Notes: a model not told the origin generated them from the letters alone. Shown: positions 1 through 64,000, numbered from the stretch's first letter. The stretch is DNA of 64,000 nucleotides from Natronogracilivirga saccharolytica (GCF_017921895.1 NZ_JAFIDN010000008.1:124001-188000); one strand, 5' to 3'. A program made the numbers and translations.

Positions 1-1
1 T

Positions 2-277
2 GTCAATATCAGGCTGGCAACGCAGCTTACCGGGTTTGAGATTGATGTATACAGAGAAGTGGAAGATGAGGATGACATTGACATTTTCGAGTTTGCCGAT
101 GACTTCGGAGACGAAATCGTGCAGATGCTCTTTGATATCGGATGCGATACAGCGCGTGCCGTCCTCGATCTCAGCCCTGAAGAGTTGCAGCGGCGAACGG
201 AAGGCAAACTTGAACTGAAGGATGCCAAACACATCATCCGTACCATAGAAGAAGAGTTCGAAGAAGACGAGGCCTGA
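2..277 (+). CDS. nusA: Transcription termination/antitermination factor NusA, C-terminal part (5' end outside window)
   Basis: The reading frame is open from base 2, so the gene begins before the window. The first residues (NIRLATQLTGFEIDV) match the end of the second KH RNA-binding domain of NusA, where the family has a conserved NVRLA..LTGW-like segment. An acidic linker follows (EDEDDIDIFEF), then a helical C-terminal segment with a helix-hairpin-helix look (LFDIGCDTARAVLDLSPEEL) and an acidic tail. NusA binds RNA polymerase and nascent RNA to control pausing, termination and antitermination. It lies 45 bases before infB, the usual nusA-infB order. Identification rests on about 91 residues plus this order. 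Confidence 0.9.
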   Translation, partial: VNIRLATQLTGFEIDVYREVEDEDDIDIFEFADDFGDEIVQMLFDIGCDTARAVLDLSPEELQRRTEGKLELKDAKHIIRTIEEEFEEDEA

Positions 278-322
278 CGAAAGCCAATTAGCGAAGACAA
301 TACAACAGAATAATAGATCTAT

Positions 323-3265
323 ATGACAGCAGCTGGTAAACCGAAACGCTTATTCAAGGTGGCATCGGAATTCAATGTTTCCACACAATCTATCGTGGAT
401 TCACTGAATGACAATGGGTTTCCTATAGAAAACAAACCCAATGCCAAAATCACACCTGAAATGTACTCAGCTTTGGAGTCGGTTTACGGGGAAGATAAAG
501 CAAAGAGCAGGGATCATGTCAGGGCAAGAGAGGAATACGAAGAACGCAGAAGTACCTTTCGGACAAGCAGAAATGAATCTGTTACCATTGACAGTTTTCT
601 GGAACCGCTGGATGATCTGGAGCCTGCCGATGAGAAGACTGAAAAGGACGAGGATCTGCCTCTCAAGCCCGCCGATGATGCTGAGAGCAGTGAAGACCAG
701 CTGAAACCATCCGATTCAGAAACACAGGAGGAAGAAGACGTACCGGTACCTGCAAGGGATGAGCAGAGAGAAGATGATACTGCCGGGTCAGATGCAGGAA
801 AAGAGGCACCGGAAGTTTCTGAAACCGAACCTGCAGAAAAGCAGGAAGTGGCAGAAGATGAAGAGACTGCGGAAGCCGGATCAGATCAGGATTTCGAACC
901 GGAAGAAGAGGTCGAGACAGACGATGAGCCGGAAGAAGAGGTCGAACCTGCCGGAAAAGAAGCGATACAGTTGCCCGAAGCGGATGACGAGCTGGATATT
1001 GTTGAAGGTGATGATGAAGAAGAGGAACAGGAACCGCATGAAATAATCCGCGGGCGGAAGGAAAAGCTTGCCGGGACAAGAGTTCTTGGAAAAATCCAGA
1101 TTGCTGACCCTGCCGAAGAAGGCAAAAAGAAAAAGAAGAAAAAGGGTAAAAAGGCCAAGAAAGAAGAGACGAAGCAGGCTGATGCGGTTGAAGCGGATGA
1201 AAAGGAAAAGCCCAAAAAGAAAAAAATTGCCGCAAAGCGGGTGAAGGGAGACAGTCCGGCAGCCGATGTTACAGAGGAAGCTCCGAAGTCCAAGAAGAAG
1301 AAAAAACGGATAAAAGCGCGGAAGGCACCGAAGGTTGATGACTCGGATGTTGAATCCAAGCTCAAAGAGACCATGGCCATGCTGAACACCGGCGGTTCTG
1401 TCGGCAGAAAACGTCAGAAGAGAAGAAAACAAAAGCGTGAGGAGATGGCCGCCGAGCGTGAAATCCTTGAGACGGAAAAGTCGGAACAGGAACAAAAGAT
1501 ACTTGAAGTCACCGAGTTTATAACCGTAAGTGATCTGGCAGATCTTCTGGATGTATCGCCTAATGAAATCATCATGCACTGCATGAATCTGGGCATGGTT
1601 GTTTCGATCAATCAGCGGCTTGAGGCCAGTACCATTGAACTGCTTGCCGAGCAGTATGACAGAGAAGTGGTCTTCGTTGACGCCGAAGAACTGACGGATG
1701 ATATTGAAGAAGATGATGATGACGACCCGGCAGATCTGGAGCCGAGATCCCCGGTTGTCACCGTAATGGGGCACGTAGATCACGGAAAAACATCACTGCT
1801 TGATTTTATCAGGGAGGCCAAGGTAACTGCCGGTGAAGCAGGCGGAATAACGCAGCATATTGGTGCCTACGAAGTCAGACTGCCTGACAAGCGGAATATT
1901 ACTTTCCTTGACACACCAGGCCACGAGGCATTCACAGCCATGCGTGCCAGAGGTGCCCAGGTGACCGATATGGTGATCCTTGTTGTTGCGGCAGATGATG
2001 CAGTTATGCCGCAGACAATCGAGGCCATCAACCATGCTCAGGCAGGTGGTGTCCCCATGGTCGTTGCCATCAACAAAATGGACAAAGAGGGATCTAACCC
2101 CGACCGTATCAAGCAGCAGCTTGCCGATCACAACGTGATCGTCGAGGAATGGGGCGGAAGCGTGCAGATTGCCGAGGTTTCAGCACATACCGGTGCCGGT
2201 ATAGATGAACTGCTGGACAAGGTGCTTATTGAAGCCGAATTGATGGAATTGAAAGCCAATCCGAACCGGAAGGCATCAGGGATTATTCTCGAATCCAAGG
2301 TTGACCGCGGAAAAGGTGTTGTGTCAAACATCCTTATACAAAAAGGAACATTGCGTGTCGGAGATCCGTTTGTAGCAGGCTCATATTCCGGACGCGTAAG
2401 AGCTCTGGAGAATGAGTTTGGTGAGCGTATTGACTCCGTCGGACCTGCGCAACCGGCACAGCTGACCGGATTTGACGGACTTCCCCAGGCGGGCGACAAA
2501 ATTGTGACGGTTCAGGATGAACGCACTGCAAAAGAGATCGCCCAGCAACGGCAGCAGATCAAACGCGAACAGTCACTTCGCAAAGTCAAACACGTCACAC
2601 TTGATGACATTTCCAGAAGACTTGCACTTGGAGAGGTCGCCGAACTCAATATCATCATCAAGGGTGATGTTGACGGTTCCATCGAGGCTTTGGCAGGAGC
2701 ACTGCAAAAACTGTCTGACGAAGAGGTAAAGGTCAACATCATTCATACCGGTGTGGGCGCCATAACAGAATCAGACGTACTTCTGGCCTCCGCATCCGAT
2801 GCGATTATAATCGGCTTCCAGGTCAGGCCATCGGCCAATGCCCGGAAGCTTGCCGAAAACGAGGAAATCGACATTCGACTGTTCAGTGTCATTTACGATG
2901 CTGTCGATGCCGTTCGTGATGCACTTGAAGGTATGCTTTCGCCGGAAGTCAACGAGAAGACTGTGGCTACACTCGAAGTCCTTGACATATTCAAGGTTCC
3001 GAAAGTGGGAACTGTTGCCGGCTGCAAAGTTACTGATGGAAAGATTTCCAGAAATACGAAAATCCGTCTGATACGTGACGGTATTGTAATCTATGAAGGT
3101 GAGCTTGCCTCTCTGAAACGCTTCAAGGATGACGTACGCGAAGTAACAAGCGGCTATGAGTGCGGCTTGGGTATCAAGAATTACAATGATATCAAAGTCG
3201 GAGATGTCATCGAGGGGTACGAAGTCACTGAAACGAAACGCAAACTCAAGCAGGAAACCAGCTGA
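323..3265 (+). CDS. infB: Translation initiation factor IF-2
   Basis: A 980-residue GTPase that brings initiator tRNA to the 30S subunit and promotes subunit joining. An N-terminal IF2N-like segment (about 1-60) is followed by roughly 300 residues of low-complexity acidic and lysine-rich sequence. A second IF2N segment sits near 395-445. The G domain starts near residue 480 with GHVDHGKT (G1), then DTPGHEAF (G3) and NKMD (G4). The C-terminal beta-barrel and initiator-tRNA-binding domains complete the protein. The catalytic half is orthodox; the long charged linker is the variable part of the family. Its TGA stop shares one base with the rbfA start (TGATG), which suggests coupled translation. 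Confidence 0.98.
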
Positions 3266-3672
3266 TGAGTATCAGAACCGAGCGGGTAGCGGCACTTCTG
3301 AAGTCGGATATCGGCGGGATACTACAAATGGAATATCAGCATGATGCCATGCTGACGGTCACTACGGTGCGAGTTTCCCCGGATCTTATGCAGGCTCATG
3401 TCTATCTCAGTATTTTTTCGAACCAGGATAACAACACTGAGATTTTTGAGTTCATAAGAGAAAAAACACCGGAAATCCGGAAAAAACTGGCATCAAGAAT
3501 TCGTCACCAGGTTCGCAGAATACCGGAAATTCACTTCCATCTCGATGATACTGCGGAGTATGTGGAAAAAATTGATGCTCTGTTCCGAAAAATTCATGAC
3601 GAAAACAAAGATGCCGGTGACCGGGATCAGGGTTCAGAGGATTCAGGCTCTGAAGACAAGGGGAGTAGCTAA
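3265..3672 (+). CDS. rbfA: 30S ribosome-binding factor RbfA
   Basis: A 135-residue KH-fold ribosome maturation factor that acts on the 5' end of 16S rRNA in late 30S assembly and cold adaptation. Family features are visible: N-terminal RTERVAALLKSDIGGIL, the central strand pattern TVTTVRVSPDLMQAHVYLSIF, and the IRHQVRRIPEIHFHLDDTAEY block near the end. The last 20 or so residues are a charged Asp/Glu/Ser/Gly tail. Its start overlaps the infB stop by one base and truB follows directly, the classic infB-rbfA-truB order. The family assignment is firm. Confidence 0.96.
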   Translation: MSIRTERVAALLKSDIGGILQMEYQHDAMLTVTTVRVSPDLMQAHVYLSIFSNQDNNTEIFEFIREKTPEIRKKLASRIRHQVRRIPEIHFHLDDTAEYVEKIDALFRKIHDENKDAGDRDQGSEDSGSEDKGSS

Positions 3673-3675
3673 ACA

Positions 3676-4428
3676 TTGACAACCGATTCGGACAGACGCA
3701 TGACATCTGATTCTGGTTTACCAGTGTTCCCGGTTTACAATCACCGCCGCCTTCCTGATCCCGATGATAATCTGGATGACGGTGCCGTATTTCTCGCAGA
3801 CAAGCCTTCCGGATGGAGCAGTTTTGACGTAGTCAAGTTCCTGCGGAACCGCATCCGAACCCGCAAAATCGGACATGCCGGCACCCTGGATCCTCTTGCG
3901 ACCGGTTTGCTGATACTATGCACCGGAAAAGCCACTAAATCCATTTCCATTTTTCAGGATTATGCCAAACGCTATAAAGCTTCGGTAGTTTTCGGCATGT
4001 CTACTCCCAGCCATGACGCTGCCACAGAGCCTGACGGTCATGCTCCGGCCGGTCATCTTGATGAAGAAAAAATCCGGCATGTCCTTGAAAACCGGTTTCA
4101 GGGAAAGATAACACAGATTCCTCCCATGTATTCAGCACTGTGGAAAGACGGAAAACGACTATATACATATGCACGAAAGGGAAAGGTTGTAGAGAGGGAG
4201 CCCAGAGACATTGAGATATTTGAGACACGTATTCTCAGGTTTGAAGGTATGAAACTTGAGCTGGAGGTACTGTGCAGCAAGGGGACCTATATCCGCAAGC
4301 TGGCTTACGATCTGGGCCTTGAGCTGGACACACTGGCCCACTTGTCCAAGCTGAGACGAACTCAAATCGGGCAGTTCAATGTTGATGATGCGATGACCAT
4401 TGACCAGATACGATCTTTATCAGAATGA
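3676..4428 (+). CDS. truB: tRNA pseudouridine(55) synthase TruB
   Basis: Makes pseudouridine 55 in the T-loop of tRNAs. The catalytic motif GHAGTLDPLATGLL, with its essential Asp, is present around residues 70-83, and KPSGWSSFDVV and later KGTYIRKLAYDLG are further TruB family motifs. At 250 residues it is the short form, ending soon after the catalytic domain. The start chosen is TTG at 3676, three bases after rbfA, because a GGGGAG-like ribosome binding site precedes it. ATG at 3700 is in frame and would remove eight non-conserved residues, so the start is uncertain. Confidence 0.95.
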   Translation: MTTDSDRRMTSDSGLPVFPVYNHRRLPDPDDNLDDGAVFLADKPSGWSSFDVVKFLRNRIRTRKIGHAGTLDPLATGLLILCTGKATKSISIFQDYAKRYKASVVFGMSTPSHDAATEPDGHAPAGHLDEEKIRHVLENRFQGKITQIPPMYSALWKDGKRLYTYARKGKVVEREPRDIEIFETRILRFEGMKLELEVLCSKGTYIRKLAYDLGLELDTLAHLSKLRRTQIGQFNVDDAMTIDQIRSLSE

Positions 4429-4521
4429 ATGCCCGGAACAGTTGCAAAAGGAATCATGCCGCCGGACCGGCTGTAATCATAAAGGGTATAACCGTTAATC
4501 AGGTTTACGAAAATATTCAAA

Positions 4522-5457
4522 ATGGCTGAACCGGTTTTTATAGAAAACTGCAAACGAAACCCTGCCAATGTCCTGACTGTCGGGACTTTTGACGGCGTAC
4601 ATCTTGGACACCAGGCCCTGCTGAAAAACGTAATTGATCGTGCCAGGGCCGTTTCTGCTCCGGCTGTTGTAGTGACGTTTGATCCCCATCCAAGGGATGT
4701 CATAACCCCGGCACGGGAGGGTATCCGCCTGCTCACCAATTTGCAGGAAAGAGCGGCAATTATGAATCAATACGGAATTGACCAGATGATAGTCATTCCG
4801 TTCAACCGCGATTTTTCCATGCTGTCATCAGAACAGTTCATCAGGGATTACATTCACAAGCGGATAGGAGTGCATACGTTCGTAATTGGATATGACCACC
4901 ATTTCGGGCGTGACCGCGAAGGATCCATTCAGACACTGAAGGGATTATCCGAAGAACTAGGGTTTTCCGTTTATGTCGAAGAAGCCCATGAAGTCAGACA
5001 CACAACGGTCAGCAGTTCGGTAATACGCAAATTGCTGGAAGAAGAGGGCAATGTGGAAATGGCTGCTGAAATGCTGGGCAGACCGTATGAGATGGCTGGT
5101 ACCGTAGTAAAAGGGGATCAGCGCGGCCGGACCATCGGGTTTCCGACAGCAAATATTGAACCGGAAAACAAGAACAAAGTAATACCTGCAAAAGGTGTTT
5201 ATTGTGTTGAGGCTGAACTGGACCGTCAGGTATACAATGGAATGATGAATATCGGAATTCGTCCGACATTCGGGGGGCAGGAGCGGATCGTCCCCGAAGT
5301 GTTTCTGTTTGATTTCAGCGGAACGATTTACGGCAGCAATTTACGCATCCGGTTTTTAAGGAGGATACGGGGTGAAAAAAAATTCAGTGACGGGGAAGCT
5401 TTGGTGCAGCAGCTTATCAAAGACCGTGACACTTGCAGAAAACTGGCAGGAGGTTAG
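4522..5457 (+). CDS. ribF: Bifunctional riboflavin kinase/FMN adenylyltransferase
   Basis: A 311-residue enzyme that phosphorylates riboflavin to FMN and adenylates FMN to FAD. The N-terminal nucleotidyltransferase domain shows the GTFDGVHLGHQALL signature (near residue 21) and a later SSSVIRKLL. The C-terminal kinase domain has GRTIGFPTANIEP, KGVYCVEAEL and the MMNIGIRPTFGG block. Both domains appear complete. It sits 93 bases after truB and before rpsO, the position ribF often takes in this translation cluster. No FMN riboswitch is visible in the short upstream gap. Confidence 0.97.
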   Translation: MAEPVFIENCKRNPANVLTVGTFDGVHLGHQALLKNVIDRARAVSAPAVVVTFDPHPRDVITPAREGIRLLTNLQERAAIMNQYGIDQMIVIPFNRDFSMLSSEQFIRDYIHKRIGVHTFVIGYDHHFGRDREGSIQTLKGLSEELGFSVYVEEAHEVRHTTVSSSVIRKLLEEEGNVEMAAEMLGRPYEMAGTVVKGDQRGRTIGFPTANIEPENKNKVIPAKGVYCVEAELDRQVYNGMMNIGIRPTFGGQERIVPEVFLFDFSGTIYGSNLRIRFLRRIRGEKKFSDGEALVQQLIKDRDTCRKLAGG

Positions 5458-5555
5458 CCAGTTTGCAAATAGATATGAAAACAGTTAATTTAGGATGCTA
5501 ATTAAAACCAATCATCTACTTTAGCATGATATAATCTAAAGCGGAGAATCTTTAC

Positions 5556-5825
5556 ATGAACGTTACAGCAGAAGAAAAGAAGGAAGTTTTCAAAAAATAC
5601 GGTAAATCCTCAGATGACACAGGATCTCCTGAAGCACAGATCGCACTTTTTACTGAGCGTATCAACAGGCTTACCGACCACTTGAAATCTCACAAGAAAG
5701 ACCATTCAACCCGCCTTGGGTTGCTGCGACTGGTCGGCAAGCGCCGCCGCCTTCTCAATTACATGATGAAAAAAGACATTGAAGGATATCGCAAGTTGAT
5801 CAAGGAACTTGGTATCCGGAAATAA
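5556..5825 (+). CDS. rpsO: 30S ribosomal protein S15
   Basis: An 89-residue primary 16S rRNA-binding protein of the 30S platform. The family block [23 protein letters not shown], the [24 protein letters not shown] segment and the basic C-terminus are all present, and the length is exactly that of the family. GGAGA lies about 8 bases before the ATG. A 98-base leader separates it from ribF and contains a TATAAT-like stretch near 5531, so it may have its own promoter. A strong terminator follows. Confidence 0.99.
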
Positions 5826-5832
5826 CACGCAA

Positions 5833-5860
5833 AAAGGCACGGGTTACTCGTGCCTTTCTT
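5833..5860 (+). terminator. Rho-independent terminator after rpsO
   Basis: Nine-base-pair stem AAAGGCACG/CGTGCCTTT with a seven-base loop, followed by CTT. It begins seven bases after the rpsO stop. The T-tract comes largely from the right arm of the stem. The next gene, pnp, starts about 100 bases further on. Confidence 0.85.
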
Positions 5861-5957
5861 GTATAAAACACCCTTATTCAGCAATTCACCGGGCTGGTGG
5901 TTTCAGGGCGTTTCCACATAATGGGAGCAATTCCCCCCGGTAATCGCTTATACGCAA

Positions 5958-8087
5958 ATGACGAAAGAAGAACAGAACACTATGAAAGCTGATTTTAAAA
6001 CGATTGAATACGCACCAGGAAAAGAGATGACCATCGACGCAGGTCGTCTCGCAAAACAAGCCAACGGAAGCTCGTTTGTCCGAATCGGAGATACCGTTGT
6101 TATGGCTACAGCAACATCCGCACCTGAAGCCAAACCGGGTCAGCCCTTTTTCCCGCTGACCGTAGAATTCAAGGAGACCTATGCTGCCGGAGGAAAATTT
6201 CCCGGCGGATTTATCAAACGCGAAGGCCGCCCTTCAGAAAAAGAAATTTTGTCCGCACGGTTGATCGACCGTACCATCCGTCCGCTTTTTCCGGATGGAT
6301 TCATGAATGAAACGCAGGTTATCTGCCAGGTCTTCTCTTCTGACGGAGAAAATGACGGCGATGTTATTGGTGCCGTAGCGGCATCCCTGTCTCTGACCAT
6401 ATCCGATATCCCTTTTGAAGGACCTATGGCGCAAGTCCGGATTGCGCGTATTAACGGTGAGTTTGTGGTCAATCCCACCGTTACCGAACTTAAAGCCGCT
6501 GATCTTGAAATGATTGTGGGCGGTACCCTTGAGAGTGTAGTAATGGTTGAGGGTGAAATGGAAGAGGTCTCGGAAGAAGATATGGTTGAGGCCATCAGGC
6601 ATGCACACGATGCTATTAAAAAACTGTGCCAGTTCCAGCTGGATGTCCGCGAAGAGCTTGGCAAGGAAAAGTGGGAAAAACCCGAACCCGAAGTCAATAC
6701 GGAGCTCGAAGCGAAGGTCCGCGAGCATGCAGGCAACAAGTTTCTGGACATCAGCCGGAGCAAACTCTCCAAAAAGGAATACTCTGCTGCCTGCAAGGAT
6801 GTGCGCACAGAAGCCAAAGAAGCATTTGCAGAAGAATATCCTGAAGAGGAAGAATTTATTTCTGAGGTATGCCATGTGATGCAGAAAGAGGCTATGAGGA
6901 AAGTTCTTCTTGAGGAAAACCAGCGTATTGATGGCCGCAAGCCCGAAGAGATCAGACCCATATGGACCGAGGTGGGTTACCTTCCCCGTACACATGGTTC
7001 CGCAATTTTTACACGCGGTGAAACACAGGCACTGGCTTCGGTCACACTTGGAACCAAACGCGATGAGCAGATGATCGATACGCTGTTCTACAGTGACGCC
7101 AAGCGGTTCATGCTTGATTACAATTTCCCGCCTTTTTGTACCGGTGAGGTAAAAATGATGCGCGGTGTTTCCCGCAGGGAGATTGGTCACGGCAACCTGG
7201 CAGAGCGCGCCTTGAAGAAAATGGTTCCGTCTACTGATGAATTTGATTACACCATCCGTGTGGTATCTGACGTCCTGGAATCCAACGGATCATCTTCAAT
7301 GGCAACCGTCTGTTCGGGTTCCATGTCACTGATGGATGCCGGAGTCCCGGTCAAAAAACCGGTTGCCGGAATCGCCATGGGTATGATCGTTGATGAAAAT
7401 AAACACGTAGTCCTGTCCGATATTCAGGGCGAAGAAGATCACATGGGCGACATGGACTTCAAGGTTACGGGAACATCCGATGGCATCACTGCCTGCCAGA
7501 TGGATATCAAGGTCAAAGGAATCTCCTATGAAGTCATGGTGGAAGCCCTGCAGCAGGCTCGCGAAGGACGCATGCATATTCTGGAGAAAATGGCGGAATC
7601 CATTTCACAGCCACGTCCTGAGGTCTCCAAATACGCACCCTCCTTTGTGAAAATAGAAGTCGACTCGGATCAGATCGGCGGTATTATCGGCCCCGGCGGC
7701 AAGGTAATACAGTCCATACAACGTGAGTCCGGCGCCGAGGTAATGATTGAGGAAGTCGGAAACAAAGGTGTCATCACCATTTCGGCAGATGAAAAGGAAA
7801 AGATTGATGCCGCGATACAAAAGATCAAAGGTATCACCGGAGACCTTGAGGAAGGTGAGGTATACCTTGGCACTGTTCGTTCAATCAAAGAATACGGCGC
7901 TTTTGTTGAGATTATGCCCGGCCGTGACGGTCTGCTGCATATCTCGGAACTTGATCACAAGCGTATCAACAAAGTGACCGACGTCCTTTCAGAAGGTGAC
8001 AAAGTTGAAGTAAAGCTGCTCAAGGTGGAAGACGGAGGCAAACTTCGCCTTTCCCGCAAAGCGCTGATACCAAAAGATCAGGAATAA
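5958..8087 (+). CDS. pnp: Polyribonucleotide nucleotidyltransferase (PNPase)
   Basis: A 709-residue 3'-to-5' phosphorolytic exoribonuclease of mRNA turnover, active as a trimer. Two RNase PH-like domains are visible: the first with GGFIKREGRPSEKEIL, the second with RTHGSAIFTRGETQAL and SDVLESNGSSSMATVC. Between them lies an all-alpha linker. The C-terminal KH domain (QIGGIIGPGGKVIQSI) and S1 domain (GEVYLGTVRSIKEYGAFVEI) are complete. ATG at 5958 is used here; the in-frame ATG at 5982 would fit the family N-terminus (KADFKTIEY) equally well. rpsO-pnp is a conserved pair. Confidence 0.98.
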   Translation: MTKEEQNTMKADFKTIEYAPGKEMTIDAGRLAKQANGSSFVRIGDTVVMATATSAPEAKPGQPFFPLTVEFKETYAAGGKFPGGFIKREGRPSEKEILSARLIDRTIRPLFPDGFMNETQVICQVFSSDGENDGDVIGAVAASLSLTISDIPFEGPMAQVRIARINGEFVVNPTVTELKAADLEMIVGGTLESVVMVEGEMEEVSEEDMVEAIRHAHDAIKKLCQFQLDVREELGKEKWEKPEPEVNTELEAKVREHAGNKFLDISRSKLSKKEYSAACKDVRTEAKEAFAEEYPEEEEFISEVCHVMQKEAMRKVLLEENQRIDGRKPEEIRPIWTEVGYLPRTHGSAIFTRGETQALASVTLGTKRDEQMIDTLFYSDAKRFMLDYNFPPFCTGEVKMMRGVSRREIGHGNLAERALKKMVPSTDEFDYTIRVVSDVLESNGSSSMATVCSGSMSLMDAGVPVKKPVAGIAMGMIVDENKHVVLSDIQGEEDHMGDMDFKVTGTSDGITACQMDIKVKGISYEVMVEALQQAREGRMHILEKMAESISQPRPEVSKYAPSFVKIEVDSDQIGGIIGPGGKVIQSIQRESGAEVMIEEVGNKGVITISADEKEKIDAAIQKIKGITGDLEEGEVYLGTVRSIKEYGAFVEIMPGRDGLLHISELDHKRINKVTDVLSEGDKVEVKLLKVEDGGKLRLSRKALIPKDQE

Positions 8088-8107
8088 TCTGTCGTTGCGA
8101 CAGTAAT

Positions 8108-8136
8108 GCAGATACGGGCTTTGATGCCGTATCTGT
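8108..8136 (+). other. Hairpin downstream of pnp
   Basis: A stem of about nine pairs (CAGATACGG/CCGTATCTG) with a nine-base loop begins 21 bases after the pnp stop. It has no T-tract, so it is more likely a 3'-end stabilising or processing hairpin than a terminator. The real terminator follows 20 bases later. Confidence 0.55.
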
Positions 8137-8155
8137 ATCTTGATTCAGTATATTA

Positions 8156-8191
8156 AAAAGCGTCGTCACCTCAATGACGACGCTTTTTTTT
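8156..8191 (+). terminator. Rho-independent terminator after pnp
   Basis: Stem AAAAGCGTCGTCA/TGACGACGCTTTT, 13 pairs, with a six-base loop (CCTCAA) and a run of eight T. This is one of the strongest terminators in the window and closes the nusA-pnp block. Confidence 0.92.
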
Positions 8192-8271
8192 CAGGTAGCG
8201 GGCCCGGCATGGGCTTCCCGGACAGCAAATACCTCTTTTATCGTCAACCCAACAGCTTTTAATTCCGCTAT

Positions 8272-9525
8272 ATGAGTACTGCAGATCGTATACAGAAAAC
8301 AACACTCCCGAACGGATTGCGAATTGTAACCGAGACCATTCAGACTGTCAGAAGCTTGTCGGTCGGTATCTGGGTCAAGACCGGAAGCCGGCACGAGAAA
8401 GACGATCAGGCGGGCATCACCCACTTTCTTGAGCATATGCTGTTCAAAGGCACAGAACAGCGCACCGCCTATGATATTGCTCTGAGTATGGAATCGGTTG
8501 GCGGCTACCTCAATGCATTTACATCCCCGGAACTGACCTGTTATTATGCCAGGTGTCTGGATACCGAGCTGGATACAGCCCTGGACGTGCTGACGGACAT
8601 GGTCCTGCACCCCAGGTTTCCTGAGGAGGAGATTGAAAAGGAAAAAAAGGTGGTGCTTGAAGAGATGAAAATGTACCGTGACAATCCGGAGGATTACATT
8701 TTTGAAGAATTTCACCGGCAACTGTTTCATCCTCATCCTCTTGGGCGGCCCATTATCGGATTCGAACAGACCGTAAACGGATTCAACCGGGATTCCCTTT
8801 TTGCCTATTTGCATCAGCAATACCATCCTTCAAACGTGATCATAGCTGTTGCCGGAAATGCGGAGCATGACAAGGTAGTGGATCTTGTGAACAAATATTT
8901 TCAGCCGTTGGAATCAAATGGAAAACACAATGGCGATCAGCCGATTACGGATTATGAGCCAAGCAAGAACGTACTCACCAAGCCAATCGAGCAGACACAT
9001 TTCATGCTGGGACGACGGGCCATGTCGGCGGTTGATCCTGACAGGTACAAACTGCTGCTGGCTAATACGGTTCTGGGAGCCGGCATGAGCTCCCGGCTTC
9101 ATCAGAACATCAGGGAGAAATACGGATACTGTTATCACATTCAGTCGTTCATGGAAGCTTTCCGGGACAGCGGAATTTTCGGCATTTATGCAGGTACTGA
9201 TCGTGACTATATAGATCACATGCGTGAATTGATTTTGAAAGAGCTTAAACAGCTGCGCAATGAAGCGATTTCCGCAAAAGAACTCGACGAGGCCAAATCA
9301 CAGCTGAAAGGAAAGCTGCTGCTTGCACAGGAAAGCATGAGCAACAGAATGACCCGCCTTGCCAAGAGCGAGGTGTTTTATGACCGTTATATCACCCTGG
9401 ATGAACTTGTCGCTGAAATTGATCGTGCAGATGCCGGACAAATTCGCGATCTTTGTGGTGATTTTTTCGATGAAAACGAATTCTCCGAGACGATTCTGAA
9501 GCCGGACGGACATCAGGTCGAATAA
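8272..9525 (+). CDS. M16 family zinc peptidase (processing-peptidase-like)
   Basis: A 417-residue member of the pitrilysin/insulinase M16 family. The inverted zinc motif HFLEH near residue 54 and the downstream acidic ligand region (EKKVVLEEMKMYRDNPED) are present, so this is a catalytically complete M16B-type subunit. The C-terminal domain carries the R/Y-type substrate-binding segment (REKYGYCYHIQSF). No signal peptide is seen, so it is probably cytoplasmic. Such genes commonly lie beside pnp (mlpA/ymxG in Bacillus). The substrate is unknown. A single M16B protein of this size is expected to work as a dimer. Confidence 0.93.
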   Translation: MSTADRIQKTTLPNGLRIVTETIQTVRSLSVGIWVKTGSRHEKDDQAGITHFLEHMLFKGTEQRTAYDIALSMESVGGYLNAFTSPELTCYYARCLDTELDTALDVLTDMVLHPRFPEEEIEKEKKVVLEEMKMYRDNPEDYIFEEFHRQLFHPHPLGRPIIGFEQTVNGFNRDSLFAYLHQQYHPSNVIIAVAGNAEHDKVVDLVNKYFQPLESNGKHNGDQPITDYEPSKNVLTKPIEQTHFMLGRRAMSAVDPDRYKLLLANTVLGAGMSSRLHQNIREKYGYCYHIQSFMEAFRDSGIFGIYAGTDRDYIDHMRELILKELKQLRNEAISAKELDEAKSQLKGKLLLAQESMSNRMTRLAKSEVFYDRYITLDELVAEIDRADAGQIRDLCGDFFDENEFSETILKPDGHQVE

Positions 9526-9555
9526 CCGGATAATCATGCTCTAAAATTATTCAAA

Positions 9556-11049
9556 ATGGTATATATCAATGAGATATCAGCACATTCCGGAAAGAATGTC
9601 ACGCTGAAGGGATGGGTTTACAATATTCGTACCAGCAAAAAGCTGGTGTTTCTTATAGTCAGAGACGGAACCGGACTTTGTCAGACCGTTGTGGCCAAAG
9701 AAGATGTGCCGGATCAGGTTTGGGAGCTGGCCATGTCACTCCAGCAGGAAAGTGCCATAGAGATCACCGGCAGGGTAAATGCCGATGACCGGAGTATCGG
9801 AGGTTATGAACTTCATGTCAGTGACCTGTCCCTTGTCTCTCAGGCTGAAGATTATCCTATCACGCCAAAAGAGCATGGTGTGGAGTTTTTGATGGAACAC
9901 CGGCATCTGTGGCTGCGTAGCCGAAAGCAATGGGCCGCCATGCGTGTCAGGAACACCATTATTTATGGTCTTCATCGTTTTTTTCAGGACAGGGGATTTA
10001 TACAGATGGATGCGCCCATTTTTACGGGAAATGCAGCAGAAGGTACAACAAACCTGTTTGAAACGGATTATTTTGACCGCAAAGCGTATCTCACACAATC
10101 CGGGCAGCTTTACGGGGAAGCCATGGCCATGGCGCATGGAAAAATTTACACGTTCGGTCCTACATTTCGTGCCGAAAAAAGCAAGACACGCCGGCATTTG
10201 ACCGAGTTCTGGATGATCGAACCCGAAATGGCCTACTATGATCTTGCAATGAATATGGATCTGGCCGAAGAAATGGTCAGTTTTGTTGTCTCGGAAGTGC
10301 TGAGACAAAACCGAGATGAACTGGAAATCCTTGACCGCGATATAGCACGGCTTGAAAAGATTAAGGCTCCGTTTCCTCGTATCAGTTACACTGAGGCCGT
10401 TGAACGATTGAATTCAAAGGAGATGCAGGAAAAACTGGACGAAATGGAGGCCGACAGAAAAAAGGAAGCAGAGGTACTCAAAGAGGAACTCTCATCACTG
10501 GATACCGAGTTCGGCCAGGCAAAAAAGGGCAGAAAGTTCCAGATTGACCGGAGAAGAGGAGAAATAAACGCCCGCATCGATCAGATTGAAGAAGACCTGA
10601 GAAATATTCCGGTCTGGAAGAAATCAGCTCTGAAAAAAAAATGGGGCGAAGATTTTGGCGGCAGTGATGAAACGCTGCTGACCATGGATGAAGATACGCC
10701 GGTCATGGTTTACGGGTATCCCGCCGAGGTAAAGGCGTTCTACATGAAAAGAGATCCGGAAAACGAAGACATTGCACTTGGTGTAGATATGCTTGCCCCG
10801 GAAGGGTACGGGGAAATCATTGGAGGAGGACAGCGAGAGGAGGATCTTGAAATCCTGAAAAAGCGTCTTCAGGAGCACAATCTGCCGGAAGAACAGTTCC
10901 GCTGGTATCTTGATCTTCGCCGATACGGTACGGTTCCGCATTCAGGCTTTGGACTGGGACTCGAACGAACCGTTGCATGGCTGTGCGGACTGAAACACGT
11001 ACGGGAAACCATTCCGTTTCCAAGAATGATGGGACGTTTGTATCCGTAG
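9556..11049 (+). CDS. asnS: Asparagine--tRNA ligase with coiled-coil insertion
   Basis: A class IIb aminoacyl-tRNA synthetase of 497 residues. The N-terminal OB-fold anticodon-binding domain (1-105) is followed by [10 protein letters not shown], motif 2 ([16 protein letters not shown], about 204-219) and motif 3 ([13 protein letters not shown], about 464-476). WMIEPEMA and RETIPFPR favour AsnRS over AspRS. AsnRS is usually about 430-460 residues; the excess lies in residues about 286-358, a run rich in Glu, Lys and Arg with heptad-like spacing, inserted between YTEAVERL and KKWGEDFG. It is probably a surface coiled coil. The core looks functional. Confidence 0.94.
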
Positions 11050-11118
11050 CCGACACTGCTATAAAGCCATTGACGGCATCCGGAACAGGATCTGCAGATC
11101 AAAATAAATTTATACAGC

Positions 11119-12267
11119 ATGGCCAGAAAGTCATCGAGTCTTGAATTGTACCAATCGTTTCTGGAAGAACTTCGCAGTTCGGACGTGAAACCTGTGTATG
11201 CTTTTTTTGGTGAAGAAACCTTTTTCATAGACCGGTTGCAGGATGCCGCTGTGGAAACTGTTCCGGAGGAGTCACGGGACTTTAATCTGGATATTCTTTA
11301 TGGACAGGATGTCAAGGCCAACTCGGTCATCGACATGTGCAAGAGTTATCCGATGATGGCGGAGCGCCGCGTCGTGATTGTCCGCGACTTCATGAAAATG
11401 TTCAGCGACAGAAGAGGCGGGAGTGCCGGGGAACCGGCCGGAACGCTTTCCATCGGAGAGGATGAACACAAGGGCGGATCTGATGAAATAAGTCTGGATG
11501 ATGTTTCACCGCAAGGCAGTCGTGATGATTTTGCCGCATACCTGAAGCAGCCCAATCCGACTACGCTCCTATTTTTGACCAACGATACCAGACCGGCTCA
11601 GCACAGTGCTCTTGGGAAAGCATTGAAAAAGGGGAAAACAGTTACTTCGCACACTTTTGAAGCGGTACCGGACTATAAAATTCAGCAATGGATCACGGAC
11701 TGGGCATCTGCAGAGCACAACCTGGAATTCGAAACCGGTGCAGCGCAGCTCCTTGCATTCCATGTCGGCACCAATCTGCAGCAGCTTACGGTCGAAATTG
11801 AAAAACTGTCCAATTTCCGGGAAGACAAAGGTCCGATAACAGAATCGGATGTCCGGCAGGTGGTCGGCCTTTCCCGTGAATACAGCTTATTTGAATTTCA
11901 GGATGCATTGCTGGAAAAGAACCGGGATAAAACCATGGCCATCACCCATCAAATGCTTAAAACGGCGGACAATGCCACCGGCGAAATTTTCAAAATGATC
12001 GGGTTCCTGTATTCAACATTCGGAAAAATCTGGCTTATACAACGTTTGTCCCGTAAGGGGCTCACACCGGGCCAAATAAGAAAAGAAGCCGGAATCAACA
12101 GTTCATTTTACTACGATAAACTCGTAAAAGCCGGGCGTAATTATTCGCTTGAAGATTGTCCGATGGTGTTTGAAACCCTTCTGGATGCGGACAAAGCCCT
12201 GAAGGGTTTCAGCCGTGAAACGCCGGAGGCCATCTGGCTCATGACGATCAAGAAACTGACCGGATGA
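11119..12267 (+). CDS. holA: DNA polymerase III subunit delta
   Basis: A 382-residue clamp-loader subunit of the DnaX complex that opens the beta sliding clamp. The N-terminus (PVYAFFGEETFFIDRL) matches the delta family. The fold then runs through a degraded AAA+ domain with NTLLFLT-like strand (NPTTLLFLTND), the LAFHVGTNLQQLTVEIEKL block and the C-terminal helical collar. It carries an acidic, Gly/Ser-rich insertion near residues 95-135, where family members vary in length. It begins 69 bases after asnS and ends before a convergent gene. Confidence 0.93.
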   Translation: MARKSSSLELYQSFLEELRSSDVKPVYAFFGEETFFIDRLQDAAVETVPEESRDFNLDILYGQDVKANSVIDMCKSYPMMAERRVVIVRDFMKMFSDRRGGSAGEPAGTLSIGEDEHKGGSDEISLDDVSPQGSRDDFAAYLKQPNPTTLLFLTNDTRPAQHSALGKALKKGKTVTSHTFEAVPDYKIQQWITDWASAEHNLEFETGAAQLLAFHVGTNLQQLTVEIEKLSNFREDKGPITESDVRQVVGLSREYSLFEFQDALLEKNRDKTMAITHQMLKTADNATGEIFKMIGFLYSTFGKIWLIQRLSRKGLTPGQIRKEAGINSSFYYDKLVKAGRNYSLEDCPMVFETLLDADKALKGFSRETPEAIWLMTIKKLTG

Positions 12268-12338
12268 TACCGGGATCAGATGAACCGGTTTTCTTCATGA
12301 CACCGGTATAAAATCGTAATGAATTGCTGTTTAATGGT

Positions 12339-13451
12339 TTATCGTACGGTCTGATACCCTCCCGGAACGCCATCCGGAGACAACACAACTTGCCAGAGAT
12401 TGTTTTTTCTGGCTCTGAACGATCCGGCACAGCTAAGCAGATAATAACGCCACATGCGGAAAAAACGCTGGCTGTATTGTTCGCTCAACTGCTCTTTATG
12501 CTTTAACACGTTTTTGTACCAGTGCATCAGGGTTTTATCGTAATCTGCACCAAAGTTATGCCAGTCTTCCATGACAAACAGGTTTTCGAACGATAGGGCA
12601 AGCTGCCTGATGGAAGGGATCATGGAGTTAGGGAAAATATATTTATTAATCCAGGCATCACTTTTGAATACAGACCGGTTGCCACCAATCGTGTGAAGCA
12701 GAAAAAGTCCGTCCGGTTTGAGGGACCGCCTGACTACCTGCATGAATGTGCGATAGTTTTTTACCCCGACATGTTCGATCATTCCAATAGACCAGATTCT
12801 GTCAAATGATCCCCGCAAATCTCTGTAATCCTGCAGTTTTATTTCCACAGGAAGTCCGGAACACATTTTTTTCGCTTTCTCTGCCTGATTGCGTGAAACC
12901 GTTATGCCGAGACCTTTTACACCAAAATTTTCTGCTGCATATTTCAGGGCGCCACCCCATCCGCATCCGATATCAAGTACGCGCATTCCTTCGCGAAGCC
13001 CAAGTTTTTCACAGACCAGCTCCAGCTTGTTTTTCTGGGCGATGTCAAGCGAACGGGTATTTTTCCAGTAACCGCAACTGTAAGTCATAAGCTTGTCAAG
13101 CATGGCTTCATACAGATCATCACCGATATCATAATGATGCTCACCAATGCGGAATGCCCTCGAAGGACGCTGAAGATTGGAGACAAAAGCCTTTAACCAG
13201 GTTCCGATCTCTCTGACGGGTTTGATTTTTCTGTCGAGTCCGGCTGATAAAACACGATAAAAAAAGTCGTCAAGTGCTTCACAGTCCCACCAGCCTTCAA
13301 TATATGCCTCCCCAAGTCCCAGGGAACCTTCGGCAAAAACTCTCTTAAACAGCTCATCATTGTGCACCTGAATGTCACATTTGCGGTTGCCGTTTATCGT
13401 AACATCTGCGTGCTTTAATAAATCCGATGCCTTCTTTCTGAATGTATCCAT
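12339..13451 (-). CDS. cfa: Cyclopropane-fatty-acyl-phospholipid synthase
   Basis: A 370-residue AdoMet-dependent enzyme that adds a methylene across double bonds of membrane phospholipid acyl chains. Visible features are an N-terminal domain with GEAYIEGWWDCEALDDFF, the AdoMet-binding loop VLDIGCGWGG, the GLGITVS segment, and a C-terminal active-site region (SIGMIEHVGVKNY, YDKTLMHWYKN). The start is set at 13451 (MDTFRKKASDLLKH), because the longer frame upstream to 13526 has no family similarity. It is convergent with holA. An upstream gap of over 400 bases separates it from the divergent polyamine genes. Confidence 0.94.
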   Translation of the reverse strand: MDTFRKKASDLLKHADVTINGNRKCDIQVHNDELFKRVFAEGSLGLGEAYIEGWWDCEALDDFFYRVLSAGLDRKIKPVREIGTWLKAFVSNLQRPSRAFRIGEHHYDIGDDLYEAMLDKLMTYSCGYWKNTRSLDIAQKNKLELVCEKLGLREGMRVLDIGCGWGGALKYAAENFGVKGLGITVSRNQAEKAKKMCSGLPVEIKLQDYRDLRGSFDRIWSIGMIEHVGVKNYRTFMQVVRRSLKPDGLFLLHTIGGNRSVFKSDAWINKYIFPNSMIPSIRQLALSFENLFVMEDWHNFGADYDKTLMHWYKNVLKHKEQLSEQYSQRFFRMWRYYLLSCAGSFRARKNNLWQVVLSPDGVPGGYQTVR

Positions 13452-13884
13452 AATGAAACCGGGTTTTGTTATCCTGACAGAAGACCAGCACTCTTTATAT
13501 ATATTAAATGATGAGATTACTTTCAATAATAGAAATCAGCAGATAATGAGACAGTCAGAACAAACGTTCTCATCGCGAAATCATGATTATTTGTGTACGG
13601 ATGAAGGATATTTTATTTTGATGCATAAATAATTCAGGATTTTTTTTAATTTTGTGATCTTCCGAGAAATGGCATCATTACATCATCACATCGGAAAAAC
13701 AATTTTGTTCTAACGCGATTGCATCCTTTCCAAAAGGAAATTTCGCTGCATATTAACGCAACATTTTGACACAAGCGCAGGCAATGACAAGCGGGGTGGC
13801 TGTGAAAAGATGTTGTTTTTTTTCTGCTGTTTGACGGCAGCGATCATTGAAATTACCACCCAAATCCGATAGTACGTGAGAGAA
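13452..13884. other. Long divergent intergenic region, probably promoters
   Basis: AT-rich gap between cfa (reverse) and the AdoMet decarboxylase gene (forward). A perfect TAATTTTG, matching the Bacteroidota -7 element TAnnTTTG, lies at 13647-13654 on the forward strand, but no TTTG is found at the usual 19-21 base distance. A small TTTCC/GGAAA hairpin is near 13727-13740. No convincing ORF or RNA gene was seen. Confidence 0.4.
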
Positions 13885-14292
13885 ATGGAAGCATTGGGAC
13901 GACAAATACTCGTTGAATTTTATGAATGTGATGAAAATGTGCTGAATAACGTTGCACAAATTGAGGCGATACTGCTTGAAGGTACGCGTTTGTCCGGTGC
14001 TTCAATCATATCTCACAAATTTCACAAATTCAGTCCCCACGGTGTAAGCGGCATGGTTGTTATCGCTGAATCACATGTGGCCATTCATACCTGGCCTGAG
14101 TACTCATATGCTGCCGTAGACATTTTTACCTGTGGCGAAACCATAGACCCGTGGATTATTCAGGAGCATCTGAAGGAAAAGTTTGATTCCCAGAACACAT
14201 CGGCAATGGAGCTGAAGCGGGGGATGTTCAAGGTTGCCCGGGGACAGAAACTGCTGTTCAAACCTGAAAACGCGGCACGTTTCGGCAACTGA
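13885..14292 (+). CDS. speD: S-adenosylmethionine decarboxylase proenzyme
   Basis: A 135-residue pyruvoyl enzyme precursor of the bacterial class 1B type (SpeD/SpeH) that makes decarboxylated AdoMet, the aminopropyl donor for spermidine. The self-cleavage site is the Glu-Ser pair in [20 protein letters not shown]; the Ser becomes the pyruvoyl group. The conserved FTCG motif with the catalytic Cys follows. ATG at 13885 is preferred over GTG at 13876, since GAG lies just upstream and the extra residues are not conserved. It heads a three-gene polyamine run. Confidence 0.96.
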
Positions 14293-14490
14293 CCGTTTTT
14301 TAAGGCCATTGTTGTGCTGCAGTGCCGTCCTTGCAAGCAGCAGTATTGTTTAAGCTGCATTTTTTACTGCAAATCCCGGTATTGACTCTGATGAAGCCGG
14401 CAACGTAGCAGTAGTGTGATATTTTCCCGGCTCAGGCATTCAGAGTGATTTTATAATTAACTGATATCTTTTTTCACGGAGTTAGAATAT

Positions 14491-14964
14491 ATGAATATGG
14501 TACCAACCCCGAATACGTTCTGTCTGGTCAAGGGGGCCGGCGAAGCACGAACCCGGTTGAATGCCTTTGACAAGGCGTTGCTTGCAGCGGGTATCGGTGA
14601 CACCAATATTGTTAGAATGAGCAGCATCGTGCCTCCGTCTGCAAGAAGGGTTGATACAGTTGATCTGCCAAAAGGCGGACTGATTCCCACCGCTTATGCA
14701 CATATCGATTCCGAAACATCCGGCGAAATCATTTCGGCGGCAGTAGCTGTTGCATTGCCGGAAGACCCGTCACTCCCGGGGGTAATAATGGAGCACGAAG
14801 ACACGCAGCCTCTGTCGGTAGTTGAAAATAAAGTCAGACAAATGGCGGAAGATGCCTTCACCTATCGCAACCGTACGTTGAAAGATCTTTTTTCTATCGG
14901 AATTGAATATCAGGTTAACAAATGCGGTGCCGTTTTTGCAGGGGCCGTCCTCTGGTACGAATAA
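14491..14964 (+). CDS. pdaD: Pyruvoyl-dependent arginine decarboxylase
   Basis: A 157-residue precursor of the small self-processing arginine decarboxylase first known from methanogens. It converts arginine to agmatine. The processing site lies in MSSIVPPSA near residue 44, where Ser-Ser cleavage creates the pyruvoyl group, and the GGLIPTAYAHIDS and KCGAVFAGAVLWY blocks match the family. A 198-base gap precedes it and speE follows 14 bases after its stop. The combination with AdoMet decarboxylase and spermidine synthase makes the function secure. Confidence 0.95.
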   Translation: MNMVPTPNTFCLVKGAGEARTRLNAFDKALLAAGIGDTNIVRMSSIVPPSARRVDTVDLPKGGLIPTAYAHIDSETSGEIISAAVAVALPEDPSLPGVIMEHEDTQPLSVVENKVRQMAEDAFTYRNRTLKDLFSIGIEYQVNKCGAVFAGAVLWYE

Positions 14965-14978
14965 ATTATTACAGCGCA

Positions 14979-15824
14979 ATGCAGTTCAATGAATATTACC
15001 ATGGCCGGACCGGGCTGACCGTAGGCGTAAAAAAAGTTCTTTTCTCAGAATCGACACCGTATCAGAAAGTGGAGGTGTTTGAAACGGACACATGGGGAAA
15101 CATGATGACCATTGACGGGATGGTCATGCTTTCCGAGAAAGATGAGTTCGTCTATCATGAAATGCTGGTTCATGTTGCGATGTTTTCGCATCCGGATCCG
15201 AAAAGAGTGCTGATCATCGGCGGCGGTGACGGCGGGTCGGCCAGAGAGGTGCTTCGACACCCGGGAGTAGAGCAGGTGGATATGGTAGAAATTGATGAGG
15301 CCGTTGTCCGTGCAGCCCGGCAGTTTCTGCCCGATGTGGGTGATTTTGACAATCCCCGGCTTAAGGTTTATTACGAAGACGGGATTACTTTTGTGAACAA
15401 TATTTCTGACCCATATGATGTAATTATCATCGACGGATCCGATCCGGTGGGGCCTGCGATCGACCTTTTCAGTGATTCTTTCTACAAAAGCTGCTACCGG
15501 GCTCTTGGTCCCGACGGGGTGCTGACGTCTCAAACCGAAAGTCCATGGGTCGCATCATACCATAGCGGCATTCGCAAGTTATTCCATTCGCTGGACAGCA
15601 TTTTTGAGTTGTCAGCCATGTACCTTGCGTTTATCCCCCTTTATCCGTCCGGGATGTGGTCACTCGCATTCGCCTCAAAGGGCATTCATCCACACGACCC
15701 TGAAGTACTGGACCGGGTGGCACGGGGTACCACGGCGATGAATTCTTCGTTACGCTATTATAATCCGGACATCCATAAAGGTGCATTTGCACTGCCCGGA
15801 TTTGTCAAGGATATTTTGCGCTGA
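14979..15824 (+). CDS. speE: Spermidine synthase (polyamine aminopropyltransferase)
   Basis: A 281-residue aminopropyltransferase that joins decarboxylated AdoMet to putrescine (or to agmatine in some lineages). It shows TPYQKVEVFET, the dcAdoMet-binding loop IIGGGDGGSAREVLRH, and the catalytic IIIDGSDPVGPA with its Asp. ATG at 14979 gives the family N-terminus (MQFNEYYHGRTGLTVGV); the longer frame would overlap pdaD. Specificity for putrescine versus agmatine cannot be read from sequence, but the nearby N-carbamoylputrescine amidase favours putrescine. Confidence 0.95.
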   Translation: MQFNEYYHGRTGLTVGVKKVLFSESTPYQKVEVFETDTWGNMMTIDGMVMLSEKDEFVYHEMLVHVAMFSHPDPKRVLIIGGGDGGSAREVLRHPGVEQVDMVEIDEAVVRAARQFLPDVGDFDNPRLKVYYEDGITFVNNISDPYDVIIIDGSDPVGPAIDLFSDSFYKSCYRALGPDGVLTSQTESPWVASYHSGIRKLFHSLDSIFELSAMYLAFIPLYPSGMWSLAFASKGIHPHDPEVLDRVARGTTAMNSSLRYYNPDIHKGAFALPGFVKDILR

Positions 15825-15909
15825 TGCTGATTGCGCGCACAGACTGTGCAGACTGCGCGTCATCCGCATTACCGAAAATTCATTTTTCCAGCTTTTTCGC
15901 TTATCCAGG

Positions 15910-17685
15910 ATGAAATTGCTCATTTTTCTGTTACTGACTGCAGGTCTTTTTTTAAAAGCAGACTTTGAAGGCCGGACTGTAACAGCGGCTCCATCTGAAA
16001 GTGACGGGCAAGTCGAGCTTCGTTATTATAACAACGGTGAAGCCGTCCGGCTGGAAGAAAGCATCCGGGATTCACTTCTTGATAATGTGTCGTTAGATCA
16101 GAGTGACTCAGCCGGAGTTTCGGAGAGCATCAGGCAGAATGGCTATCGCTATTACAGCCGGTTTGGCTATTTCAATGCCAGCATCGACTCAGTTCTGATA
16201 CATTACGGGAGCAGAGCCGCCATTGAAGTATTCAGCAGGCCGGGTTGCCGATTTGAAATTGAAGAAATCGATTATTATTTCACCGATAACGAATCTTCGC
16301 TTCTTGAGGATTTTATCTGGTTTTTCGGAGCCGGTAATTATTATGAACAGGAGGAGCTGGAGGCGGAAATACTGCGTGTAGTAGCGCATCTGGAAGACCT
16401 GGGCTATCCGCTTGCGGAGTTATCAGTTACCCGGTTTCAGCCCAACCGCACCGATTGCACGGTTGAACTTGAGCTGGAAATAGATGCAGGAGAAGAGCTT
16501 TATGCAGCCGGAGTCTGGACTGACGGACTGTCGCAACACGATCCGGATTACATTGAAACGGCATCAGGAATCAGAGCAGATGACAAGATCACTCCGGATT
16601 TGTTCCGCAAGGGCCGGCGCAATCTTGAAAATACAGGGCTTTTTCATGATGTCAGCGAAGGTGAGATCATGTTCCGGGATGGCCTGCCGTTTGTGCATTA
16701 TGAGGTTACTGAGCGCCGGGCCAACCATTTTGATTTGCTGTTCGGATATGACCCCGGCCAGGCGGATGCCTACAATGTGATCGGAAGGGGAGAAGTCATG
16801 GTCCGGAATGTGGGCTGGCAGGGAAGCTCATTGCGCATCATGTTTGAACGTCTGGAAGATATGGTGACCCGTCTGGAGACGGGATATAAAAAGCAATGGA
16901 TAATGGGAATGCCGCTTGGCGCCGGAGCTTCTTTCAGGTTTGTTCAGCAGGATACCAGCTATCAGATCAGAACCGTGAATGTTGAGGGATCATATGAATG
17001 GGCAGCCGGCCGGGAACTGTCAGTCAGCCTCTCACAATCCGCGACATCGGCAAACACGAATCCGGATCTGCCTCTTCTTGCCCTTGACGGCGTGACCCGT
17101 TCCGCCGGAATCGGATTCAGATATGATAATACAGACAGCCGTTTTGCTCCAACCCGCGGCATGATCTTCAATATTAACGTTGGCAGCGGAATCAGAAGAG
17201 TGACCGACGAGCGTGCGGAAGAGCTTGAAAGCAGGGGAACCATGATGCAGCAAATGGTCAATTCTTCCCTGGAAGTTTTTTACAGTCCGTTTCAGCGGCA
17301 GGTTGCTGCTTTCAAAATTCATGGAGCAACACTGGAATCTCCCGAATACTCCGAATCAGAGCTGATGCCTCTGGGCGGTTCCGGAAGCATCCGTGGCTAC
17401 CGGGAAGAACAGTTTCGTGTTGCCCGGTCTGTATGGAGTGATCTGGAATACCGGTATTTGCTGGATCCCTATTCCCATGCGTTCCTGTTTCTGGCTGGCG
17501 GGGCGTATCAGCGTCCGGATATCATAGGACGGCAGGGATCCGGAACCAGTGACTGGCTTCACTCGGGCGGATTTGGATTCCGGTACCGGACACCGATCGG
17601 TATGATGCAGTTTACATATGCGGTCTCGGGGGATGATCCCATATACAACGGCAAAATTCATTTCAGCCTGAACACCGAATTTTGA
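15910..17685 (+). CDS. Omp85-family outer membrane protein (BamA/TamA-like)
   Basis: A 591-residue predicted outer membrane barrel. ATG at 15910 gives a signal peptide (MKLLIFLLLTAGLFLKA). The N-terminal third holds about two or three POTRA-like repeats, fewer than the five of BamA. The C-terminal half is the 16-strand barrel domain with the conserved loop motif GGSGSIRGYREEQF near residues 488-500 and a final Phe (SLNTEF) typical of BAM substrates. It is closer in size to TamA or to accessory Omp85 proteins than to the essential BamA. Its role next to the polyamine genes is unknown; the 85-base gap suggests only loose linkage. Confidence 0.85.
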   Translation: MKLLIFLLLTAGLFLKADFEGRTVTAAPSESDGQVELRYYNNGEAVRLEESIRDSLLDNVSLDQSDSAGVSESIRQNGYRYYSRFGYFNASIDSVLIHYGSRAAIEVFSRPGCRFEIEEIDYYFTDNESSLLEDFIWFFGAGNYYEQEELEAEILRVVAHLEDLGYPLAELSVTRFQPNRTDCTVELELEIDAGEELYAAGVWTDGLSQHDPDYIETASGIRADDKITPDLFRKGRRNLENTGLFHDVSEGEIMFRDGLPFVHYEVTERRANHFDLLFGYDPGQADAYNVIGRGEVMVRNVGWQGSSLRIMFERLEDMVTRLETGYKKQWIMGMPLGAGASFRFVQQDTSYQIRTVNVEGSYEWAAGRELSVSLSQSATSANTNPDLPLLALDGVTRSAGIGFRYDNTDSRFAPTRGMIFNINVGSGIRRVTDERAEELESRGTMMQQMVNSSLEVFYSPFQRQVAAFKIHGATLESPEYSESELMPLGGSGSIRGYREEQFRVARSVWSDLEYRYLLDPYSHAFLFLAGGAYQRPDIIGRQGSGTSDWLHSGGFGFRYRTPIGMMQFTYAVSGDDPIYNGKIHFSLNTEF

Positions 17686-17720
17686 TTCACGGGCCTGCGG
17701 GCGAGTTCAGGTGTGCCCTG

Positions 17721-18590
17721 TCAGCCCGGGTTATCACCGATCCAGCGTGAGGGTATCGGATGGTACGTATCGATACGGCGGTCACGTAAAAATGGCCATG
17801 TAGTGCGGTGTATATCCAGCTTTTCAGGATCAACGGAGCACATGACAACCTCCTCATCGCTACCTCCTTCAGCAAGGACTTCGCCAAAAGGCCCGCTCAC
17901 AAATGATCTGCCCCAGAAGCTCAGGTTTCCTTCAACTCCTACACGGTTCACGGATGCAACATAACATCCGTTTGCAATGGCATGACTCTGCTGAATCGTT
18001 TGCCAGGCCTTAAGGTACTTTTGTGACAAGGCTCCTTTTTCTTCCGGAAGCGTGGCAATGGCTGTGGGATATACCAGCAGATCCGCACCCATCAGCGCTG
18101 TCAGGCGGGCTGCTTCGGGAAACCACTGGTCCCAGCAAATCAGAACGCCTATGCTGCCGAAACGGGTATCGAACACCTGATACCCATGATCTCCGGGAGT
18201 GAAATAGTACTTTTCATGAAACCCGGGATCTTCGGGAATATGCATTTTCCTGTATTTCCCAAGAAATGTTCCGTCAGCATCTATGACGACGGCCGTATTG
18301 TGATAGAGTCCGGCAGTACGTTTTTCAAAGAGCGGTACCACAATGACCACTCCCAGCTCTCCGGCAAGCTTCTGCATCCTGCTTGTAAGCGGACCCGGCA
18401 CCGGTTCGGCCCGGGCGAAATGGCGGTTGTCAACTTCCCGGCAAAAATAGGGCCAGGCAAAGAGCTCTTGCAGGAGGATGACATTTGCGCCTCCGGAAGC
18501 AGCCTGACGTATGTATTTCTCTGAGTCAGCCAGATTGCGGTCTGTATCGTTACTGCACGCTGTTTGAATCAGAGCGATATTATATGCCAT
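17721..18590 (-). CDS. aguB: N-carbamoylputrescine amidase
   Basis: A 289-residue nitrilase-superfamily enzyme that hydrolyses N-carbamoylputrescine to putrescine, CO2 and ammonia. The Glu-Lys-Cys triad is visible: ILLQELFAWPYFC (Glu), YRKMHIPEDPGF (Lys) and GVLICWDQWFPE (Cys). The LQELF..YFC and FHEKYYFTPGD features are typical of the AguB branch. Start at 18590 (MAYNIALIQTA); the longer frame reaching 18764 has no similarity. It faces the polyamine genes from the other strand. Its usual partner, agmatine deiminase (aguA), is not in this window. Confidence 0.93.
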   Translation of the reverse strand: MAYNIALIQTACSNDTDRNLADSEKYIRQAASGGANVILLQELFAWPYFCREVDNRHFARAEPVPGPLTSRMQKLAGELGVVIVVPLFEKRTAGLYHNTAVVIDADGTFLGKYRKMHIPEDPGFHEKYYFTPGDHGYQVFDTRFGSIGVLICWDQWFPEAARLTALMGADLLVYPTAIATLPEEKGALSQKYLKAWQTIQQSHAIANGCYVASVNRVGVEGNLSFWGRSFVSGPFGEVLAEGGSDEEVVMCSVDPEKLDIHRTTWPFLRDRRIDTYHPIPSRWIGDNPG

Positions 18591-18812
18591 GGGAAAGGGA
18601 TTTATTCTGAAAATCAGGGAAGACAGTAGTGTAACTATTATACCCTTTTTTACGGAACAGACAATATAATCAGAACGTTTTCGTGATTTTATCAGTGTTA
18701 TATCTGGCAATTTTGAAAAATTGCTTGAAAGGTCAATACAGGGTATCTTTCGGTTTCTGAACATATTTGTATTTTGACAGCCTGAGAAGCAACCGTATTT
18801 ATAATTTTTGAT

Positions 18813-19136
18813 ATGAGCAAAAAGAAAAGAAGACAGCGAACTCCGAGAAGACGCAAAAGAGGACCGTCAGTGCCCATGCTGCTGACGCCATATAACTACA
18901 AGCTGCTTTTTATGGGGGCATTGCTGGTTGTGCTGGGTTTTGGCGGCATGTACATTGAAGGCCAGCAGTACGGTATTTACTCACTGTTCATCGGACCGGT
19001 TCTGATTATGGCGGGCTTCGTAGTGGTTGCGGTTTCTGTTTTCAAAACCGATCCGGCGGTTCTTGAGAAGGAAAAAGAAGCTCAGGCTGCACCCGAATCA
19101 GAGTCAGCCACTACTGATACAACTTCAACGGCGTAG
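18813..19136 (+). CDS. DUF3098 family small membrane protein
   Basis: A 107-residue protein with a very basic N-terminus (KKKRRQRTPRRRKRG), then two transmembrane helices (about 32-48 and 56-74) joined by a short EGQQYGIYS loop. The NYKLLFMGALLVVLGFGGMY segment followed by a second helix beginning with a Pro (GPVLIMAGFVVVAV) matches DUF3098, a family of unknown function common in Bacteroidota. The C-terminus is a low-complexity Ala/Glu/Ser/Thr tail. It is two bases before the DUF92 gene, so the two are probably co-transcribed. Confidence 0.75.
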   Translation: MSKKKRRQRTPRRRKRGPSVPMLLTPYNYKLLFMGALLVVLGFGGMYIEGQQYGIYSLFIGPVLIMAGFVVVAVSVFKTDPAVLEKEKEAQAAPESESATTDTTSTA

Positions 19137-19138
19137 CT

Positions 19139-20029
19139 GTGACTGACCGGCTGCTTGATTACCTGTTCGGCTTTTTGCTTATCGTACTTTTCGTGGTTAT
19201 AGCCGACAGCTCAGAGCGCATCTGGATGGTCGCAGCCTTGGGGTTGGGGACTGTTGGTGTTCTGTATACTTTTTTAAATAATTCGCTTACTATTGACGGA
19301 GCCGGCGCCGCACTGGTGACGGGTGTTGCTGCAATGGGACTTTGGGCATGGACTGGTGCCGGTTTGCTGCTGTTTTTCTTTTTCAGCAGTTATGCCCTGG
19401 CTCAATGGCTGACTGGCAGCGACAGAAAAAAGAAAACAGAAACAGATCAGCCGGGAATGCCGGAATCAGATAAAGCCGAGAAAGCACCCGCAGTCGCAAC
19501 CGAAAGGCGCACAGGTATGCAGGTATGGGCAAACGCATTCTGGTTTGTGTTTTTCGTATTTGTTTTTTTTCTGATAAATGAGCAGTGGGCCGCAGTTGCT
19601 GCTGTTGCTGCTCTGGCAGCGGCTACATCCGATACATGGTCTTCCGTTGCCGGAGAACGGCTGGCACCGCAGGCAAAAATGATCACAACATTCCGGACCG
19701 TACCTGCCGGGACCGATGGTGCGGTCAGCTATCCCGGTACACTTGCCGGATTTGCCGGCGCCCTGGCCGTGACCGTTCTGTTTCTGGTTCTCAGTTTCAA
19801 TCTCGATATAAGGGCATTGTGGGTAATTTTGTTATCCGGGTTTTCAGGTTGTATTGCGGATTCCTATCTTGGAGCAATTTTTCAAGCACATAACATGCCG
19901 GGACGGTGGTTTGATGATTCCGGAAAAGGTGCATTTTCGCGCGTTATCAGAAAGTGTATACCGGATAACAACGGAGTCAATTTCCTGTCCTCAGGTTTCG
20001 CCGCATTCCTGGCACTTATGCTCTATTAA
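19139..20029 (+). CDS. DUF92 family membrane protein (phytol-phosphate-kinase-like)
   Basis: A 296-residue polytopic membrane protein. The signature ATSDTWSSVAGE (about residue 160) followed by TFRTVPAGTDGAVSYPGTLAG places it in DUF92, whose plant member VTE6 is a phytyl-phosphate kinase; the substrate in bacteria is not known. A hydrophilic, Lys/Glu-rich loop lies near residues 98-125. The start is GTG at 19139, two bases after the upstream stop. The later segment SGFSGCIADSYLGAIFQ is a second conserved block of the family. Confidence 0.85.
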   Translation: MTDRLLDYLFGFLLIVLFVVIADSSERIWMVAALGLGTVGVLYTFLNNSLTIDGAGAALVTGVAAMGLWAWTGAGLLLFFFFSSYALAQWLTGSDRKKKTETDQPGMPESDKAEKAPAVATERRTGMQVWANAFWFVFFVFVFFLINEQWAAVAAVAALAAATSDTWSSVAGERLAPQAKMITTFRTVPAGTDGAVSYPGTLAGFAGALAVTVLFLVLSFNLDIRALWVILLSGFSGCIADSYLGAIFQAHNMPGRWFDDSGKGAFSRVIRKCIPDNNGVNFLSSGFAAFLALMLY

Positions 20030-20040
20030 AAAAGGTGTCC

Positions 20041-21351
20041 ATGTCCAAATTGCCCTGGTATAAAACCCTGCACTGGCAGATTTTGTCCGGACTCATAGCC
20101 GGACTCATATTCGGAATTATTGCTACGCTTACCGGCCTGCAACAGTTTACTGTAGATTTCATCGAGCCGTTTGGCACCATATTCATCCGGATGCTGCAGC
20201 TTGTGGCCATTCCGCTGGTGATTGCCTCCCTCATTGTCGGCATCACCAACCTGAACGACCTCACCAAGTTATCCCGCATGGGAGGAAAAACCATCGGGAT
20301 TTATATGGTTACTACTGTTTTTGCCATCACGATCGGCCTTACGGTTGTCAATATATTTGAACCCGGCAAGGTCCTTCCCGAGGAGACGCGTGACGGACTG
20401 TTTGCCAGCTATCAGGAGAATATTGAAGGGCAGGAAGAGGCCGCCACCGAATTGCTGGACCGCAGTCCGCTTCAGTTCATCGTGGATATCGTGCCGGCAA
20501 ACTTCTTTGAAGCTGCCTCAGACAATACCAATATGCTTCAGATAGTATTTGTAGCACTGATTATTGGCATCGGTCTGATGAGAATTCCGGAGGATAAGTC
20601 AAAAATACTGGTCGACTTTTTCGACTCACTGAATGATGTGATTATCAAGATTGTGGAGATGATCATGAAGATTGCTCCTTTCGGTGTCTTCGCACTGATA
20701 GCATCGGTGATTGTCGATCTGGGTGGGGAAGACCTTCGCCGCACGGCCGAACTGCTGCAGGCATTGCTGATGTACGGACTGGTCGTAGTGGCCGGGTTGA
20801 TACTTCATGTCCTCATTGTATACACCACTCTTTTCAAGATGTTCAGCAATATGTCATTGCTGAACTTTCTGAAGGGAATTCGTCCTGCTCAGCTTCTTGG
20901 CTTCAGTACCAGCTCCAGTCTGGCAACCCTGCCGTTAACCATGGAACGGGTTGAGAAAAAACTCGGTGTACATGAAGAAGTGGCCAGTTTTGTTCTGCCG
21001 GTAGGGGCCACAATCAATATGGATGGAACCAGCTTGTATCAGGCCGTTGCCGCCGTTTTTATTGCCCAGGCTGTTGGAATAGATCTGACCGTTTCACAGC
21101 AGCTCATCATTGTAATTACTGCCACGCTGGCATCCATCGGTACAGCCGGTGTTCCCGGTGCCGGAATTATTATGCTTGTTATCGTTCTTCAGGCAGTTGA
21201 AGTTCCCGTTGAAGGAATAGCGTTGATTCTGGGGGTCGACAGAATTCTGGATATGATCCGCACTGCGGTGAACATTACAGGCGATGCCGCTGTTTCAGTA
21301 GCTGTCGCCAGCACAGAGGGCCGGCTTGGTGAAGGACATTTTGATGATTGA
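20041..21351 (+). CDS. Dicarboxylate/amino acid:cation symporter
   Basis: A 436-residue transporter of the DAACS family (GltP/DctA/GltT type), importing acidic amino acids or C4-dicarboxylates with Na+ or H+. Family features are the Ser-rich re-entrant loop (STSSSLATLPLTM), the motif NMDGTSLYQAVAAVFIAQA, and GIPGAG-like VPGAGIIMLVIVL, followed by DRILDMIRTAVNITGD, which holds substrate-binding Asp and Arg/Asn residues. ATG at 20041 is preferred to GTG at 20035 because AAAGG lies five bases before it. Substrate choice cannot be settled here. Confidence 0.93.
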   Translation: MSKLPWYKTLHWQILSGLIAGLIFGIIATLTGLQQFTVDFIEPFGTIFIRMLQLVAIPLVIASLIVGITNLNDLTKLSRMGGKTIGIYMVTTVFAITIGLTVVNIFEPGKVLPEETRDGLFASYQENIEGQEEAATELLDRSPLQFIVDIVPANFFEAASDNTNMLQIVFVALIIGIGLMRIPEDKSKILVDFFDSLNDVIIKIVEMIMKIAPFGVFALIASVIVDLGGEDLRRTAELLQALLMYGLVVVAGLILHVLIVYTTLFKMFSNMSLLNFLKGIRPAQLLGFSTSSSLATLPLTMERVEKKLGVHEEVASFVLPVGATINMDGTSLYQAVAAVFIAQAVGIDLTVSQQLIIVITATLASIGTAGVPGAGIIMLVIVLQAVEVPVEGIALILGVDRILDMIRTAVNITGDAAVSVAVASTEGRLGEGHFDD

Positions 21352-21547
21352 TTACGATAAACGCCCCTCAGAAACAGCTGTATTTTGCTTTGTTCATATA
21401 TACCATGTTATTATCTGAGTCGTTTAAAGTTATTAAGACTTTACTGAGGCTTTTCCGGCATAATAGCGGAAATTATTGTTACCATGCAGGCAACGCCGGA
21501 TCTTGCTTTTTTCAAGCCGGATTCAATCACTTTATTCATCCCGAATT

Positions 21548-22450
21548 ATGATTCTGCTTCTGATTATCACAACCTTACTTGCAGGGAGTTATCTAAACAA
21601 ACAAGAGATGCCGGGAGCTGAGCTTACTACTGAATACGAACAGAAGCTTGAAAGGGGAATCAAAGCTTTTTACAAGGCGGACTGGGATGAGGCAAGAATC
21701 GTTTTTGAAGAACTGAAAGAAGATGACGAGAATGACCCGCGGGCCTATTTTTTCGATGCCATGATTCCTTTCTGGAAATATTTTTTCGCAGGCGAGCCTT
21801 CTGAATCTGCAGAAGCATTCCTGGAGAAATCAGAAATAGCACTGGAAACTGGCAAGAAGAGAATGGATGAGGACCCCGGTGATACCACAACGGTGCTCAT
21901 GATGGGCGGACTTTACGGATATCGCGGTCTTGTGGCCGCCGGGGAACGTCAGTACAGAACCGCGGTCCGAAGCGGTGCCAGCGGATACTCATACACTCGC
22001 AAACTCATGCAGATGAGCAGTGACAATCCCGACGCACTCATCGGGCAGGGGGTATTTCATTATATGGTAGGCACAGTGCCGGGCGAGGTCCGGTGGCTTG
22101 TCAACATGATCGGCTTGCGCGGTGACAAAGAAACCGGATTTGAAAAGCTTGAGGAGGCATCACAGACGGAAACCTACACCAGCTCGGATGCCAGAATGAT
22201 TCTCACCTATTTGTATCATGAAGAGGAAAAATTCGGGGATGCTCTCCGGATTGTGGAGCCGCTTGTGCAGCAATGGCCCGAAAACATCATATTCAGGTAC
22301 TACTACGCCTTGTCGCTGGAAAAAACCGGCAATAAGGACGATGCCAGGGAACAGTACCGGACCATTCTTGAAAACGATCACCCCGAACTGAGCGCCATCC
22401 GGACAAAAGGAGAAGAGCGGCTTCGGGAGATTATGGCCTCCGCAGAGTAA
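21548..22450 (+). CDS. Exported TPR-repeat protein
   Basis: A 300-residue protein with a short hydrophobic N-terminus (MILLLIITTLLAGSYL) read from ATG at 21548, consistent with export or membrane anchoring. Tetratricopeptide-like helical repeats follow: KLERGIKAFYKADWDEARIVFEEL, then VFHYMVGTVPGE and YHEEEKFGDALRIVEPLV. It is probably a periplasmic protein-interaction module. No enzymatic motif is visible. It is convergent with the exported nuclease-like gene, with only 21 bases between stops. Confidence 0.7.
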   Translation: MILLLIITTLLAGSYLNKQEMPGAELTTEYEQKLERGIKAFYKADWDEARIVFEELKEDDENDPRAYFFDAMIPFWKYFFAGEPSESAEAFLEKSEIALETGKKRMDEDPGDTTTVLMMGGLYGYRGLVAAGERQYRTAVRSGASGYSYTRKLMQMSSDNPDALIGQGVFHYMVGTVPGEVRWLVNMIGLRGDKETGFEKLEEASQTETYTSSDARMILTYLYHEEEKFGDALRIVEPLVQQWPENIIFRYYYALSLEKTGNKDDAREQYRTILENDHPELSAIRTKGEERLREIMASAE

Positions 22451-22471
22451 CACCCGTTCCTCTGAAACATT

Positions 22472-23791
22472 CTACTTAATCAGTGTCATCAGCCCGGTAT
22501 CGTTTGCACCACTGGCGGTGTCCATTCTGTAAAGATACACTCCGCTCGCCCATCCCGAAGCGTCAATCTCAACCTGATGGATACCTGCTTCATATTGCCG
22601 GCTTGTGACCGGTTCGGCCACTCGTTCTCCCATTGGATTGAATACCGATATGGTGACGGCTTCCGGTCTGCCAAGTTCAAATACGATGGATGTCTGCGAG
22701 TTGAACGGATTGGGATGGTTCCGGATTAACGCCGCCTTCTCAGCGGTGTCCCGGTCTGAGTGGCTCTTATGTGCACCCGATGGATGAGACGATGTGGCCC
22801 TGCCGGTTACATCGAACCGGACTTTTACGGGATAATGGTCGGATGTCGTGCGCGGATAGTCCTCAATATAATCCGGACGGTAAACGCGTTCAGAACCTTC
22901 CAGCCAGTATTCGAACCAGGGTTCGTTGATGGTGATGTGATCGAGCATTGTGGGAGGGAACCAGCTGTCAACGCCCGGCCAGGAGGCTTCTCCGGCCTCA
23001 TCCAGCGAGTAAGTGACCACCTCATAAGCCGGATCATCGACAAAGTTGCGGTAGGGTGAAGGCATGGGGGTATCTTCAGGCCGGTATGTGGATTCGGTCA
23101 CACGATCGTTGTAGTCACCCAGAAAAATTAGTGGGATTCTGCTGAAGTAAGGATCAAAGTAGTTTTCTTTGATCTCCTGAGATGCTGCTATCCGCCGCTC
23201 GTATGATGCACTGTCAGACCGTGCCATGGCGTGAACCACCACTGCACGGGCAGAAAAGGAGATGTCTTCCAGCTGCACTCGGAATATAAATTCCTTGGGT
23301 AACCGGGAAGCCCAGTAAAAGGGGGTAAGATCGGCCTGAGAGCCGCTGTCAAGCAAACGGTAATGGGTGGGGTTGACGGTCTCCGTGTTGTATATGAAAC
23401 CGACATCCATTCCCGCGTCGGGATCACCGCCCCAGCCGTACCGGGTGACAAAGCCATCGTAGCGGTCAAGGTCATCAATGAGCCGTTCAAACTGGGTGAT
23501 GCTGTATATCTCCTGCACACCGATCAGATCTGGCTGCAGGCTGTCGATGATTTCGACCACATTACGGTATTGCAGCTCGGTATCTGACGGACCGCGTGTT
23601 TCATCACCGAACCATTCGATATTCCATGTCACCACATCAAAGGTGCGGGAATGAGGAATATGCGAATAGTTTCCCTCGCCCGAATTCGCGGCACCGGTCA
23701 TGGCCGCGGCAGCGATGATGACGCACAGCAACAAGGCAGAGAGTGCAAAACAGGCCGGGCGTGAGGACATTCTTTTCAAAAATAATCGCAT
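22472..23791 (-). CDS. Secreted endonuclease/exonuclease/phosphatase-family protein with C-terminal sorting domain
   Basis: A 439-residue exported protein, read from 23791 (MRLFLKRMSSRPACFALSALLLC, a signal sequence). The EEP fold is shown by VVTWNIEWFGDE, the metal-binding Glu in LIGVQEIYS, the GDYND motif and the final TSDHYPV catalytic His. This family includes DNase I-like nucleases and phosphatases. The C-terminal 85 or so residues are a FlgD-like/type IX sorting domain (RNHPNPFNSQTSIVFEL to SGVYLYRM...TLIK), so the mature enzyme is probably surface-attached or released. It is the last of three reverse-strand genes with such tails. Confidence 0.88.
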   Translation of the reverse strand: MRLFLKRMSSRPACFALSALLLCVIIAAAAMTGAANSGEGNYSHIPHSRTFDVVTWNIEWFGDETRGPSDTELQYRNVVEIIDSLQPDLIGVQEIYSITQFERLIDDLDRYDGFVTRYGWGGDPDAGMDVGFIYNTETVNPTHYRLLDSGSQADLTPFYWASRLPKEFIFRVQLEDISFSARAVVVHAMARSDSASYERRIAASQEIKENYFDPYFSRIPLIFLGDYNDRVTESTYRPEDTPMPSPYRNFVDDPAYEVVTYSLDEAGEASWPGVDSWFPPTMLDHITINEPWFEYWLEGSERVYRPDYIEDYPRTTSDHYPVKVRFDVTGRATSSHPSGAHKSHSDRDTAEKAALIRNHPNPFNSQTSIVFELGRPEAVTISVFNPMGERVAEPVTSRQYEAGIHQVEIDASGWASGVYLYRMDTASGANDTGLMTLIK

Positions 23792-23901
23792 AGCATGAGT
23801 ACGGACTGGATGCCTGAGGAAGATGAGTATCCGGGCGGCGATCCGGGAACGAACGGGCACATCACGGCTGGTGCCATGATGTGCCAATTCAGGTTCTGTT
23901 G

Positions 23902-26900
23902 TTATTTGATCAGGGTCATCGACCGGGTCAGTGCCTGTCCGTCATCCAGCTGGACGCGATAGATGTACACGCCGCTGGCCAGATGGCTGGCATCAAAGGA
24001 AACATGATGCGTTCCGGCCGGCAGGGACTCATCTGAAAGCAGGGAGGCAACCTGTCTCCCAAGGGTGTCATACACCCGCAGTGTCACATTGCTTTGACTT
24101 GGAAGGTCGAATGCAATTTTGGTCGTGGGATTGAACGGGTTGGGATAGTTTTGCTGCACACGGAACGACTGCGGCAGCTCATCGGCCTCATGCCCGGCAT
24201 CTACCGTAACGATGTCATCCTGTCCACCGGCCTGATAGTAACGGGCGGCAAACTCCTGGATGTACAGGTTGGCGATTCGGGCATCCTCGATAATGATGGT
24301 ATTCTCGTCATTGCGCCGGTTTGCCGAACTGGACCAGTTGTGGGATCCGGTTATGACTTTGCCGTTCCATTCCGCCTGCTCACCGTCAATGACAGCGTAT
24401 TTGTGATGCATCAGGGGACTGGTGAGCGTGTGCATATCGGCAAAAGCAGCAATGTCATCATACTGGCTTCCCTGCTGGCCCGGCTGACCCATGACGCCGC
24501 GGATGGTTACACCTGCGGCATTCCGGTTAAAAAGTGCGTTGGTGTAGCCGGTCCGGGTAATGAGCATGGTACCCAGGTTTACGGAATGCTCTGCCGTCCT
24601 GATGGCGTCAATGATAGCCGCCTCGGTGTTGCCCTGCGGACTGAAAAACAGGCGGACATAGCTGTCACCAATCCAGAAGGTGGATGGGTTGACTACGATT
24701 TTTTGTGAGCCGAAACGTGATTCGCCTGCATCCGGCGTGGTGGTGTCACTTCCCCATTTCTGGTTGAACTCACGTGTATAGGCCCCGGCGATGGCCACAT
24801 CCTGAAACTCAATCATATTCTGGTTGTGGACGTTGGTGCCGTTGTCGGTGGCATTCCAGGAACTGGTGATAAGCCAGACATCTTCCGGGTCGCCGCCGTT
24901 GTAATCAATCACGGCGTATTTGTTGTGGTGAAGGCCCTCGCGTCCGCTGTTGGCATCGCCGAAGTCGCTTTCGATGACCGGGACATCGCTGTTTTCGAGC
25001 GCATTGACAAAATTGTCGGTTGCTGTGTTGTGATCGACAATGACCCGCACATCCAGACCGCGGTTGTGGGCACCTGCAATGGCCGATGCGATGTTGCTTC
25101 CAACTGTCCCGCTAATGCTGTAAAAGGCCAGGTCAAGCGAGTGCCCGGCGCTGTTGATGCGATCAATCAGATGATCGTCAAAGGCATAGTTGGAAATTGC
25201 CTCTTCGAACGTAGCCAGAGTGTGATCCACATCCTGATTGAAGTAGACGTTTACCTCCTGTGTGGTTCCTTCTGGGGATGAGGTTGTCACCAGATAATTG
25301 GAGGTGCGGGTGGTATCCTCGCCAAGTGCCGAACGAAGCTGAACATTGTAGACTGTGGCGGGATCCAGTCCCTCCAGTGTAATCGTATGATCGGTTTTGT
25401 GCTGATCATCTTCGACTATCCCCAGCTCGTACTCATCTGTCAGGCCATATCGTATTTCGGAGGTGCCTTCAGCATCGGTTTCCCACTCAAAGGTGATGGA
25501 CGATGATGTTGCCGACACCTCGTAAGGTGTATCGCTGACGATGATCGGCGCATCGCCGACAGGCATGAAGTCGCTTCGGTCTCTCGGGAAGACCTGGACG
25601 AAATCCAGGAACCTGCTTGCTGCTCCGGTGATCTGTACTTCGTCGAACGGGATGGTCATGCCGGGGATATCGGTGTATCTGGAAATCCGGATTTCACTGG
25701 TGCCCGTTTGATCTTCTATATCGTAGTTGGTGTCACCGGAAAAACGGCCGTCATCAAGAATTCGGACAGCATCCAGCCGCACAAGCTGGCCTTCATAATC
25801 ACCGGTTTCGAGCTGCTCAACGGTCAGCACAGTGGGCTCAATGTCCCTGCGTCCCTCAGGATAGACCTCAAAAATGACAGACTCGAAATCATCGGTCGGC
25901 GCGATCTGAACAAGGTCATTAAATGTCGTGAGCGGACCGGTGACCACAATGGAGTCGCCTTTGGAAACTTCAAGAGTAAATCCCAGCGAGTCGTCACGCA
26001 TAAGCGGATTGTAATAAGCCGCGATACCGGCAGTTTCGTCCTGGAAGTAAATCGGACCGGAAAACTCGTCAGTTACAGTGACCCAGCCGCTGACCGATAC
26101 GAGCGTGCCCATTGGCATTTCCCGGGCATCGGCAATGTCGATGGGTTCATCCGGATCAAGACCGCTTCCGGACAGTGAGGCCTCATATTGCTGCGCCTCA
26201 GGATCATTTGAGACGATGGAAAGGGTGCCGGATGCGTCGCCTTCGCTTACCGGTTCAAACACCACCTCCATCTCTGCCGATTCCGACGGGGAAAGTTCTG
26301 ACGGCGCATCACCTGAAAGTGAGAACCCGTCGCCGGTGACCGACACTGAACTTATTTCAAGATCCTGCTGGCCGGTATTGCTGATGGTCAGGGTTTGGCT
26401 GTCCGAACTTTCAAGAAGGACATAACCGAAGTCGATGCTGCCACCGGACTGGACAACGCTGCCATCTGCCTCGACGCGCAGTCGCGGTTCATCCGTGTCT
26501 TCGACAAACTCGGTAACTTCGAAATTGTCGATGTTGACGCGGTTGTCTGAGCCTTCACTGGATAGAATGCGAAACCGGACGTTGCCGTCGATGTTGGCTT
26601 CGATATCCGCCTGAACCAGTTCGCTTTCCGGCTGCAGCTCATCACCGAGATCATTCCAGCTGTTTCCCCCGTCCTCAGAATATTGCAGCCGGACCAGCGC
26701 GCCGCTGTCGTTGCCGAAGTTTGCATAATAAAAACGGACGTCACCTGCGCCGAAGGTGTCGAACTGCATTTCAATGTAACCGTCACGGATACGGACGGAC
26801 TGGGATCCCATTCTTCTGTCGCCATCCAGACTGCCGATCAGCGCGTCATCAAACATCCAGTCTCCGCTGGACAGTTCTACAGTTCCAGGGGCATACGCGC

Positions 26901-27006
26901 CTTTGGAACCGTCTTCAAAGTCTTCAAAAAGCTGCGAAAAAGCCGCAGCCGGCAGAAGCAGCAATAGTATCGTCAATAAACTGAGTAATTGTAAGGGTGA
27001 TTTCAT
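23902..27006 (-). CDS. Secreted multidomain protein with paired phospholipase D/nuclease (HKD) motifs and sorting domain
   Basis: A 1034-residue exported protein. In order: signal peptide (1-24), a jelly-roll-like segment (25-165), an Ig-like choice-of-anchor-D type domain (about 175-285), an OB-fold-like domain (about 290-480, with SGWVTVTDEFSGPIYFQDE), a fibronectin III-like domain (about 485-575) and two PLD halves. The HKD motifs are His694/Lys696/Asp701 and His867/Lys869/Asp874, both intact. The tail from about 950 carries NYPNPFNPTTKIAFDL and ends SMTLIK, a FlgD-like sorting domain. PLD enzymes cut phosphodiesters in phospholipids or DNA; which applies is not known. The neighbours suggest extracellular nucleic acid. 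Confidence 0.88.
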   Translation of the reverse strand: MKSPLQLLSLLTILLLLLPAAAFSQLFEDFEDGSKGAYAPGTVELSSGDWMFDDALIGSLDGDRRMGSQSVRIRDGYIEMQFDTFGAGDVRFYYANFGNDSGALVRLQYSEDGGNSWNDLGDELQPESELVQADIEANIDGNVRFRILSSEGSDNRVNIDNFEVTEFVEDTDEPRLRVEADGSVVQSGGSIDFGYVLLESSDSQTLTISNTGQQDLEISSVSVTGDGFSLSGDAPSELSPSESAEMEVVFEPVSEGDASGTLSIVSNDPEAQQYEASLSGSGLDPDEPIDIADAREMPMGTLVSVSGWVTVTDEFSGPIYFQDETAGIAAYYNPLMRDDSLGFTLEVSKGDSIVVTGPLTTFNDLVQIAPTDDFESVIFEVYPEGRRDIEPTVLTVEQLETGDYEGQLVRLDAVRILDDGRFSGDTNYDIEDQTGTSEIRISRYTDIPGMTIPFDEVQITGAASRFLDFVQVFPRDRSDFMPVGDAPIIVSDTPYEVSATSSSITFEWETDAEGTSEIRYGLTDEYELGIVEDDQHKTDHTITLEGLDPATVYNVQLRSALGEDTTRTSNYLVTTSSPEGTTQEVNVYFNQDVDHTLATFEEAISNYAFDDHLIDRINSAGHSLDLAFYSISGTVGSNIASAIAGAHNRGLDVRVIVDHNTATDNFVNALENSDVPVIESDFGDANSGREGLHHNKYAVIDYNGGDPEDVWLITSSWNATDNGTNVHNQNMIEFQDVAIAGAYTREFNQKWGSDTTTPDAGESRFGSQKIVVNPSTFWIGDSYVRLFFSPQGNTEAAIIDAIRTAEHSVNLGTMLITRTGYTNALFNRNAAGVTIRGVMGQPGQQGSQYDDIAAFADMHTLTSPLMHHKYAVIDGEQAEWNGKVITGSHNWSSSANRRNDENTIIIEDARIANLYIQEFAARYYQAGGQDDIVTVDAGHEADELPQSFRVQQNYPNPFNPTTKIAFDLPSQSNVTLRVYDTLGRQVASLLSDESLPAGTHHVSFDASHLASGVYIYRVQLDDGQALTRSMTLIK

Positions 27007-27159
27007 GGTAAAGCGAAGCGTTTGTGGATAAGGTGTGTAATTATAGTGTTGAGATGCAATGTCCGGAAGAACCGGTGTTCCGTCTAGCCGGAATGCAGAT
27101 GTTTTTTTTCAGGGTGGATAAGGAAACATGGAAGAAATAAGGGTCCCGGAGCCGTCAAG

Positions 27160-28923
27160 TTATTTTACCAGCATCATGGTTTTTGCAGCTGCAGGATGCC
27201 CGTCAACCGAAATGCGGTAGAGATAGAGTCCGCTCGACAATCCCTCTGCATCAAAAGAAACCTCGTGATGCCCGGCAGATTTGTCAATGCCGTCAAGGAT
27301 GCTGGAAACAAGACGCCCGGTTACATCATAGACCTGAAGTGTTACGCGCCCTGCTTCCGGCAGTTCAAATGAAATTCTGGTTGTGGGATTGAAGGGGTTG
27401 GGGTAATTCTGGTTCAGAGTAAGGACCTCCGGCACAGCGTTTTCTTCCGGATCACCGGTGGCGGAAGTGATGGTGAGATCGGCCGTCCCGCCGGCTTCAT
27501 AATAGCGGGCCGCAAATTCCTGATAGTACAGGTTGGCGATGTGGTCATCGCGGATTATGATGGTGTTTTCATCGCTGTTTTCATTGCCGTTGCGGGACCA
27601 GTTCATCGAGCCGGTAATTACCTGTCCGCTGCCGGAACCCGGTTCGTAAGGGTCAATAATTGCTGTTTTGTGGTGTAGAAGAATGTCGCTTGCGGCCCCG
27701 TGATCGTGGACATCGGCAAATCCTGAAAGCTGGTTGAAAAGGCTGCTGTTGTATGTGATATCTCCTATAGCCCCCCGAACGGTTTTTCCGTCGTTATCCA
27801 GAGACCGGAGTACATCGAGGTAGGGCCATTGCGTGATAAGATACTTGGGCAGAGCCACGCCCTGTTCGGCGCTGCCGAGCCTGCTGATAATTTCGCTCTG
27901 CGTGTTTGCCTGCGGACTGAAGAAGATATCGATCTCAATATCATCAATCCAGAACCGTGTCGGATTGACAACCTCCTTGTTTTGTGAAAAATGCGCATTC
28001 CCGGCATCGGGTTCAAACCCGTCGCTTCCCCACATCTGGTTGAACTCGGCACGATAGCCTCCGGCCAACGCGGGATCCTGGAACTCGATCATATTTTGAT
28101 ACTGCTCTTCAGAGCCGGTATCGGTGGAATTCCATGAGCTGATAATCAGCCAGGTATCAGAAGGGTCGTCGCTGTCATAATCAATGATGGCAAATTTGTT
28201 GTGCATGAGTCCGTCCCGGCCGCGGTTATCACCAAACTCGCTTTGAATGACTTCAATATTATTTTCGAGTCTGAGGGTTTGACGGATTTGATTTGCAGGG
28301 TTGCCGAGGTTGTGATGCATGATTACGCGGACCTGAACTCCCGAACGTGCCGCGCCAATCAGGGCCCGTTCGATATCACTTCCGGTATTGCCGCTAATGT
28401 TGTAAAATGTAATATCGACAGACTGTTGGGCATTTCGTATGCGGCTGGCATAGTGCGATCCGAAATCGAAATCAGCAGTGGCTTCCGACCGCCATGCCGC
28501 ATCGGAAAATACCGAACCGTTGAAGTAGGTGTTGATTTCACCCGTCGCTGCGACCGGAGACCCGGTTGAAACAATGACAGGGTCAGACCATGTGGTATCG
28601 CTGCCGGAGGCGTTTCCTACTTTGAGCCTGTAAATTTGTGCCGGGGACAGCCCGTCCAGCGTGACATTGTGTGTGGAAAGTTGATTTTCAATGGAAACAA
28701 CACCTTTCTCCAGATCCGGTGTCCGTCCGTAGCGAACGACACTGTTAGCCGGAGAACCGGACTCCCAGGAAAGTGTAATGCTGCTGTCGGTAGCCGCCGT
28801 TTCATAAGGCGGGGCTGAGGTGACGGGCGGCGCATCTGCCAGCAGCTGAACCGGGGAAAAAGCAGTCAGGGTAAACAGCAACAGCAAAGAAGCAGAGAAG
28901 GGAAGAGGTTTACAAGAGAACAT
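27160..28923 (-). CDS. Secreted phospholipase D/nuclease-like protein with sorting domain
   Basis: A 587-residue paralogue of the next gene downstream, lacking its first 450 or so residues. Signal peptide 1-30, a fibronectin III-like domain (about 32-122), two PLD halves with HKD motifs His241/Lys243/Asp248 and His417/Lys419/Asp424, and a C-terminal sorting domain (NQNYPNPFNPTTRISFEL to TMMLVK). Both HKD motifs keep their key residues, so activity is expected. It lies 153 bases upstream of the larger paralogue on the same strand, consistent with tandem duplication followed by domain gain or loss. Confidence 0.88.
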   Translation of the reverse strand: MFSCKPLPFSASLLLLFTLTAFSPVQLLADAPPVTSAPPYETAATDSSITLSWESGSPANSVVRYGRTPDLEKGVVSIENQLSTHNVTLDGLSPAQIYRLKVGNASGSDTTWSDPVIVSTGSPVAATGEINTYFNGSVFSDAAWRSEATADFDFGSHYASRIRNAQQSVDITFYNISGNTGSDIERALIGAARSGVQVRVIMHHNLGNPANQIRQTLRLENNIEVIQSEFGDNRGRDGLMHNKFAIIDYDSDDPSDTWLIISSWNSTDTGSEEQYQNMIEFQDPALAGGYRAEFNQMWGSDGFEPDAGNAHFSQNKEVVNPTRFWIDDIEIDIFFSPQANTQSEIISRLGSAEQGVALPKYLITQWPYLDVLRSLDNDGKTVRGAIGDITYNSSLFNQLSGFADVHDHGAASDILLHHKTAIIDPYEPGSGSGQVITGSMNWSRNGNENSDENTIIIRDDHIANLYYQEFAARYYEAGGTADLTITSATGDPEENAVPEVLTLNQNYPNPFNPTTRISFELPEAGRVTLQVYDVTGRLVSSILDGIDKSAGHHEVSFDAEGLSSGLYLYRISVDGHPAAAKTMMLVK

Positions 28924-29234
28924 TCAGGAGTGCATTAATGGCGAAGATAATCAGTGGTAAAATAAGCGAAATACGGCACCGATATATTAATGAATATTAC
29001 TAAATAATAAAGCTTCAAAAAAGTGTTTGAAAATTGAAAAAAGTTTGGGAATTTAGGTATATCAGATGAGCCTTAATTTTGTGTCTGATACTTCCGGGAC
29101 TGCCAGGAACAAACTCGCAATCATACTGATAAATTCTGAATCCTGCAGGTGTCCTGTATCTTTTGCTTTCGCAAAAAATCACTTTATATTACTCAAACAA
29201 GCGCTTCCATAAGCACATCACGCAGTTTTAGTTT
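28924..29234. other. Divergent AT-rich intergenic region
   Basis: Separates the reverse-strand exported nucleases from the forward surface-protein block, so promoters for both should lie here. A perfect -7-type TAATTTTG is at 29074-29081 on the forward strand, but the matching TTTG upstream (29044-29047) is 26 bases away rather than 19-21. No ORF above about 21 codons or structured RNA was recognised. Confidence 0.4.
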
Positions 29235-31355
29235 ATGACGAATAATCCGCTACGAACCAGCTTATCATTTGCACTTCTTTTAACATTATTTGCAGTAACG
29301 GCCCAGGCTCAGCAGGTATTCGAGCGTAAAACGGTAGAAGTCAGCAATATGGGTATTTCCTACACCAATGTAGGAGCGATCGGAACCCCGGGCCGCCAGA
29401 ATAATCCCGGCCTCGCACCCAGCATGGAGTTTCCGGCAGGATCGGGAACCGAGCACCTGTTTGAGGCCGGTCTGTGGATCGGCGCCATCCGTGACGGAGT
29501 GACCACCGTTTCAACCGGAGCCGTCACCAATCCGTCCGGTTATACGCGTGCCGGTCAGGCCGGATATGAATTTACCAACGACGGGATGCCGATCATGGAG
29601 CGGTCCAGCCTGCCTGACAGTGATTTTTTCTCTCCCGATGCAGTAAGCCACCAGGACTTTGTAGCCGAGTTCTCTGACCGGCGGGACGTCGTATCCGGCC
29701 GGCCCATCGCCGATCATGAAGACCCGCTTTACGCCGATGTGCGCATGGAGGCTTACAACTGGAATTTCGGGTTTACCGATGGCATCAGCATTATCAAATA
29801 CGAAATTACCAACAACAGCCATGAACACCGCAGCGGCGGCGGGTTTACCTGGGAGGATGTCTACTTCGGCATGTATTCTGATCTTGTGGTCAGAAATATC
29901 AATACTACCGAGGAGTCCGGTAGTGCCTTTTTCAATAAAGGAGGCGTAGGCTATATAGATTCACTGTATACATTATATGCCTTTGACTCAGGATCGACGG
30001 ATTTTCCCAGAACCGATACCTATGGAGCAACCGTGGTTCTCGGAGCAGAATACCGCGATGTGAACTTTCATCCCCGATATTCCGATGAGATGCTTGCCGA
30101 AGGATATGGAGAGGATGACATTCCGACCGTCGGTCCGCGTTTCTGGAAGTTCGGGCAGACCGGAGGATCTTTCAACCAGCCCAGAACAGATTCTGAACGC
30201 TATGCGGTACTTTCTGAAGACTGGGATTACACAGATTTTGAAGATCAGCTCCGCGAAGACGGTCAGGATGCCGACGGAAACTACATCCAGCTTCATCGGT
30301 TCGGACCGGTACCGGAAGTGGAACCGGGAGAGACGATAACTGTCTATTTTGCTTATGTCGCCGCACTGAAACCCGAAGAGTTTCAGAATCTCATTCCCTT
30401 TGACAATACCGCCGATCAGCTTGATAACCCCGAGTCACGCCGGTTACTGAAAGAGACTGCTGACTGGGCATTTCGTCTTTTTGAAGGTTTTGAAGACCCC
30501 GAAACCGATGAACGACAGCGGTTTCTGGTTCCCGAACCTCCCGAGGTGCCTCGTCTCCGCGTTGAGCTGGATGCCGGAAAAGCAACTCTGTACTGGGACC
30601 GCAGGGCGGAAGAAACAGTCGATCCGGTTTCCGGCGAGAAAGATTTTGACGGCTACCGGATTTACCGCAGCAAACCGGGATCGGACCTGACCGGAGATAT
30701 CGCCTTTGGCCCTGAACTGATTCGTGAGTATGACACCCCCGGAACTCCGGTGGGATATGGAACCGGATTTGACGATATCAGACTTTCAGAGCCCGTTTTA
30801 TTTGAAGATGATGACACTGAGTACTGGTACAGCTACACCTTTGACGGCCTGCTGAGCGGCTGGCAGTATCAGTTCTCGGTTACCGCATTTGACCGCGGCG
30901 ATGCAGGCAGGGAATCACTTGAAAGCAGCAGAACAGCCAATGCGGTCAGGGTTTTTCCGGGTACTGCCGTAAATGAAAATTTTGAAAGTGATGATCCCGA
31001 GTACAAAGTCGGGGTATATCCCAATCCTTATCGCATCAATGCAGCATGGGACGGCGGGACAGAATTTACCAGGAAAATAAACTTCCGCAACCTGCCGGCC
31101 CGTGCGGAAATCAGAATTTACACACTTGCCGGTGATATCGTTGCCACACTGCACCACGAAGCAGAAAACTATGACGGAGACATCCGCTGGTACCGTGAAC
31201 TAAGCGGCAGCAACCGGGTATTTTCAGGCGGCGAACATTCCTGGGATCTGCTCACAAAGGCAAATCAGAACCTCTCTACAGGCCTGTATCTGTTTTCGGT
31301 TCGTGACCGTGAGTCCGGTCATGTGCAAACCGGCAAATTTGCCATTATTAAATAG
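29235..31355 (+). CDS. Exported surface protein of unknown function with variant sorting tail
   Basis: A 706-residue protein with a clear signal peptide (LSFALLLTLFAVTAQAQQ). No enzymatic motif was recognised. The first 400 residues are Gly/Asp-rich and aromatic, with a conserved-looking EAGLWIGAIRDG and TDGISIIKYEITNNS. A fibronectin III-like region follows (about 430-560, WDRRAEETVDPVSGEKDFDGYRIYRSK). The C-terminus from about 590 resembles a FlgD-like sorting domain, but the usual NPFN is NPYR (GVYPNPYRINAAW), and it is longer than normal, ending LYLFSVRDRE...KFAIIK. It begins the forward surface block, 54 bases before the next gene. Confidence 0.7.
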   Translation: MTNNPLRTSLSFALLLTLFAVTAQAQQVFERKTVEVSNMGISYTNVGAIGTPGRQNNPGLAPSMEFPAGSGTEHLFEAGLWIGAIRDGVTTVSTGAVTNPSGYTRAGQAGYEFTNDGMPIMERSSLPDSDFFSPDAVSHQDFVAEFSDRRDVVSGRPIADHEDPLYADVRMEAYNWNFGFTDGISIIKYEITNNSHEHRSGGGFTWEDVYFGMYSDLVVRNINTTEESGSAFFNKGGVGYIDSLYTLYAFDSGSTDFPRTDTYGATVVLGAEYRDVNFHPRYSDEMLAEGYGEDDIPTVGPRFWKFGQTGGSFNQPRTDSERYAVLSEDWDYTDFEDQLREDGQDADGNYIQLHRFGPVPEVEPGETITVYFAYVAALKPEEFQNLIPFDNTADQLDNPESRRLLKETADWAFRLFEGFEDPETDERQRFLVPEPPEVPRLRVELDAGKATLYWDRRAEETVDPVSGEKDFDGYRIYRSKPGSDLTGDIAFGPELIREYDTPGTPVGYGTGFDDIRLSEPVLFEDDDTEYWYSYTFDGLLSGWQYQFSVTAFDRGDAGRESLESSRTANAVRVFPGTAVNENFESDDPEYKVGVYPNPYRINAAWDGGTEFTRKINFRNLPARAEIRIYTLAGDIVATLHHEAENYDGDIRWYRELSGSNRVFSGGEHSWDLLTKANQNLSTGLYLFSVRDRESGHVQTGKFAIIK

Positions 31356-31408
31356 TTTATCCATCCTTTTCAGAAAACCAATCAATAATCACCTAAAGAA
31401 GAAACAAT

Positions 31409-34189
31409 ATGAAATCAGGATTACTGACTTTTGTTTTTGGATTGCTCATTCTTTCCCTGTCAGCAGGGGATCTGCTGGCTCAGGGTTACCAGGAAGTGAC
31501 AATCCGGGACTTGAATACCTACGAGGAACCTCCGCAGACTTCGGATGACTTCCCCGACCATCCTCTGGTCGATGAAGCTGTTGAGTTTACGGCCATCGTA
31601 CTCAGCAACCCGAGGTCATCCGGACTTTCTAATTTTGAGCCTGAAGATGCAGGCGACGACGGTGTTGAAATATCACGGATTCACTTCTTCGTAATTGACA
31701 CCACCGCTTATTCCCAGGGCAAAGAGGGAATGTACATGCATGTTGTAGCCACGGATGTTGCGGCCTTTGAAACACTTGAAAGGGGTGACATGGTAACCAT
31801 GCGGGGGACGCATGAGTTTTATAACAACACCGTGCAGTTTAACCCTGATGATTCCGACTTTGAAACCAATATTCTGATCGGCGGTGATGCCAATCCTGAT
31901 GCCAGGTATCAGGAGCTGCTCGAGCCGATCACGCTGACAACCAGTGATCTTAATCAAATTGCCGATGAAGAAGGAGGTACATTCCGGTTCCGTCCCGAAG
32001 CCTACCCTGATTACATCAACGCCTATGTTCGAATGGAAGGCCAGGAGATAATTGGTTCCGAACTGGATGATACCGGCCGCCCCAATTATTACTGGGTTGA
32101 TAATGAGGGGGTCGCTATGCAGGATCGTGACATTTCACTTCGATACCGCAATGACCGGAATGACGCACAGGGTGGCTATCGCGAAGGCTATAATTTCAGA
32201 CGCGAAGATACTGACGGACCATTCCGTCCGCCATCAAGCGGAAGTATCGTGAATATCAGCGGCTTTGTGGTTTGGGACACCTTTGACGGAGCTTTTGGTC
32301 TGAACGAGGGGCCGGGTGAAGAAGCTTTGCTGCTTGCACCCATGGAAGATGGTATTCTCTGGTGGCTTGGCGAACGAACAGAAGAAGACCCGAACAGCGG
32401 TGAGCCCTGGCCGAATGACCTTGAAGTGCTCGGGTTTCCTCCAGTCATTTCCAACTTTAACCTCTCCTCCTCTGAACCTGCACAAGGTGAAACCGTAACG
32501 GTTTCTGCAGATATTGCAGGCCCCGAAGGTGAGGAAGTAGATGATGTCATCATTACCTATAACACTACAAGGGGTGATAGCGAAACCACCGATATGACTC
32601 ATGATGGTGACGGATCATACAGCTATGAATTCCCTGTTTTTGATGATTTTACAGCGGTCAGTTTTGTGATTGAAGCCACAACGGAAGTGGAACTGGCTTC
32701 CGGAGAAATAATCCCGATTACAGCCCGGTTCAGCGATGGAAGCCTGGATGTTGCAGGAGAGCAGCTTTCAATGCGATTTGTATATCTCGGTGATGAAATC
32801 ACTTCCATAGAGACTATCCAGCGTACCATGGACGGAACACGCGGCCCAAGTCCGTTTGAAGACTTCGAAGGCATCGGTATCAACATTGAAGCTGTTGTCG
32901 TTTCCGGCGGCAATGATGGATTTGTTGTGGTTCATGACGGAAATGAAGCATGGTCAGGTCTTCCGCTTGCTTCATCCGGTGACGTTCCGGATCTCCGGCG
33001 CGGTGACAGAATTACGATTACAGACGGGACCATTTCAAGTGCATTCGACAATGTATTTCTGGATGATGTCAGCTTTACCACAAACGGTACCGTTGAGGAT
33101 TTTGACGAATACATTCCTGTGATTACTACATCCCAGGCCCGCCATAATTCGGGAAGAGCATACGAGGGAATGATCATCAAGCTCGAGAACGTGGAAGTTC
33201 AGACCAGCCAGGCTGATGCGCCGGGGAATGACTTCGGCGAGTGGGCGCTCAGACCTCAGGATGATCCTGACGGACGTGTACTTCGTGTTCGCAACCGGCC
33301 CAGTTTTGCCGATATTACCGAAGGACTGGACAGTAACATCCCGAATGATCTGAATGCCCATATGCGAGTCGGTGCCGGCATTGATGCCGTTTACGGACTT
33401 ATGGCCTATTCTTTCGGCAATCCGAAAATCCAGCTCCGCACAGTGGATGACATTGTTTCAGATGAGGTATTTACCTGGCCGACCAGAGATATCGATCTGT
33501 ACAGGTTCCAGCGTTCCGATGCCGCGGCTCCGTCCGAAGGTGCAGCGGATACCATCAGAACCGAACACGAAAATGTTGCCGAATGGGATTTTGCCACATC
33601 CTATGACGGAAATGATTTCACTTACCGTTTCGTCCTTGATGTTTCCGGCGGCGATTTTTCCGATCCTGTCTTTTCCTCTCCGAGCGATCAGGACGGAACC
33701 ATGCCGGAAATGACTCTTTCAAGTGCAGAACTGGAAGATATCGTGGAAGAGCATATGGATGCCGATGAATCGAAAACATTCGTCTGGACGGTGTTCCTGG
33801 TAGCCGATGACGGCGAAGAAGTTCAGGTTTCCGACAAGGACGGGCCCGAATTCATTCCTGCCTACCGCGAGGTGCTTATCCAGGGAAGTCTGACAACTTC
33901 CGGCGAAGCGGAAGACGAACTGCCCAGAACCGTTGAACTGAAGCAGAATTTCCCGAACCCGTTCAACCCGACGACGGTAATCTCATTTGCTGTTCCGGAG
34001 GATACGGACGTGAGACTGACGGTTTATGATGTGCTCGGCAGGCAGGTGACACAGCTTGTGAATGAGCATAAATCAGCCGGTACGTATGAAGTCAATTTCG
34101 ATGCCACGCGCCTGTCAAGCGGTGTGTACATCTACAGACTTGAAGCCGGTGAAACCATACGGACAAAGCGAATGATGCTTGTCAAATAA
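31409..34189 (+). CDS. Large secreted protein with OB-like domains and C-terminal sorting domain
   Basis: A 926-residue protein with signal peptide (MKSGLLTFVFGLLILSLSAG). It contains two or more segments resembling the OB-fold domains of secreted nucleic-acid-binding proteins (about 45-150 and 480-600, GINIEAVVVSGGNDGFVVVH), an Ig-like segment near 350-440, and a C-terminal sorting domain with NFPNPFNPTTVISFAV and final KRMMLVK. The protein is very rich in Asp and Glu. No catalytic motif is visible; a binding or structural role is an inference. A strong terminator follows 11 bases after its stop. Confidence 0.75.
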   Translation: MKSGLLTFVFGLLILSLSAGDLLAQGYQEVTIRDLNTYEEPPQTSDDFPDHPLVDEAVEFTAIVLSNPRSSGLSNFEPEDAGDDGVEISRIHFFVIDTTAYSQGKEGMYMHVVATDVAAFETLERGDMVTMRGTHEFYNNTVQFNPDDSDFETNILIGGDANPDARYQELLEPITLTTSDLNQIADEEGGTFRFRPEAYPDYINAYVRMEGQEIIGSELDDTGRPNYYWVDNEGVAMQDRDISLRYRNDRNDAQGGYREGYNFRREDTDGPFRPPSSGSIVNISGFVVWDTFDGAFGLNEGPGEEALLLAPMEDGILWWLGERTEEDPNSGEPWPNDLEVLGFPPVISNFNLSSSEPAQGETVTVSADIAGPEGEEVDDVIITYNTTRGDSETTDMTHDGDGSYSYEFPVFDDFTAVSFVIEATTEVELASGEIIPITARFSDGSLDVAGEQLSMRFVYLGDEITSIETIQRTMDGTRGPSPFEDFEGIGINIEAVVVSGGNDGFVVVHDGNEAWSGLPLASSGDVPDLRRGDRITITDGTISSAFDNVFLDDVSFTTNGTVEDFDEYIPVITTSQARHNSGRAYEGMIIKLENVEVQTSQADAPGNDFGEWALRPQDDPDGRVLRVRNRPSFADITEGLDSNIPNDLNAHMRVGAGIDAVYGLMAYSFGNPKIQLRTVDDIVSDEVFTWPTRDIDLYRFQRSDAAAPSEGAADTIRTEHENVAEWDFATSYDGNDFTYRFVLDVSGGDFSDPVFSSPSDQDGTMPEMTLSSAELEDIVEEHMDADESKTFVWTVFLVADDGEEVQVSDKDGPEFIPAYREVLIQGSLTTSGEAEDELPRTVELKQNFPNPFNPTTVISFAVPEDTDVRLTVYDVLGRQVTQLVNEHKSAGTYEVNFDATRLSSGVYIYRLEAGETIRTKRMMLVK

Positions 34190-34200
34190 CATCCATTGAT

Positions 34201-34241
34201 TGACAGGCGGGAGACTGTGCTCCCGCCTGTCATTTTCATTT
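34201..34241 (+). terminator. Rho-independent terminator inside the surface-protein block
   Basis: Thirteen-pair GC-rich stem TGACAGGCGGGAG/CTCCCGCCTGTCA with a six-base loop, followed by TTTTCATTT. It lies between the 926-residue protein and the lipoprotein gene, so it should separate two transcripts or reduce read-through. Confidence 0.88.
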
Positions 34242-34268
34242 AAGGTTTACTCTGATATTCCCGTTTCA

Positions 34269-35780
34269 ATGCCCAAAAGGATACCGTTACTATTACCATT
34301 ACTGATTTTGTTTTTGATCTCCTCGTGTGATACCTCTTCAATAAGCGGAGAGTTCAAAGAAAATCAGCCGCCAAGAACATTTCTCTCTGTTGACCGCATT
34401 GATCTTCCTGATGAGCAGCGTCTGGCCAGCCGCGTGGATATTACCTGGTGGGGTGACGATCCTGACGGATATGTTGTTGCCTACGAAATTTGTGTTGGTG
34501 AAAATGAAGCACCCGATGATCAGTGCCATCCTGAGAGCGAAGAATGGGAATATACCGAAAGCACAGATACCACCATCACCCTGCCTTTAACCCCGGGCCA
34601 GGATACTGATGATGTGCTCTTCAGTGTCCGGGCAATAGATAATGAAGGTTTACGTGATCCCGAGGGTGCAAATGTACGTTTTCCTATCCGCAATTCACCT
34701 CCGGAAATATTTTTCGACCCGACACTCACACCGCCTGATACCACCTACTCGATTATGAGCTTTGGCTGGGAGGCAAGCGACCCGGATGGTGATGAAGATC
34801 TCAATTACATTGAAATGACCATGAATCTGGATGAGGACGATCCGGATGCCAATGACTGGATACGACTAGACCGGGATATCAATTTCATTACGCTTCAAAT
34901 AAACCCCAATGACATTGATGAAAACGGAAATGCTACTGCCGATCTGTACCTCGGCAGGGGAATGAGTCCTGCCGATGATGTTGTCAACAATATCAGACTT
35001 GAAGGTGATAATACCCTGCATGTACGGGCTTTTGATCAGTCAGAAGCGCAAAGCAGAACCGCCGAACATGAGTGGTATATCAAGGAACAAACTTCCAATA
35101 TCCTGTTTATCAATGATGACAACACCGCCGGTGCACCCGGCAATGTGGCGTTCCATACGGCATTTCTGGATCAGCTGGGTATAACATACGATTACTGGGA
35201 CATCTCTGAAGCACTCATACCATCGGGGAACGTACTGCCGACTCCCTTTGATCCCACTCTGCCGCTGGTTCTGGCCCAGTGGGACCATATCTATTACATT
35301 TCAAACAGTCTGGAACGCAACCTGTTGTATGCACTTGAGTTTACTTCAGATTTTCTGGCTGAGGGCGGATCCATGTTCATAAACATTCCATCCCGCGGTA
35401 TTTCATCCCAGAACGAGGATGCTGTCTTCAACTTCCTTCCGTTTTCCGGATTTCAGGAGCTCCCGGCAGGTGAAAGCCGGTTTATTCTCTTCCCGAATAC
35501 CGAAATTGAATCGCAAAATGCCAGTATCCCCGATCTGACACTGGCATCCGGCTCTCAGAATACACTGCCGCTGGTTCCCGAAGGTGATGCAAATCTCTTC
35601 TACAATGCAGAGTTCACACTGCGGGGTGAACATGAAATAAGCAGGCTTATTGCTGCCAGCAACAATGACCAGAATATTCTCTTCTTTGGTATAGACATGC
35701 GGGATATCACCGAAGACAGCCCGCTTGACCAGACTATGGAATACTTCCTGTTGGATCATCTTGGATTTGAAACAAACTGA
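34269..35780 (+). CDS. Lipoprotein with Ig/Fn3-like domains and a GATase1-like C-terminal domain
   Basis: A 503-residue lipoprotein read from ATG at 34269; the lipobox LISSC sits at residues 16-20. Repeated Ig-like segments with DDPDGYVVAYEI and ASDPDGDEDLNYIEMT suggest fibronectin III-like folds in the first 280 residues. The remainder (from about 280, NILFINDDNTAGAPGNVAFHTAFLDQL) looks like the flavodoxin/GATase1-like domain of secreted proteins of unknown role; no catalytic Cys-His-Glu triad was recognised. It is four bases before the TonB receptor gene, so they are almost certainly one operon and probably work at the same outer membrane site. Confidence 0.72.
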   Translation: MPKRIPLLLPLLILFLISSCDTSSISGEFKENQPPRTFLSVDRIDLPDEQRLASRVDITWWGDDPDGYVVAYEICVGENEAPDDQCHPESEEWEYTESTDTTITLPLTPGQDTDDVLFSVRAIDNEGLRDPEGANVRFPIRNSPPEIFFDPTLTPPDTTYSIMSFGWEASDPDGDEDLNYIEMTMNLDEDDPDANDWIRLDRDINFITLQINPNDIDENGNATADLYLGRGMSPADDVVNNIRLEGDNTLHVRAFDQSEAQSRTAEHEWYIKEQTSNILFINDDNTAGAPGNVAFHTAFLDQLGITYDYWDISEALIPSGNVLPTPFDPTLPLVLAQWDHIYYISNSLERNLLYALEFTSDFLAEGGSMFINIPSRGISSQNEDAVFNFLPFSGFQELPAGESRFILFPNTEIESQNASIPDLTLASGSQNTLPLVPEGDANLFYNAEFTLRGEHEISRLIAASNNDQNILFFGIDMRDITEDSPLDQTMEYFLLDHLGFETN

Positions 35781-35784
35781 CGCC

Positions 35785-38748
35785 ATGCTCAGACTAATAC
35801 TTATTATCGGAATAATAATTTTGCTGGGAGCACCGCTGGACAGTGTCGCCCGGGATGATAGAGGTACACTCAGAGGTCAGGTGACCGATGCAGAAACCGG
35901 CGAAGAGCTGATTGGTGTAAACATCACCATACAGGGAACCGACTTCGGTGCAGCTACCGACCTGGAAGGAAATTATGAAATCCGGAATATCCGGCCAGGT
36001 TCATATAACGTACAGGCCACGTATGTCGGTTTCGACCGGATGATGTTCACCGGAATCGAAATAAGAGCAGGTGAAACCACCGATCTGAACATTGAAATGA
36101 CTCCTGAGGTGCTCACAGCAGATGATGAAGTTATAGTCATCGGCGAGCGGCCCATTTTCGACATCGAAGAATCCGGATCCAGCTCCCGTGTAGGCAGATC
36201 AGATATTGATGCGGCTCCTGTTCGCCAGATTGATGAGGTTATTGGCCGCCAGGCGGGTGTCATCCGCGACCCGACCGGAATATACATCCGGGGTGGCAGG
36301 GCAGAAGAAACCGGATTTGTTGTTGACGGTGTATCCGCTCAGGACCCCCTGTCGGGAACAGGTATGGGACTTGATCTCGGATCCGGTGCCCTGCAGGAAG
36401 TTGAAGTTACGACCGGCGGTATTGACGTGGAGCATGGCAATGTAACTTCCGGACTTGTATCTGTTCGCACCAGAGAGGGCGGAGATACGTTTTCCGGATA
36501 CTTTTCGCATCAGCGTGACAATACCGGAACGGGATCAGACCCGCTTGTATCCGGTTTTGCTACTGATGTGTACGAGTTCAATCTTGGAGGACCAAGTATA
36601 CTGAACAATCAGATACTCAAGCCACTGGGTATCGGCCTGCCGGGTGAACTTTCCTTTTTCGTTACTGGCCAGGTGAACCTCACGGATGAATTTTTCGGAT
36701 ACACTGCCGATCAGCTCGAGTCCTCACTTTACGATTCTGATTTCTGGAGTCCCAGGATGGATAACCGCTGGAGCGGCATGTTGCGCATGACCTACCGTCC
36801 GCGTTCAGCCATGCGTATCGACGCAGCGTACCAGAGATCAGTCACCGTGAATCAGAATACGAGAATGCTTCAGGTTGTTGGTGACGATGTCCAGATCAGA
36901 CCCGGCTTCCAGTTTTTCCATGCACTGAACCTGGACAACGCCAACACGTACACCCATGACAGCAAACTGGCGTATATCAGGTGGACACATTCCATTGATT
37001 CCAATACCTATTACCGGTTTCAGTTCAGCCGTTTGTTTACTCGTCTGAGAGCCGATGCCAACGGACTTGACTGGAGGCCCGAACGAGTCGAAGGCGATCT
37101 CGATCCGGCCAGTATTGTTGTCCCTCCGGTTGATGAATTTGAAACCGGACAAGATTTCAGGTATGTGCTACCCGGTCCGGGACTGGTGAACAATGATGGC
37201 CTCGCAACGCTGTGGCATGATCACTATGCAGAACAGTACACTCTGCGCGGATCACTCACCAGGTACTTTTTTGACCAGAACAACAGGCTGCGCGTCGGGT
37301 TTGAAATGGTATTCAATGACTATCAGTGGATTGATATAACCAGACCCTGGGTAGGCGCCCCTATTGCAATCGGTGAAGACGAAGAGGAAGACGAAACACT
37401 AACCCAGACATCACGTCTTGGTGAATCCAGTGATATATGGGATGTTCGTCCGCGTCAGGGATCCATTTACGCCAGTGACCAGATCAGGTACCGCGGACTT
37501 ATTGCAAATATCGGTGCCCGTCTTGAATACTGGTTCCCGGGTGACTTTGTTGATGAGATGGTTGACAATCCGGATGCCCCGATTCCTGATGAAGTCCGGG
37601 AAGCGTATTACAATGATACCTACAATTTCTTCGGAAACCGGTTCAAGATGCGCCTGCTTCCGCGGATCAGCGTCTCTTTCCCCGTACGTGAAAACCAGAT
37701 GATGTATTTCAATTACGGACACCAGACGAAACTGCCGCATCCGTCACATGTGTATGCAGGACTTGATCCGTTTTACCAGGACCGGTCCTTCCTGGCCAGT
37801 CTGGGTAACCCCAATCTTGACCCCGAAGTCGATATCTCCTATGAAATCGGTATCAGAAACCAGCTAACCGCAAATGACGCCCTTAACATTTCTGCCTTCT
37901 GGAGTGACAAATATGACTTCATCACATCCGAGCGAATTCTTATTACCGATGTGACCGGCAGGGAAGTGGAGCGCGCGTACAGGGTAAATGGTGATTTTGC
38001 CAGAGTCAGGGGATTGGAAGTGACCTATATCAAACGTTATTCTGACTGGTTCCGCGGCAACATCTCCGCAACATACCAGCGGGCAGAAGGACTCAGCTCT
38101 ACCTCGCAGGATGCGCTTCAGGATCTGATAGTCGGCGGGCAGGCTTTTGGAAGCAACGTGGAAACGCCCCTTGCTTGGGACCGTCCCTGGGATTTCAGGG
38201 CTTCCGCCACTTTCCGGTATGACCGCAATTCACCGTTCCTGGACATACCCGGGCTCAACCAGTTTCAGCTGAATATTTCCGGATACTACCGGAGTGGAAT
38301 CCGCTATACACCAAGCGAATTCATACAAAACGAGCGTCATCCGATTACCGGTGAACGTACCTGGAGGCCTATCTACGAACGTAGTACCGATCCCTCCGAC
38401 CGGTTTTCCGAAAGCGGACCTGCCTGGTATGAAATTGACCTGAGTTTCCAGAAATGGTTTGATATTGCAGGTGCCCAAATGCGTTTCACTATTGATGTTA
38501 CCAACCTGCTGGACACAAAGAATCCTGCAATTATTAATACGGTAACCGGAGATTCTTATCGCACCGATTATCCTGACTCCCAGGAAGAACTCGAGGCGCT
38601 GCGCGATGACCGCTCCTGGGACGTACCAGGCAATGTCAGAGATCCGAGATATGTGGATCCCAGAGACAACAACCGTCCGGACTACATGAACCCTGCCAAC
38701 TTCCTTAAGCCCAGGCATGTAATGTTTGGTCTTTCCGTCGAATTTTAA
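35785..38748 (+). CDS. TonB-dependent receptor with carboxypeptidase-like N-terminal domain
   Basis: A 987-residue outer membrane receptor. ATG at 35785 gives a hydrophobic export signal. A carboxypeptidase regulatory-like domain comes first (about 28-110, GTLRGQVTDAETGEELIGVNI), then the plug domain (IDEVIGRQAGV, IYIRGGRAEETGFVVDGV) and the beta-barrel ending in MFGLSVEF with terminal Phe. The substrate is unknown. Unlike SusC it has no SusD partner beside it; instead a lipoprotein precedes it by four bases and a PorV-like barrel follows by 32. This suggests uptake or signalling tied to the surface proteins. Confidence 0.9.
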   Translation: MLRLILIIGIIILLGAPLDSVARDDRGTLRGQVTDAETGEELIGVNITIQGTDFGAATDLEGNYEIRNIRPGSYNVQATYVGFDRMMFTGIEIRAGETTDLNIEMTPEVLTADDEVIVIGERPIFDIEESGSSSRVGRSDIDAAPVRQIDEVIGRQAGVIRDPTGIYIRGGRAEETGFVVDGVSAQDPLSGTGMGLDLGSGALQEVEVTTGGIDVEHGNVTSGLVSVRTREGGDTFSGYFSHQRDNTGTGSDPLVSGFATDVYEFNLGGPSILNNQILKPLGIGLPGELSFFVTGQVNLTDEFFGYTADQLESSLYDSDFWSPRMDNRWSGMLRMTYRPRSAMRIDAAYQRSVTVNQNTRMLQVVGDDVQIRPGFQFFHALNLDNANTYTHDSKLAYIRWTHSIDSNTYYRFQFSRLFTRLRADANGLDWRPERVEGDLDPASIVVPPVDEFETGQDFRYVLPGPGLVNNDGLATLWHDHYAEQYTLRGSLTRYFFDQNNRLRVGFEMVFNDYQWIDITRPWVGAPIAIGEDEEEDETLTQTSRLGESSDIWDVRPRQGSIYASDQIRYRGLIANIGARLEYWFPGDFVDEMVDNPDAPIPDEVREAYYNDTYNFFGNRFKMRLLPRISVSFPVRENQMMYFNYGHQTKLPHPSHVYAGLDPFYQDRSFLASLGNPNLDPEVDISYEIGIRNQLTANDALNISAFWSDKYDFITSERILITDVTGREVERAYRVNGDFARVRGLEVTYIKRYSDWFRGNISATYQRAEGLSSTSQDALQDLIVGGQAFGSNVETPLAWDRPWDFRASATFRYDRNSPFLDIPGLNQFQLNISGYYRSGIRYTPSEFIQNERHPITGERTWRPIYERSTDPSDRFSESGPAWYEIDLSFQKWFDIAGAQMRFTIDVTNLLDTKNPAIINTVTGDSYRTDYPDSQEELEALRDDRSWDVPGNVRDPRYVDPRDNNRPDYMNPANFLKPRHVMFGLSVEF

Positions 38749-38780
38749 TGTTACCTTTGCTTTTTTAATATCCGCCTGCA

Positions 38781-39806
38781 ATGACTTACAACAGATATCT
38801 GTCTTTATTTATTCTTTTGCTGTTTTTGCCCGGGCTTGCTGCGGCTCAGGTGCTGCCGAGTTTGGGTGAGGCGCGCTCGGGAACCTACGGTTTTCAGTAC
38901 TTGAAAATCGGTCCTGATGCAAGGTCGGCAAGTATGGGAAGCTCAAGTGTCGCTGATGCAGCAGACGCCTCGGCATTGTACTGGAATCCGGCCATGTCGG
39001 CTCAGCTCGACAACTCACAGGTGTTGTTCGGACATACACAGTATTTCGCGGATATCGCCATGAACTATGCTTCCTATGTTCACAGATATCGTGATATCGC
39101 ACTTGGACTATCCTTCCAGATGCTTGATTCCGGTGAAATGGACGAAACAACCGAACTTCAGCCGGGAGGTACCGGCCGGACATTTCGAACAACTCACTTC
39201 GCTGTCGGATTGTCATTCGCCCAGGAACTGACGTCCCTTTTCAGCTACGGAGTCACCCTGAAATACCTTGATGAAAGTGTAGAAGAAGTAACATCGCGAA
39301 CCGGTGTTATTGATGCCGGATTCTTCTATCGCGTTGGTGACACCGGTCTGCGGTTCGCCGTCGGGTTGAATAATTTTGGGTTCGATGCCGATCCTTCCGG
39401 AGAAACAAAACGCAGACCCGGTCCAAACGAAACTGGCGCTGAGACTGACGAAGACGGGTTCATTGTCTATGATGAATTTACCGACGTTTCACCGCCTACC
39501 ACCTTTATCCTCGGCTCGGCCTTCGATCTGATTCAGCGCGATGATTTCAATATTACACTTACCGGACAGCTGACCAATCCGGCTGATACACAGGAACGCT
39601 TCAGTCTCGGCGCAGAGATGGACTATCTGAGAAGGTTTTTTGTCCGGACCGGCTATGAGTTTGGAGTGGATGAGTCTTATCTGCCGTCATTCGGAGCCGG
39701 GTTTAACTTTCCGCTCTACAACTACGGCATCCGTGCCGACTATGGCTTCAGCACAAGGGAGTACCTTGGAAGCATGCACAGAATTTCCTTAAGAATTGAC
39801 CTCTGA
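38781..39806 (+). CDS. PorV/PorQ-family outer membrane protein
   Basis: A 341-residue exported beta-barrel of the FadL-like PorV/PorQ group. Signal peptide MTYNRYLSLFILLLFLPGLAAAQ. The typical start of mature family members is seen (YLKIGPDARSASMGSSSVADAADASALYWNPA), and the barrel strands continue to a terminal LRIDL. In the type IX secretion system PorV carries exported cargo away from the translocon; many genomes have extra paralogues of unknown role, and this one, embedded among surface genes, is more likely a dedicated paralogue. The next gene begins two bases after its stop. Confidence 0.85.
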   Translation: MTYNRYLSLFILLLFLPGLAAAQVLPSLGEARSGTYGFQYLKIGPDARSASMGSSSVADAADASALYWNPAMSAQLDNSQVLFGHTQYFADIAMNYASYVHRYRDIALGLSFQMLDSGEMDETTELQPGGTGRTFRTTHFAVGLSFAQELTSLFSYGVTLKYLDESVEEVTSRTGVIDAGFFYRVGDTGLRFAVGLNNFGFDADPSGETKRRPGPNETGAETDEDGFIVYDEFTDVSPPTTFILGSAFDLIQRDDFNITLTGQLTNPADTQERFSLGAEMDYLRRFFVRTGYEFGVDESYLPSFGAGFNFPLYNYGIRADYGFSTREYLGSMHRISLRIDL

Positions 39807-39808
39807 TT

Positions 39809-41107
39809 ATGAAGACAATGAAGTACGTGATTTTGAACAAATGGCTGGCACTGATCGTGGTTGCCGGTCTCATCGGCGGATGTGATTCCATTTTTGGAAC
39901 AAAGGGAGATGATACCACCGATGAAATATTCGAAGAGGGAAGAATTGATCCGACACTGGTACCGGACGAAATCGGGTATGCCGCCCTGCTGCCGTTCTGG
40001 GACTTTTTTGATGCTCCCACGGACGTGTATATCGGTTACGACGAACTGGTATATGTAACGGATCGCAGTGGACTCCATCTGCTCGACAGAGCCGGGCGCA
40101 CCTACTACGAAACAATTGAGCTCGAGGGAGCTGTCTCGGTTACTCAGGATCGTGACCTGAATGTTTATGTGGCTGCGCGTTATGATACGGTCATTACCGC
40201 AGTTGACTCTAACCTGGTGTGGAACCTGCCGGCGGTGTACAAATTCAGAGATATAAATAAAGGCTCACCGGTTGCCGTCGACACCATCATACACCCGTTT
40301 GATGATTCCAGCCGGCCAACAGCTTCGGCCCAGCGCGGACGGCTGGACAAGGACAGTCCCAACAATCATGAGTTTGTAGAGTTCACGGATGTAACCGCAC
40401 TTTATGACAACACCATTTATATCTCCAGGAGAGGTCCGCAAAATATTACCGGTCAGGCAGCTGCACCGGACAATATTGTCATGGAATTTCAGCAGGATCC
40501 CGACCGCGAAGAAGGAAAAATGCGCAATAACCGGCTGATCAGAGCGCTGAGCCCGAATACACCGTCCCTGATCAGTGCCGTGGGACCCGGCGCAATCACC
40601 GGCCTGGCCGGACCTCCACAAAGCGAAGATATCACCCAGGACAGAAGCTTTATCATTGCCCAGGCTGATACTGATGCCAATATTCCCTTCAGAGTGCTTT
40701 GGATCAATGCCGAAATGACACCTGATGGTCTTCAGTTTGATCCGCGTTCGGAGTTGCTGTCACGTGATACCACCCAGGCAGAAAAGTTCCTTTATGACCA
40801 GTTTCGCTTTACCGAGCCTTCAGGCCTGGCTTTTTCCGCGGATGACCGCAATCACATTTTTGTAACTGATATTGCTACCGACAGCTTGTACCTGTTTCAG
40901 GCCCGCGGTGTGGAGGGGGTTAATCCGCCACCGGGGTCCGAACTTGAAAGAGCACAAAGTGTCTCATTCGGGGGGACCGGAGGAGGAGACCGGCAGTTTC
41001 GTGATCCGTCCGGTGTTGCCTATTTCGACCGTATCGTTTATGTTGCCGACACCGGTAACAACCGTATTACCCGTCACCGCCTGAATACGGACTTTGAACG
41101 AAACTGA
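39809..41107 (+). CDS. Lipoprotein with beta-propeller (NHL-like) repeats
   Basis: A 432-residue lipoprotein with lipobox LIGGC (residues 21-25). Repeats such as PTDVYIGYDELVYVTDRSGLHLLD, FSADDRNHIFVTDIATDSLYLFQ and DPSGVAYFDRIVYVADTGNNRITRH are NHL/six-bladed-propeller units. It probably sits at the outer membrane and binds a ligand or protein. It ends the four-gene run lipoprotein-TonB receptor-PorV-like-propeller, with only two bases from the previous gene. No enzyme motif was seen. Confidence 0.78.
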   Translation: MKTMKYVILNKWLALIVVAGLIGGCDSIFGTKGDDTTDEIFEEGRIDPTLVPDEIGYAALLPFWDFFDAPTDVYIGYDELVYVTDRSGLHLLDRAGRTYYETIELEGAVSVTQDRDLNVYVAARYDTVITAVDSNLVWNLPAVYKFRDINKGSPVAVDTIIHPFDDSSRPTASAQRGRLDKDSPNNHEFVEFTDVTALYDNTIYISRRGPQNITGQAAAPDNIVMEFQQDPDREEGKMRNNRLIRALSPNTPSLISAVGPGAITGLAGPPQSEDITQDRSFIIAQADTDANIPFRVLWINAEMTPDGLQFDPRSELLSRDTTQAEKFLYDQFRFTEPSGLAFSADDRNHIFVTDIATDSLYLFQARGVEGVNPPPGSELERAQSVSFGGTGGGDRQFRDPSGVAYFDRIVYVADTGNNRITRHRLNTDFERN

Positions 41108-41116
41108 AAGCCTGTT

Positions 41117-41935
41117 ATGAAGTATGTAAAAGCCGGATCTGAACATATTCCGGCACTGGGATTCGGGACGTACCTGCTTTCCGGTCAGACTTGTGTTGAT
41201 GCGGTCAGGGATGCTGTTGCCGTCGGCTACAGGCATATCGATACCGCTGAGATGTATGGAAATGAAGCGGAAACCGGCGAAGGAATCAGGCAGTCCGGAG
41301 TTTCCAGGAACGAGCTGTTTGTTACTACAAAACTCTGGAACGACAGTCTGGCTCCGTCTGCTGTGCAGCGAACAACAGAACAAAGCCTCACATCCTTGCA
41401 GACCGATTATATCGACCTGCTGTTGATCCACTGGCCCTCATCCCGTGTTCCGCTGGAAGACACACTGGATGCGATGAACCGGCTTCGCGAGCAAGGGAAA
41501 GTACGCCATCTGGGCGTCAGCAATTTCAATATCGCATTGCTCCAGCGTGCCCTAAAAACCGGTGTCCCCCTGATTACCAATCAGGTTGAATATCACGTCA
41601 TGCTCAATCAGGATAAACTGATGACCTTTATGCGTTCACATGGCATGTTCCTGACGGCGTACAGTCCTTTGGCAAAGGGCAGACTTGTTAACAATCCGGT
41701 ATTGCGTGAAATTGGAGAAAAACACGATAAAACCGATGTCCAGGTCGCGCTCAGATGGCTGGTTCAGCAAGACGATGTTGCCACGGTTCCCAAAGCATCC
41801 GGACCGGATAAGCGCAGAAAAAACTTTGATATATTTGATTTCGAGCTTGATTCCGAAGATCTGGAGCTAATTGACCGTCTGGAAAAAAACAGGCGGGTTG
41901 TTGATTTTCCCGGACTCTCACCGCAATGGGATTGA
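41117..41935 (+). CDS. Aldo/keto reductase
   Basis: A 272-residue NAD(P)H-dependent oxidoreductase of the AKR superfamily, a TIM barrel acting on aldehydes and ketones. The catalytic tetrad is visible as Asp and Tyr in DTAEMYGNE, Lys in VTTKLWNDS and His in LLLIHWPSS. The cofactor-binding end (VPKASGPDKRRKNFDIFDFEL) is present. It resembles the 2,5-diketo-gluconate reductase branch, but substrate cannot be assigned. It starts nine bases after the propeller lipoprotein, so it may be transcribed with the surface operon although it is cytoplasmic. Confidence 0.92.
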   Translation: MKYVKAGSEHIPALGFGTYLLSGQTCVDAVRDAVAVGYRHIDTAEMYGNEAETGEGIRQSGVSRNELFVTTKLWNDSLAPSAVQRTTEQSLTSLQTDYIDLLLIHWPSSRVPLEDTLDAMNRLREQGKVRHLGVSNFNIALLQRALKTGVPLITNQVEYHVMLNQDKLMTFMRSHGMFLTAYSPLAKGRLVNNPVLREIGEKHDKTDVQVALRWLVQQDDVATVPKASGPDKRRKNFDIFDFELDSEDLELIDRLEKNRRVVDFPGLSPQWD

Positions 41936-42129
41936 TTTCGGTAGTCCGGTGCGCTGCACAAGCCGGAAAAACGTTATCTGTTTCAACGTTTCAATGATTA
42001 CCTAATATTTTCTATCTTAAGTGTTCTAAATTAATTCATTAATTCAGTATTTAATCCCTCAGATTACCGGATTCTGAGAACTGTACCGGCGCTCTGAAAA
42101 TAATTTTCAATCTGTTTACCTGCATCATT

Positions 42130-44523
42130 ATGCCCCTCCTCCGTTTTCTCCCTCTCTTATCTCTGATACTGTTGTTTTCCAGTTGCACACTGTTCCGCAC
42201 AACCGCCGAACCGGACGAAGATATTCCGGAAGGAGTAGTCGAAGTCGGCGAACCTGAACCGGTTACCGAGTATAATGAAATCCTTGAAGATGCCGAAACC
42301 GAAGAGGGGATGTTCAATGTGCATATGGTCGATGACAAACTCTATTTTGAGATACCGGATAAAGAGCTGGGAAGAGAAGTTCTGATGGTTTCCCGCTTTG
42401 TCCGTGCTCAGGAAGGAACAGGGTACGGTGGTATCCGTCTGAGCAACTATGTTCTCAGATGGGAAAAACGCAATGATGAAATTTTGCTTAGAAGCGTCAT
42501 CCATCAGTCAACGGCAGATACCACCTCGTCTGTATACCGTGCGGTCAGAGCGGCAACATTCGAGCCGATCATAGCTTCCTTTGAAATCGAGGCCATAGGG
42601 CCCGACAGCCTCTCATCGCTGATCGAAGTTACAGATCTGTTCACCACTGATATACCCGAATTTTCTCCCAGGGAACGCTTCAACGGACGCTCCATCGACT
42701 CTGACAGAAGCTATATTGAGCGGGCCCGCGCTTTCCCGGACAATGTCGAGGTGAGCAATGTGCTCACGCTGCAGACCGAGCGAGTTCCCGCCGGCGGACG
42801 TCTGCGATCCATTTCGATGATGCTGAATTTCAGCTTTCTCAGGTTGCCCGAAGAACCGATGCAGCCAAGATTGCATGATGAACGGGTCGGCTATTTCTCG
42901 GTTCGCCAGGTTGACTACAGCCGTCCGGAACATCGCGCCGAACAGCGCCGGTTCATCACCCGGTGGCGGCTGGAAAAAGAAGACCCCGATGCGGATCTGT
43001 CCGAACCTAAAGAACCCATTGTTTTTTATGTGGATCCCGGGACACCGGAATTTCTTGTTGATTATGTAATTCAGGGTGTGAATGACTGGCAGCCGGCTTT
43101 CGAAGAGGCCGGTTTCAAAAATGCGATCAAGGGAAAAAAGGCACCGGAGGATGACCCTGACTTCAGCATGGAAGATTCCCGCTATTCCATGATTCGGTGG
43201 ATGCCGTCCACAACTATGAATGCGTTCGGCCCCCATGTGCATGATCCCAGAAGCGGAGAGATCATTACTTCATCCATAGGAATGTTCCATAATGTGCAGA
43301 ACCTGCTGAGAAACTGGTATTTTGTCCAGGGCGGTGCCGTGGATGAACGCATGCAGGATTTGCCGATGCCGGACTCGCTCATGGGCAGGCTTGTGCAGAT
43401 GGTTGTGGCTCATGAAGTAGGGCACGCACTCGGTCTGCCGCACAACATGAAAGCGAGTGCAACCGTGCCCACAGACAGCCTCCGCAGCCCGACATTTACC
43501 CGGAAATACGGCACCACTCCATCCATAATGGATTATGCCAGAATGAATTACGTTGCCCAGCCGGGGGACGATGCCTATATGTTCCCAATCGTATCCATTT
43601 ACGACAAGTTTGCCATCGAATGGGGGTACTCTCCATTTCCCGAGGCCGAATCCGCTGACGAAGAACGTCCGTTTTTGAATGAAATCGCCCGCCGGCAGGA
43701 AGATGAGCCCATGCTGCTGTTCGGCAACCTCTCTTCTGTAGACCCGACCCAGCAGCGGGAGGCTCTTGGCGACAATCACGTCAAATCAACACAATATGGT
43801 ATTGCGAATCTGAAGCGGATCATGGAGTTCATTGTGGATGCCGCCGGAAAGGATGGCGAGAATTATGAAACGCTTGAAGAACTGTACGGCAGCGTCATCC
43901 AGCAGCGTAACTGGATGCTCGGACACGTTGTGAACTGGATCGGAGGTGTGTACGGTGAAAGAAAAGTTTACGGTCAGGAGGGGGCCGTCTATTCACCGGT
44001 CAGCCGTGAGCGACAGACCGAAGCCCTGGAATATCTGCTGGAAGAAGGATTTCAGACACCGGATTATCTTCTCGATCAGGAGTTGCTGGATCTCATTCAG
44101 CCCTTTGGCTCCAGCAATCAGATCAAAGAGGGGCAGCGAAGATTGCTGTTTGGTGTTATGAGCAATTCCCGGCTGGAGCGAATGGCCGAACTCGAAGCGA
44201 CCCGAAATCCTGATGACGTTTATCCGGTTGATGAAATGATGACCGACCTGCGTGAAGGTATCTGGATGGAACTGAGCGGCAACAGTGTGGAAATTGACCT
44301 GTATCGACGGAATCTTCAGCGTGCATATCTGGATGTGATGGAAATGCAGGTGGGGGGCACGTTCATGCGTTCATCCGGTGAAGGAGCAGCCATGATGCGC
44401 GGACATCTCCGTGATTTGCGCAGAAATGTGGATGAAGCCATTCCTGCTTCGGCCAACAATGTCACCCGGTATCACCTTGAAGATATTTCCGAACGAATCA
44501 GTGATATTCTTGACTCGGACTAA
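42130..44523 (+). CDS. Zinc-dependent metalloprotease lipoprotein (DUF5117/DUF4953-type)
   Basis: A 797-residue exported metalloprotease. The N-terminus has a lipobox (LLFSSC), implying outer membrane attachment. The metzincin-type zinc motif HEVGHALGLPHN lies near residue 428, followed by SIMDYARMNY, a Met-turn-like segment. The N-terminal half (DDKLYFEIPDKELGREVLMVSR) matches the DUF5118/DUF5117 part seen in this Bacteroidota family, usually 780-850 residues. The substrate is unknown. It stands alone, 194 bases after the reductase, and converges on the DksA-type gene with 15 bases between them. Confidence 0.9.
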   Translation: MPLLRFLPLLSLILLFSSCTLFRTTAEPDEDIPEGVVEVGEPEPVTEYNEILEDAETEEGMFNVHMVDDKLYFEIPDKELGREVLMVSRFVRAQEGTGYGGIRLSNYVLRWEKRNDEILLRSVIHQSTADTTSSVYRAVRAATFEPIIASFEIEAIGPDSLSSLIEVTDLFTTDIPEFSPRERFNGRSIDSDRSYIERARAFPDNVEVSNVLTLQTERVPAGGRLRSISMMLNFSFLRLPEEPMQPRLHDERVGYFSVRQVDYSRPEHRAEQRRFITRWRLEKEDPDADLSEPKEPIVFYVDPGTPEFLVDYVIQGVNDWQPAFEEAGFKNAIKGKKAPEDDPDFSMEDSRYSMIRWMPSTTMNAFGPHVHDPRSGEIITSSIGMFHNVQNLLRNWYFVQGGAVDERMQDLPMPDSLMGRLVQMVVAHEVGHALGLPHNMKASATVPTDSLRSPTFTRKYGTTPSIMDYARMNYVAQPGDDAYMFPIVSIYDKFAIEWGYSPFPEAESADEERPFLNEIARRQEDEPMLLFGNLSSVDPTQQREALGDNHVKSTQYGIANLKRIMEFIVDAAGKDGENYETLEELYGSVIQQRNWMLGHVVNWIGGVYGERKVYGQEGAVYSPVSRERQTEALEYLLEEGFQTPDYLLDQELLDLIQPFGSSNQIKEGQRRLLFGVMSNSRLERMAELEATRNPDDVYPVDEMMTDLREGIWMELSGNSVEIDLYRRNLQRAYLDVMEMQVGGTFMRSSGEGAAMMRGHLRDLRRNVDEAIPASANNVTRYHLEDISERISDILDSD

Positions 44524-44538
44524 TGTCGAGTCTGAGAC

Positions 44539-44886
44539 TTATTTTGAACAATGCACACAAACCCTTTTTTCGGGCATGATCTGGATACGCCCGAAAGCAA
44601 TAGGTTCTCCGCATCGGACGCATCGGCCGTAATCGGGATCGTCAACTTTCTCAAGCACATTTTTCAGCCGCTTCAACCGGGTTCTTGTGTTTCGATATGC
44701 CGCGTCATTGACAGTCTTGTTGTTGATGGCATCCATGCGTGATATACGACCTATGGAGCTGTCCGGCTCAACAGCCGCAGTAAGTTCCTTCAGAACCTTA
44801 AGTTCTTTGTCTGCTTCCTGAATCTGTTGCTCAATAATTTCACGGATTTCTTCCTTCTGCTTGTCGGTAAGTACTGATTCTTTCAT
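44539..44886 (-). CDS. DksA/TraR-family C4 zinc finger protein
   Basis: A 115-residue protein with an N-terminal coiled-coil hairpin (about 1-80) and a C-terminal zinc finger with all four Cys (CVRCGEPI and CVHC). DksA proteins insert their coiled coil into the RNA polymerase secondary channel and act with ppGpp. In DksA the coiled-coil tip carries two Asp (DxxDxA); here SRMDAINNKT has one Asp and Ala, so activity may differ. It is shorter than Escherichia DksA (151 residues) and closer to the short DksA-like proteins of Bacteroidota. Confidence 0.85.
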   Translation of the reverse strand: MKESVLTDKQKEEIREIIEQQIQEADKELKVLKELTAAVEPDSSIGRISRMDAINNKTVNDAAYRNTRTRLKRLKNVLEKVDDPDYGRCVRCGEPIAFGRIQIMPEKRVCVHCSK

Positions 44887-45047
44887 TATTGTGTTACTGT
44901 CATCCTGAATCTTTTATTGCCTTGTCATTTACTGCAATGTAACAAATTGCGGTGACTTGTCGATGCAAGGAAAAAAGTAACATAACCTGATAAGCACCAT
45001 GAGAATTTTATTGGAGCTCATAACGTGAAACCCGCAAAATTTATGGA

Positions 45048-45998
45048 TTATTCGGAGATGTGATTGGTTGATGATGTTGGTGTTATTTCTGGTATCCCGA
45101 CACCTTGCGATTCTTGCATCTGCCCCGGGCTTTCTTTGCGATATTTTCTGCTGAGAATACCATATCTGGGTGCCAGAAAAAGCACAAGTATAAACTGGAG
45201 TCCGGTTACCACCGCCATGGCACCGGCAATGGAGCTGTTTACCCAGAGAGCGAAATAAAACCCGCCCACAGCCGATGTGATTCCGAAAAATACCGAAAGC
45301 AGCAAAAGAATGTGGAGTCGGTCCGTCAACAGGTATGCTGTTGCCGGAGGAACGATAAGCATAGCCACGACCAGGATCGCACCGACACTTTCAAATGAGG
45401 CAATGGTTGTGATGGAAACCGATCCCATCAGAGTGTAGTGGATCAACCCTACGGGCAAACCCAGCGTTGTTGCAAGCTTGGGACTGAAACTGTATGTTTT
45501 CAGCTCTTTGAACATCAGAAGAATAAATGAAAGGTTCAGCACCAGGACCATGCCGAGAATCCATACAGGCCGCGGACCCATGTTGGTTCCCTGCCAGATC
45601 CACAAGTCCCAGGCTACATAGGCAATTTCACCATACAAAACACACTCCTGGTCAATATCCACATTTGCTGCAAAAAGGGATATGATGATGACTCCAATTG
45701 CAAAGAGAGTTGTAAAAACGATACCCATGGATGCATCATGAAATATCCGGCCGCGCTTGCTCAGTTCTTCGGTCAGCCAGACCGTGAGTACACCGAATAT
45801 GCCGGCACCGATAAGCATGGGAAACGTATTGCGCCCGGCAGTCAGCAAAAAAGCAATGACAATACCGGGTAGTACGGCATGGGAAATAGCATCTCCCATC
45901 AGGGACATCTTGCGCAATACAAGAAAAGCCCCCACCAGTGCGCAGGACGTCGCAACCAGAATGCCCGTGATGATTATCCAGCCTGTCGAGGTGATCAT
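45048..45998 (-). CDS. Metal ABC transporter permease (second subunit)
   Basis: A 316-residue membrane permease of the ABC-3 family (ZnuB/MntB/TroD), importing Mn, Zn or Fe. About eight hydrophobic helices are seen. Family blocks are GDAISHAVLPGIVIAF and the ASFESVGAILVVAMLIVPPATAYLLTDR segment. It has a short hydrophilic C-terminal tail (QESQGVGIPEITPTSS) and no regulator domain, unlike the permease gene 68 bases upstream. It is the last gene of the reverse-strand metal uptake operon. TroC/TroD-type systems likewise use two permeases. Confidence 0.93.
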   Translation of the reverse strand: MITSTGWIIITGILVATSCALVGAFLVLRKMSLMGDAISHAVLPGIVIAFLLTAGRNTFPMLIGAGIFGVLTVWLTEELSKRGRIFHDASMGIVFTTLFAIGVIIISLFAANVDIDQECVLYGEIAYVAWDLWIWQGTNMGPRPVWILGMVLVLNLSFILLMFKELKTYSFSPKLATTLGLPVGLIHYTLMGSVSITTIASFESVGAILVVAMLIVPPATAYLLTDRLHILLLLSVFFGITSAVGGFYFALWVNSSIAGAMAVVTGLQFILVLFLAPRYGILSRKYRKESPGQMQESQGVGIPEITPTSSTNHISE

Positions 45999-46066
45999 AT
46001 AGTGCTGTTTTCAGTTTAGGCGTTCAGGAGATACAGTGAGTAAAAGGTGATAGAGACTGCCATATG

Positions 46067-47443
46067 TTATTTTTTTCTGTGTTTTCTGCCGTTGTTTTCT
46101 GATTCCTGCGACGCTCCGGAATCTTTGGCGGAATGACTGTCATTAACATCGTACGGAATAGTGCTTCTGTGGGGATCCGATTCAGGTGATCCGAGGGACT
46201 TTTGCAGCTCCTGCTCAATTTCGGATGTTATCAGGTGTTCCATCGATTCGGCATCGTCATGAACATGATCATCGGCAATATGCAGGTGATCAGTGAGGTA
46301 TTTTTCCCAGAGCCGGTGTACCCGGACAAGTCTGCGGGCTTCGCGCCGCCCGTCATAAGTAAGGACAAAGCCTTCATGAACTCCGGTGTATGCCTCGATC
46401 AGTTTTCTTTTTTTCAGTGATGAAAGCACGGATTTCAACTTCCGGGGTGACATGTACCGCCGTTTCCGGAGCTCGTCAAAACTGCGTGCTCTTTCCTGTT
46501 TTCCGTCTTCTTCTTCCATGGAATACAGCGTCTTGAGGATATTTTCGCAGGCCACTTTAAAGGAGAGCCGCTTCCGTTGAATATGGCGGGCAATTTCACC
46601 CCGCCGCGGAGCCAGAAGAAAGGAAATGAAGAAAACGAGAGCGGCACTGACAACCATCCACGGGCCGGTCGGCATGGCCGGAGCCGTGTAGCTGATAAAG
46701 GAACCGGTCACGCCGGAAAAGGCGCCGACGCCCGCGGCCAGTACGAGCATGATACCAAGAGAGTCGGTCCAGTAGCGGGCTGCAGCAGCGGGAATAATCA
46801 GCATCGATGCCATCAGTACGACGCCTACGGCCTGTATGCCGGCCGTAATGGTCATGACCATCAGCAATGCCAGCAGAAACTCCATTCGCTTGACAGGATA
46901 TCCGATGCTTCGGGCATACGACATGTCAAAACTGACCAGTTTGAACTCCTTGTATGCCAGCACAACCAGAACCAGAATAAGCAGACTGAGTCCACCGAAA
47001 ACTTTCACATCGGTTCCGACCATGGCTGCAGCCTGCCCGAACATAAAATCGTCAAGCCCGCTTTGATCGACATAGCCGGTGGACTGGATAAACGTCAAAA
47101 GTACAACGCCAAACCCGAAAAACACGGACAGCACCATTCCGATGGAGGCATCCGGAGCAATCCGGCTGTTGCGCGTGATGAAATCCATAGTCACCATGCT
47201 GAGCAGTCCGAATACGAAGGATCCCAGAATCAGCATGAACGGATCTTTTCCGCCGGCAACAATAAATGCAAGGCAGACTCCGGGCAGTACGGCGTGTGCA
47301 ACGGCATCTCCGACAAGGGCCCGCCTTCGCAGGATGGCAAAACATCCGAGCGCTCCTGCCGAGATGCCCAGCAGAATGGTTCCGGCAAGTACAAACCGGA
47401 TGTTGGGATCCTGTAGCGAAAAGAATTCAAAGAAAACATCCAT
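46067..47443 (-). CDS. Metal ABC transporter permease fused to a DtxR/MntR-like C-terminal domain
   Basis: A 458-residue fusion read from ATG at 47443 (TTG at 47452 also possible). Residues about 1-280 are an ABC-3 permease (RRRALVGDAVAHAVLPGVCLAF, AVGVVLMASMLIIPAAAARYWTD). Residues about 290-418 look like a winged-helix plus dimerisation domain of the DtxR/MntR family: KLKSVLSSLKKRKLIEAYTGV, then RVHRLWEKYLTDHL with His376 and ESMEH with Glu399, Glu402, His403, matching metal ligands of MntR. The Asp of the N-terminal helix, present in the separate regulator, is Asn301 here. The C-terminal 40 residues are hydrophilic. It could let the transporter sense cytoplasmic metal. Confidence 0.9.
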   Translation of the reverse strand: MDVFFEFFSLQDPNIRFVLAGTILLGISAGALGCFAILRRRALVGDAVAHAVLPGVCLAFIVAGGKDPFMLILGSFVFGLLSMVTMDFITRNSRIAPDASIGMVLSVFFGFGVVLLTFIQSTGYVDQSGLDDFMFGQAAAMVGTDVKVFGGLSLLILVLVVLAYKEFKLVSFDMSYARSIGYPVKRMEFLLALLMVMTITAGIQAVGVVLMASMLIIPAAAARYWTDSLGIMLVLAAGVGAFSGVTGSFISYTAPAMPTGPWMVVSAALVFFISFLLAPRRGEIARHIQRKRLSFKVACENILKTLYSMEEEDGKQERARSFDELRKRRYMSPRKLKSVLSSLKKRKLIEAYTGVHEGFVLTYDGRREARRLVRVHRLWEKYLTDHLHIADDHVHDDAESMEHLITSEIEQELQKSLGSPESDPHRSTIPYDVNDSHSAKDSGASQESENNGRKHRKK

Positions 47444-47448
47444 ACGGC

Positions 47449-48243
47449 TCAATCCTCTTGCTCGCGTAGAAATCGCTGCTGCCGGCTCTGCTCAACCATC
47501 TGGCTGAGTATGTTCAGGCGGCCGCCATATGTTTTTTGAAGGTTTTCGTCGGTGAATGTGCTGTCCACCGGTCCGAGTGCAACCATGCGGAGATTCAGCA
47601 GCATCGCCCAGTCAAAGTTTTCAGGTACACTTTGCAGGTCATGATGCACAACCACGACGGTTTTGTTTTGTGCGCGGAGATCCCGGAGCTTGTCAAAGAT
47701 TACATCTTCGGTAGCAGCATCCACACCGGCCAGGGGCTCATCCATCAAATAAATGGATGCGTCCTGGGACAGGGCGCGCGCCAGGAACACCCGCTGCTGC
47801 TGTCCTCCGGAAAGTTGAGAAATCTGCCGGTTACGGTAATCCTGCATGCCCACTTCCTGAAGTGCTTCGACCGCAAGCTCCCGGTCACGGCGGGATGGTC
47901 GCTGAAAAAGCCTGAGATGAGGATATCTGCCCATAAGCACAACATCCATCACATTAATCGGGAAGTTCCAGTCCACAGATTCGCGCTGGGGGACATAAGC
48001 GACGTTTTTGCGCTGTTTGTCCAGCGGTTTGCCGTAAATCAGTGTGTATCCGGAAGAGGAGGGGATGAGCCCCATCATCGCTTTGATCAGCGTGGATTTG
48101 CCGGCGCCGTTGGGGCCAATGACCGCCGTAATTTTTCCTTCAGGAAGCTCAAAGTCAATATCCCACAGTACCGGTTTCTGATCATAGGCGACGGTCAGGT
48201 CATGAACTTCAACCGGTGGATTTTTTTTGTTTTTGTCAGTCAT
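47449..48243 (-). CDS. Metal ABC transporter ATP-binding protein
   Basis: A 264-residue ATPase of the manganese/zinc/iron ABC importer family. Walker A is GPNGAGKST, the signature motif is LSGGQQQR, and Walker B is IYLMDEPLAGVD, followed by VVVVHHDLQSV with the switch His. It lies six bases upstream of the permease-fusion ATG, so translation is probably coupled. It energises uptake through the two permeases encoded next to it. The family resemblance is to MntB/TroB/ZnuC. Confidence 0.95.
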   Translation of the reverse strand: MTDKNKKNPPVEVHDLTVAYDQKPVLWDIDFELPEGKITAVIGPNGAGKSTLIKAMMGLIPSSSGYTLIYGKPLDKQRKNVAYVPQRESVDWNFPINVMDVVLMGRYPHLRLFQRPSRRDRELAVEALQEVGMQDYRNRQISQLSGGQQQRVFLARALSQDASIYLMDEPLAGVDAATEDVIFDKLRDLRAQNKTVVVVHHDLQSVPENFDWAMLLNLRMVALGPVDSTFTDENLQKTYGGRLNILSQMVEQSRQQRFLREQED

Positions 48244-48314
48244 GTCGGTGAAATAATGGCATATTCAGCAAATCAATAATTGGAAAACAGACTGTGCATA
48301 CAGTCCGGATGCTG

Positions 48315-49298
48315 TCAGGCGGGTTCAAGATCGCCAGTCAGCGCCTGTACAATGGTTTCGACGTTGTGACGGAACATTCCGGAGTAGGTTCCTTCAGGTG
48401 TTCCCCGGGCGCCCATGGAATCGGAGTAAAGTGACCCGCCCATCCGGACCTGGTAACCCCGTTCGCGTACACCCGCAATGACGGATTCGATGGAACGGGT
48501 ACTGACGCTTGATTCTACGAAGATGGCAGGTATTTCCCGTTCAATAATCAGTGATACCATTCGGGAAACGTCCTGAATTCCAAACTCGGTTGCCGTGCTG
48601 AGTCCCTGCAGCCCGCGGACTTCTATTCCATAAGCTTTACTGAAGTACTGGAAAGCATCGTGTGCAGTAATGAGAATACGGCGCTGTTCCGGTATGCTTT
48701 GAATACGTTGAAGAGCATACATGTGAAGCTCGTCAAGCTCCTGTTTGTATTGCTCTGCCCGTCTGGCAAAGGTATCTGAGTTCTCAGGATCAAGCTCTGA
48801 GAGCGCATCGGCTACATCATCAATAACCAGCTGCCACAAGGAAGCATCAAACCAGATATGGGGATCATAGGCACCGCCGAATTCAGTGGCCGAAATGCGT
48901 TTGCCGGATGGAATGGACTCAGCTACTGGCCGCGATTTGTCCCCTTTCTGATCCAGAATTTCGGAAAGTCTTCCTTCGAGATACAATCCGTTATACAACA
49001 CGAGGTCGGCATTTTCCATATTGCGGAAATCTCGTGGCGTGGCCCGGTATACATGCGGGTCCACTCCGGGGCCCATGATGCTTGCGGTGCGTATCTGATC
49101 ACCTCCGACGTTTTCAACAGCATCCATGATCAAATTGGTGGTAGTAACGACAAACGGACGGTCGTCTGCGGATGACTCGCCCTCTTCCCGGTTGCATCCG
49201 GAAAAGAGAAAAAGACCTGCAAAAAACAGAAGAAGGACCATTTTCAAATCCGGAGTTATCTTTTTTATGTTTAAGAATCTAAGTGTCTGTCCGGGCAT
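48315..49298 (-). CDS. Metal ABC transporter substrate-binding lipoprotein
   Basis: A 327-residue cluster A-I (ZnuA/TroA/MntA) binding protein. The lipobox is LFSGC. Predicted metal ligands are His in VDPHVYRATP, His in YDPHIWFDASLW, Glu in FVESSVSTRS and Asp in YSDSMG, the usual two-His-Glu-Asp set of Mn- or Zn-binding members. No long His-rich loop, common in zinc-binding ZnuA, is seen, which slightly favours manganese. The start at 49298 gives a basic N-region before the hydrophobic segment; 49241 (MVLLLFFAGLF) is an alternative. The regulator gene lies 44 bases upstream. Confidence 0.93.
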   Translation of the reverse strand: MPGQTLRFLNIKKITPDLKMVLLLFFAGLFLFSGCNREEGESSADDRPFVVTTTNLIMDAVENVGGDQIRTASIMGPGVDPHVYRATPRDFRNMENADLVLYNGLYLEGRLSEILDQKGDKSRPVAESIPSGKRISATEFGGAYDPHIWFDASLWQLVIDDVADALSELDPENSDTFARRAEQYKQELDELHMYALQRIQSIPEQRRILITAHDAFQYFSKAYGIEVRGLQGLSTATEFGIQDVSRMVSLIIEREIPAIFVESSVSTRSIESVIAGVRERGYQVRMGGSLYSDSMGARGTPEGTYSGMFRHNVETIVQALTGDLEPA

Positions 49299-49342
49299 AT
49301 GTAACTGATTGGATACTCGTATTAAGCTGTGATTAATGGTGT

Positions 49343-50005
49343 TTATTCCACCCACAAAAACCGGGCGATCGAATGGGGAAGAAAGAACTGGCTTTCATTT
49401 ACTTTAATCCGGACGCCGGCCTGGTCGGTTTCGGTAATTTCGATTGCCTGTTCCGGTGTGAGTTCAAGACGTGAAAGCATATTTAGAATATCCTTGTCCT
49501 GAGTCATTACGCGCCGGATAGTTGCAGCGGTATTTTTTTTAAGCGTATTTGCCGGCCGCAGCTCCGGCGAATCGGGTATTTGAAGATCCGCTGAGGGGAT
49601 GGGATCTCCATGAGGGTCGTGGGTCGGATGTCCCATCAATTCGGAAATTGCCGCTTCGAACTTTTCACTGATAACATGCTCAAGCCGCTCAGCTTCATCA
49701 TGGATTTCATCCCATGAGTAATTGAGGTGATCGGCCAGATACAGCTCAAGCAATCTGTGATGACGAAGTACTTCCAGTGCGGTAGCCTCGCCGACTTCGG
49801 TCAGTCGTACTCCTTTGTACGGTTCGTGCAGTACGAGTCCCATTTCGACCAGCCGCTTGATCATTCCCGTCACAGAGGCCGGGCGCACATCAAGTCTGCG
49901 GGAAAGATCCTGCATGGTTACTTTTTTATTCAGCTCTCTGAGCTTGAATATTTCCTTGAGATAATCCTCCTGGGACTCACTAAGCCTCGGTTTCTCTTTT
50001 GCCAT
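49343..50005 (-). CDS. mntR: DtxR/MntR-family metal-dependent transcriptional regulator
   Basis: A 220-residue regulator with a winged helix-turn-helix (about 10-75, TMQDLSRRLDVRPASVTGMIKRLVEMGLV), a dimerisation domain and a C-terminal SH3/FeoA-like domain (about 160-220). Likely metal ligands are Asp14, His83, Glu106, Glu109 and His110, which line up with B. subtilis MntR Asp8, His77, Glu99, Glu102 and His103; MntR Glu11 corresponds to Lys17. Presence of Asp14 rather than Met argues for Mn over Fe. It heads the metal uptake operon and is probably autoregulated through the palindrome 33 bases upstream of its start. The symbol is by function, not proof. Confidence 0.85.
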   Translation of the reverse strand: MAKEKPRLSESQEDYLKEIFKLRELNKKVTMQDLSRRLDVRPASVTGMIKRLVEMGLVLHEPYKGVRLTEVGEATALEVLRHHRLLELYLADHLNYSWDEIHDEAERLEHVISEKFEAAISELMGHPTHDPHGDPIPSADLQIPDSPELRPANTLKKNTAATIRRVMTQDKDILNMLSRLELTPEQAIEITETDQAGVRIKVNESQFFLPHSIARFLWVE

Positions 50006-50037
50006 TTTGATTATGTTTTTTTTGAACCGTATTATAA

Positions 50038-50053
50038 TTTAGTTAAAGCTAAA
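50038..50053. promoter_or_regulatory. Predicted DtxR/MntR operator upstream of the metal uptake operon
   Basis: Palindrome TTTAGTTAAAGCTAAA, centred 40 bases before the regulator start. Read on the reverse strand it is TTTAGCTTTAACTAAA. It overlaps a -7-like element TATTTTTA (50050-50057, reverse strand), so a bound repressor should block RNA polymerase. The same TTTAG-N6-CTAAA pattern occurs once more, in front of the divergent receptor. Confidence 0.75.
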
Positions 50054-50116
50054 AATAAACGCAACTTCTGATTAAGACGATGCTATAAAAAGGCGAAAAA
50101 ACACGACTTTTCTTTT

Positions 50117-50147
50117 TTTGAAAACTGCTTTGTCGTCTTTATATTTA
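50117..50147 (+). promoter_or_regulatory. Bacteroidota-type promoter of the metal TonB receptor
   Basis: TTTG at 50117-50120 and TATATTTA at 50140-50147 with a 19-base spacer match the Bacteroidota primary sigma consensus TTTG-N19-21-TAnnTTTG in all but the last base. It is about 90 bases before the receptor start, and its -7 element overlaps the operator at 50144-50159. Confidence 0.65.
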
Positions 50148-50159
50148 GTCGAGGCTAAA
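50144..50159. promoter_or_regulatory. Predicted DtxR/MntR operator upstream of the TonB receptor
   Basis: Palindrome TTTAGTCGAGGCTAAA; its reverse complement TTTAGCCTCGACTAAA fits the same TTTAGYYNNRRCTAAA consensus as the site at 50038-50053. It overlaps the -7 element of the forward promoter, a classic repression geometry. Confidence 0.78.
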
Positions 50160-50238
50160 TAAATATTTACATTAATAAAAATGAAACATACTTTCATTTG
50201 CAGTCAGGTTGGGAATTACACCTGTAAATAACGGTTGT

Positions 50239-52524
50239 ATGAACATGAATAAGAAATTAGTTACATGGACCATTTTGAATGAATTTCCAGGACATTTTAC
50301 AATATCAGGCCGCAACAGCCTGATGATGCTGATATTTCTCATGATATTTCCGTTAGGTGTCTCGGCTAAAAATGTAATTGAAGGCGTCATTACAGATACA
50401 GAAGAGGAACCGCTGCCCGGAGCCAATATTTTGATCTCAGAGACTGAAAGAGGTGCGGTAAGCGATGCTGAAGGCAGGTTCAGGGTGGAGGATATCCCGG
50501 ACGGCGAATGGACACTGGTGGTTCGATTTGTTGGCTTTGCCGGCAAAGAAGTGTCCGTCTCTCTTCCGGAGCAGTCCGGTGAAATCATAGCCATTGAACT
50601 TGAAGATGATGTGGTGATATCGGACGAACTACTGGTAACAGCAAGAATGTTCGACAGAGTGACCCGATATCAGCCGGCCAGCAGTTTTGACGCAGAGGAG
50701 ATCCAGCAGCGCAATACGACCTCTCTTGGCGTATTGCTTGATGGCGAATCCGGCGTTGCCATGAGGTCTCTTGGACAGGCCCCGGCAAGGCCTGTTATCA
50801 GAGGTATGGATGGTGAGCGCATTCAGGTGCTGCAGAATGGTATGAAGATGGGAGACATCTCTTCAACAGCTCACGATCATGCCGTAGCAACAGATCCGCA
50901 AAACATCGATCAGGTGGATATTGTCAGAGGTCCGGCCAGTCTCATCTACGGTTCCAGCGCCATGGGTGGTGTCGTTAATCTCCGGATTGCTGATATCCCG
51001 CAGCAGTGGTCCCCTGGACTGTCAGGACACATCGGTAGCGAAGGACAAACCGGCATGGAGTCACTCGCCGGCAGGGTAAGATTAAATTACGGATCAGAAA
51101 AAAATGCATTCACATTTCGCTCCAGCTTGCGCAATAGCGGTGATATTAATACACCTTCAGGCAAGATACCCGACACCTATCTTGAATCCCTTGATATAGG
51201 CGCCGGAATGGCAAGACGAAGCGCGAACCATTTTGGCGGATTTGCCGTATCCTACACAGATCAGGAATATGGCATTCCGGAGGACCCCTTTGACCAGGAT
51301 GAACAGGTTTACCTGACCATGCAGCGGCTGGCTTTACAGGGCAGGTACAACAGAAGCCTGGATCATGATATCTGGGATGGTATTGAGCTGCGGACGGTCT
51401 ACAGTATCTACACACATGAAGAGATCGGGCTGGAGTTTGAAGACAGGGAACAAGTTGACCGGGATCTGGAGCTGGGAGTCGATCAGCACTACTTTCAGGC
51501 TGACATTCTGGCGCAGCATGGTCAGGCCGGTTTGCTTACGGAAGGGACGGCAGGTGCAACGGTCGAGTACAGAGATGTGACCGTTGGTGGTGATGAAGCA
51601 CTTACGCCGAATGCACGTGTGTTAACGCTCGGCGGATATCTTGTCGAAGAATTTCGGCTTTATGACAACTGGCGGCTGCAGGGCGGTGTGCGTGTAGAAT
51701 GGAACCGGACCGAATCTCTGGCCAATGCTGACTTTCACGATGCCGATGAGATCCGCTCCAGGGGCGTTTGGGCCGGAGCTGCAGGCATCAGCGGCCCACT
51801 GATCCGAAATATAAACGCAGGGCTCCAGTTCTCCAGAGCTCACCGTACTCCGTCAGTTGAAGAACTTTTTTCCGATGCACCGCACCTGGCAGCCGGTGCC
51901 TATGAAATAGGTGATCCCGGACTCGGCAATGAAATCGGATACGGGCTGGATTTTTTCCTGGACTATGAAGCAGGTAACTGGCAGCTTCATGCCGCTGTGT
52001 TCGGAAATCGCATCAGCAATTACATAACCCGGACACCGACAGGAGACAGGTATGAACCCAGGGATCTGCCGGTGCTGCGGTATGAGGGAACCGATGCAGA
52101 TATTCTCGGCTTTGAGGCTTCTGTGAAACACAATGTGACCGACAGGCTCAGCATCACGGGACAGGCTGACTATACCCGCGGCACAGAAAGAGCTACCGGT
52201 GATAATCAGCCCTTGCCATTCATGCCTCCTCTGCGGGTTACCGGTAAAACAGAATATGACAGTGGTCCATGGTGGATTCGTGCGACCGTACGCCATGCAT
52301 TTGAGCAGTCACGGGTTGCACCGGAAGAGGAAGCAACGGACGGCTACACCTTGTTTGAAGCAAATGCAGGGGTACGCTTCGGAAATGACTACATACATCA
52401 GATATCCGCCGGAATGGAAAATGCATTTGACGTAACATGGCGGGATCATCTGTCCCGGATTGAGCAACGTGATATTCCCATGATGGGAAGAAATGTCCGG
52501 CTCTCATACCGGCTTGTATTCTGA
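50239..52524 (+). CDS. TonB-dependent receptor, ZnuD-like metal uptake candidate
   Basis: A 761-residue outer membrane receptor. ATG at 50239 is chosen; TTG at 50209 is the longest option and ATG at 50245 also fits. A carboxypeptidase-like domain (GVITDTEEEPLPGANILISE) follows the signal sequence, then the plug domain (RPVIRGMDGERIQVL) with HDHAVATDPQNIDQVDIVRGP, a His/Asp-rich plug segment also seen in zinc receptor ZnuD, and the barrel ending in RLSYRLVF. It is transcribed away from the metal operon and shares the regulator's operator type. Function as the outer membrane gate for Mn or Zn is a strong inference. A terminator follows. Confidence 0.86.
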   Translation: MNMNKKLVTWTILNEFPGHFTISGRNSLMMLIFLMIFPLGVSAKNVIEGVITDTEEEPLPGANILISETERGAVSDAEGRFRVEDIPDGEWTLVVRFVGFAGKEVSVSLPEQSGEIIAIELEDDVVISDELLVTARMFDRVTRYQPASSFDAEEIQQRNTTSLGVLLDGESGVAMRSLGQAPARPVIRGMDGERIQVLQNGMKMGDISSTAHDHAVATDPQNIDQVDIVRGPASLIYGSSAMGGVVNLRIADIPQQWSPGLSGHIGSEGQTGMESLAGRVRLNYGSEKNAFTFRSSLRNSGDINTPSGKIPDTYLESLDIGAGMARRSANHFGGFAVSYTDQEYGIPEDPFDQDEQVYLTMQRLALQGRYNRSLDHDIWDGIELRTVYSIYTHEEIGLEFEDREQVDRDLELGVDQHYFQADILAQHGQAGLLTEGTAGATVEYRDVTVGGDEALTPNARVLTLGGYLVEEFRLYDNWRLQGGVRVEWNRTESLANADFHDADEIRSRGVWAGAAGISGPLIRNINAGLQFSRAHRTPSVEELFSDAPHLAAGAYEIGDPGLGNEIGYGLDFFLDYEAGNWQLHAAVFGNRISNYITRTPTGDRYEPRDLPVLRYEGTDADILGFEASVKHNVTDRLSITGQADYTRGTERATGDNQPLPFMPPLRVTGKTEYDSGPWWIRATVRHAFEQSRVAPEEEATDGYTLFEANAGVRFGNDYIHQISAGMENAFDVTWRDHLSRIEQRDIPMMGRNVRLSYRLVF

Positions 52525-52606
52525 CAACAGGTTATATGCATCTGTCTGTTTAACAAAAGGACATCAGCAAAGATGTCATATTAGAGGCGGTCATTAAATT
52601 CGTAAT

Positions 52607-52649
52607 ATCCATCCGGGAAGACACATGGCAAACCGGATGGATTTTTTTT
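52607..52649 (+). terminator. Rho-independent terminator after the metal TonB receptor
   Basis: Ten-pair stem ATCCATCCGG/CCGGATGGAT with a 16-base loop, followed by seven T. It ends about 43 bases before the cobalamin riboswitch and insulates it from upstream transcription. Confidence 0.88.
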
Positions 52650-52691
52650 CAGATTGCATATGGTGCGCTGAGTTTCTATCATGGGCATTAA

Positions 52692-52870
52692 TCGTATCCG
52701 GTTCTTCCATCGTGGAAGTGAAAAGGGAATCCCGTGAAATTCGGGAGCTGTACCCGCAACTGTAAGATCTTCAATGGGTGTGAACCCCGCCTGAGCCACT
52801 GTTTCTCATAGCAGAAACGGGAAGGCCTTTTCAGCCCAGAGATCGAGCCAGGAGACCTGCCTGATATCGA
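52692..52870 (+). ncRNA. Cobalamin (B12) riboswitch
   Basis: The conserved core is present in order: AAAAGGGAATCCCGTG (52731 on), GCTGTACCCGCAACTGTAA, GCCACTG, GAAACGGGAAGGC, and the B12 box AGCCAGGAGACCTGCC near 52846-52861. The flanks TCGTATCC and GATATCGA can form a partial P1. It binds adenosyl- or related cobalamin and lowers expression of the gene after it, a BtuB-like receptor. A further hairpin TCCGCA/TGCGGA (52873-52902) lies between aptamer and start codon, and no T-run follows, so control of translation is more likely than termination. Ends are approximate. Confidence 0.96.
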
Positions 52871-52916
52871 ATTCCGCACTTTCGGGACTAAAAGTATGCG
52901 GATGACCTGAAATTCC

Positions 52917-54998
52917 ATGTTCAATAATGATCTTCCGGGATGGTACCGGCGGTTTACTCCGCTTATACTGATTGCCTGGTTACTAATCGCATACTATCCG
53001 GGTACCTCAGTTGCAGCCGGAAAAACCTTATCCCTAAACAAAACATGTGAAACCCAATATATTTCGACGGCTGTAAACCCGGTTTTTTTGCATGAGGGGG
53101 ATAATCGGCCGCATTCAACTGCAGCTCCGGCTGATGAGGTGTTCACACGGGCAGACACTCTGGTACTGGAGGAAATTCGTGTTCTCGGATCACGAATTGA
53201 GCGGCCTGATCATCATCAGCCGGTACAGATCCGGAATGTAGACCCACGCGAGCTGCAGAAACATCCCCACACTTCGGCATCTGAGCTGATTAATGCACAT
53301 ACGCACGCCGTGACACGGGATTATGGAGCCGGCAACATGTCCCTTGTATCCCAGCGCGGATTCACACCCTCCCAGACGCGTGTCATGTGGGAAGATATGC
53401 CGCTTAATCACCCCATGCTCGGCGTATTTGACATGTCTATGATCCCGGCAGGCATGCTGGACGGTATTTCTGCGTCATCCGGAAATCCGGCATCCATGTC
53501 CGGATCAGGAGGCATCAGCGGCACGGTATCGCTGCGTACCAAAAGCAGTCCGGATCGTTTTTTCCTCTCACATTCAAGGGGTTCATTCGGTGTTGCACAA
53601 ACGGGGGCCGGTGCCGCCTATTCGGATGGAAAGTTTGAAGGTGAGGTCAGGGCGTTTTTGCACAGCGGCGATTTTGACTTTACCTATGACGATCCCGTCC
53701 GCAATGAACGCTCAACAAGAGAAAACAATGCCAGATCAGCCGGCTATATGCTGGCCAGGGGAGCGTACCAGACAGGCGACTGGCATTTCAGGTCCCTTGT
53801 CTGGGTGGATGATATCAGCAACGAACTTCCGGGACCAACTACCGGCCCGGCACCGGCCCGCCAGGATGACCGTTCCGCCCGATGGATTTTCCAGTCCGGC
53901 TACGATGGTTTCGACCGGACACAACTTACCGCTCTGACAGCATTTTATCGTTATGATCTGGATTACACTCCCCGTCGTACAGGACGTACGGATGCCAGCG
54001 AAACCAGCCTTTTTTTATTAAGGCCTGCTGTTCGCCATGTCTGGGCGCCCGGGCATGAAACGTGGGGATCATTGCAATGGGCGAATCAGACAGTTAATAG
54101 TGACAACTACGACACGGATAAAACACACCATTCGCTATCCGGCCGCCTGAATCACGAATGGGCTCACATCAGCTGGCTGAGTCTGCATCCATCCCTGGAG
54201 TGGGAGTACCACACGGAGTTCGAATATGCGGCAAATCCCGCGCTGGGGCTGACTTTACGTCCCTTTGGCGATTCCGTTTCGTTCCGGGGTATGATATCCC
54301 GAAACCGGAATTTCCCCGGATATAATGATCTGTACTGGCAACCCGGCGGCAACCCTGATCTTGAGCCTGAAAAGGTGTACACCTTTGAAGCAGGAGTGTC
54401 CGGTCAGACAAGAGAACCTGATTCCGGTCAGGACGGGGCTTCAATGAGCTTCGGAATTACCGGTTTTCATCATGATTTTGACAACGGCATCCGATGGCTT
54501 CCCGGGCAGGACGGGTTTGCCGTTCCGGAAAATATTGACAGGATGCGTTCCCGGGGGCTGGAAGGCCAGGCTGGCACAACGGTTTCACATTCCGGAATCA
54601 GGCTGGATGCGCAATACCTTGTGTCATTCACTCGTGCGACCATTGAAGAGGAGCGGTTTGAGGGCGACCAAAGTGCCGGCAAACAGATGATGTACGTGCC
54701 GGACTGGGTTCACAAGGGATGGATACGGACAGAATTCAGGTCTTCATTGTGGATGCGTTTTGCCGTGCAGCACGTGGCAAAGCGGTATACCACTTCCGAT
54801 CATTCGGGGATTTTTGATCCATTGGAATCATTTACCAGCATGGACTTCGCCGCCGGGACCGGGATTCCCGCGGGGGCAGCTGCCATTGATCTCGGCTTTG
54901 AAGTAAAAAACCTGGGCGACAGCCGGCATCAGTTCATCCTGGGGTACCCGGTTCCGCCAAGACATTACCGGTTTTCCATTGCTTTTTCATTCAAATAA
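52917..54998 (+). CDS. btuB: TonB-dependent vitamin B12 receptor (BtuB-like)
   Basis: A 693-residue outer membrane receptor directly controlled by the cobalamin riboswitch whose aptamer ends about 46 bases before its start. Signal sequence (FTPLILIAWLLIAYYPGTSVAA), a TonB-box-like DTLVLEEIRV near residue 81, plug domain (MSLVSQRGFTPSQTRVMWEDMPL) and beta-barrel ending in YRFSIAFSFK. Overall sequence alone would only support a generic siderophore/cobalamin-type receptor; the riboswitch gives the substrate. The start codon has no clear Shine-Dalgarno site. The next gene follows in 9 bases. Confidence 0.9.
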   Translation: MFNNDLPGWYRRFTPLILIAWLLIAYYPGTSVAAGKTLSLNKTCETQYISTAVNPVFLHEGDNRPHSTAAPADEVFTRADTLVLEEIRVLGSRIERPDHHQPVQIRNVDPRELQKHPHTSASELINAHTHAVTRDYGAGNMSLVSQRGFTPSQTRVMWEDMPLNHPMLGVFDMSMIPAGMLDGISASSGNPASMSGSGGISGTVSLRTKSSPDRFFLSHSRGSFGVAQTGAGAAYSDGKFEGEVRAFLHSGDFDFTYDDPVRNERSTRENNARSAGYMLARGAYQTGDWHFRSLVWVDDISNELPGPTTGPAPARQDDRSARWIFQSGYDGFDRTQLTALTAFYRYDLDYTPRRTGRTDASETSLFLLRPAVRHVWAPGHETWGSLQWANQTVNSDNYDTDKTHHSLSGRLNHEWAHISWLSLHPSLEWEYHTEFEYAANPALGLTLRPFGDSVSFRGMISRNRNFPGYNDLYWQPGGNPDLEPEKVYTFEAGVSGQTREPDSGQDGASMSFGITGFHHDFDNGIRWLPGQDGFAVPENIDRMRSRGLEGQAGTTVSHSGIRLDAQYLVSFTRATIEEERFEGDQSAGKQMMYVPDWVHKGWIRTEFRSSLWMRFAVQHVAKRYTTSDHSGIFDPLESFTSMDFAAGTGIPAGAAAIDLGFEVKNLGDSRHQFILGYPVPPRHYRFSIAFSFK

Positions 54999-55007
54999 AC
55001 AACAGAA

Positions 55008-56429
55008 ATGAGGAACTTATCTATGAAATATCTGAATACTGCCACTTCAAACTTTTATTCTTGGCGAAAGAACGGGGCTTTTTGCCGTGGCATGCTTTTG
55101 CTGATCATATTGCTTGCATATGTATGGGCTCCTGGTAATGCTGAAGCTCAGCCGGAGCGTGTTTTTGTTCTCAATGAAGGAGCATTCGGACAGGGCAATG
55201 CTTCGCTGACCGTCTATGAGCCGGAAACAGGTCAGGCAGTCAACAATGTATTTTTCAATGAAAATGACCGCCCTCTCGGGGACGTAGGAAATCATGCCGC
55301 CATCATTGACGACAAACTGTACATAGTGGTCAATAACAGCCAGAAAATCGAGGTGGTCGACCCTGAAACATATCAGAGCCTGGGTACGATTAACATCGAT
55401 ACCGGGGAGCATGATGGCAGTCCCAGACAGATAGCCGGCATCGGTGATCGGAAAGCGTATGTCACCAATCTATACGGGGACAACGTGTCCATTATTGATC
55501 TTGATCTGATGGAGGAAACCGGACAGATTGATGCAGGTCCCGGCCCGGAAGGCATTGTGGTTGCTGAAGGATATGCTTTTGTAGCATTGAGCGGACTCGG
55601 CCTGGGCAATGAAGTTGCGGTGATTGACATTCAAAATCACGAACTGGTAAAAACACTTGAAGTGGGTGATAATCCCGTGCATATAACCCGGTCGCCTGAC
55701 GGTATGATCTGGTCTGTGGGCACCGGCAATTTCGGATTTGATGAAAACCAGGAATTTGATCCGGAATATGAGACCTTCGGGGAAATTGTGATTATCGATC
55801 CCGTTAGCCTTGAGGTAACGGATCGGTTAGAGACCGGCGGGCATCCCGGAAAGCTCACCTTCCCGGATGAGAACTTTGGCCTGCTTCATCTGGACGGACT
55901 GCAAAAAGTAGATGTGGTATCACCAGCGCTGAACGAGGAGCCATTTCTGGAGCGCAGTCTGCATGCTTTTGATGTGGCGGCCGGGGGAGATGACCGGTTT
56001 CAGTTATATGTTACGACAGCCCCCGATTTCTCCTCTTCCGGAAAGGTTATCAGGTATGACGATCAGGGTTCGCCGGTTGACAGTTTTCAGGCCGGTATCG
56101 GTCCGAAAAGTATGGCCTTCCGGGACGGAAAAGCTACCCGCTCAGAATCTGAACGGGAAATTGTGGATAAAGTCACCCTGGAGCAAAATTATCCCAATCC
56201 GTTTAACTCATCGACAACCATCCGCTTTTTTCTGCCCGAGTCAGCCGTAGCCAAACTCGAAGTTTTTGACATACTTGGCAGAAGCGTGGCAGTTCTGGTC
56301 AATAAAAAGCTCCAAAGCGGCGAGCATCAGGTGCAATGGGATGCGTCCGGTGTCTCAAGCGGCGTGTTTCTTTACCGTCTGACTGCCGGCGAAGTGAAGC
56401 GGTCCGGACGCATGCTTCATGTAAAATAA
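55008..56429 (+). CDS. Secreted YncE-like beta-propeller with sorting domain, BtuG-like candidate
   Basis: A 473-residue exported protein nine bases after btuB. A hydrophobic signal lies near residues 28-48 (GMLLLIILLAYVWAPGNAEA); ATG at 55023 is another possible start. The body is a YncE-type seven-bladed propeller: LYIVVNNSQKIEVVDPETYQSLG, AYVTNLYGDNVSIIDLDLMEE, AFVALSGLGLGNEVAVIDIQN. The C-terminus (QNYPNPFNSSTTIRFFL to GRMLHVK) is a FlgD-like sorting domain. In Bacteroides, BtuG is a propeller lipoprotein that binds B12 and sits on BtuB. Here surface attachment would be by the sorting tail rather than lipid. The B12-binding role is inferred from position and fold. Confidence 0.82.
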   Translation: MRNLSMKYLNTATSNFYSWRKNGAFCRGMLLLIILLAYVWAPGNAEAQPERVFVLNEGAFGQGNASLTVYEPETGQAVNNVFFNENDRPLGDVGNHAAIIDDKLYIVVNNSQKIEVVDPETYQSLGTINIDTGEHDGSPRQIAGIGDRKAYVTNLYGDNVSIIDLDLMEETGQIDAGPGPEGIVVAEGYAFVALSGLGLGNEVAVIDIQNHELVKTLEVGDNPVHITRSPDGMIWSVGTGNFGFDENQEFDPEYETFGEIVIIDPVSLEVTDRLETGGHPGKLTFPDENFGLLHLDGLQKVDVVSPALNEEPFLERSLHAFDVAAGGDDRFQLYVTTAPDFSSSGKVIRYDDQGSPVDSFQAGIGPKSMAFRDGKATRSESEREIVDKVTLEQNYPNPFNSSTTIRFFLPESAVAKLEVFDILGRSVAVLVNKKLQSGEHQVQWDASGVSSGVFLYRLTAGEVKRSGRMLHVK

Positions 56430-56445
56430 GGCACTGTAAAAAAAG

Positions 56446-56631
56446 TTATCCACATAATCCACAATTTATCCACATGTGTATTTTGCACATGCTGTTTTAC
56501 GGTCATGAGCAGGAAAATCCTGTTGCTGTTGAAAAGATGTGGGAAAGTAACTCTTTTTTGTTGTCTTATGAGGATTATCTTTAATGGCACAAGAGTGGTT
56601 CCGGGTATGCTGCCGGTGCTGTTTATCCACA
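56446..56631 (+). promoter_or_regulatory. Cluster of DnaA boxes upstream of the ribonucleotide reductase gene
   Basis: Three perfect TTATCCACA boxes at 56446-56454, 56466-56474 and 56623-56631, all in the same orientation, plus a one-mismatch TAATCCACA at 56455-56463. The first three sit at 9- and 11-base intervals, about one helical turn. They lie in the 365-base gap between the propeller gene and nrdJ, so they may let DnaA control nrdJ, or mark a replication origin. Confidence 0.7.
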
Positions 56632-56683
56632 CAGTCCTGCAGCCGGGTTCAAATTACACATACACAAGTATACAGCATGAAAT

Positions 56684-56739
56684 AACCATGACAGAGCACA
56701 AGTTCAGAATCAGATGTGCAAGTTTAAACTGTCATGGTT
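56684..56739 (+). promoter_or_regulatory. Long inverted repeat in the nrdJ leader
   Basis: Outer arms AACCATGACAG (56684-56694) and CTGTCATGGTT (56729-56739) are perfectly complementary over 11 bases. An inner pair GCACA/TGTGC (56696-56700 and 56715-56719) extends the structure. Five T follow from 56738. It ends 55 bases before the nrdJ start and could be an attenuator-like hairpin or a protein-binding palindrome. Confidence 0.6.
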
Positions 56740-56794
56740 TTTCACTTCGTGACCTTCGGTTCATCCGTCCTTCTAAATCCTAAATCTTATACAG

Positions 56795-59700
56795 ATGCAA
56801 ATCACATCTCATTTCACAAGAACATATCAGAACGACCCCTATAAGGAAATAACATTTGAATCCCGGAAGTCAGAAATCCGGAATCCGGATGGATCTCTGG
56901 TATTTCTGCTTGAAGATGTGAAAGTGCCTTCAAACTGGTCGCAGGTTGCAACCGATATCATAGCCCAGAAATATTTTCGCAAGGCCGGAGTGCCGGCCAT
57001 GTTGAAAAAGGTCAATGAAAAGGGGGTGCCTGAATGGCTTCAGCGGTCAGAGGCGGATACAACAGGACTGAAAAAGCTGGATCCTGATAAGAGATACGGA
57101 TGCGAAACAGATGCCCGTCAGGTATTTGACCGGATGGCCGGAGCGTGGACCTACTGGGGATGGAAGCACGACTATTTCGATGCTGAAGAGGATGCGCGCA
57201 ATTTTTTCAATGAGCTTCGTTACATGCTGGCCCAACAGATGGCGGCACCAAACAGCCCGCAGTGGTTCAATACCGGCCTGCACTGGGCTTATGGAATCAA
57301 CGGACCCGCACAGGGACATTTTTACGTTGATCCGAAAACCGGCAAAGTCCATAAATCAAAAGATGCCTATACCCGGCCTCAGCCTCATGCCTGCTTTATC
57401 CAAAGTGTCAACGATGACCTGGTTAATGAAGGCGGTATCATGGACCTCTGGACCAGAGAAGCGCGGCTGTTCAAATACGGCTCCGGCACGGGAACCAACT
57501 TTTCGGATATACGCGGCGACAGTGAGGCGCTCAGCGGCGGCGGGAAATCATCCGGTCTTATGAGCTTTCTGAAGATTGGCGACCGCGCTGCCGGCGCTAT
57601 AAAATCCGGAGGCACAACACGGCGTGCCGCCAAGATGGTCACACTGGATCTGGACCATCCGGATATCGAAGAATACATCGACTGGAAAGTCAGGGAAGAA
57701 CAGAAAGTGGCATCCATCGTTGCCGGATCCAAAATATGCGAAAAGCACCTCCGCACCATTATCCGGTTTTGTCATCAGCCGGTTAAACAAGATGGCAGGG
57801 AATACAATGGAAAAATCAGCAGGGATCCCAAGAAAAACAAACTGCTCAGAGAAGCCATCAAAGAGGCAAGGCGGGATCAGGTTCCGGCCAATTATATCGA
57901 ACGGGTAATACAACTTGCAGGACAAGGGTATAAGGACATTGCGTTTGAAACCTATAATAACGACTGGAACTCGGAAGCATACAACTCCGTCAGTGGTCAG
58001 AATTCCAACAACTCCATCCGCATCCCCAATTCTTTCATGGACAGCCTGCAGCAGGGGGGCGACTGGAATCTTTACGGCCGTGTTGAAAGACGCAGGGCTT
58101 CAGAAGAAGGGCGTGATCCGCAGCCGATGAAAACCATCCGGTCACGCGACTTGTGGGATCAGATTGCATATGCCGCCTGGTCCTGTGCAGATCCCGGTAC
58201 GCAGTACCACGATACCATCAACGAATGGCACACTTGCCCGGAAGATGGACCGATCAAGGCCAGCAACCCCTGCTCGGAATACATGTTTCTGGACGATACA
58301 GCCTGCAATCTGGCTTCACTGAATCTTATGAAGTTTCAGGACGAGGGAGAGGCGAAGTTCCGGGTAGATGATTACCGGTATGCCACTCGCCTCTGGACCA
58401 TTGTTCTTGAGATATCTGTGCTCATGGCGCAGTTCCCGTCACGCAGGATTGCCGAGCTCTCCTATAAGTTTCGTACGCTCGGTCTGGGATATGCAAACAT
58501 CGGTTCGCTTCTGATGGTCAATGGTATTCCATACGACAGCCGCGAAGCCATGGCCGTTTGCGGAGCGCTGACCGCTATAATGCACATGACTTCGTATGCA
58601 ACCAGTGCTGAAATGGCTTCGGAACTTGGTGCGTTTCCAGGGTTTAAGAAAAACAGCGGACACATGATGCGCGTGATGCGCAATCACAGGCGCGCAGTAT
58701 GGAATGCCGGCGAATCAGAATATGAAGGCCTGACTATTAAACCGACAGGCATTGATGAAGAGTATTGTCCGGCATATCTGCTCAATGCAGCACGCCAGGA
58801 TGCGGACCGTGCTGTTGAGCTCGGGGAGAAATTCGGTTACCGCAATGCCCAGGTCACTGTAATCGCACCGACCGGAACCATCGGTTTGGTTATGGACTGC
58901 GATACAACCGGAATCGAGCCTGATTTTGCCCTGGTGAAGTTTAAAAAACTTGCCGGTGGCGGATATTTCAAGATCATTAATCAGAGTGTCCCGAGAGCGC
59001 TTCGATCATTGGGGTACTCGCAAAATCAGATAGAGGAAATTGTCCTTTATGCCAAGGGGACCGGCACGCTGAACGGATGTCCGACAGTCACCCATAAACG
59101 TCTGGCTGAAGCAGGGTTTACTCAGGAGAAAATTGATGCGGTCGAACAGGCCCTGCCTGCGAGTTTCGACATCAAATTTGCATTCAACCACTGGACCCTT
59201 GGTGAAAAATTCTGTAAAGATGTGCTGGGTGTCAGTGATGAACAGCTTTCTGATCCCGGTTTTGATCTGCTGCGTTATCTCGGATTTACAAGAAAGGAAA
59301 TCGAGCAGGCAAATGACTACGTCTGCGGTACGATGACAGTGGAAGGTGCACCGCACTTGAAAGAGGAACACCTTCCCGTATTTGATTGTGCCAACAAGTG
59401 CGGCAGGACCGGCACACGCTTTATCACCGCAAACGGTCACATTAACATGATGGCGGCAGCACAGCCATTTATATCCGGAGCGATTTCCAAAACGATCAAC
59501 CTGCCGAATGAGGCAACCGTTGAGGATATTCAAAACGCATATTACCAGTCCTGGCAAAAGATGCTCAAGGCCAATGCCTTGTACAGGGACGGATCCAAGC
59601 TGAGCCAGCCGCTGAATTCCATGGCAGATATCATGGATGAAATCGAGGAAGAAGAGGGCGAAGAGGCTTCAGAGGATGAGATTGTCCAGGATGAGGTAGT

Positions 59701-60454
59701 AAAAACAGCAGAAAAAATCATCCACAAGTATGTGGCCGGACGTAACAGGCTGCCTCACCGAAGAAGTGGCTATACCCAGAAATGCAAAATCGGCGGACAG
59801 TCGGTTTACCTGAGGACAGGCGAATATCAGAATGGCCAGCTTGGTGAGATTTTCATTGATATGCACAGGGAAGGTGCGGCATTCCGCAGTCTGATGAACT
59901 GCTTTGCAATTGCCATCTCACTTGGCCTGCAGCACGGTGTGCCGCTGGAGGAGTATGTCGATGCCTTCGTCTTTACAAAGTTTGAACCCAGCGGCAACGT
60001 TATAGGGAATCCTCATATAAAAATGACCACTTCTGTCATTGATTACATATTCCGGGAGCTGGCAGTAACCTATCTGGACCGTGAAGATCTGGCCCATGTC
60101 AAGCCGGAAGATCACATGAAGCGCAGTTTGCGACCCGAGCATGAGGCAGAAGCTGACGATACGAGCGCGCCGGCAAGGACCGTCCGCGGTACTGAGTCTG
60201 CAACAGAGAGCAAGAAAGACAATGCCAGTGTATCCGGAGAAGCAACAGAACAAAAGCAGGTAGTCGCCGGAAAGAGTCCTGAATCTGAAACAGGGACAAA
60301 ACGATCCGGATCGTACCGCTCGGAGGAGATGAACAGAGCAAAGGAGATGGGCTTTACAGGCGATATGTGTCCTGATTGCGGAAGTCTGACGATGGTCAGA
60401 AACGGCACCTGTCTGAAGTGTACTACATGCGGGTCAACGACGGGTTGTTCATGA
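56795..60454 (+). CDS. nrdJ: Adenosylcobalamin-dependent (class II) ribonucleotide reductase
   Basis: A 1219-residue B12-dependent ribonucleoside-diphosphate reductase, supplying dNTPs without oxygen or an iron cofactor. Recognised blocks include [64 protein letters not shown] (active-site Cys), [23 protein letters not shown], and a C-terminal zinc-ribbon-like tail with [13 protein letters not shown] and a final redox Cys (TGCS). A charged linker of about 90 residues, rich in Glu, Ser and Lys, precedes that tail. The enzyme is full length for this class. It follows the B12 receptor and propeller genes, so B12 import and B12 use are adjacent. Confidence 0.97.
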
Positions 60455-60476
60455 ACTTGTTTTCCGAACAACCCGT
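60440..60476 (+). terminator. Hairpin at the nrdJ stop codon, probable terminator
   Basis: Perfect 11-pair stem ACGGGTTGTTC/GAACAACCCGT with a 15-base loop containing the nrdJ stop codon. Only TTT follows, so as an intrinsic terminator it is weak in T-tract; it may also serve as end-protection or for the convergent small gene. Confidence 0.6.
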
Positions 60477-60515
60477 TTAGCGTTGCTCTCAGTATGAGAG
60501 AGGGTACTGCCTGAA

Positions 60516-60668
60516 TCAATAGGCGGTATCTCTTTTAAAGGGGAATATACGGCGAATCCAGGATCTGATTACTTCGTGCAAGCGGTTATACAAGCCATTG
60601 TGATACTTCTCAAATGCATGGAATCTCTCGTACATTCTGGTTCTGTCTTCATGATGTAGTTTATTCAT
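60516..60668 (-). CDS. Small basic protein of 50 residues, unknown function
   Basis: A short reverse-strand frame with ATG at 60668-60666 and TGA at 60518-60516. GGAGG lies seven bases before the ATG, a near-perfect ribosome binding site in a genome where such sites are rare. The protein starts MNKLHHEDRTRMYERFHAFE and ends IRRIFPFKRDTAY; it is rich in His, Arg, Lys and aromatic residues, with one possible amphipathic helix (about 8-40) and no signal or membrane segment. It fills the otherwise long nrdJ-epimerase gap. It resembles no family I know. Confidence 0.6.
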   Translation of the reverse strand: MNKLHHEDRTRMYERFHAFEKYHNGLYNRLHEVIRSWIRRIFPFKRDTAY

Positions 60669-60871
60669 GGCAATACCTCCTTTAAATTTAGAATACTTTT
60701 GAAAATAATCAGTGATAGTGATAATAATTGTAAGCGCTTTTATTGCTTATATGATACTGAAAAAGCGGTTTTTTTGCAACCGGTATTTTGTTTGTCTCAG
60801 CATTCAGCTGAATAACTGATACTTCCGGTAATCATCCCAATACGTTATATTGTCACGCACCAATATTAGTA

Positions 60872-61909
60872 ATGCAAAAGATCGTTATGACAACATTTAA
60901 TTTGACAGCGGAGGAGTTTAACCTGCCTTTAAAAAGGACATTCACCATATCCAGAGGTTCGAGAGATGAAGTAAGAAATGTTTTGATCCGGATATCTGCA
61001 GAAGGTGTTACCGGGACAGGTGAGGCCGCACCCAATCACAGATATGAAGAGACTCAGGAGTCTGCTATTCAGTACCTCAGCCAATTCGGTGAATTTTCCC
61101 TGAACAATCCTTTCGACGTATCTGAGCTGGTCTCCGCAATGGAAAAAGCAGCACCCGGTGAATATGCCGCAAAAGCCGGTCTTGAGATGGCTCTGTACGA
61201 CTGGATTGGCAAAAAGCTCAATATTCCGCTATACAAACTGCTGCAGGCTCCTGACCGCAAAGGTCCCCGTACCACCTTTACTTTTGGTATCGACAAGCCG
61301 GAGAAAATGCGGGAAAAAGTGGAGGATGCCGGGCCATATCCCTTGCTTAAGGTAAAAATGGGTACAAGTGATGATAAGGAAATCATGGATGCGATCAGGG
61401 AGCATACCGATAAACCTGTATTGGTTGATGCAAATGAAGGATGGCAGACATTTGACAAAGCCCTTGAAATGATCCGGTTTCTTGAGGACAAGAATGTCTT
61501 TCTCATTGAACAACCGATGCCGGCTGAATGCAAAAAGGAGATGCGGAAGCTGAAATTCAAATCTTCCATTCCGCTTGTTGCAGATGAAAGCATAACGGGA
61601 AGAGAGTCACTTGTGGAACTGTCTGCACAGTTTCATGGAATAAATATAAAGTTGATGAAAACGGGTGCGATCAGCAGTTCGCTCAGAATCATTCATGCTG
61701 CAAGAAAACTGGGACTTCAGGTTATGACAGGGTGCATGGTTGAGTCTGCCATTGCCGATACAGCATCTGCTCTGGTGTCTCTCTGGGCTGATTATGCTGA
61801 TCTGGACGGGCATCTTCTGGTAGCTGAAAACCCGGTAAAAGGACTCGAGGTTTTGCCTGACGGATACATCCGACTGCGGAATATACCCGGTTTGGGGTTG
61901 CTTGAATAA
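60872..61909 (+). CDS. Dipeptide epimerase (L-Ala-D/L-Glu epimerase type, enolase superfamily)
   Basis: A 345-residue enolase-superfamily enzyme of the muconate lactonising subgroup that racemises the C-terminal residue of dipeptides, typically L-Ala-D-Glu from murein turnover. The capping domain (FNLPLKRTFTISRGSRDEVRNVLIRI) is followed by the barrel with the KxK acid/base pair (LLKVKMGTSD), metal ligands Asp (LVDANEGW), Glu (LIEQPMP) and Asp (VADESITG), and the second Lys (NIKLMKTGAI). ATG at 60872 or 60887 may be the start. It stands alone; function in peptidoglycan recycling is inferred from family. Confidence 0.9.
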   Translation: MQKIVMTTFNLTAEEFNLPLKRTFTISRGSRDEVRNVLIRISAEGVTGTGEAAPNHRYEETQESAIQYLSQFGEFSLNNPFDVSELVSAMEKAAPGEYAAKAGLEMALYDWIGKKLNIPLYKLLQAPDRKGPRTTFTFGIDKPEKMREKVEDAGPYPLLKVKMGTSDDKEIMDAIREHTDKPVLVDANEGWQTFDKALEMIRFLEDKNVFLIEQPMPAECKKEMRKLKFKSSIPLVADESITGRESLVELSAQFHGINIKLMKTGAISSSLRIIHAARKLGLQVMTGCMVESAIADTASALVSLWADYADLDGHLLVAENPVKGLEVLPDGYIRLRNIPGLGLLE

Positions 61910-61999
61910 AGCATTAATTATTTTTGTAACAATCCATCATTTGGCTCCTCCTATTAGTAGACAAACTAAAACAAGTTTTCAGTTCAGGAGTACCAAATC

Positions 62000-62608
62000 A
62001 TGGAAATGTATCCACCAATCACAATTACTTCCCGCGTTGAGTTATTTACGAGGAAAAACGCAAGAGCTATCAGTCCGGTATCAAACGCGCTTGATCATGA
62101 GTCATTTACAGCTCATCGGTCAGGCTTCCGTTCACCCAACCTGAAGCTGGTAGACTTGCAAAGAAGTAATGGGAATAACGGACATAGCAGATCAGATACA
62201 CTGTCATGGCCGGAAACCAAAAACAGCCAGGGTGTACATAAATTCAAAGCTTTGCATATAGAAGATGACGACGAAATCCGTTATCTGGTCAGGGCTTTTT
62301 TGAAAAATTATGTAGACCTTGATCCCGCTGTGGATGCTCAGGATGCATTCGGATACACATCCCAAAATCGATACGATTTCATTATTACGGATATCAACCT
62401 TGGCGACGGTCCCGACGGGATCGAAGCAACCCGGAAAATCAAGGAAATGACAAATTACAGTGATATTCCTGTCATAGCAGCAACCGCAAATGCAGGGACT
62501 GATATCCGTAATAAATGCAAGGAAGTCGGAATGGATGCCTTTTTGCTTAAGCCATTCATGAAAAAAGACCTGATTAACACTATTGATCAGGTTATGAACC
62601 GGCAGTAA
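62000..62608 (+). CDS. Response regulator receiver protein with N-terminal extension
   Basis: A 202-residue protein. Residues 81-202 are a CheY-like receiver with acidic pocket Asp89/Asp90 (HIEDDDE), phospho-acceptor Asp131 (IITDINLG), Thr162 (AATANAG) and Lys184 (LLKPF). Residues 1-80 are hydrophilic, rich in Ser, Asn and Arg, with no recognised domain. No output domain follows the receiver. GGAG lies eight bases before ATG at 62000, which supports this start. It lies 33 bases before the TPR membrane protein, so the two may be an operon. The sensor kinase partner is not in the window. Confidence 0.9.
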   Translation: MEMYPPITITSRVELFTRKNARAISPVSNALDHESFTAHRSGFRSPNLKLVDLQRSNGNNGHSRSDTLSWPETKNSQGVHKFKALHIEDDDEIRYLVRAFLKNYVDLDPAVDAQDAFGYTSQNRYDFIITDINLGDGPDGIEATRKIKEMTNYSDIPVIAATANAGTDIRNKCKEVGMDAFLLKPFMKKDLINTIDQVMNRQ

Positions 62609-62641
62609 CCATTTTTAACGACTTAGATTCAGGAAACGAAA

Positions 62642-63397
62642 GTGAACAATAAAGAAAAATATCTACTTGAAGCCCGGATTGATGCTTACCGCAGAGGTGA
62701 GTTGTCGGATGAGCAGATAGACAAGCTATGGGAAGAGTTGATTGAATATCCCGAGTATCTTGATTATCTGAAGAATTCAGTAAATCTGGAAGCCATCGCT
62801 ACTGAAGAAGATAATGCAGTCACTGATGCAGCATCAGCCCGCAGGAATACCCGTAAAAGCAAGCCGGAATTCTACAAAATACCTGCGATGTGGGGACGTG
62901 TTGCCGCAACGCTGCTTGTAATTGCCGGAGTACTGTCCGTTGTATATCTTTTTGGTTCAGACTATATATTTGAACCTAAGCCAATGAAGGAAATCGAACT
63001 GGATACCTATCGTTCATCAACTATCCCTTCGGCAGAGTTTGACCGGAAAGTTCAGGAAGCAATCAATCTTGCATCCCTGGAAAAATACCATGAAGCTCTT
63101 CAGAAACTGGAAGAAATGGAAGAGAACGAACTGACCACTGAACAAATTATTTCACTTCATATCAACAAAGGTTCAATTCACTATAACAGCGGTGATTATT
63201 TGGCGGCCAAAGATGTTTTCCATGGCATACTGGATGAAGATTATGATCTGCATGTATTGACCAGGGAAAAAGTGCACTGGTTTCTTGGCAATGCCTATCT
63301 GCAGCTGGAAGAGGAAGGAAAAGCTCAGCAGCACATCAAGAAAACCTATGAGTTGAATGGTGCCTATCGCAGACTTGCCGAGCGATATATGGATTAG
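62642..63397 (+). CDS. Single-pass membrane protein with TPR-like repeats
   Basis: A 251-residue protein starting with GTG at 62642. The N-terminal 70 residues (YRRGELSDEQIDKLWEELIEYPEYLDYL) resemble the cytoplasmic part of anti-sigma-like proteins of Bacteroidota. One transmembrane helix is at about 82-104 (GRVAATLLVIAGVLSVVYLFG). The extracytoplasmic part holds TPR-like repeats (KVQEAINLASLEKYHEALQKLEEM, INKGSIHYNSGDYLAAKDVFHGI, KVHWFLGNAYLQLEEEGKAQQHIKK). Similar TPR-membrane proteins accompany CHAT proteins; the CHAT gene is convergent with this one, 85 bases away. Partner and function are not known. Confidence 0.75.
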   Translation: MNNKEKYLLEARIDAYRRGELSDEQIDKLWEELIEYPEYLDYLKNSVNLEAIATEEDNAVTDAASARRNTRKSKPEFYKIPAMWGRVAATLLVIAGVLSVVYLFGSDYIFEPKPMKEIELDTYRSSTIPSAEFDRKVQEAINLASLEKYHEALQKLEEMEENELTTEQIISLHINKGSIHYNSGDYLAAKDVFHGILDEDYDLHVLTREKVHWFLGNAYLQLEEEGKAQQHIKKTYELNGAYRRLAERYMD

Positions 63398-63441
63398 ATA
63401 ATCACAGAACTTTCAAAAACGCAGTGTTATCCAAAACATCA

Positions 63442-63479
63442 GAGCGGATTCCAGCATAGTTTGGGGTCCGCTTTTTTAT
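63442..63479 (+). terminator. Terminator between the TPR protein and the convergent CHAT gene
   Basis: Stem AGCGGA/TCCGCT extended by two T-G and two C-G pairs to ten, with a ten-base loop, followed by TTTTTATT. It starts 45 bases after the TPR gene stop and ends four bases before the CHAT gene stop on the other strand. Confidence 0.8.
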
Positions 63480-63482
63480 TTA

Positions 63483-64000
63483 TCAGCTCAGGAAGTAAGA
63501 TTTAATTCTGACCGGAACTCTCAGCCATGCCAGGACAAGTGACAGTATCCCGAAAAGCAGAATGGCAGAAGCTATGATCCAGGGTCTGTTGGATGGAATA
63601 ATGGGGTCGACATTGCCATAGATAACAAAAGATCCCCAGGAGGAGGGGTTGCTGTTAACATGATTGATATAATCAACCTTGGCCTTCTGCATGGCTTCAC
63701 TCTTGCTGTACCCTTCGTTTAAGTAGGAGTAAAAAGACACAGACATATCATATGCAGGACGGTCCCGGATGGTCCACAAGTTCATTACCAGACTCTGAAC
63801 ACCTGCGTAGTTGAAAGCACGGCTGAAACCAACAATGCCGCTGCCCTGGATGTAATTACCTGATCCGGACTCACAGGAGTTGAGCATAATCATTTCATTG
63901 GACAGATCCATATCAAAAAGCTCATAGGCATAAATAAGTCCGTCTTCAGAAATCTGGCTGCTTCCGGGATTACTATTATCTGTGTGAATATCCGGATTTA
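63483..64000 (-). CDS. CHAT-domain protein with C-terminal membrane anchor (5' part outside window)
   Basis: The reverse-strand frame is open to the window edge; 172 residues are visible. The CHAT (caspase HetF-associated with TPRs) core is seen: LIYAYELFDMDLSNEMIMLNSCESGSG, with the catalytic Cys in LNSCESG, then GIVGFSRAFNYAGVQSLVMNLWTI and SWGSFVIYGN, both typical of CHAT. The catalytic His lies upstream and cannot be checked. A transmembrane helix (WIIASAILLFGILSLVLAWL) and a short basic tail end the protein, an anchor that is also common in Bacteroidota CHAT-TPR proteins. The upstream part probably carries TPR repeats. Confidence 0.88.
   Translation of the reverse strand, partial: NPDIHTDNSNPGSSQISEDGLIYAYELFDMDLSNEMIMLNSCESGSGNYIQGSGIVGFSRAFNYAGVQSLVMNLWTIRDRPAYDMSVSFYSYLNEGYSKSEAMQKAKVDYINHVNSNPSSWGSFVIYGNVDPIIPSNRPWIIASAILLFGILSLVLAWLRVPVRIKSYFLS

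Follow-up and report, generated by a model that had tools for sequence, protein, structure and literature searches.

A conserved six-gene locus of Bacteroidota encoding a candidate SusD-less, TonB-driven uptake complex for extracellular nucleic acid

How DNA passes the outer membrane of Bacteroidota, whether as food or for transformation, is an unsettled question, and in marine sediments, degraders of extracellular DNA belonging to this phylum were reported to be widespread (PMC8289736). In Riemerella anatipestifer, RA0C_RS04915, an outer-membrane protein of the CarboxypepD_reg TonB-receptor type, and the adjacent RA0C_RS04920, a DUF5689 protein, were reported to be essential for natural transformation (PMC8459023), and tonB mutants were reported to transform poorly (PMC8459023, PMC8383284). 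Among proteins of the type IX secretion system (T9SS), PorZ of P. gingivalis was shown to retain its C-terminal domain and to be held by PorQ (PMC10202324), and cognate PorV-like barrels were suggested to protect such tails (PMC8545088).

Here we describe a locus from Natronogracilivirga saccharolytica that combines parts of these systems. The window, i.e., the whole stretch of DNA analysed (64,000 nucleotides), corresponds to contig C8:124001-188000 of a 3.75 Mb genome, the closest relatives of which are Balneolales MAGs, many of them from soda-lake sediments as judged from isolate names. The genome was found to encode a T9SS, with SprA on C8 and a canonical PorU-PorV pair on C12, and contains 97 matches to the PF18962 tail.

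Organization and conservation of the six-gene locus

A preliminary description of the window had listed six exported proteins in a row: two sorting-tail proteins followed by a lipoprotein, a TonB receptor, a PorV-like barrel and a propeller lipoprotein. It gave 4, 32 and 2 bases as the spacing in the second part and noted that SusD is absent. All six ORFs, here named g1 to g6 and all located on the plus strand, were found in this order; the gaps g3-g4, g4-g5 and g5-g6 were shown to be 4, 32 and 2 bases, the features of g3 to g6 agreed with the description, and no SusD match was found among the genes scanned. A strong terminator-like hairpin on the same strand (34201-34232; 13 pairs followed by a T-rich tail) splits the run into g1-g2 and g3-g6.

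The two sorting tails differ from each other, and on this point the description was only half right: g2 carries a standard type A T9SS tail (TIGR04183/PF18962), whereas g1 matched neither model. g1 (29235-31355) encodes an exported protein of 706 aa with a conserved but unnamed beta-rich N-terminal part (residues 30-430 approximately), an fn3-like domain (approximately 440-565) and a C-terminal sorting domain (approximately 587-706), and its last 120 residues matched only the C-terminal domains of PorZ and PorU. Compared to the PorZ equivalog NF052228, g1 scored 26.2 bits, in the C-terminal domain only (cut-off 260 bits), and it does not qualify as PorZ. The AlphaFold model of g1 (mean pLDDT 83.9) showed the beta-rich and fn3 domains, and a fold search in PDB gave long, weak matches only (TM 0.26 or less) and no convincing fold. 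g2 (31409-34189) encodes an exported protein of 926 aa that contains two DUF5689-like modules (within approximately 40-330 and 455-700) with an Ig-like domain between them, and a SusE-like domain before the tail.

g3 (34269-35780) encodes a lipoprotein outside the Pfam families, the lipobox cysteine of which (C20) was invariant in 37 homologues. Its start was placed at the ATG at 34269, which carries the signal peptide, the listed TTG at 34200 being too early. The model of g3 (pLDDT 87.9) showed two fn3-type domains and a C-terminal alpha/beta domain; fold searches gave generic fn3 matches only, and PDB profile searches with g1 and g3 gave nothing useful. g4 (35785-38748), present as a single copy, encodes a TonB-dependent receptor of 987 aa and starts at the ATG at 35785, since the listed TTG at 35725 falls within g3. 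CarboxypepD_reg (PF13715), Plug (PF07715, E 1.7e-6) and barrel (PF14905) matches gave it the combination of Plug and C-terminal barrel that defines TonB-dependent receptors, and its score against the SusC/RagA model TIGR04056 (64.6 bits) was far below the cut-off of 368.25. g5 (38781-39806; 341 aa) encodes an outer-membrane barrel of the PorV/PorQ family (NF033709, E 9.9e-52, 176.5 bits, cut-off 90 bits). It stayed below both equivalog cut-offs (90.6 bits for NF033711, cut-off 220; 75.7 bits for NF033710, cut-off 250), and a weak Toluene_X/FadL match was also found. Thus, g5 is not the canonical PorV, which adjoins PorU on C12 and there reached a PorV equivalog score of 297 bits. g6 (39809-41107) encodes an NHL-repeat lipoprotein, probably a beta-propeller, the lipobox cysteine of which (C25) was invariant in 33 homologues.

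The preliminary description had staked its reading on these genes occurring together in other genomes, which they decisively do. The order and orientation g1-g2-g3-g4-g5-g6 were kept in 30 further loci of the class (15 from the order, the other 15 from fetches covering the class), so that the synteny extends through both orders of the class, and also in 16 loci of 11 families outside it. Each g5 orthologue fetched from a relative is flanked by g4 and g6. Of 296 sampled genomes of the phylum, 89 gave full-length matches to g1 (profile) and exactly these 89 gave them to g4 (sequence), none being discordant, a shared occupancy that is far beyond chance; in 79 of these 89 genomes the two genes are at most 5.7 kb apart. 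The six genes are a conserved unit. Full-length g4 matches showed 51-67% identity over the class and 36-45% outside, which is unusually high conservation for a TonB receptor. The earlier reading is thus supported: a surface uptake complex that has its own PorV paralogue fits best, with a physical complex and transport through it being what we infer.

Some loci departed from this organization. In one family (f46; L189 and L194) no separate g2 was detected, g3 is unusually long (874-899 aa), and the gene after g6 encodes a similar exported protein of 358-364 aa, DUF1028-like by eye; in another (f31) g1-g2 and g4 are on different contigs. Bacteroidia MAGs (L112-L115, L118) contained a lone g4 relative (43-49% identity) with the other five genes not nearby, except that in L115 a g3 relative is located approximately 7 kb away. 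Two WOR-3 MAGs (L119, L120) contained a full-length g4 relative (28-29% identity) and none of the partner genes. One genome in which no g4 was found showed a g1 fragment with an in-frame stop (G263:C58:15939-18661) approximately 1.2 kb from a PLD nuclease, possibly a decayed locus. An aldo/keto reductase and a Met-zincin downstream of g6 were rejected as parts of the system, being beside the locus in the window's own family only. Further downstream in the window, a single 461-aa ORF (46067-47452) combines an ABC-3 metal permease domain with an iron-dependent repressor C-terminal domain.

Linked nucleases and the DUF5689-like modules

Secreted depolymerases linked to the locus, as in SusCD-type loci, were found here in the form of nucleases. 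Directly upstream of g1 and on the opposite (minus) strand, the window encodes three nucleases, each with a type A T9SS tail: one of the endonuclease/exonuclease/phosphatase family (EEP; 22472-23887) and two of the PLD family (NucT-like; 23902-27006, which also contains DUF5689, and 27160-28923). Among solved structures, the EEP profile was nearest to DNase gamma and DNase I, and its alignment showed invariant residues of the kind expected at an active site; the PLD proteins were nearest to NucT-type models.

Secreted nucleases are linked to the locus in many lineages. An EEP nuclease was found within 15 kb of g4 in 33 of the 70 class genomes holding both, usually approximately 2.4 kb downstream. 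In the second order, most loci have the EEP homologue directly behind g6, and in three Balneolales families it is found 7-12 kb away, whereas the majority of the Balneolaceae sampled carry the EEP nuclease unlinked to the locus. EEP nucleases were present in 70 of 73 locus-positive and 25 of 73 locus-negative genomes, and outside the class 28 of 46 genomes with the locus and 9 of 176 without it contained a PLD homologue, the counts coming from phylogenetically related genomes that are not independent tests. In 13 of those 28 genomes the PLD homologue is within 6 kb of g4. Besides, a PF01663 phosphodiesterase of the nucleotide-pyrophosphatase type directly follows g6 in several Balneolales loci and in L078, EEP and LTD proteins follow the locus in L183, and an EEP protein with DUF5689 is nearby in L184. 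Three enzyme families thus show this association in lineages that are far apart.

DUF5689 provides a further connection, being fused to EEP and PLD nucleases in the phylum. By profile comparison, the two modules of g2 matched the nuclease-fused DUF5689 with 95% and 96% probability and each other with 95%, and the control comparisons of g1, g3 and g6 with DUF5689 proteins gave less than 8%. PF18942 was above the cut-off in g2 of six other genomes (G022, G023, G025, G028, G031, G092), and g2 of the window was matched by profile comparison only (95-96%). The statement in the preliminary description that the function could not be read from sequence was thus too pessimistic, as the linked secreted nucleases and the DUF5689-like modules point to nucleic acid.

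The same domains are found in the Riemerella pair. In loci probably from Flavobacteriia (L229-L243; the families were assigned on architecture), a DUF5689 gene follows a CarboxypepD_reg receptor, with an EEP nuclease beside the pair in most and divergently oriented in several; we found no mention of an EEP nuclease beside the Riemerella-type pair in the parts of PMC8459023 that were consulted. g4 showed 14% identity to the Flavobacteriia receptor (hhalign), i.e., general TonB-receptor homology only, and orthology of the two is not claimed. Because the receptors are only remotely related, the six-gene locus and the Riemerella-type pair are regarded as analogous loci with the same parts rather than as orthologous ones. 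The comparison with RS04915/RS04920 was based on domain architecture and gene order only.

PorZ-like tails, sister clusters and proposed function

A search of the whole genome with the g1 tail found four proteins only, each encoded together with a TonB receptor and a PorV-family barrel, namely in the locus described here and in clusters on C1, C8 and C9. The clusters on C8 (L249:3975-11791) and C9 (L250:6503-14235) are paralogous, with the order receptor, g1-like protein, PorV-family barrel and TIG-domain lipoprotein, and their g1-like and PorV proteins are approximately 60-67% identical. A T9SS-tailed phosphodiester glycosidase (NAGPA) is located near the former, and a T9SS-tailed amidase and a GHL10 protein near the latter. 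In the cluster on C1 (L248:333-15391), a TonB receptor, a 1314-aa g1-like protein and a PorV-family barrel are followed by T9SS cargo, a LacI regulator and a T9SS-tailed alpha-amylase, and it looks like a SusD-less starch locus. The 1314-aa protein was rejected as PorU by NCBIfam, PorU being encoded on C12. Since the same architecture of receptor, g1-like protein and PorV-family barrel occurs beside an alpha-amylase on C1 and beside an amidase and GHL10 on C9, the neighbouring enzymes plausibly tell the substrate, and the four clusters would be utilisation loci with a T9SS-delivered protein in the role of SusD.

As the six genes are kept together in order across much of the phylum and stand beside secreted DNA-cutting enzymes, they probably form a machine that captures and imports nucleic acid. 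We give a probability of roughly 55% to the reading that they encode a SusD-less, TonB-driven outer-membrane uptake complex for extracellular nucleic acid. The neighbouring secreted nucleases would cut the polymer. g2, secreted by the T9SS and probably attached to the surface via its type A tail, would capture nucleic acid with its DUF5689-like modules. g1 would take the same route, keep its PorZ-like tail unprocessed and stay docked on the dedicated barrel g5, as PorZ is held by PorQ; this analogy draws on the tail class and the gene pairing. The surface lipoproteins g3 and g6 may complete the complex around g4, which, given its receptor architecture, would import DNA and/or RNA fragments with TonB energy. 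The whole set would then act like a SusCD utilisation locus that lacks SusD, and imported DNA serving as food only, or feeding transformation as well, would both fit.

Three other explanations were considered. The linked phosphodiesterases could attack phospholipids or nucleotides, with g4 or the PorV-family barrel, a member of the FadL superfamily, importing the products, so that the locus would scavenge phospholipid or organic phosphate in general. The EEP, PLD and PF01663 folds do include phospholipases and nucleotide pyrophosphatases, the weak Toluene_X/FadL match of g5 suits this reading, and SusCD-like Pus loci of Flavobacterium with phosphodiesterases are induced by phosphate starvation (PMC8115612). 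We nevertheless consider it unlikely, as the EEP profile is nearest to DNases and the PLD proteins to NucT-type models, and DUF5689, the LTD accessory domains and the Riemerella pair all point to nucleic acid. That parallel of domains to RS04915/RS04920 (PMC8459023) in turn suits a DNA importer serving natural transformation and not nutrition, with the linked nucleases processing DNA before uptake. Strong single-domain DUF5689 loci and the six-gene locus shared no genome or family in the sample, and such mutual exclusivity is expected of functional equivalents but is confounded by phylogeny. The locus is unlinked to comEC, which with its presence in 288 of 296 genomes is uninformative as a co-occurrence test of competence, and the several secreted nucleases per locus suit feeding better; a role in transformation alone therefore appears improbable.

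A dedicated T9SS surface-display module, with g5 as shuttle or anchor for g1, the rest structural or adhesive, and the nucleases nearby merely as T9SS cargo, would account for the pairing of PorZ-like tails with PorV-family barrels in all four clusters and has a precedent in type B cargo and its PorP/SprF partners (PMC12618676). All four clusters also contain a TonB receptor, and despite the 97 tail-bearing candidates in the genome the neighbours of the locus are repeatedly nucleases across unrelated families, which makes display very unlikely. Returning to the uptake of nucleic acid, a more far-reaching version is put forward only tentatively: the locus could be the means by which Bacteroidota other than flavobacteria import DNA across the outer membrane, powered by TonB and independent of pili, and would then be a functional equivalent of the Riemerella pair. 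It could also belong to a general, undescribed class of utilisation loci that lack SusD and use a T9SS-secreted protein anchored by PorV/PorQ instead, the sister loci of this genome serving starch-like glycans and cell-wall material.

Comparison with described systems

The locus parallels the only outer-membrane transformation genes of the phylum identified by transposon mutagenesis that were found in our literature search. It also suggests a role for the T9SS in building receptor complexes, in which PorV/PorQ-like barrels, and not SusD, would be the dedicated anchors. With six named genes, perfect co-inheritance of g1 and g4 and contrasts of presence and absence within one family, it makes the question of DNA passage directly testable. 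No description of the six-gene system or of SusD-less PorV loci was found in the open-access literature searched, and the system is assembled from known parts: a TonB receptor, T9SS cargo and a PorV/PorQ-family barrel.

Like RA0C_RS04915/RS04920 and the Flavobacteriia relatives (PMC8459023), the locus has a CarboxypepD_reg TonB-receptor-type barrel close to a DUF5689 or DUF5689-like protein, with an EEP nuclease alongside, but the receptor is remote (14%) and no g1, g3, g5 or g6 was found in the Flavobacteriia loci fetched. It shares with PorZ-PorQ and PorU-PorV of the T9SS attachment complex (PMC10202324, PMC8545088) a PorZ/PorU-like C-terminal domain, in g1, paired with a barrel of the PorV/PorQ family. 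It differs from them in that a beta-rich domain and fn3 replace the PorZ propellers, g5 scores too low for either the PorQ or the PorV equivalog, and the canonical PorU-PorV is encoded elsewhere, on C12. As in type B CTD cargo with cognate PorP/SprF shuttles (PMC12618676), a distinct class of sorting tail is genetically paired with its own barrel, yet here the barrel is of the PorV/PorQ family, the tail is PorZ-like, and the cluster is built around a receptor and not an adhesin. Finally, SusCD loci and the Pus (phosphate utilisation) loci of Flavobacterium (PMC8115612) likewise combine a TonB-dependent receptor, surface lipoproteins and linked secreted depolymerases; in contrast to these, the six-gene set has no SusD, its receptor is far below the SusC/RagA cut-off, and it includes a T9SS-delivered protein together with a PorV/PorQ-like barrel.
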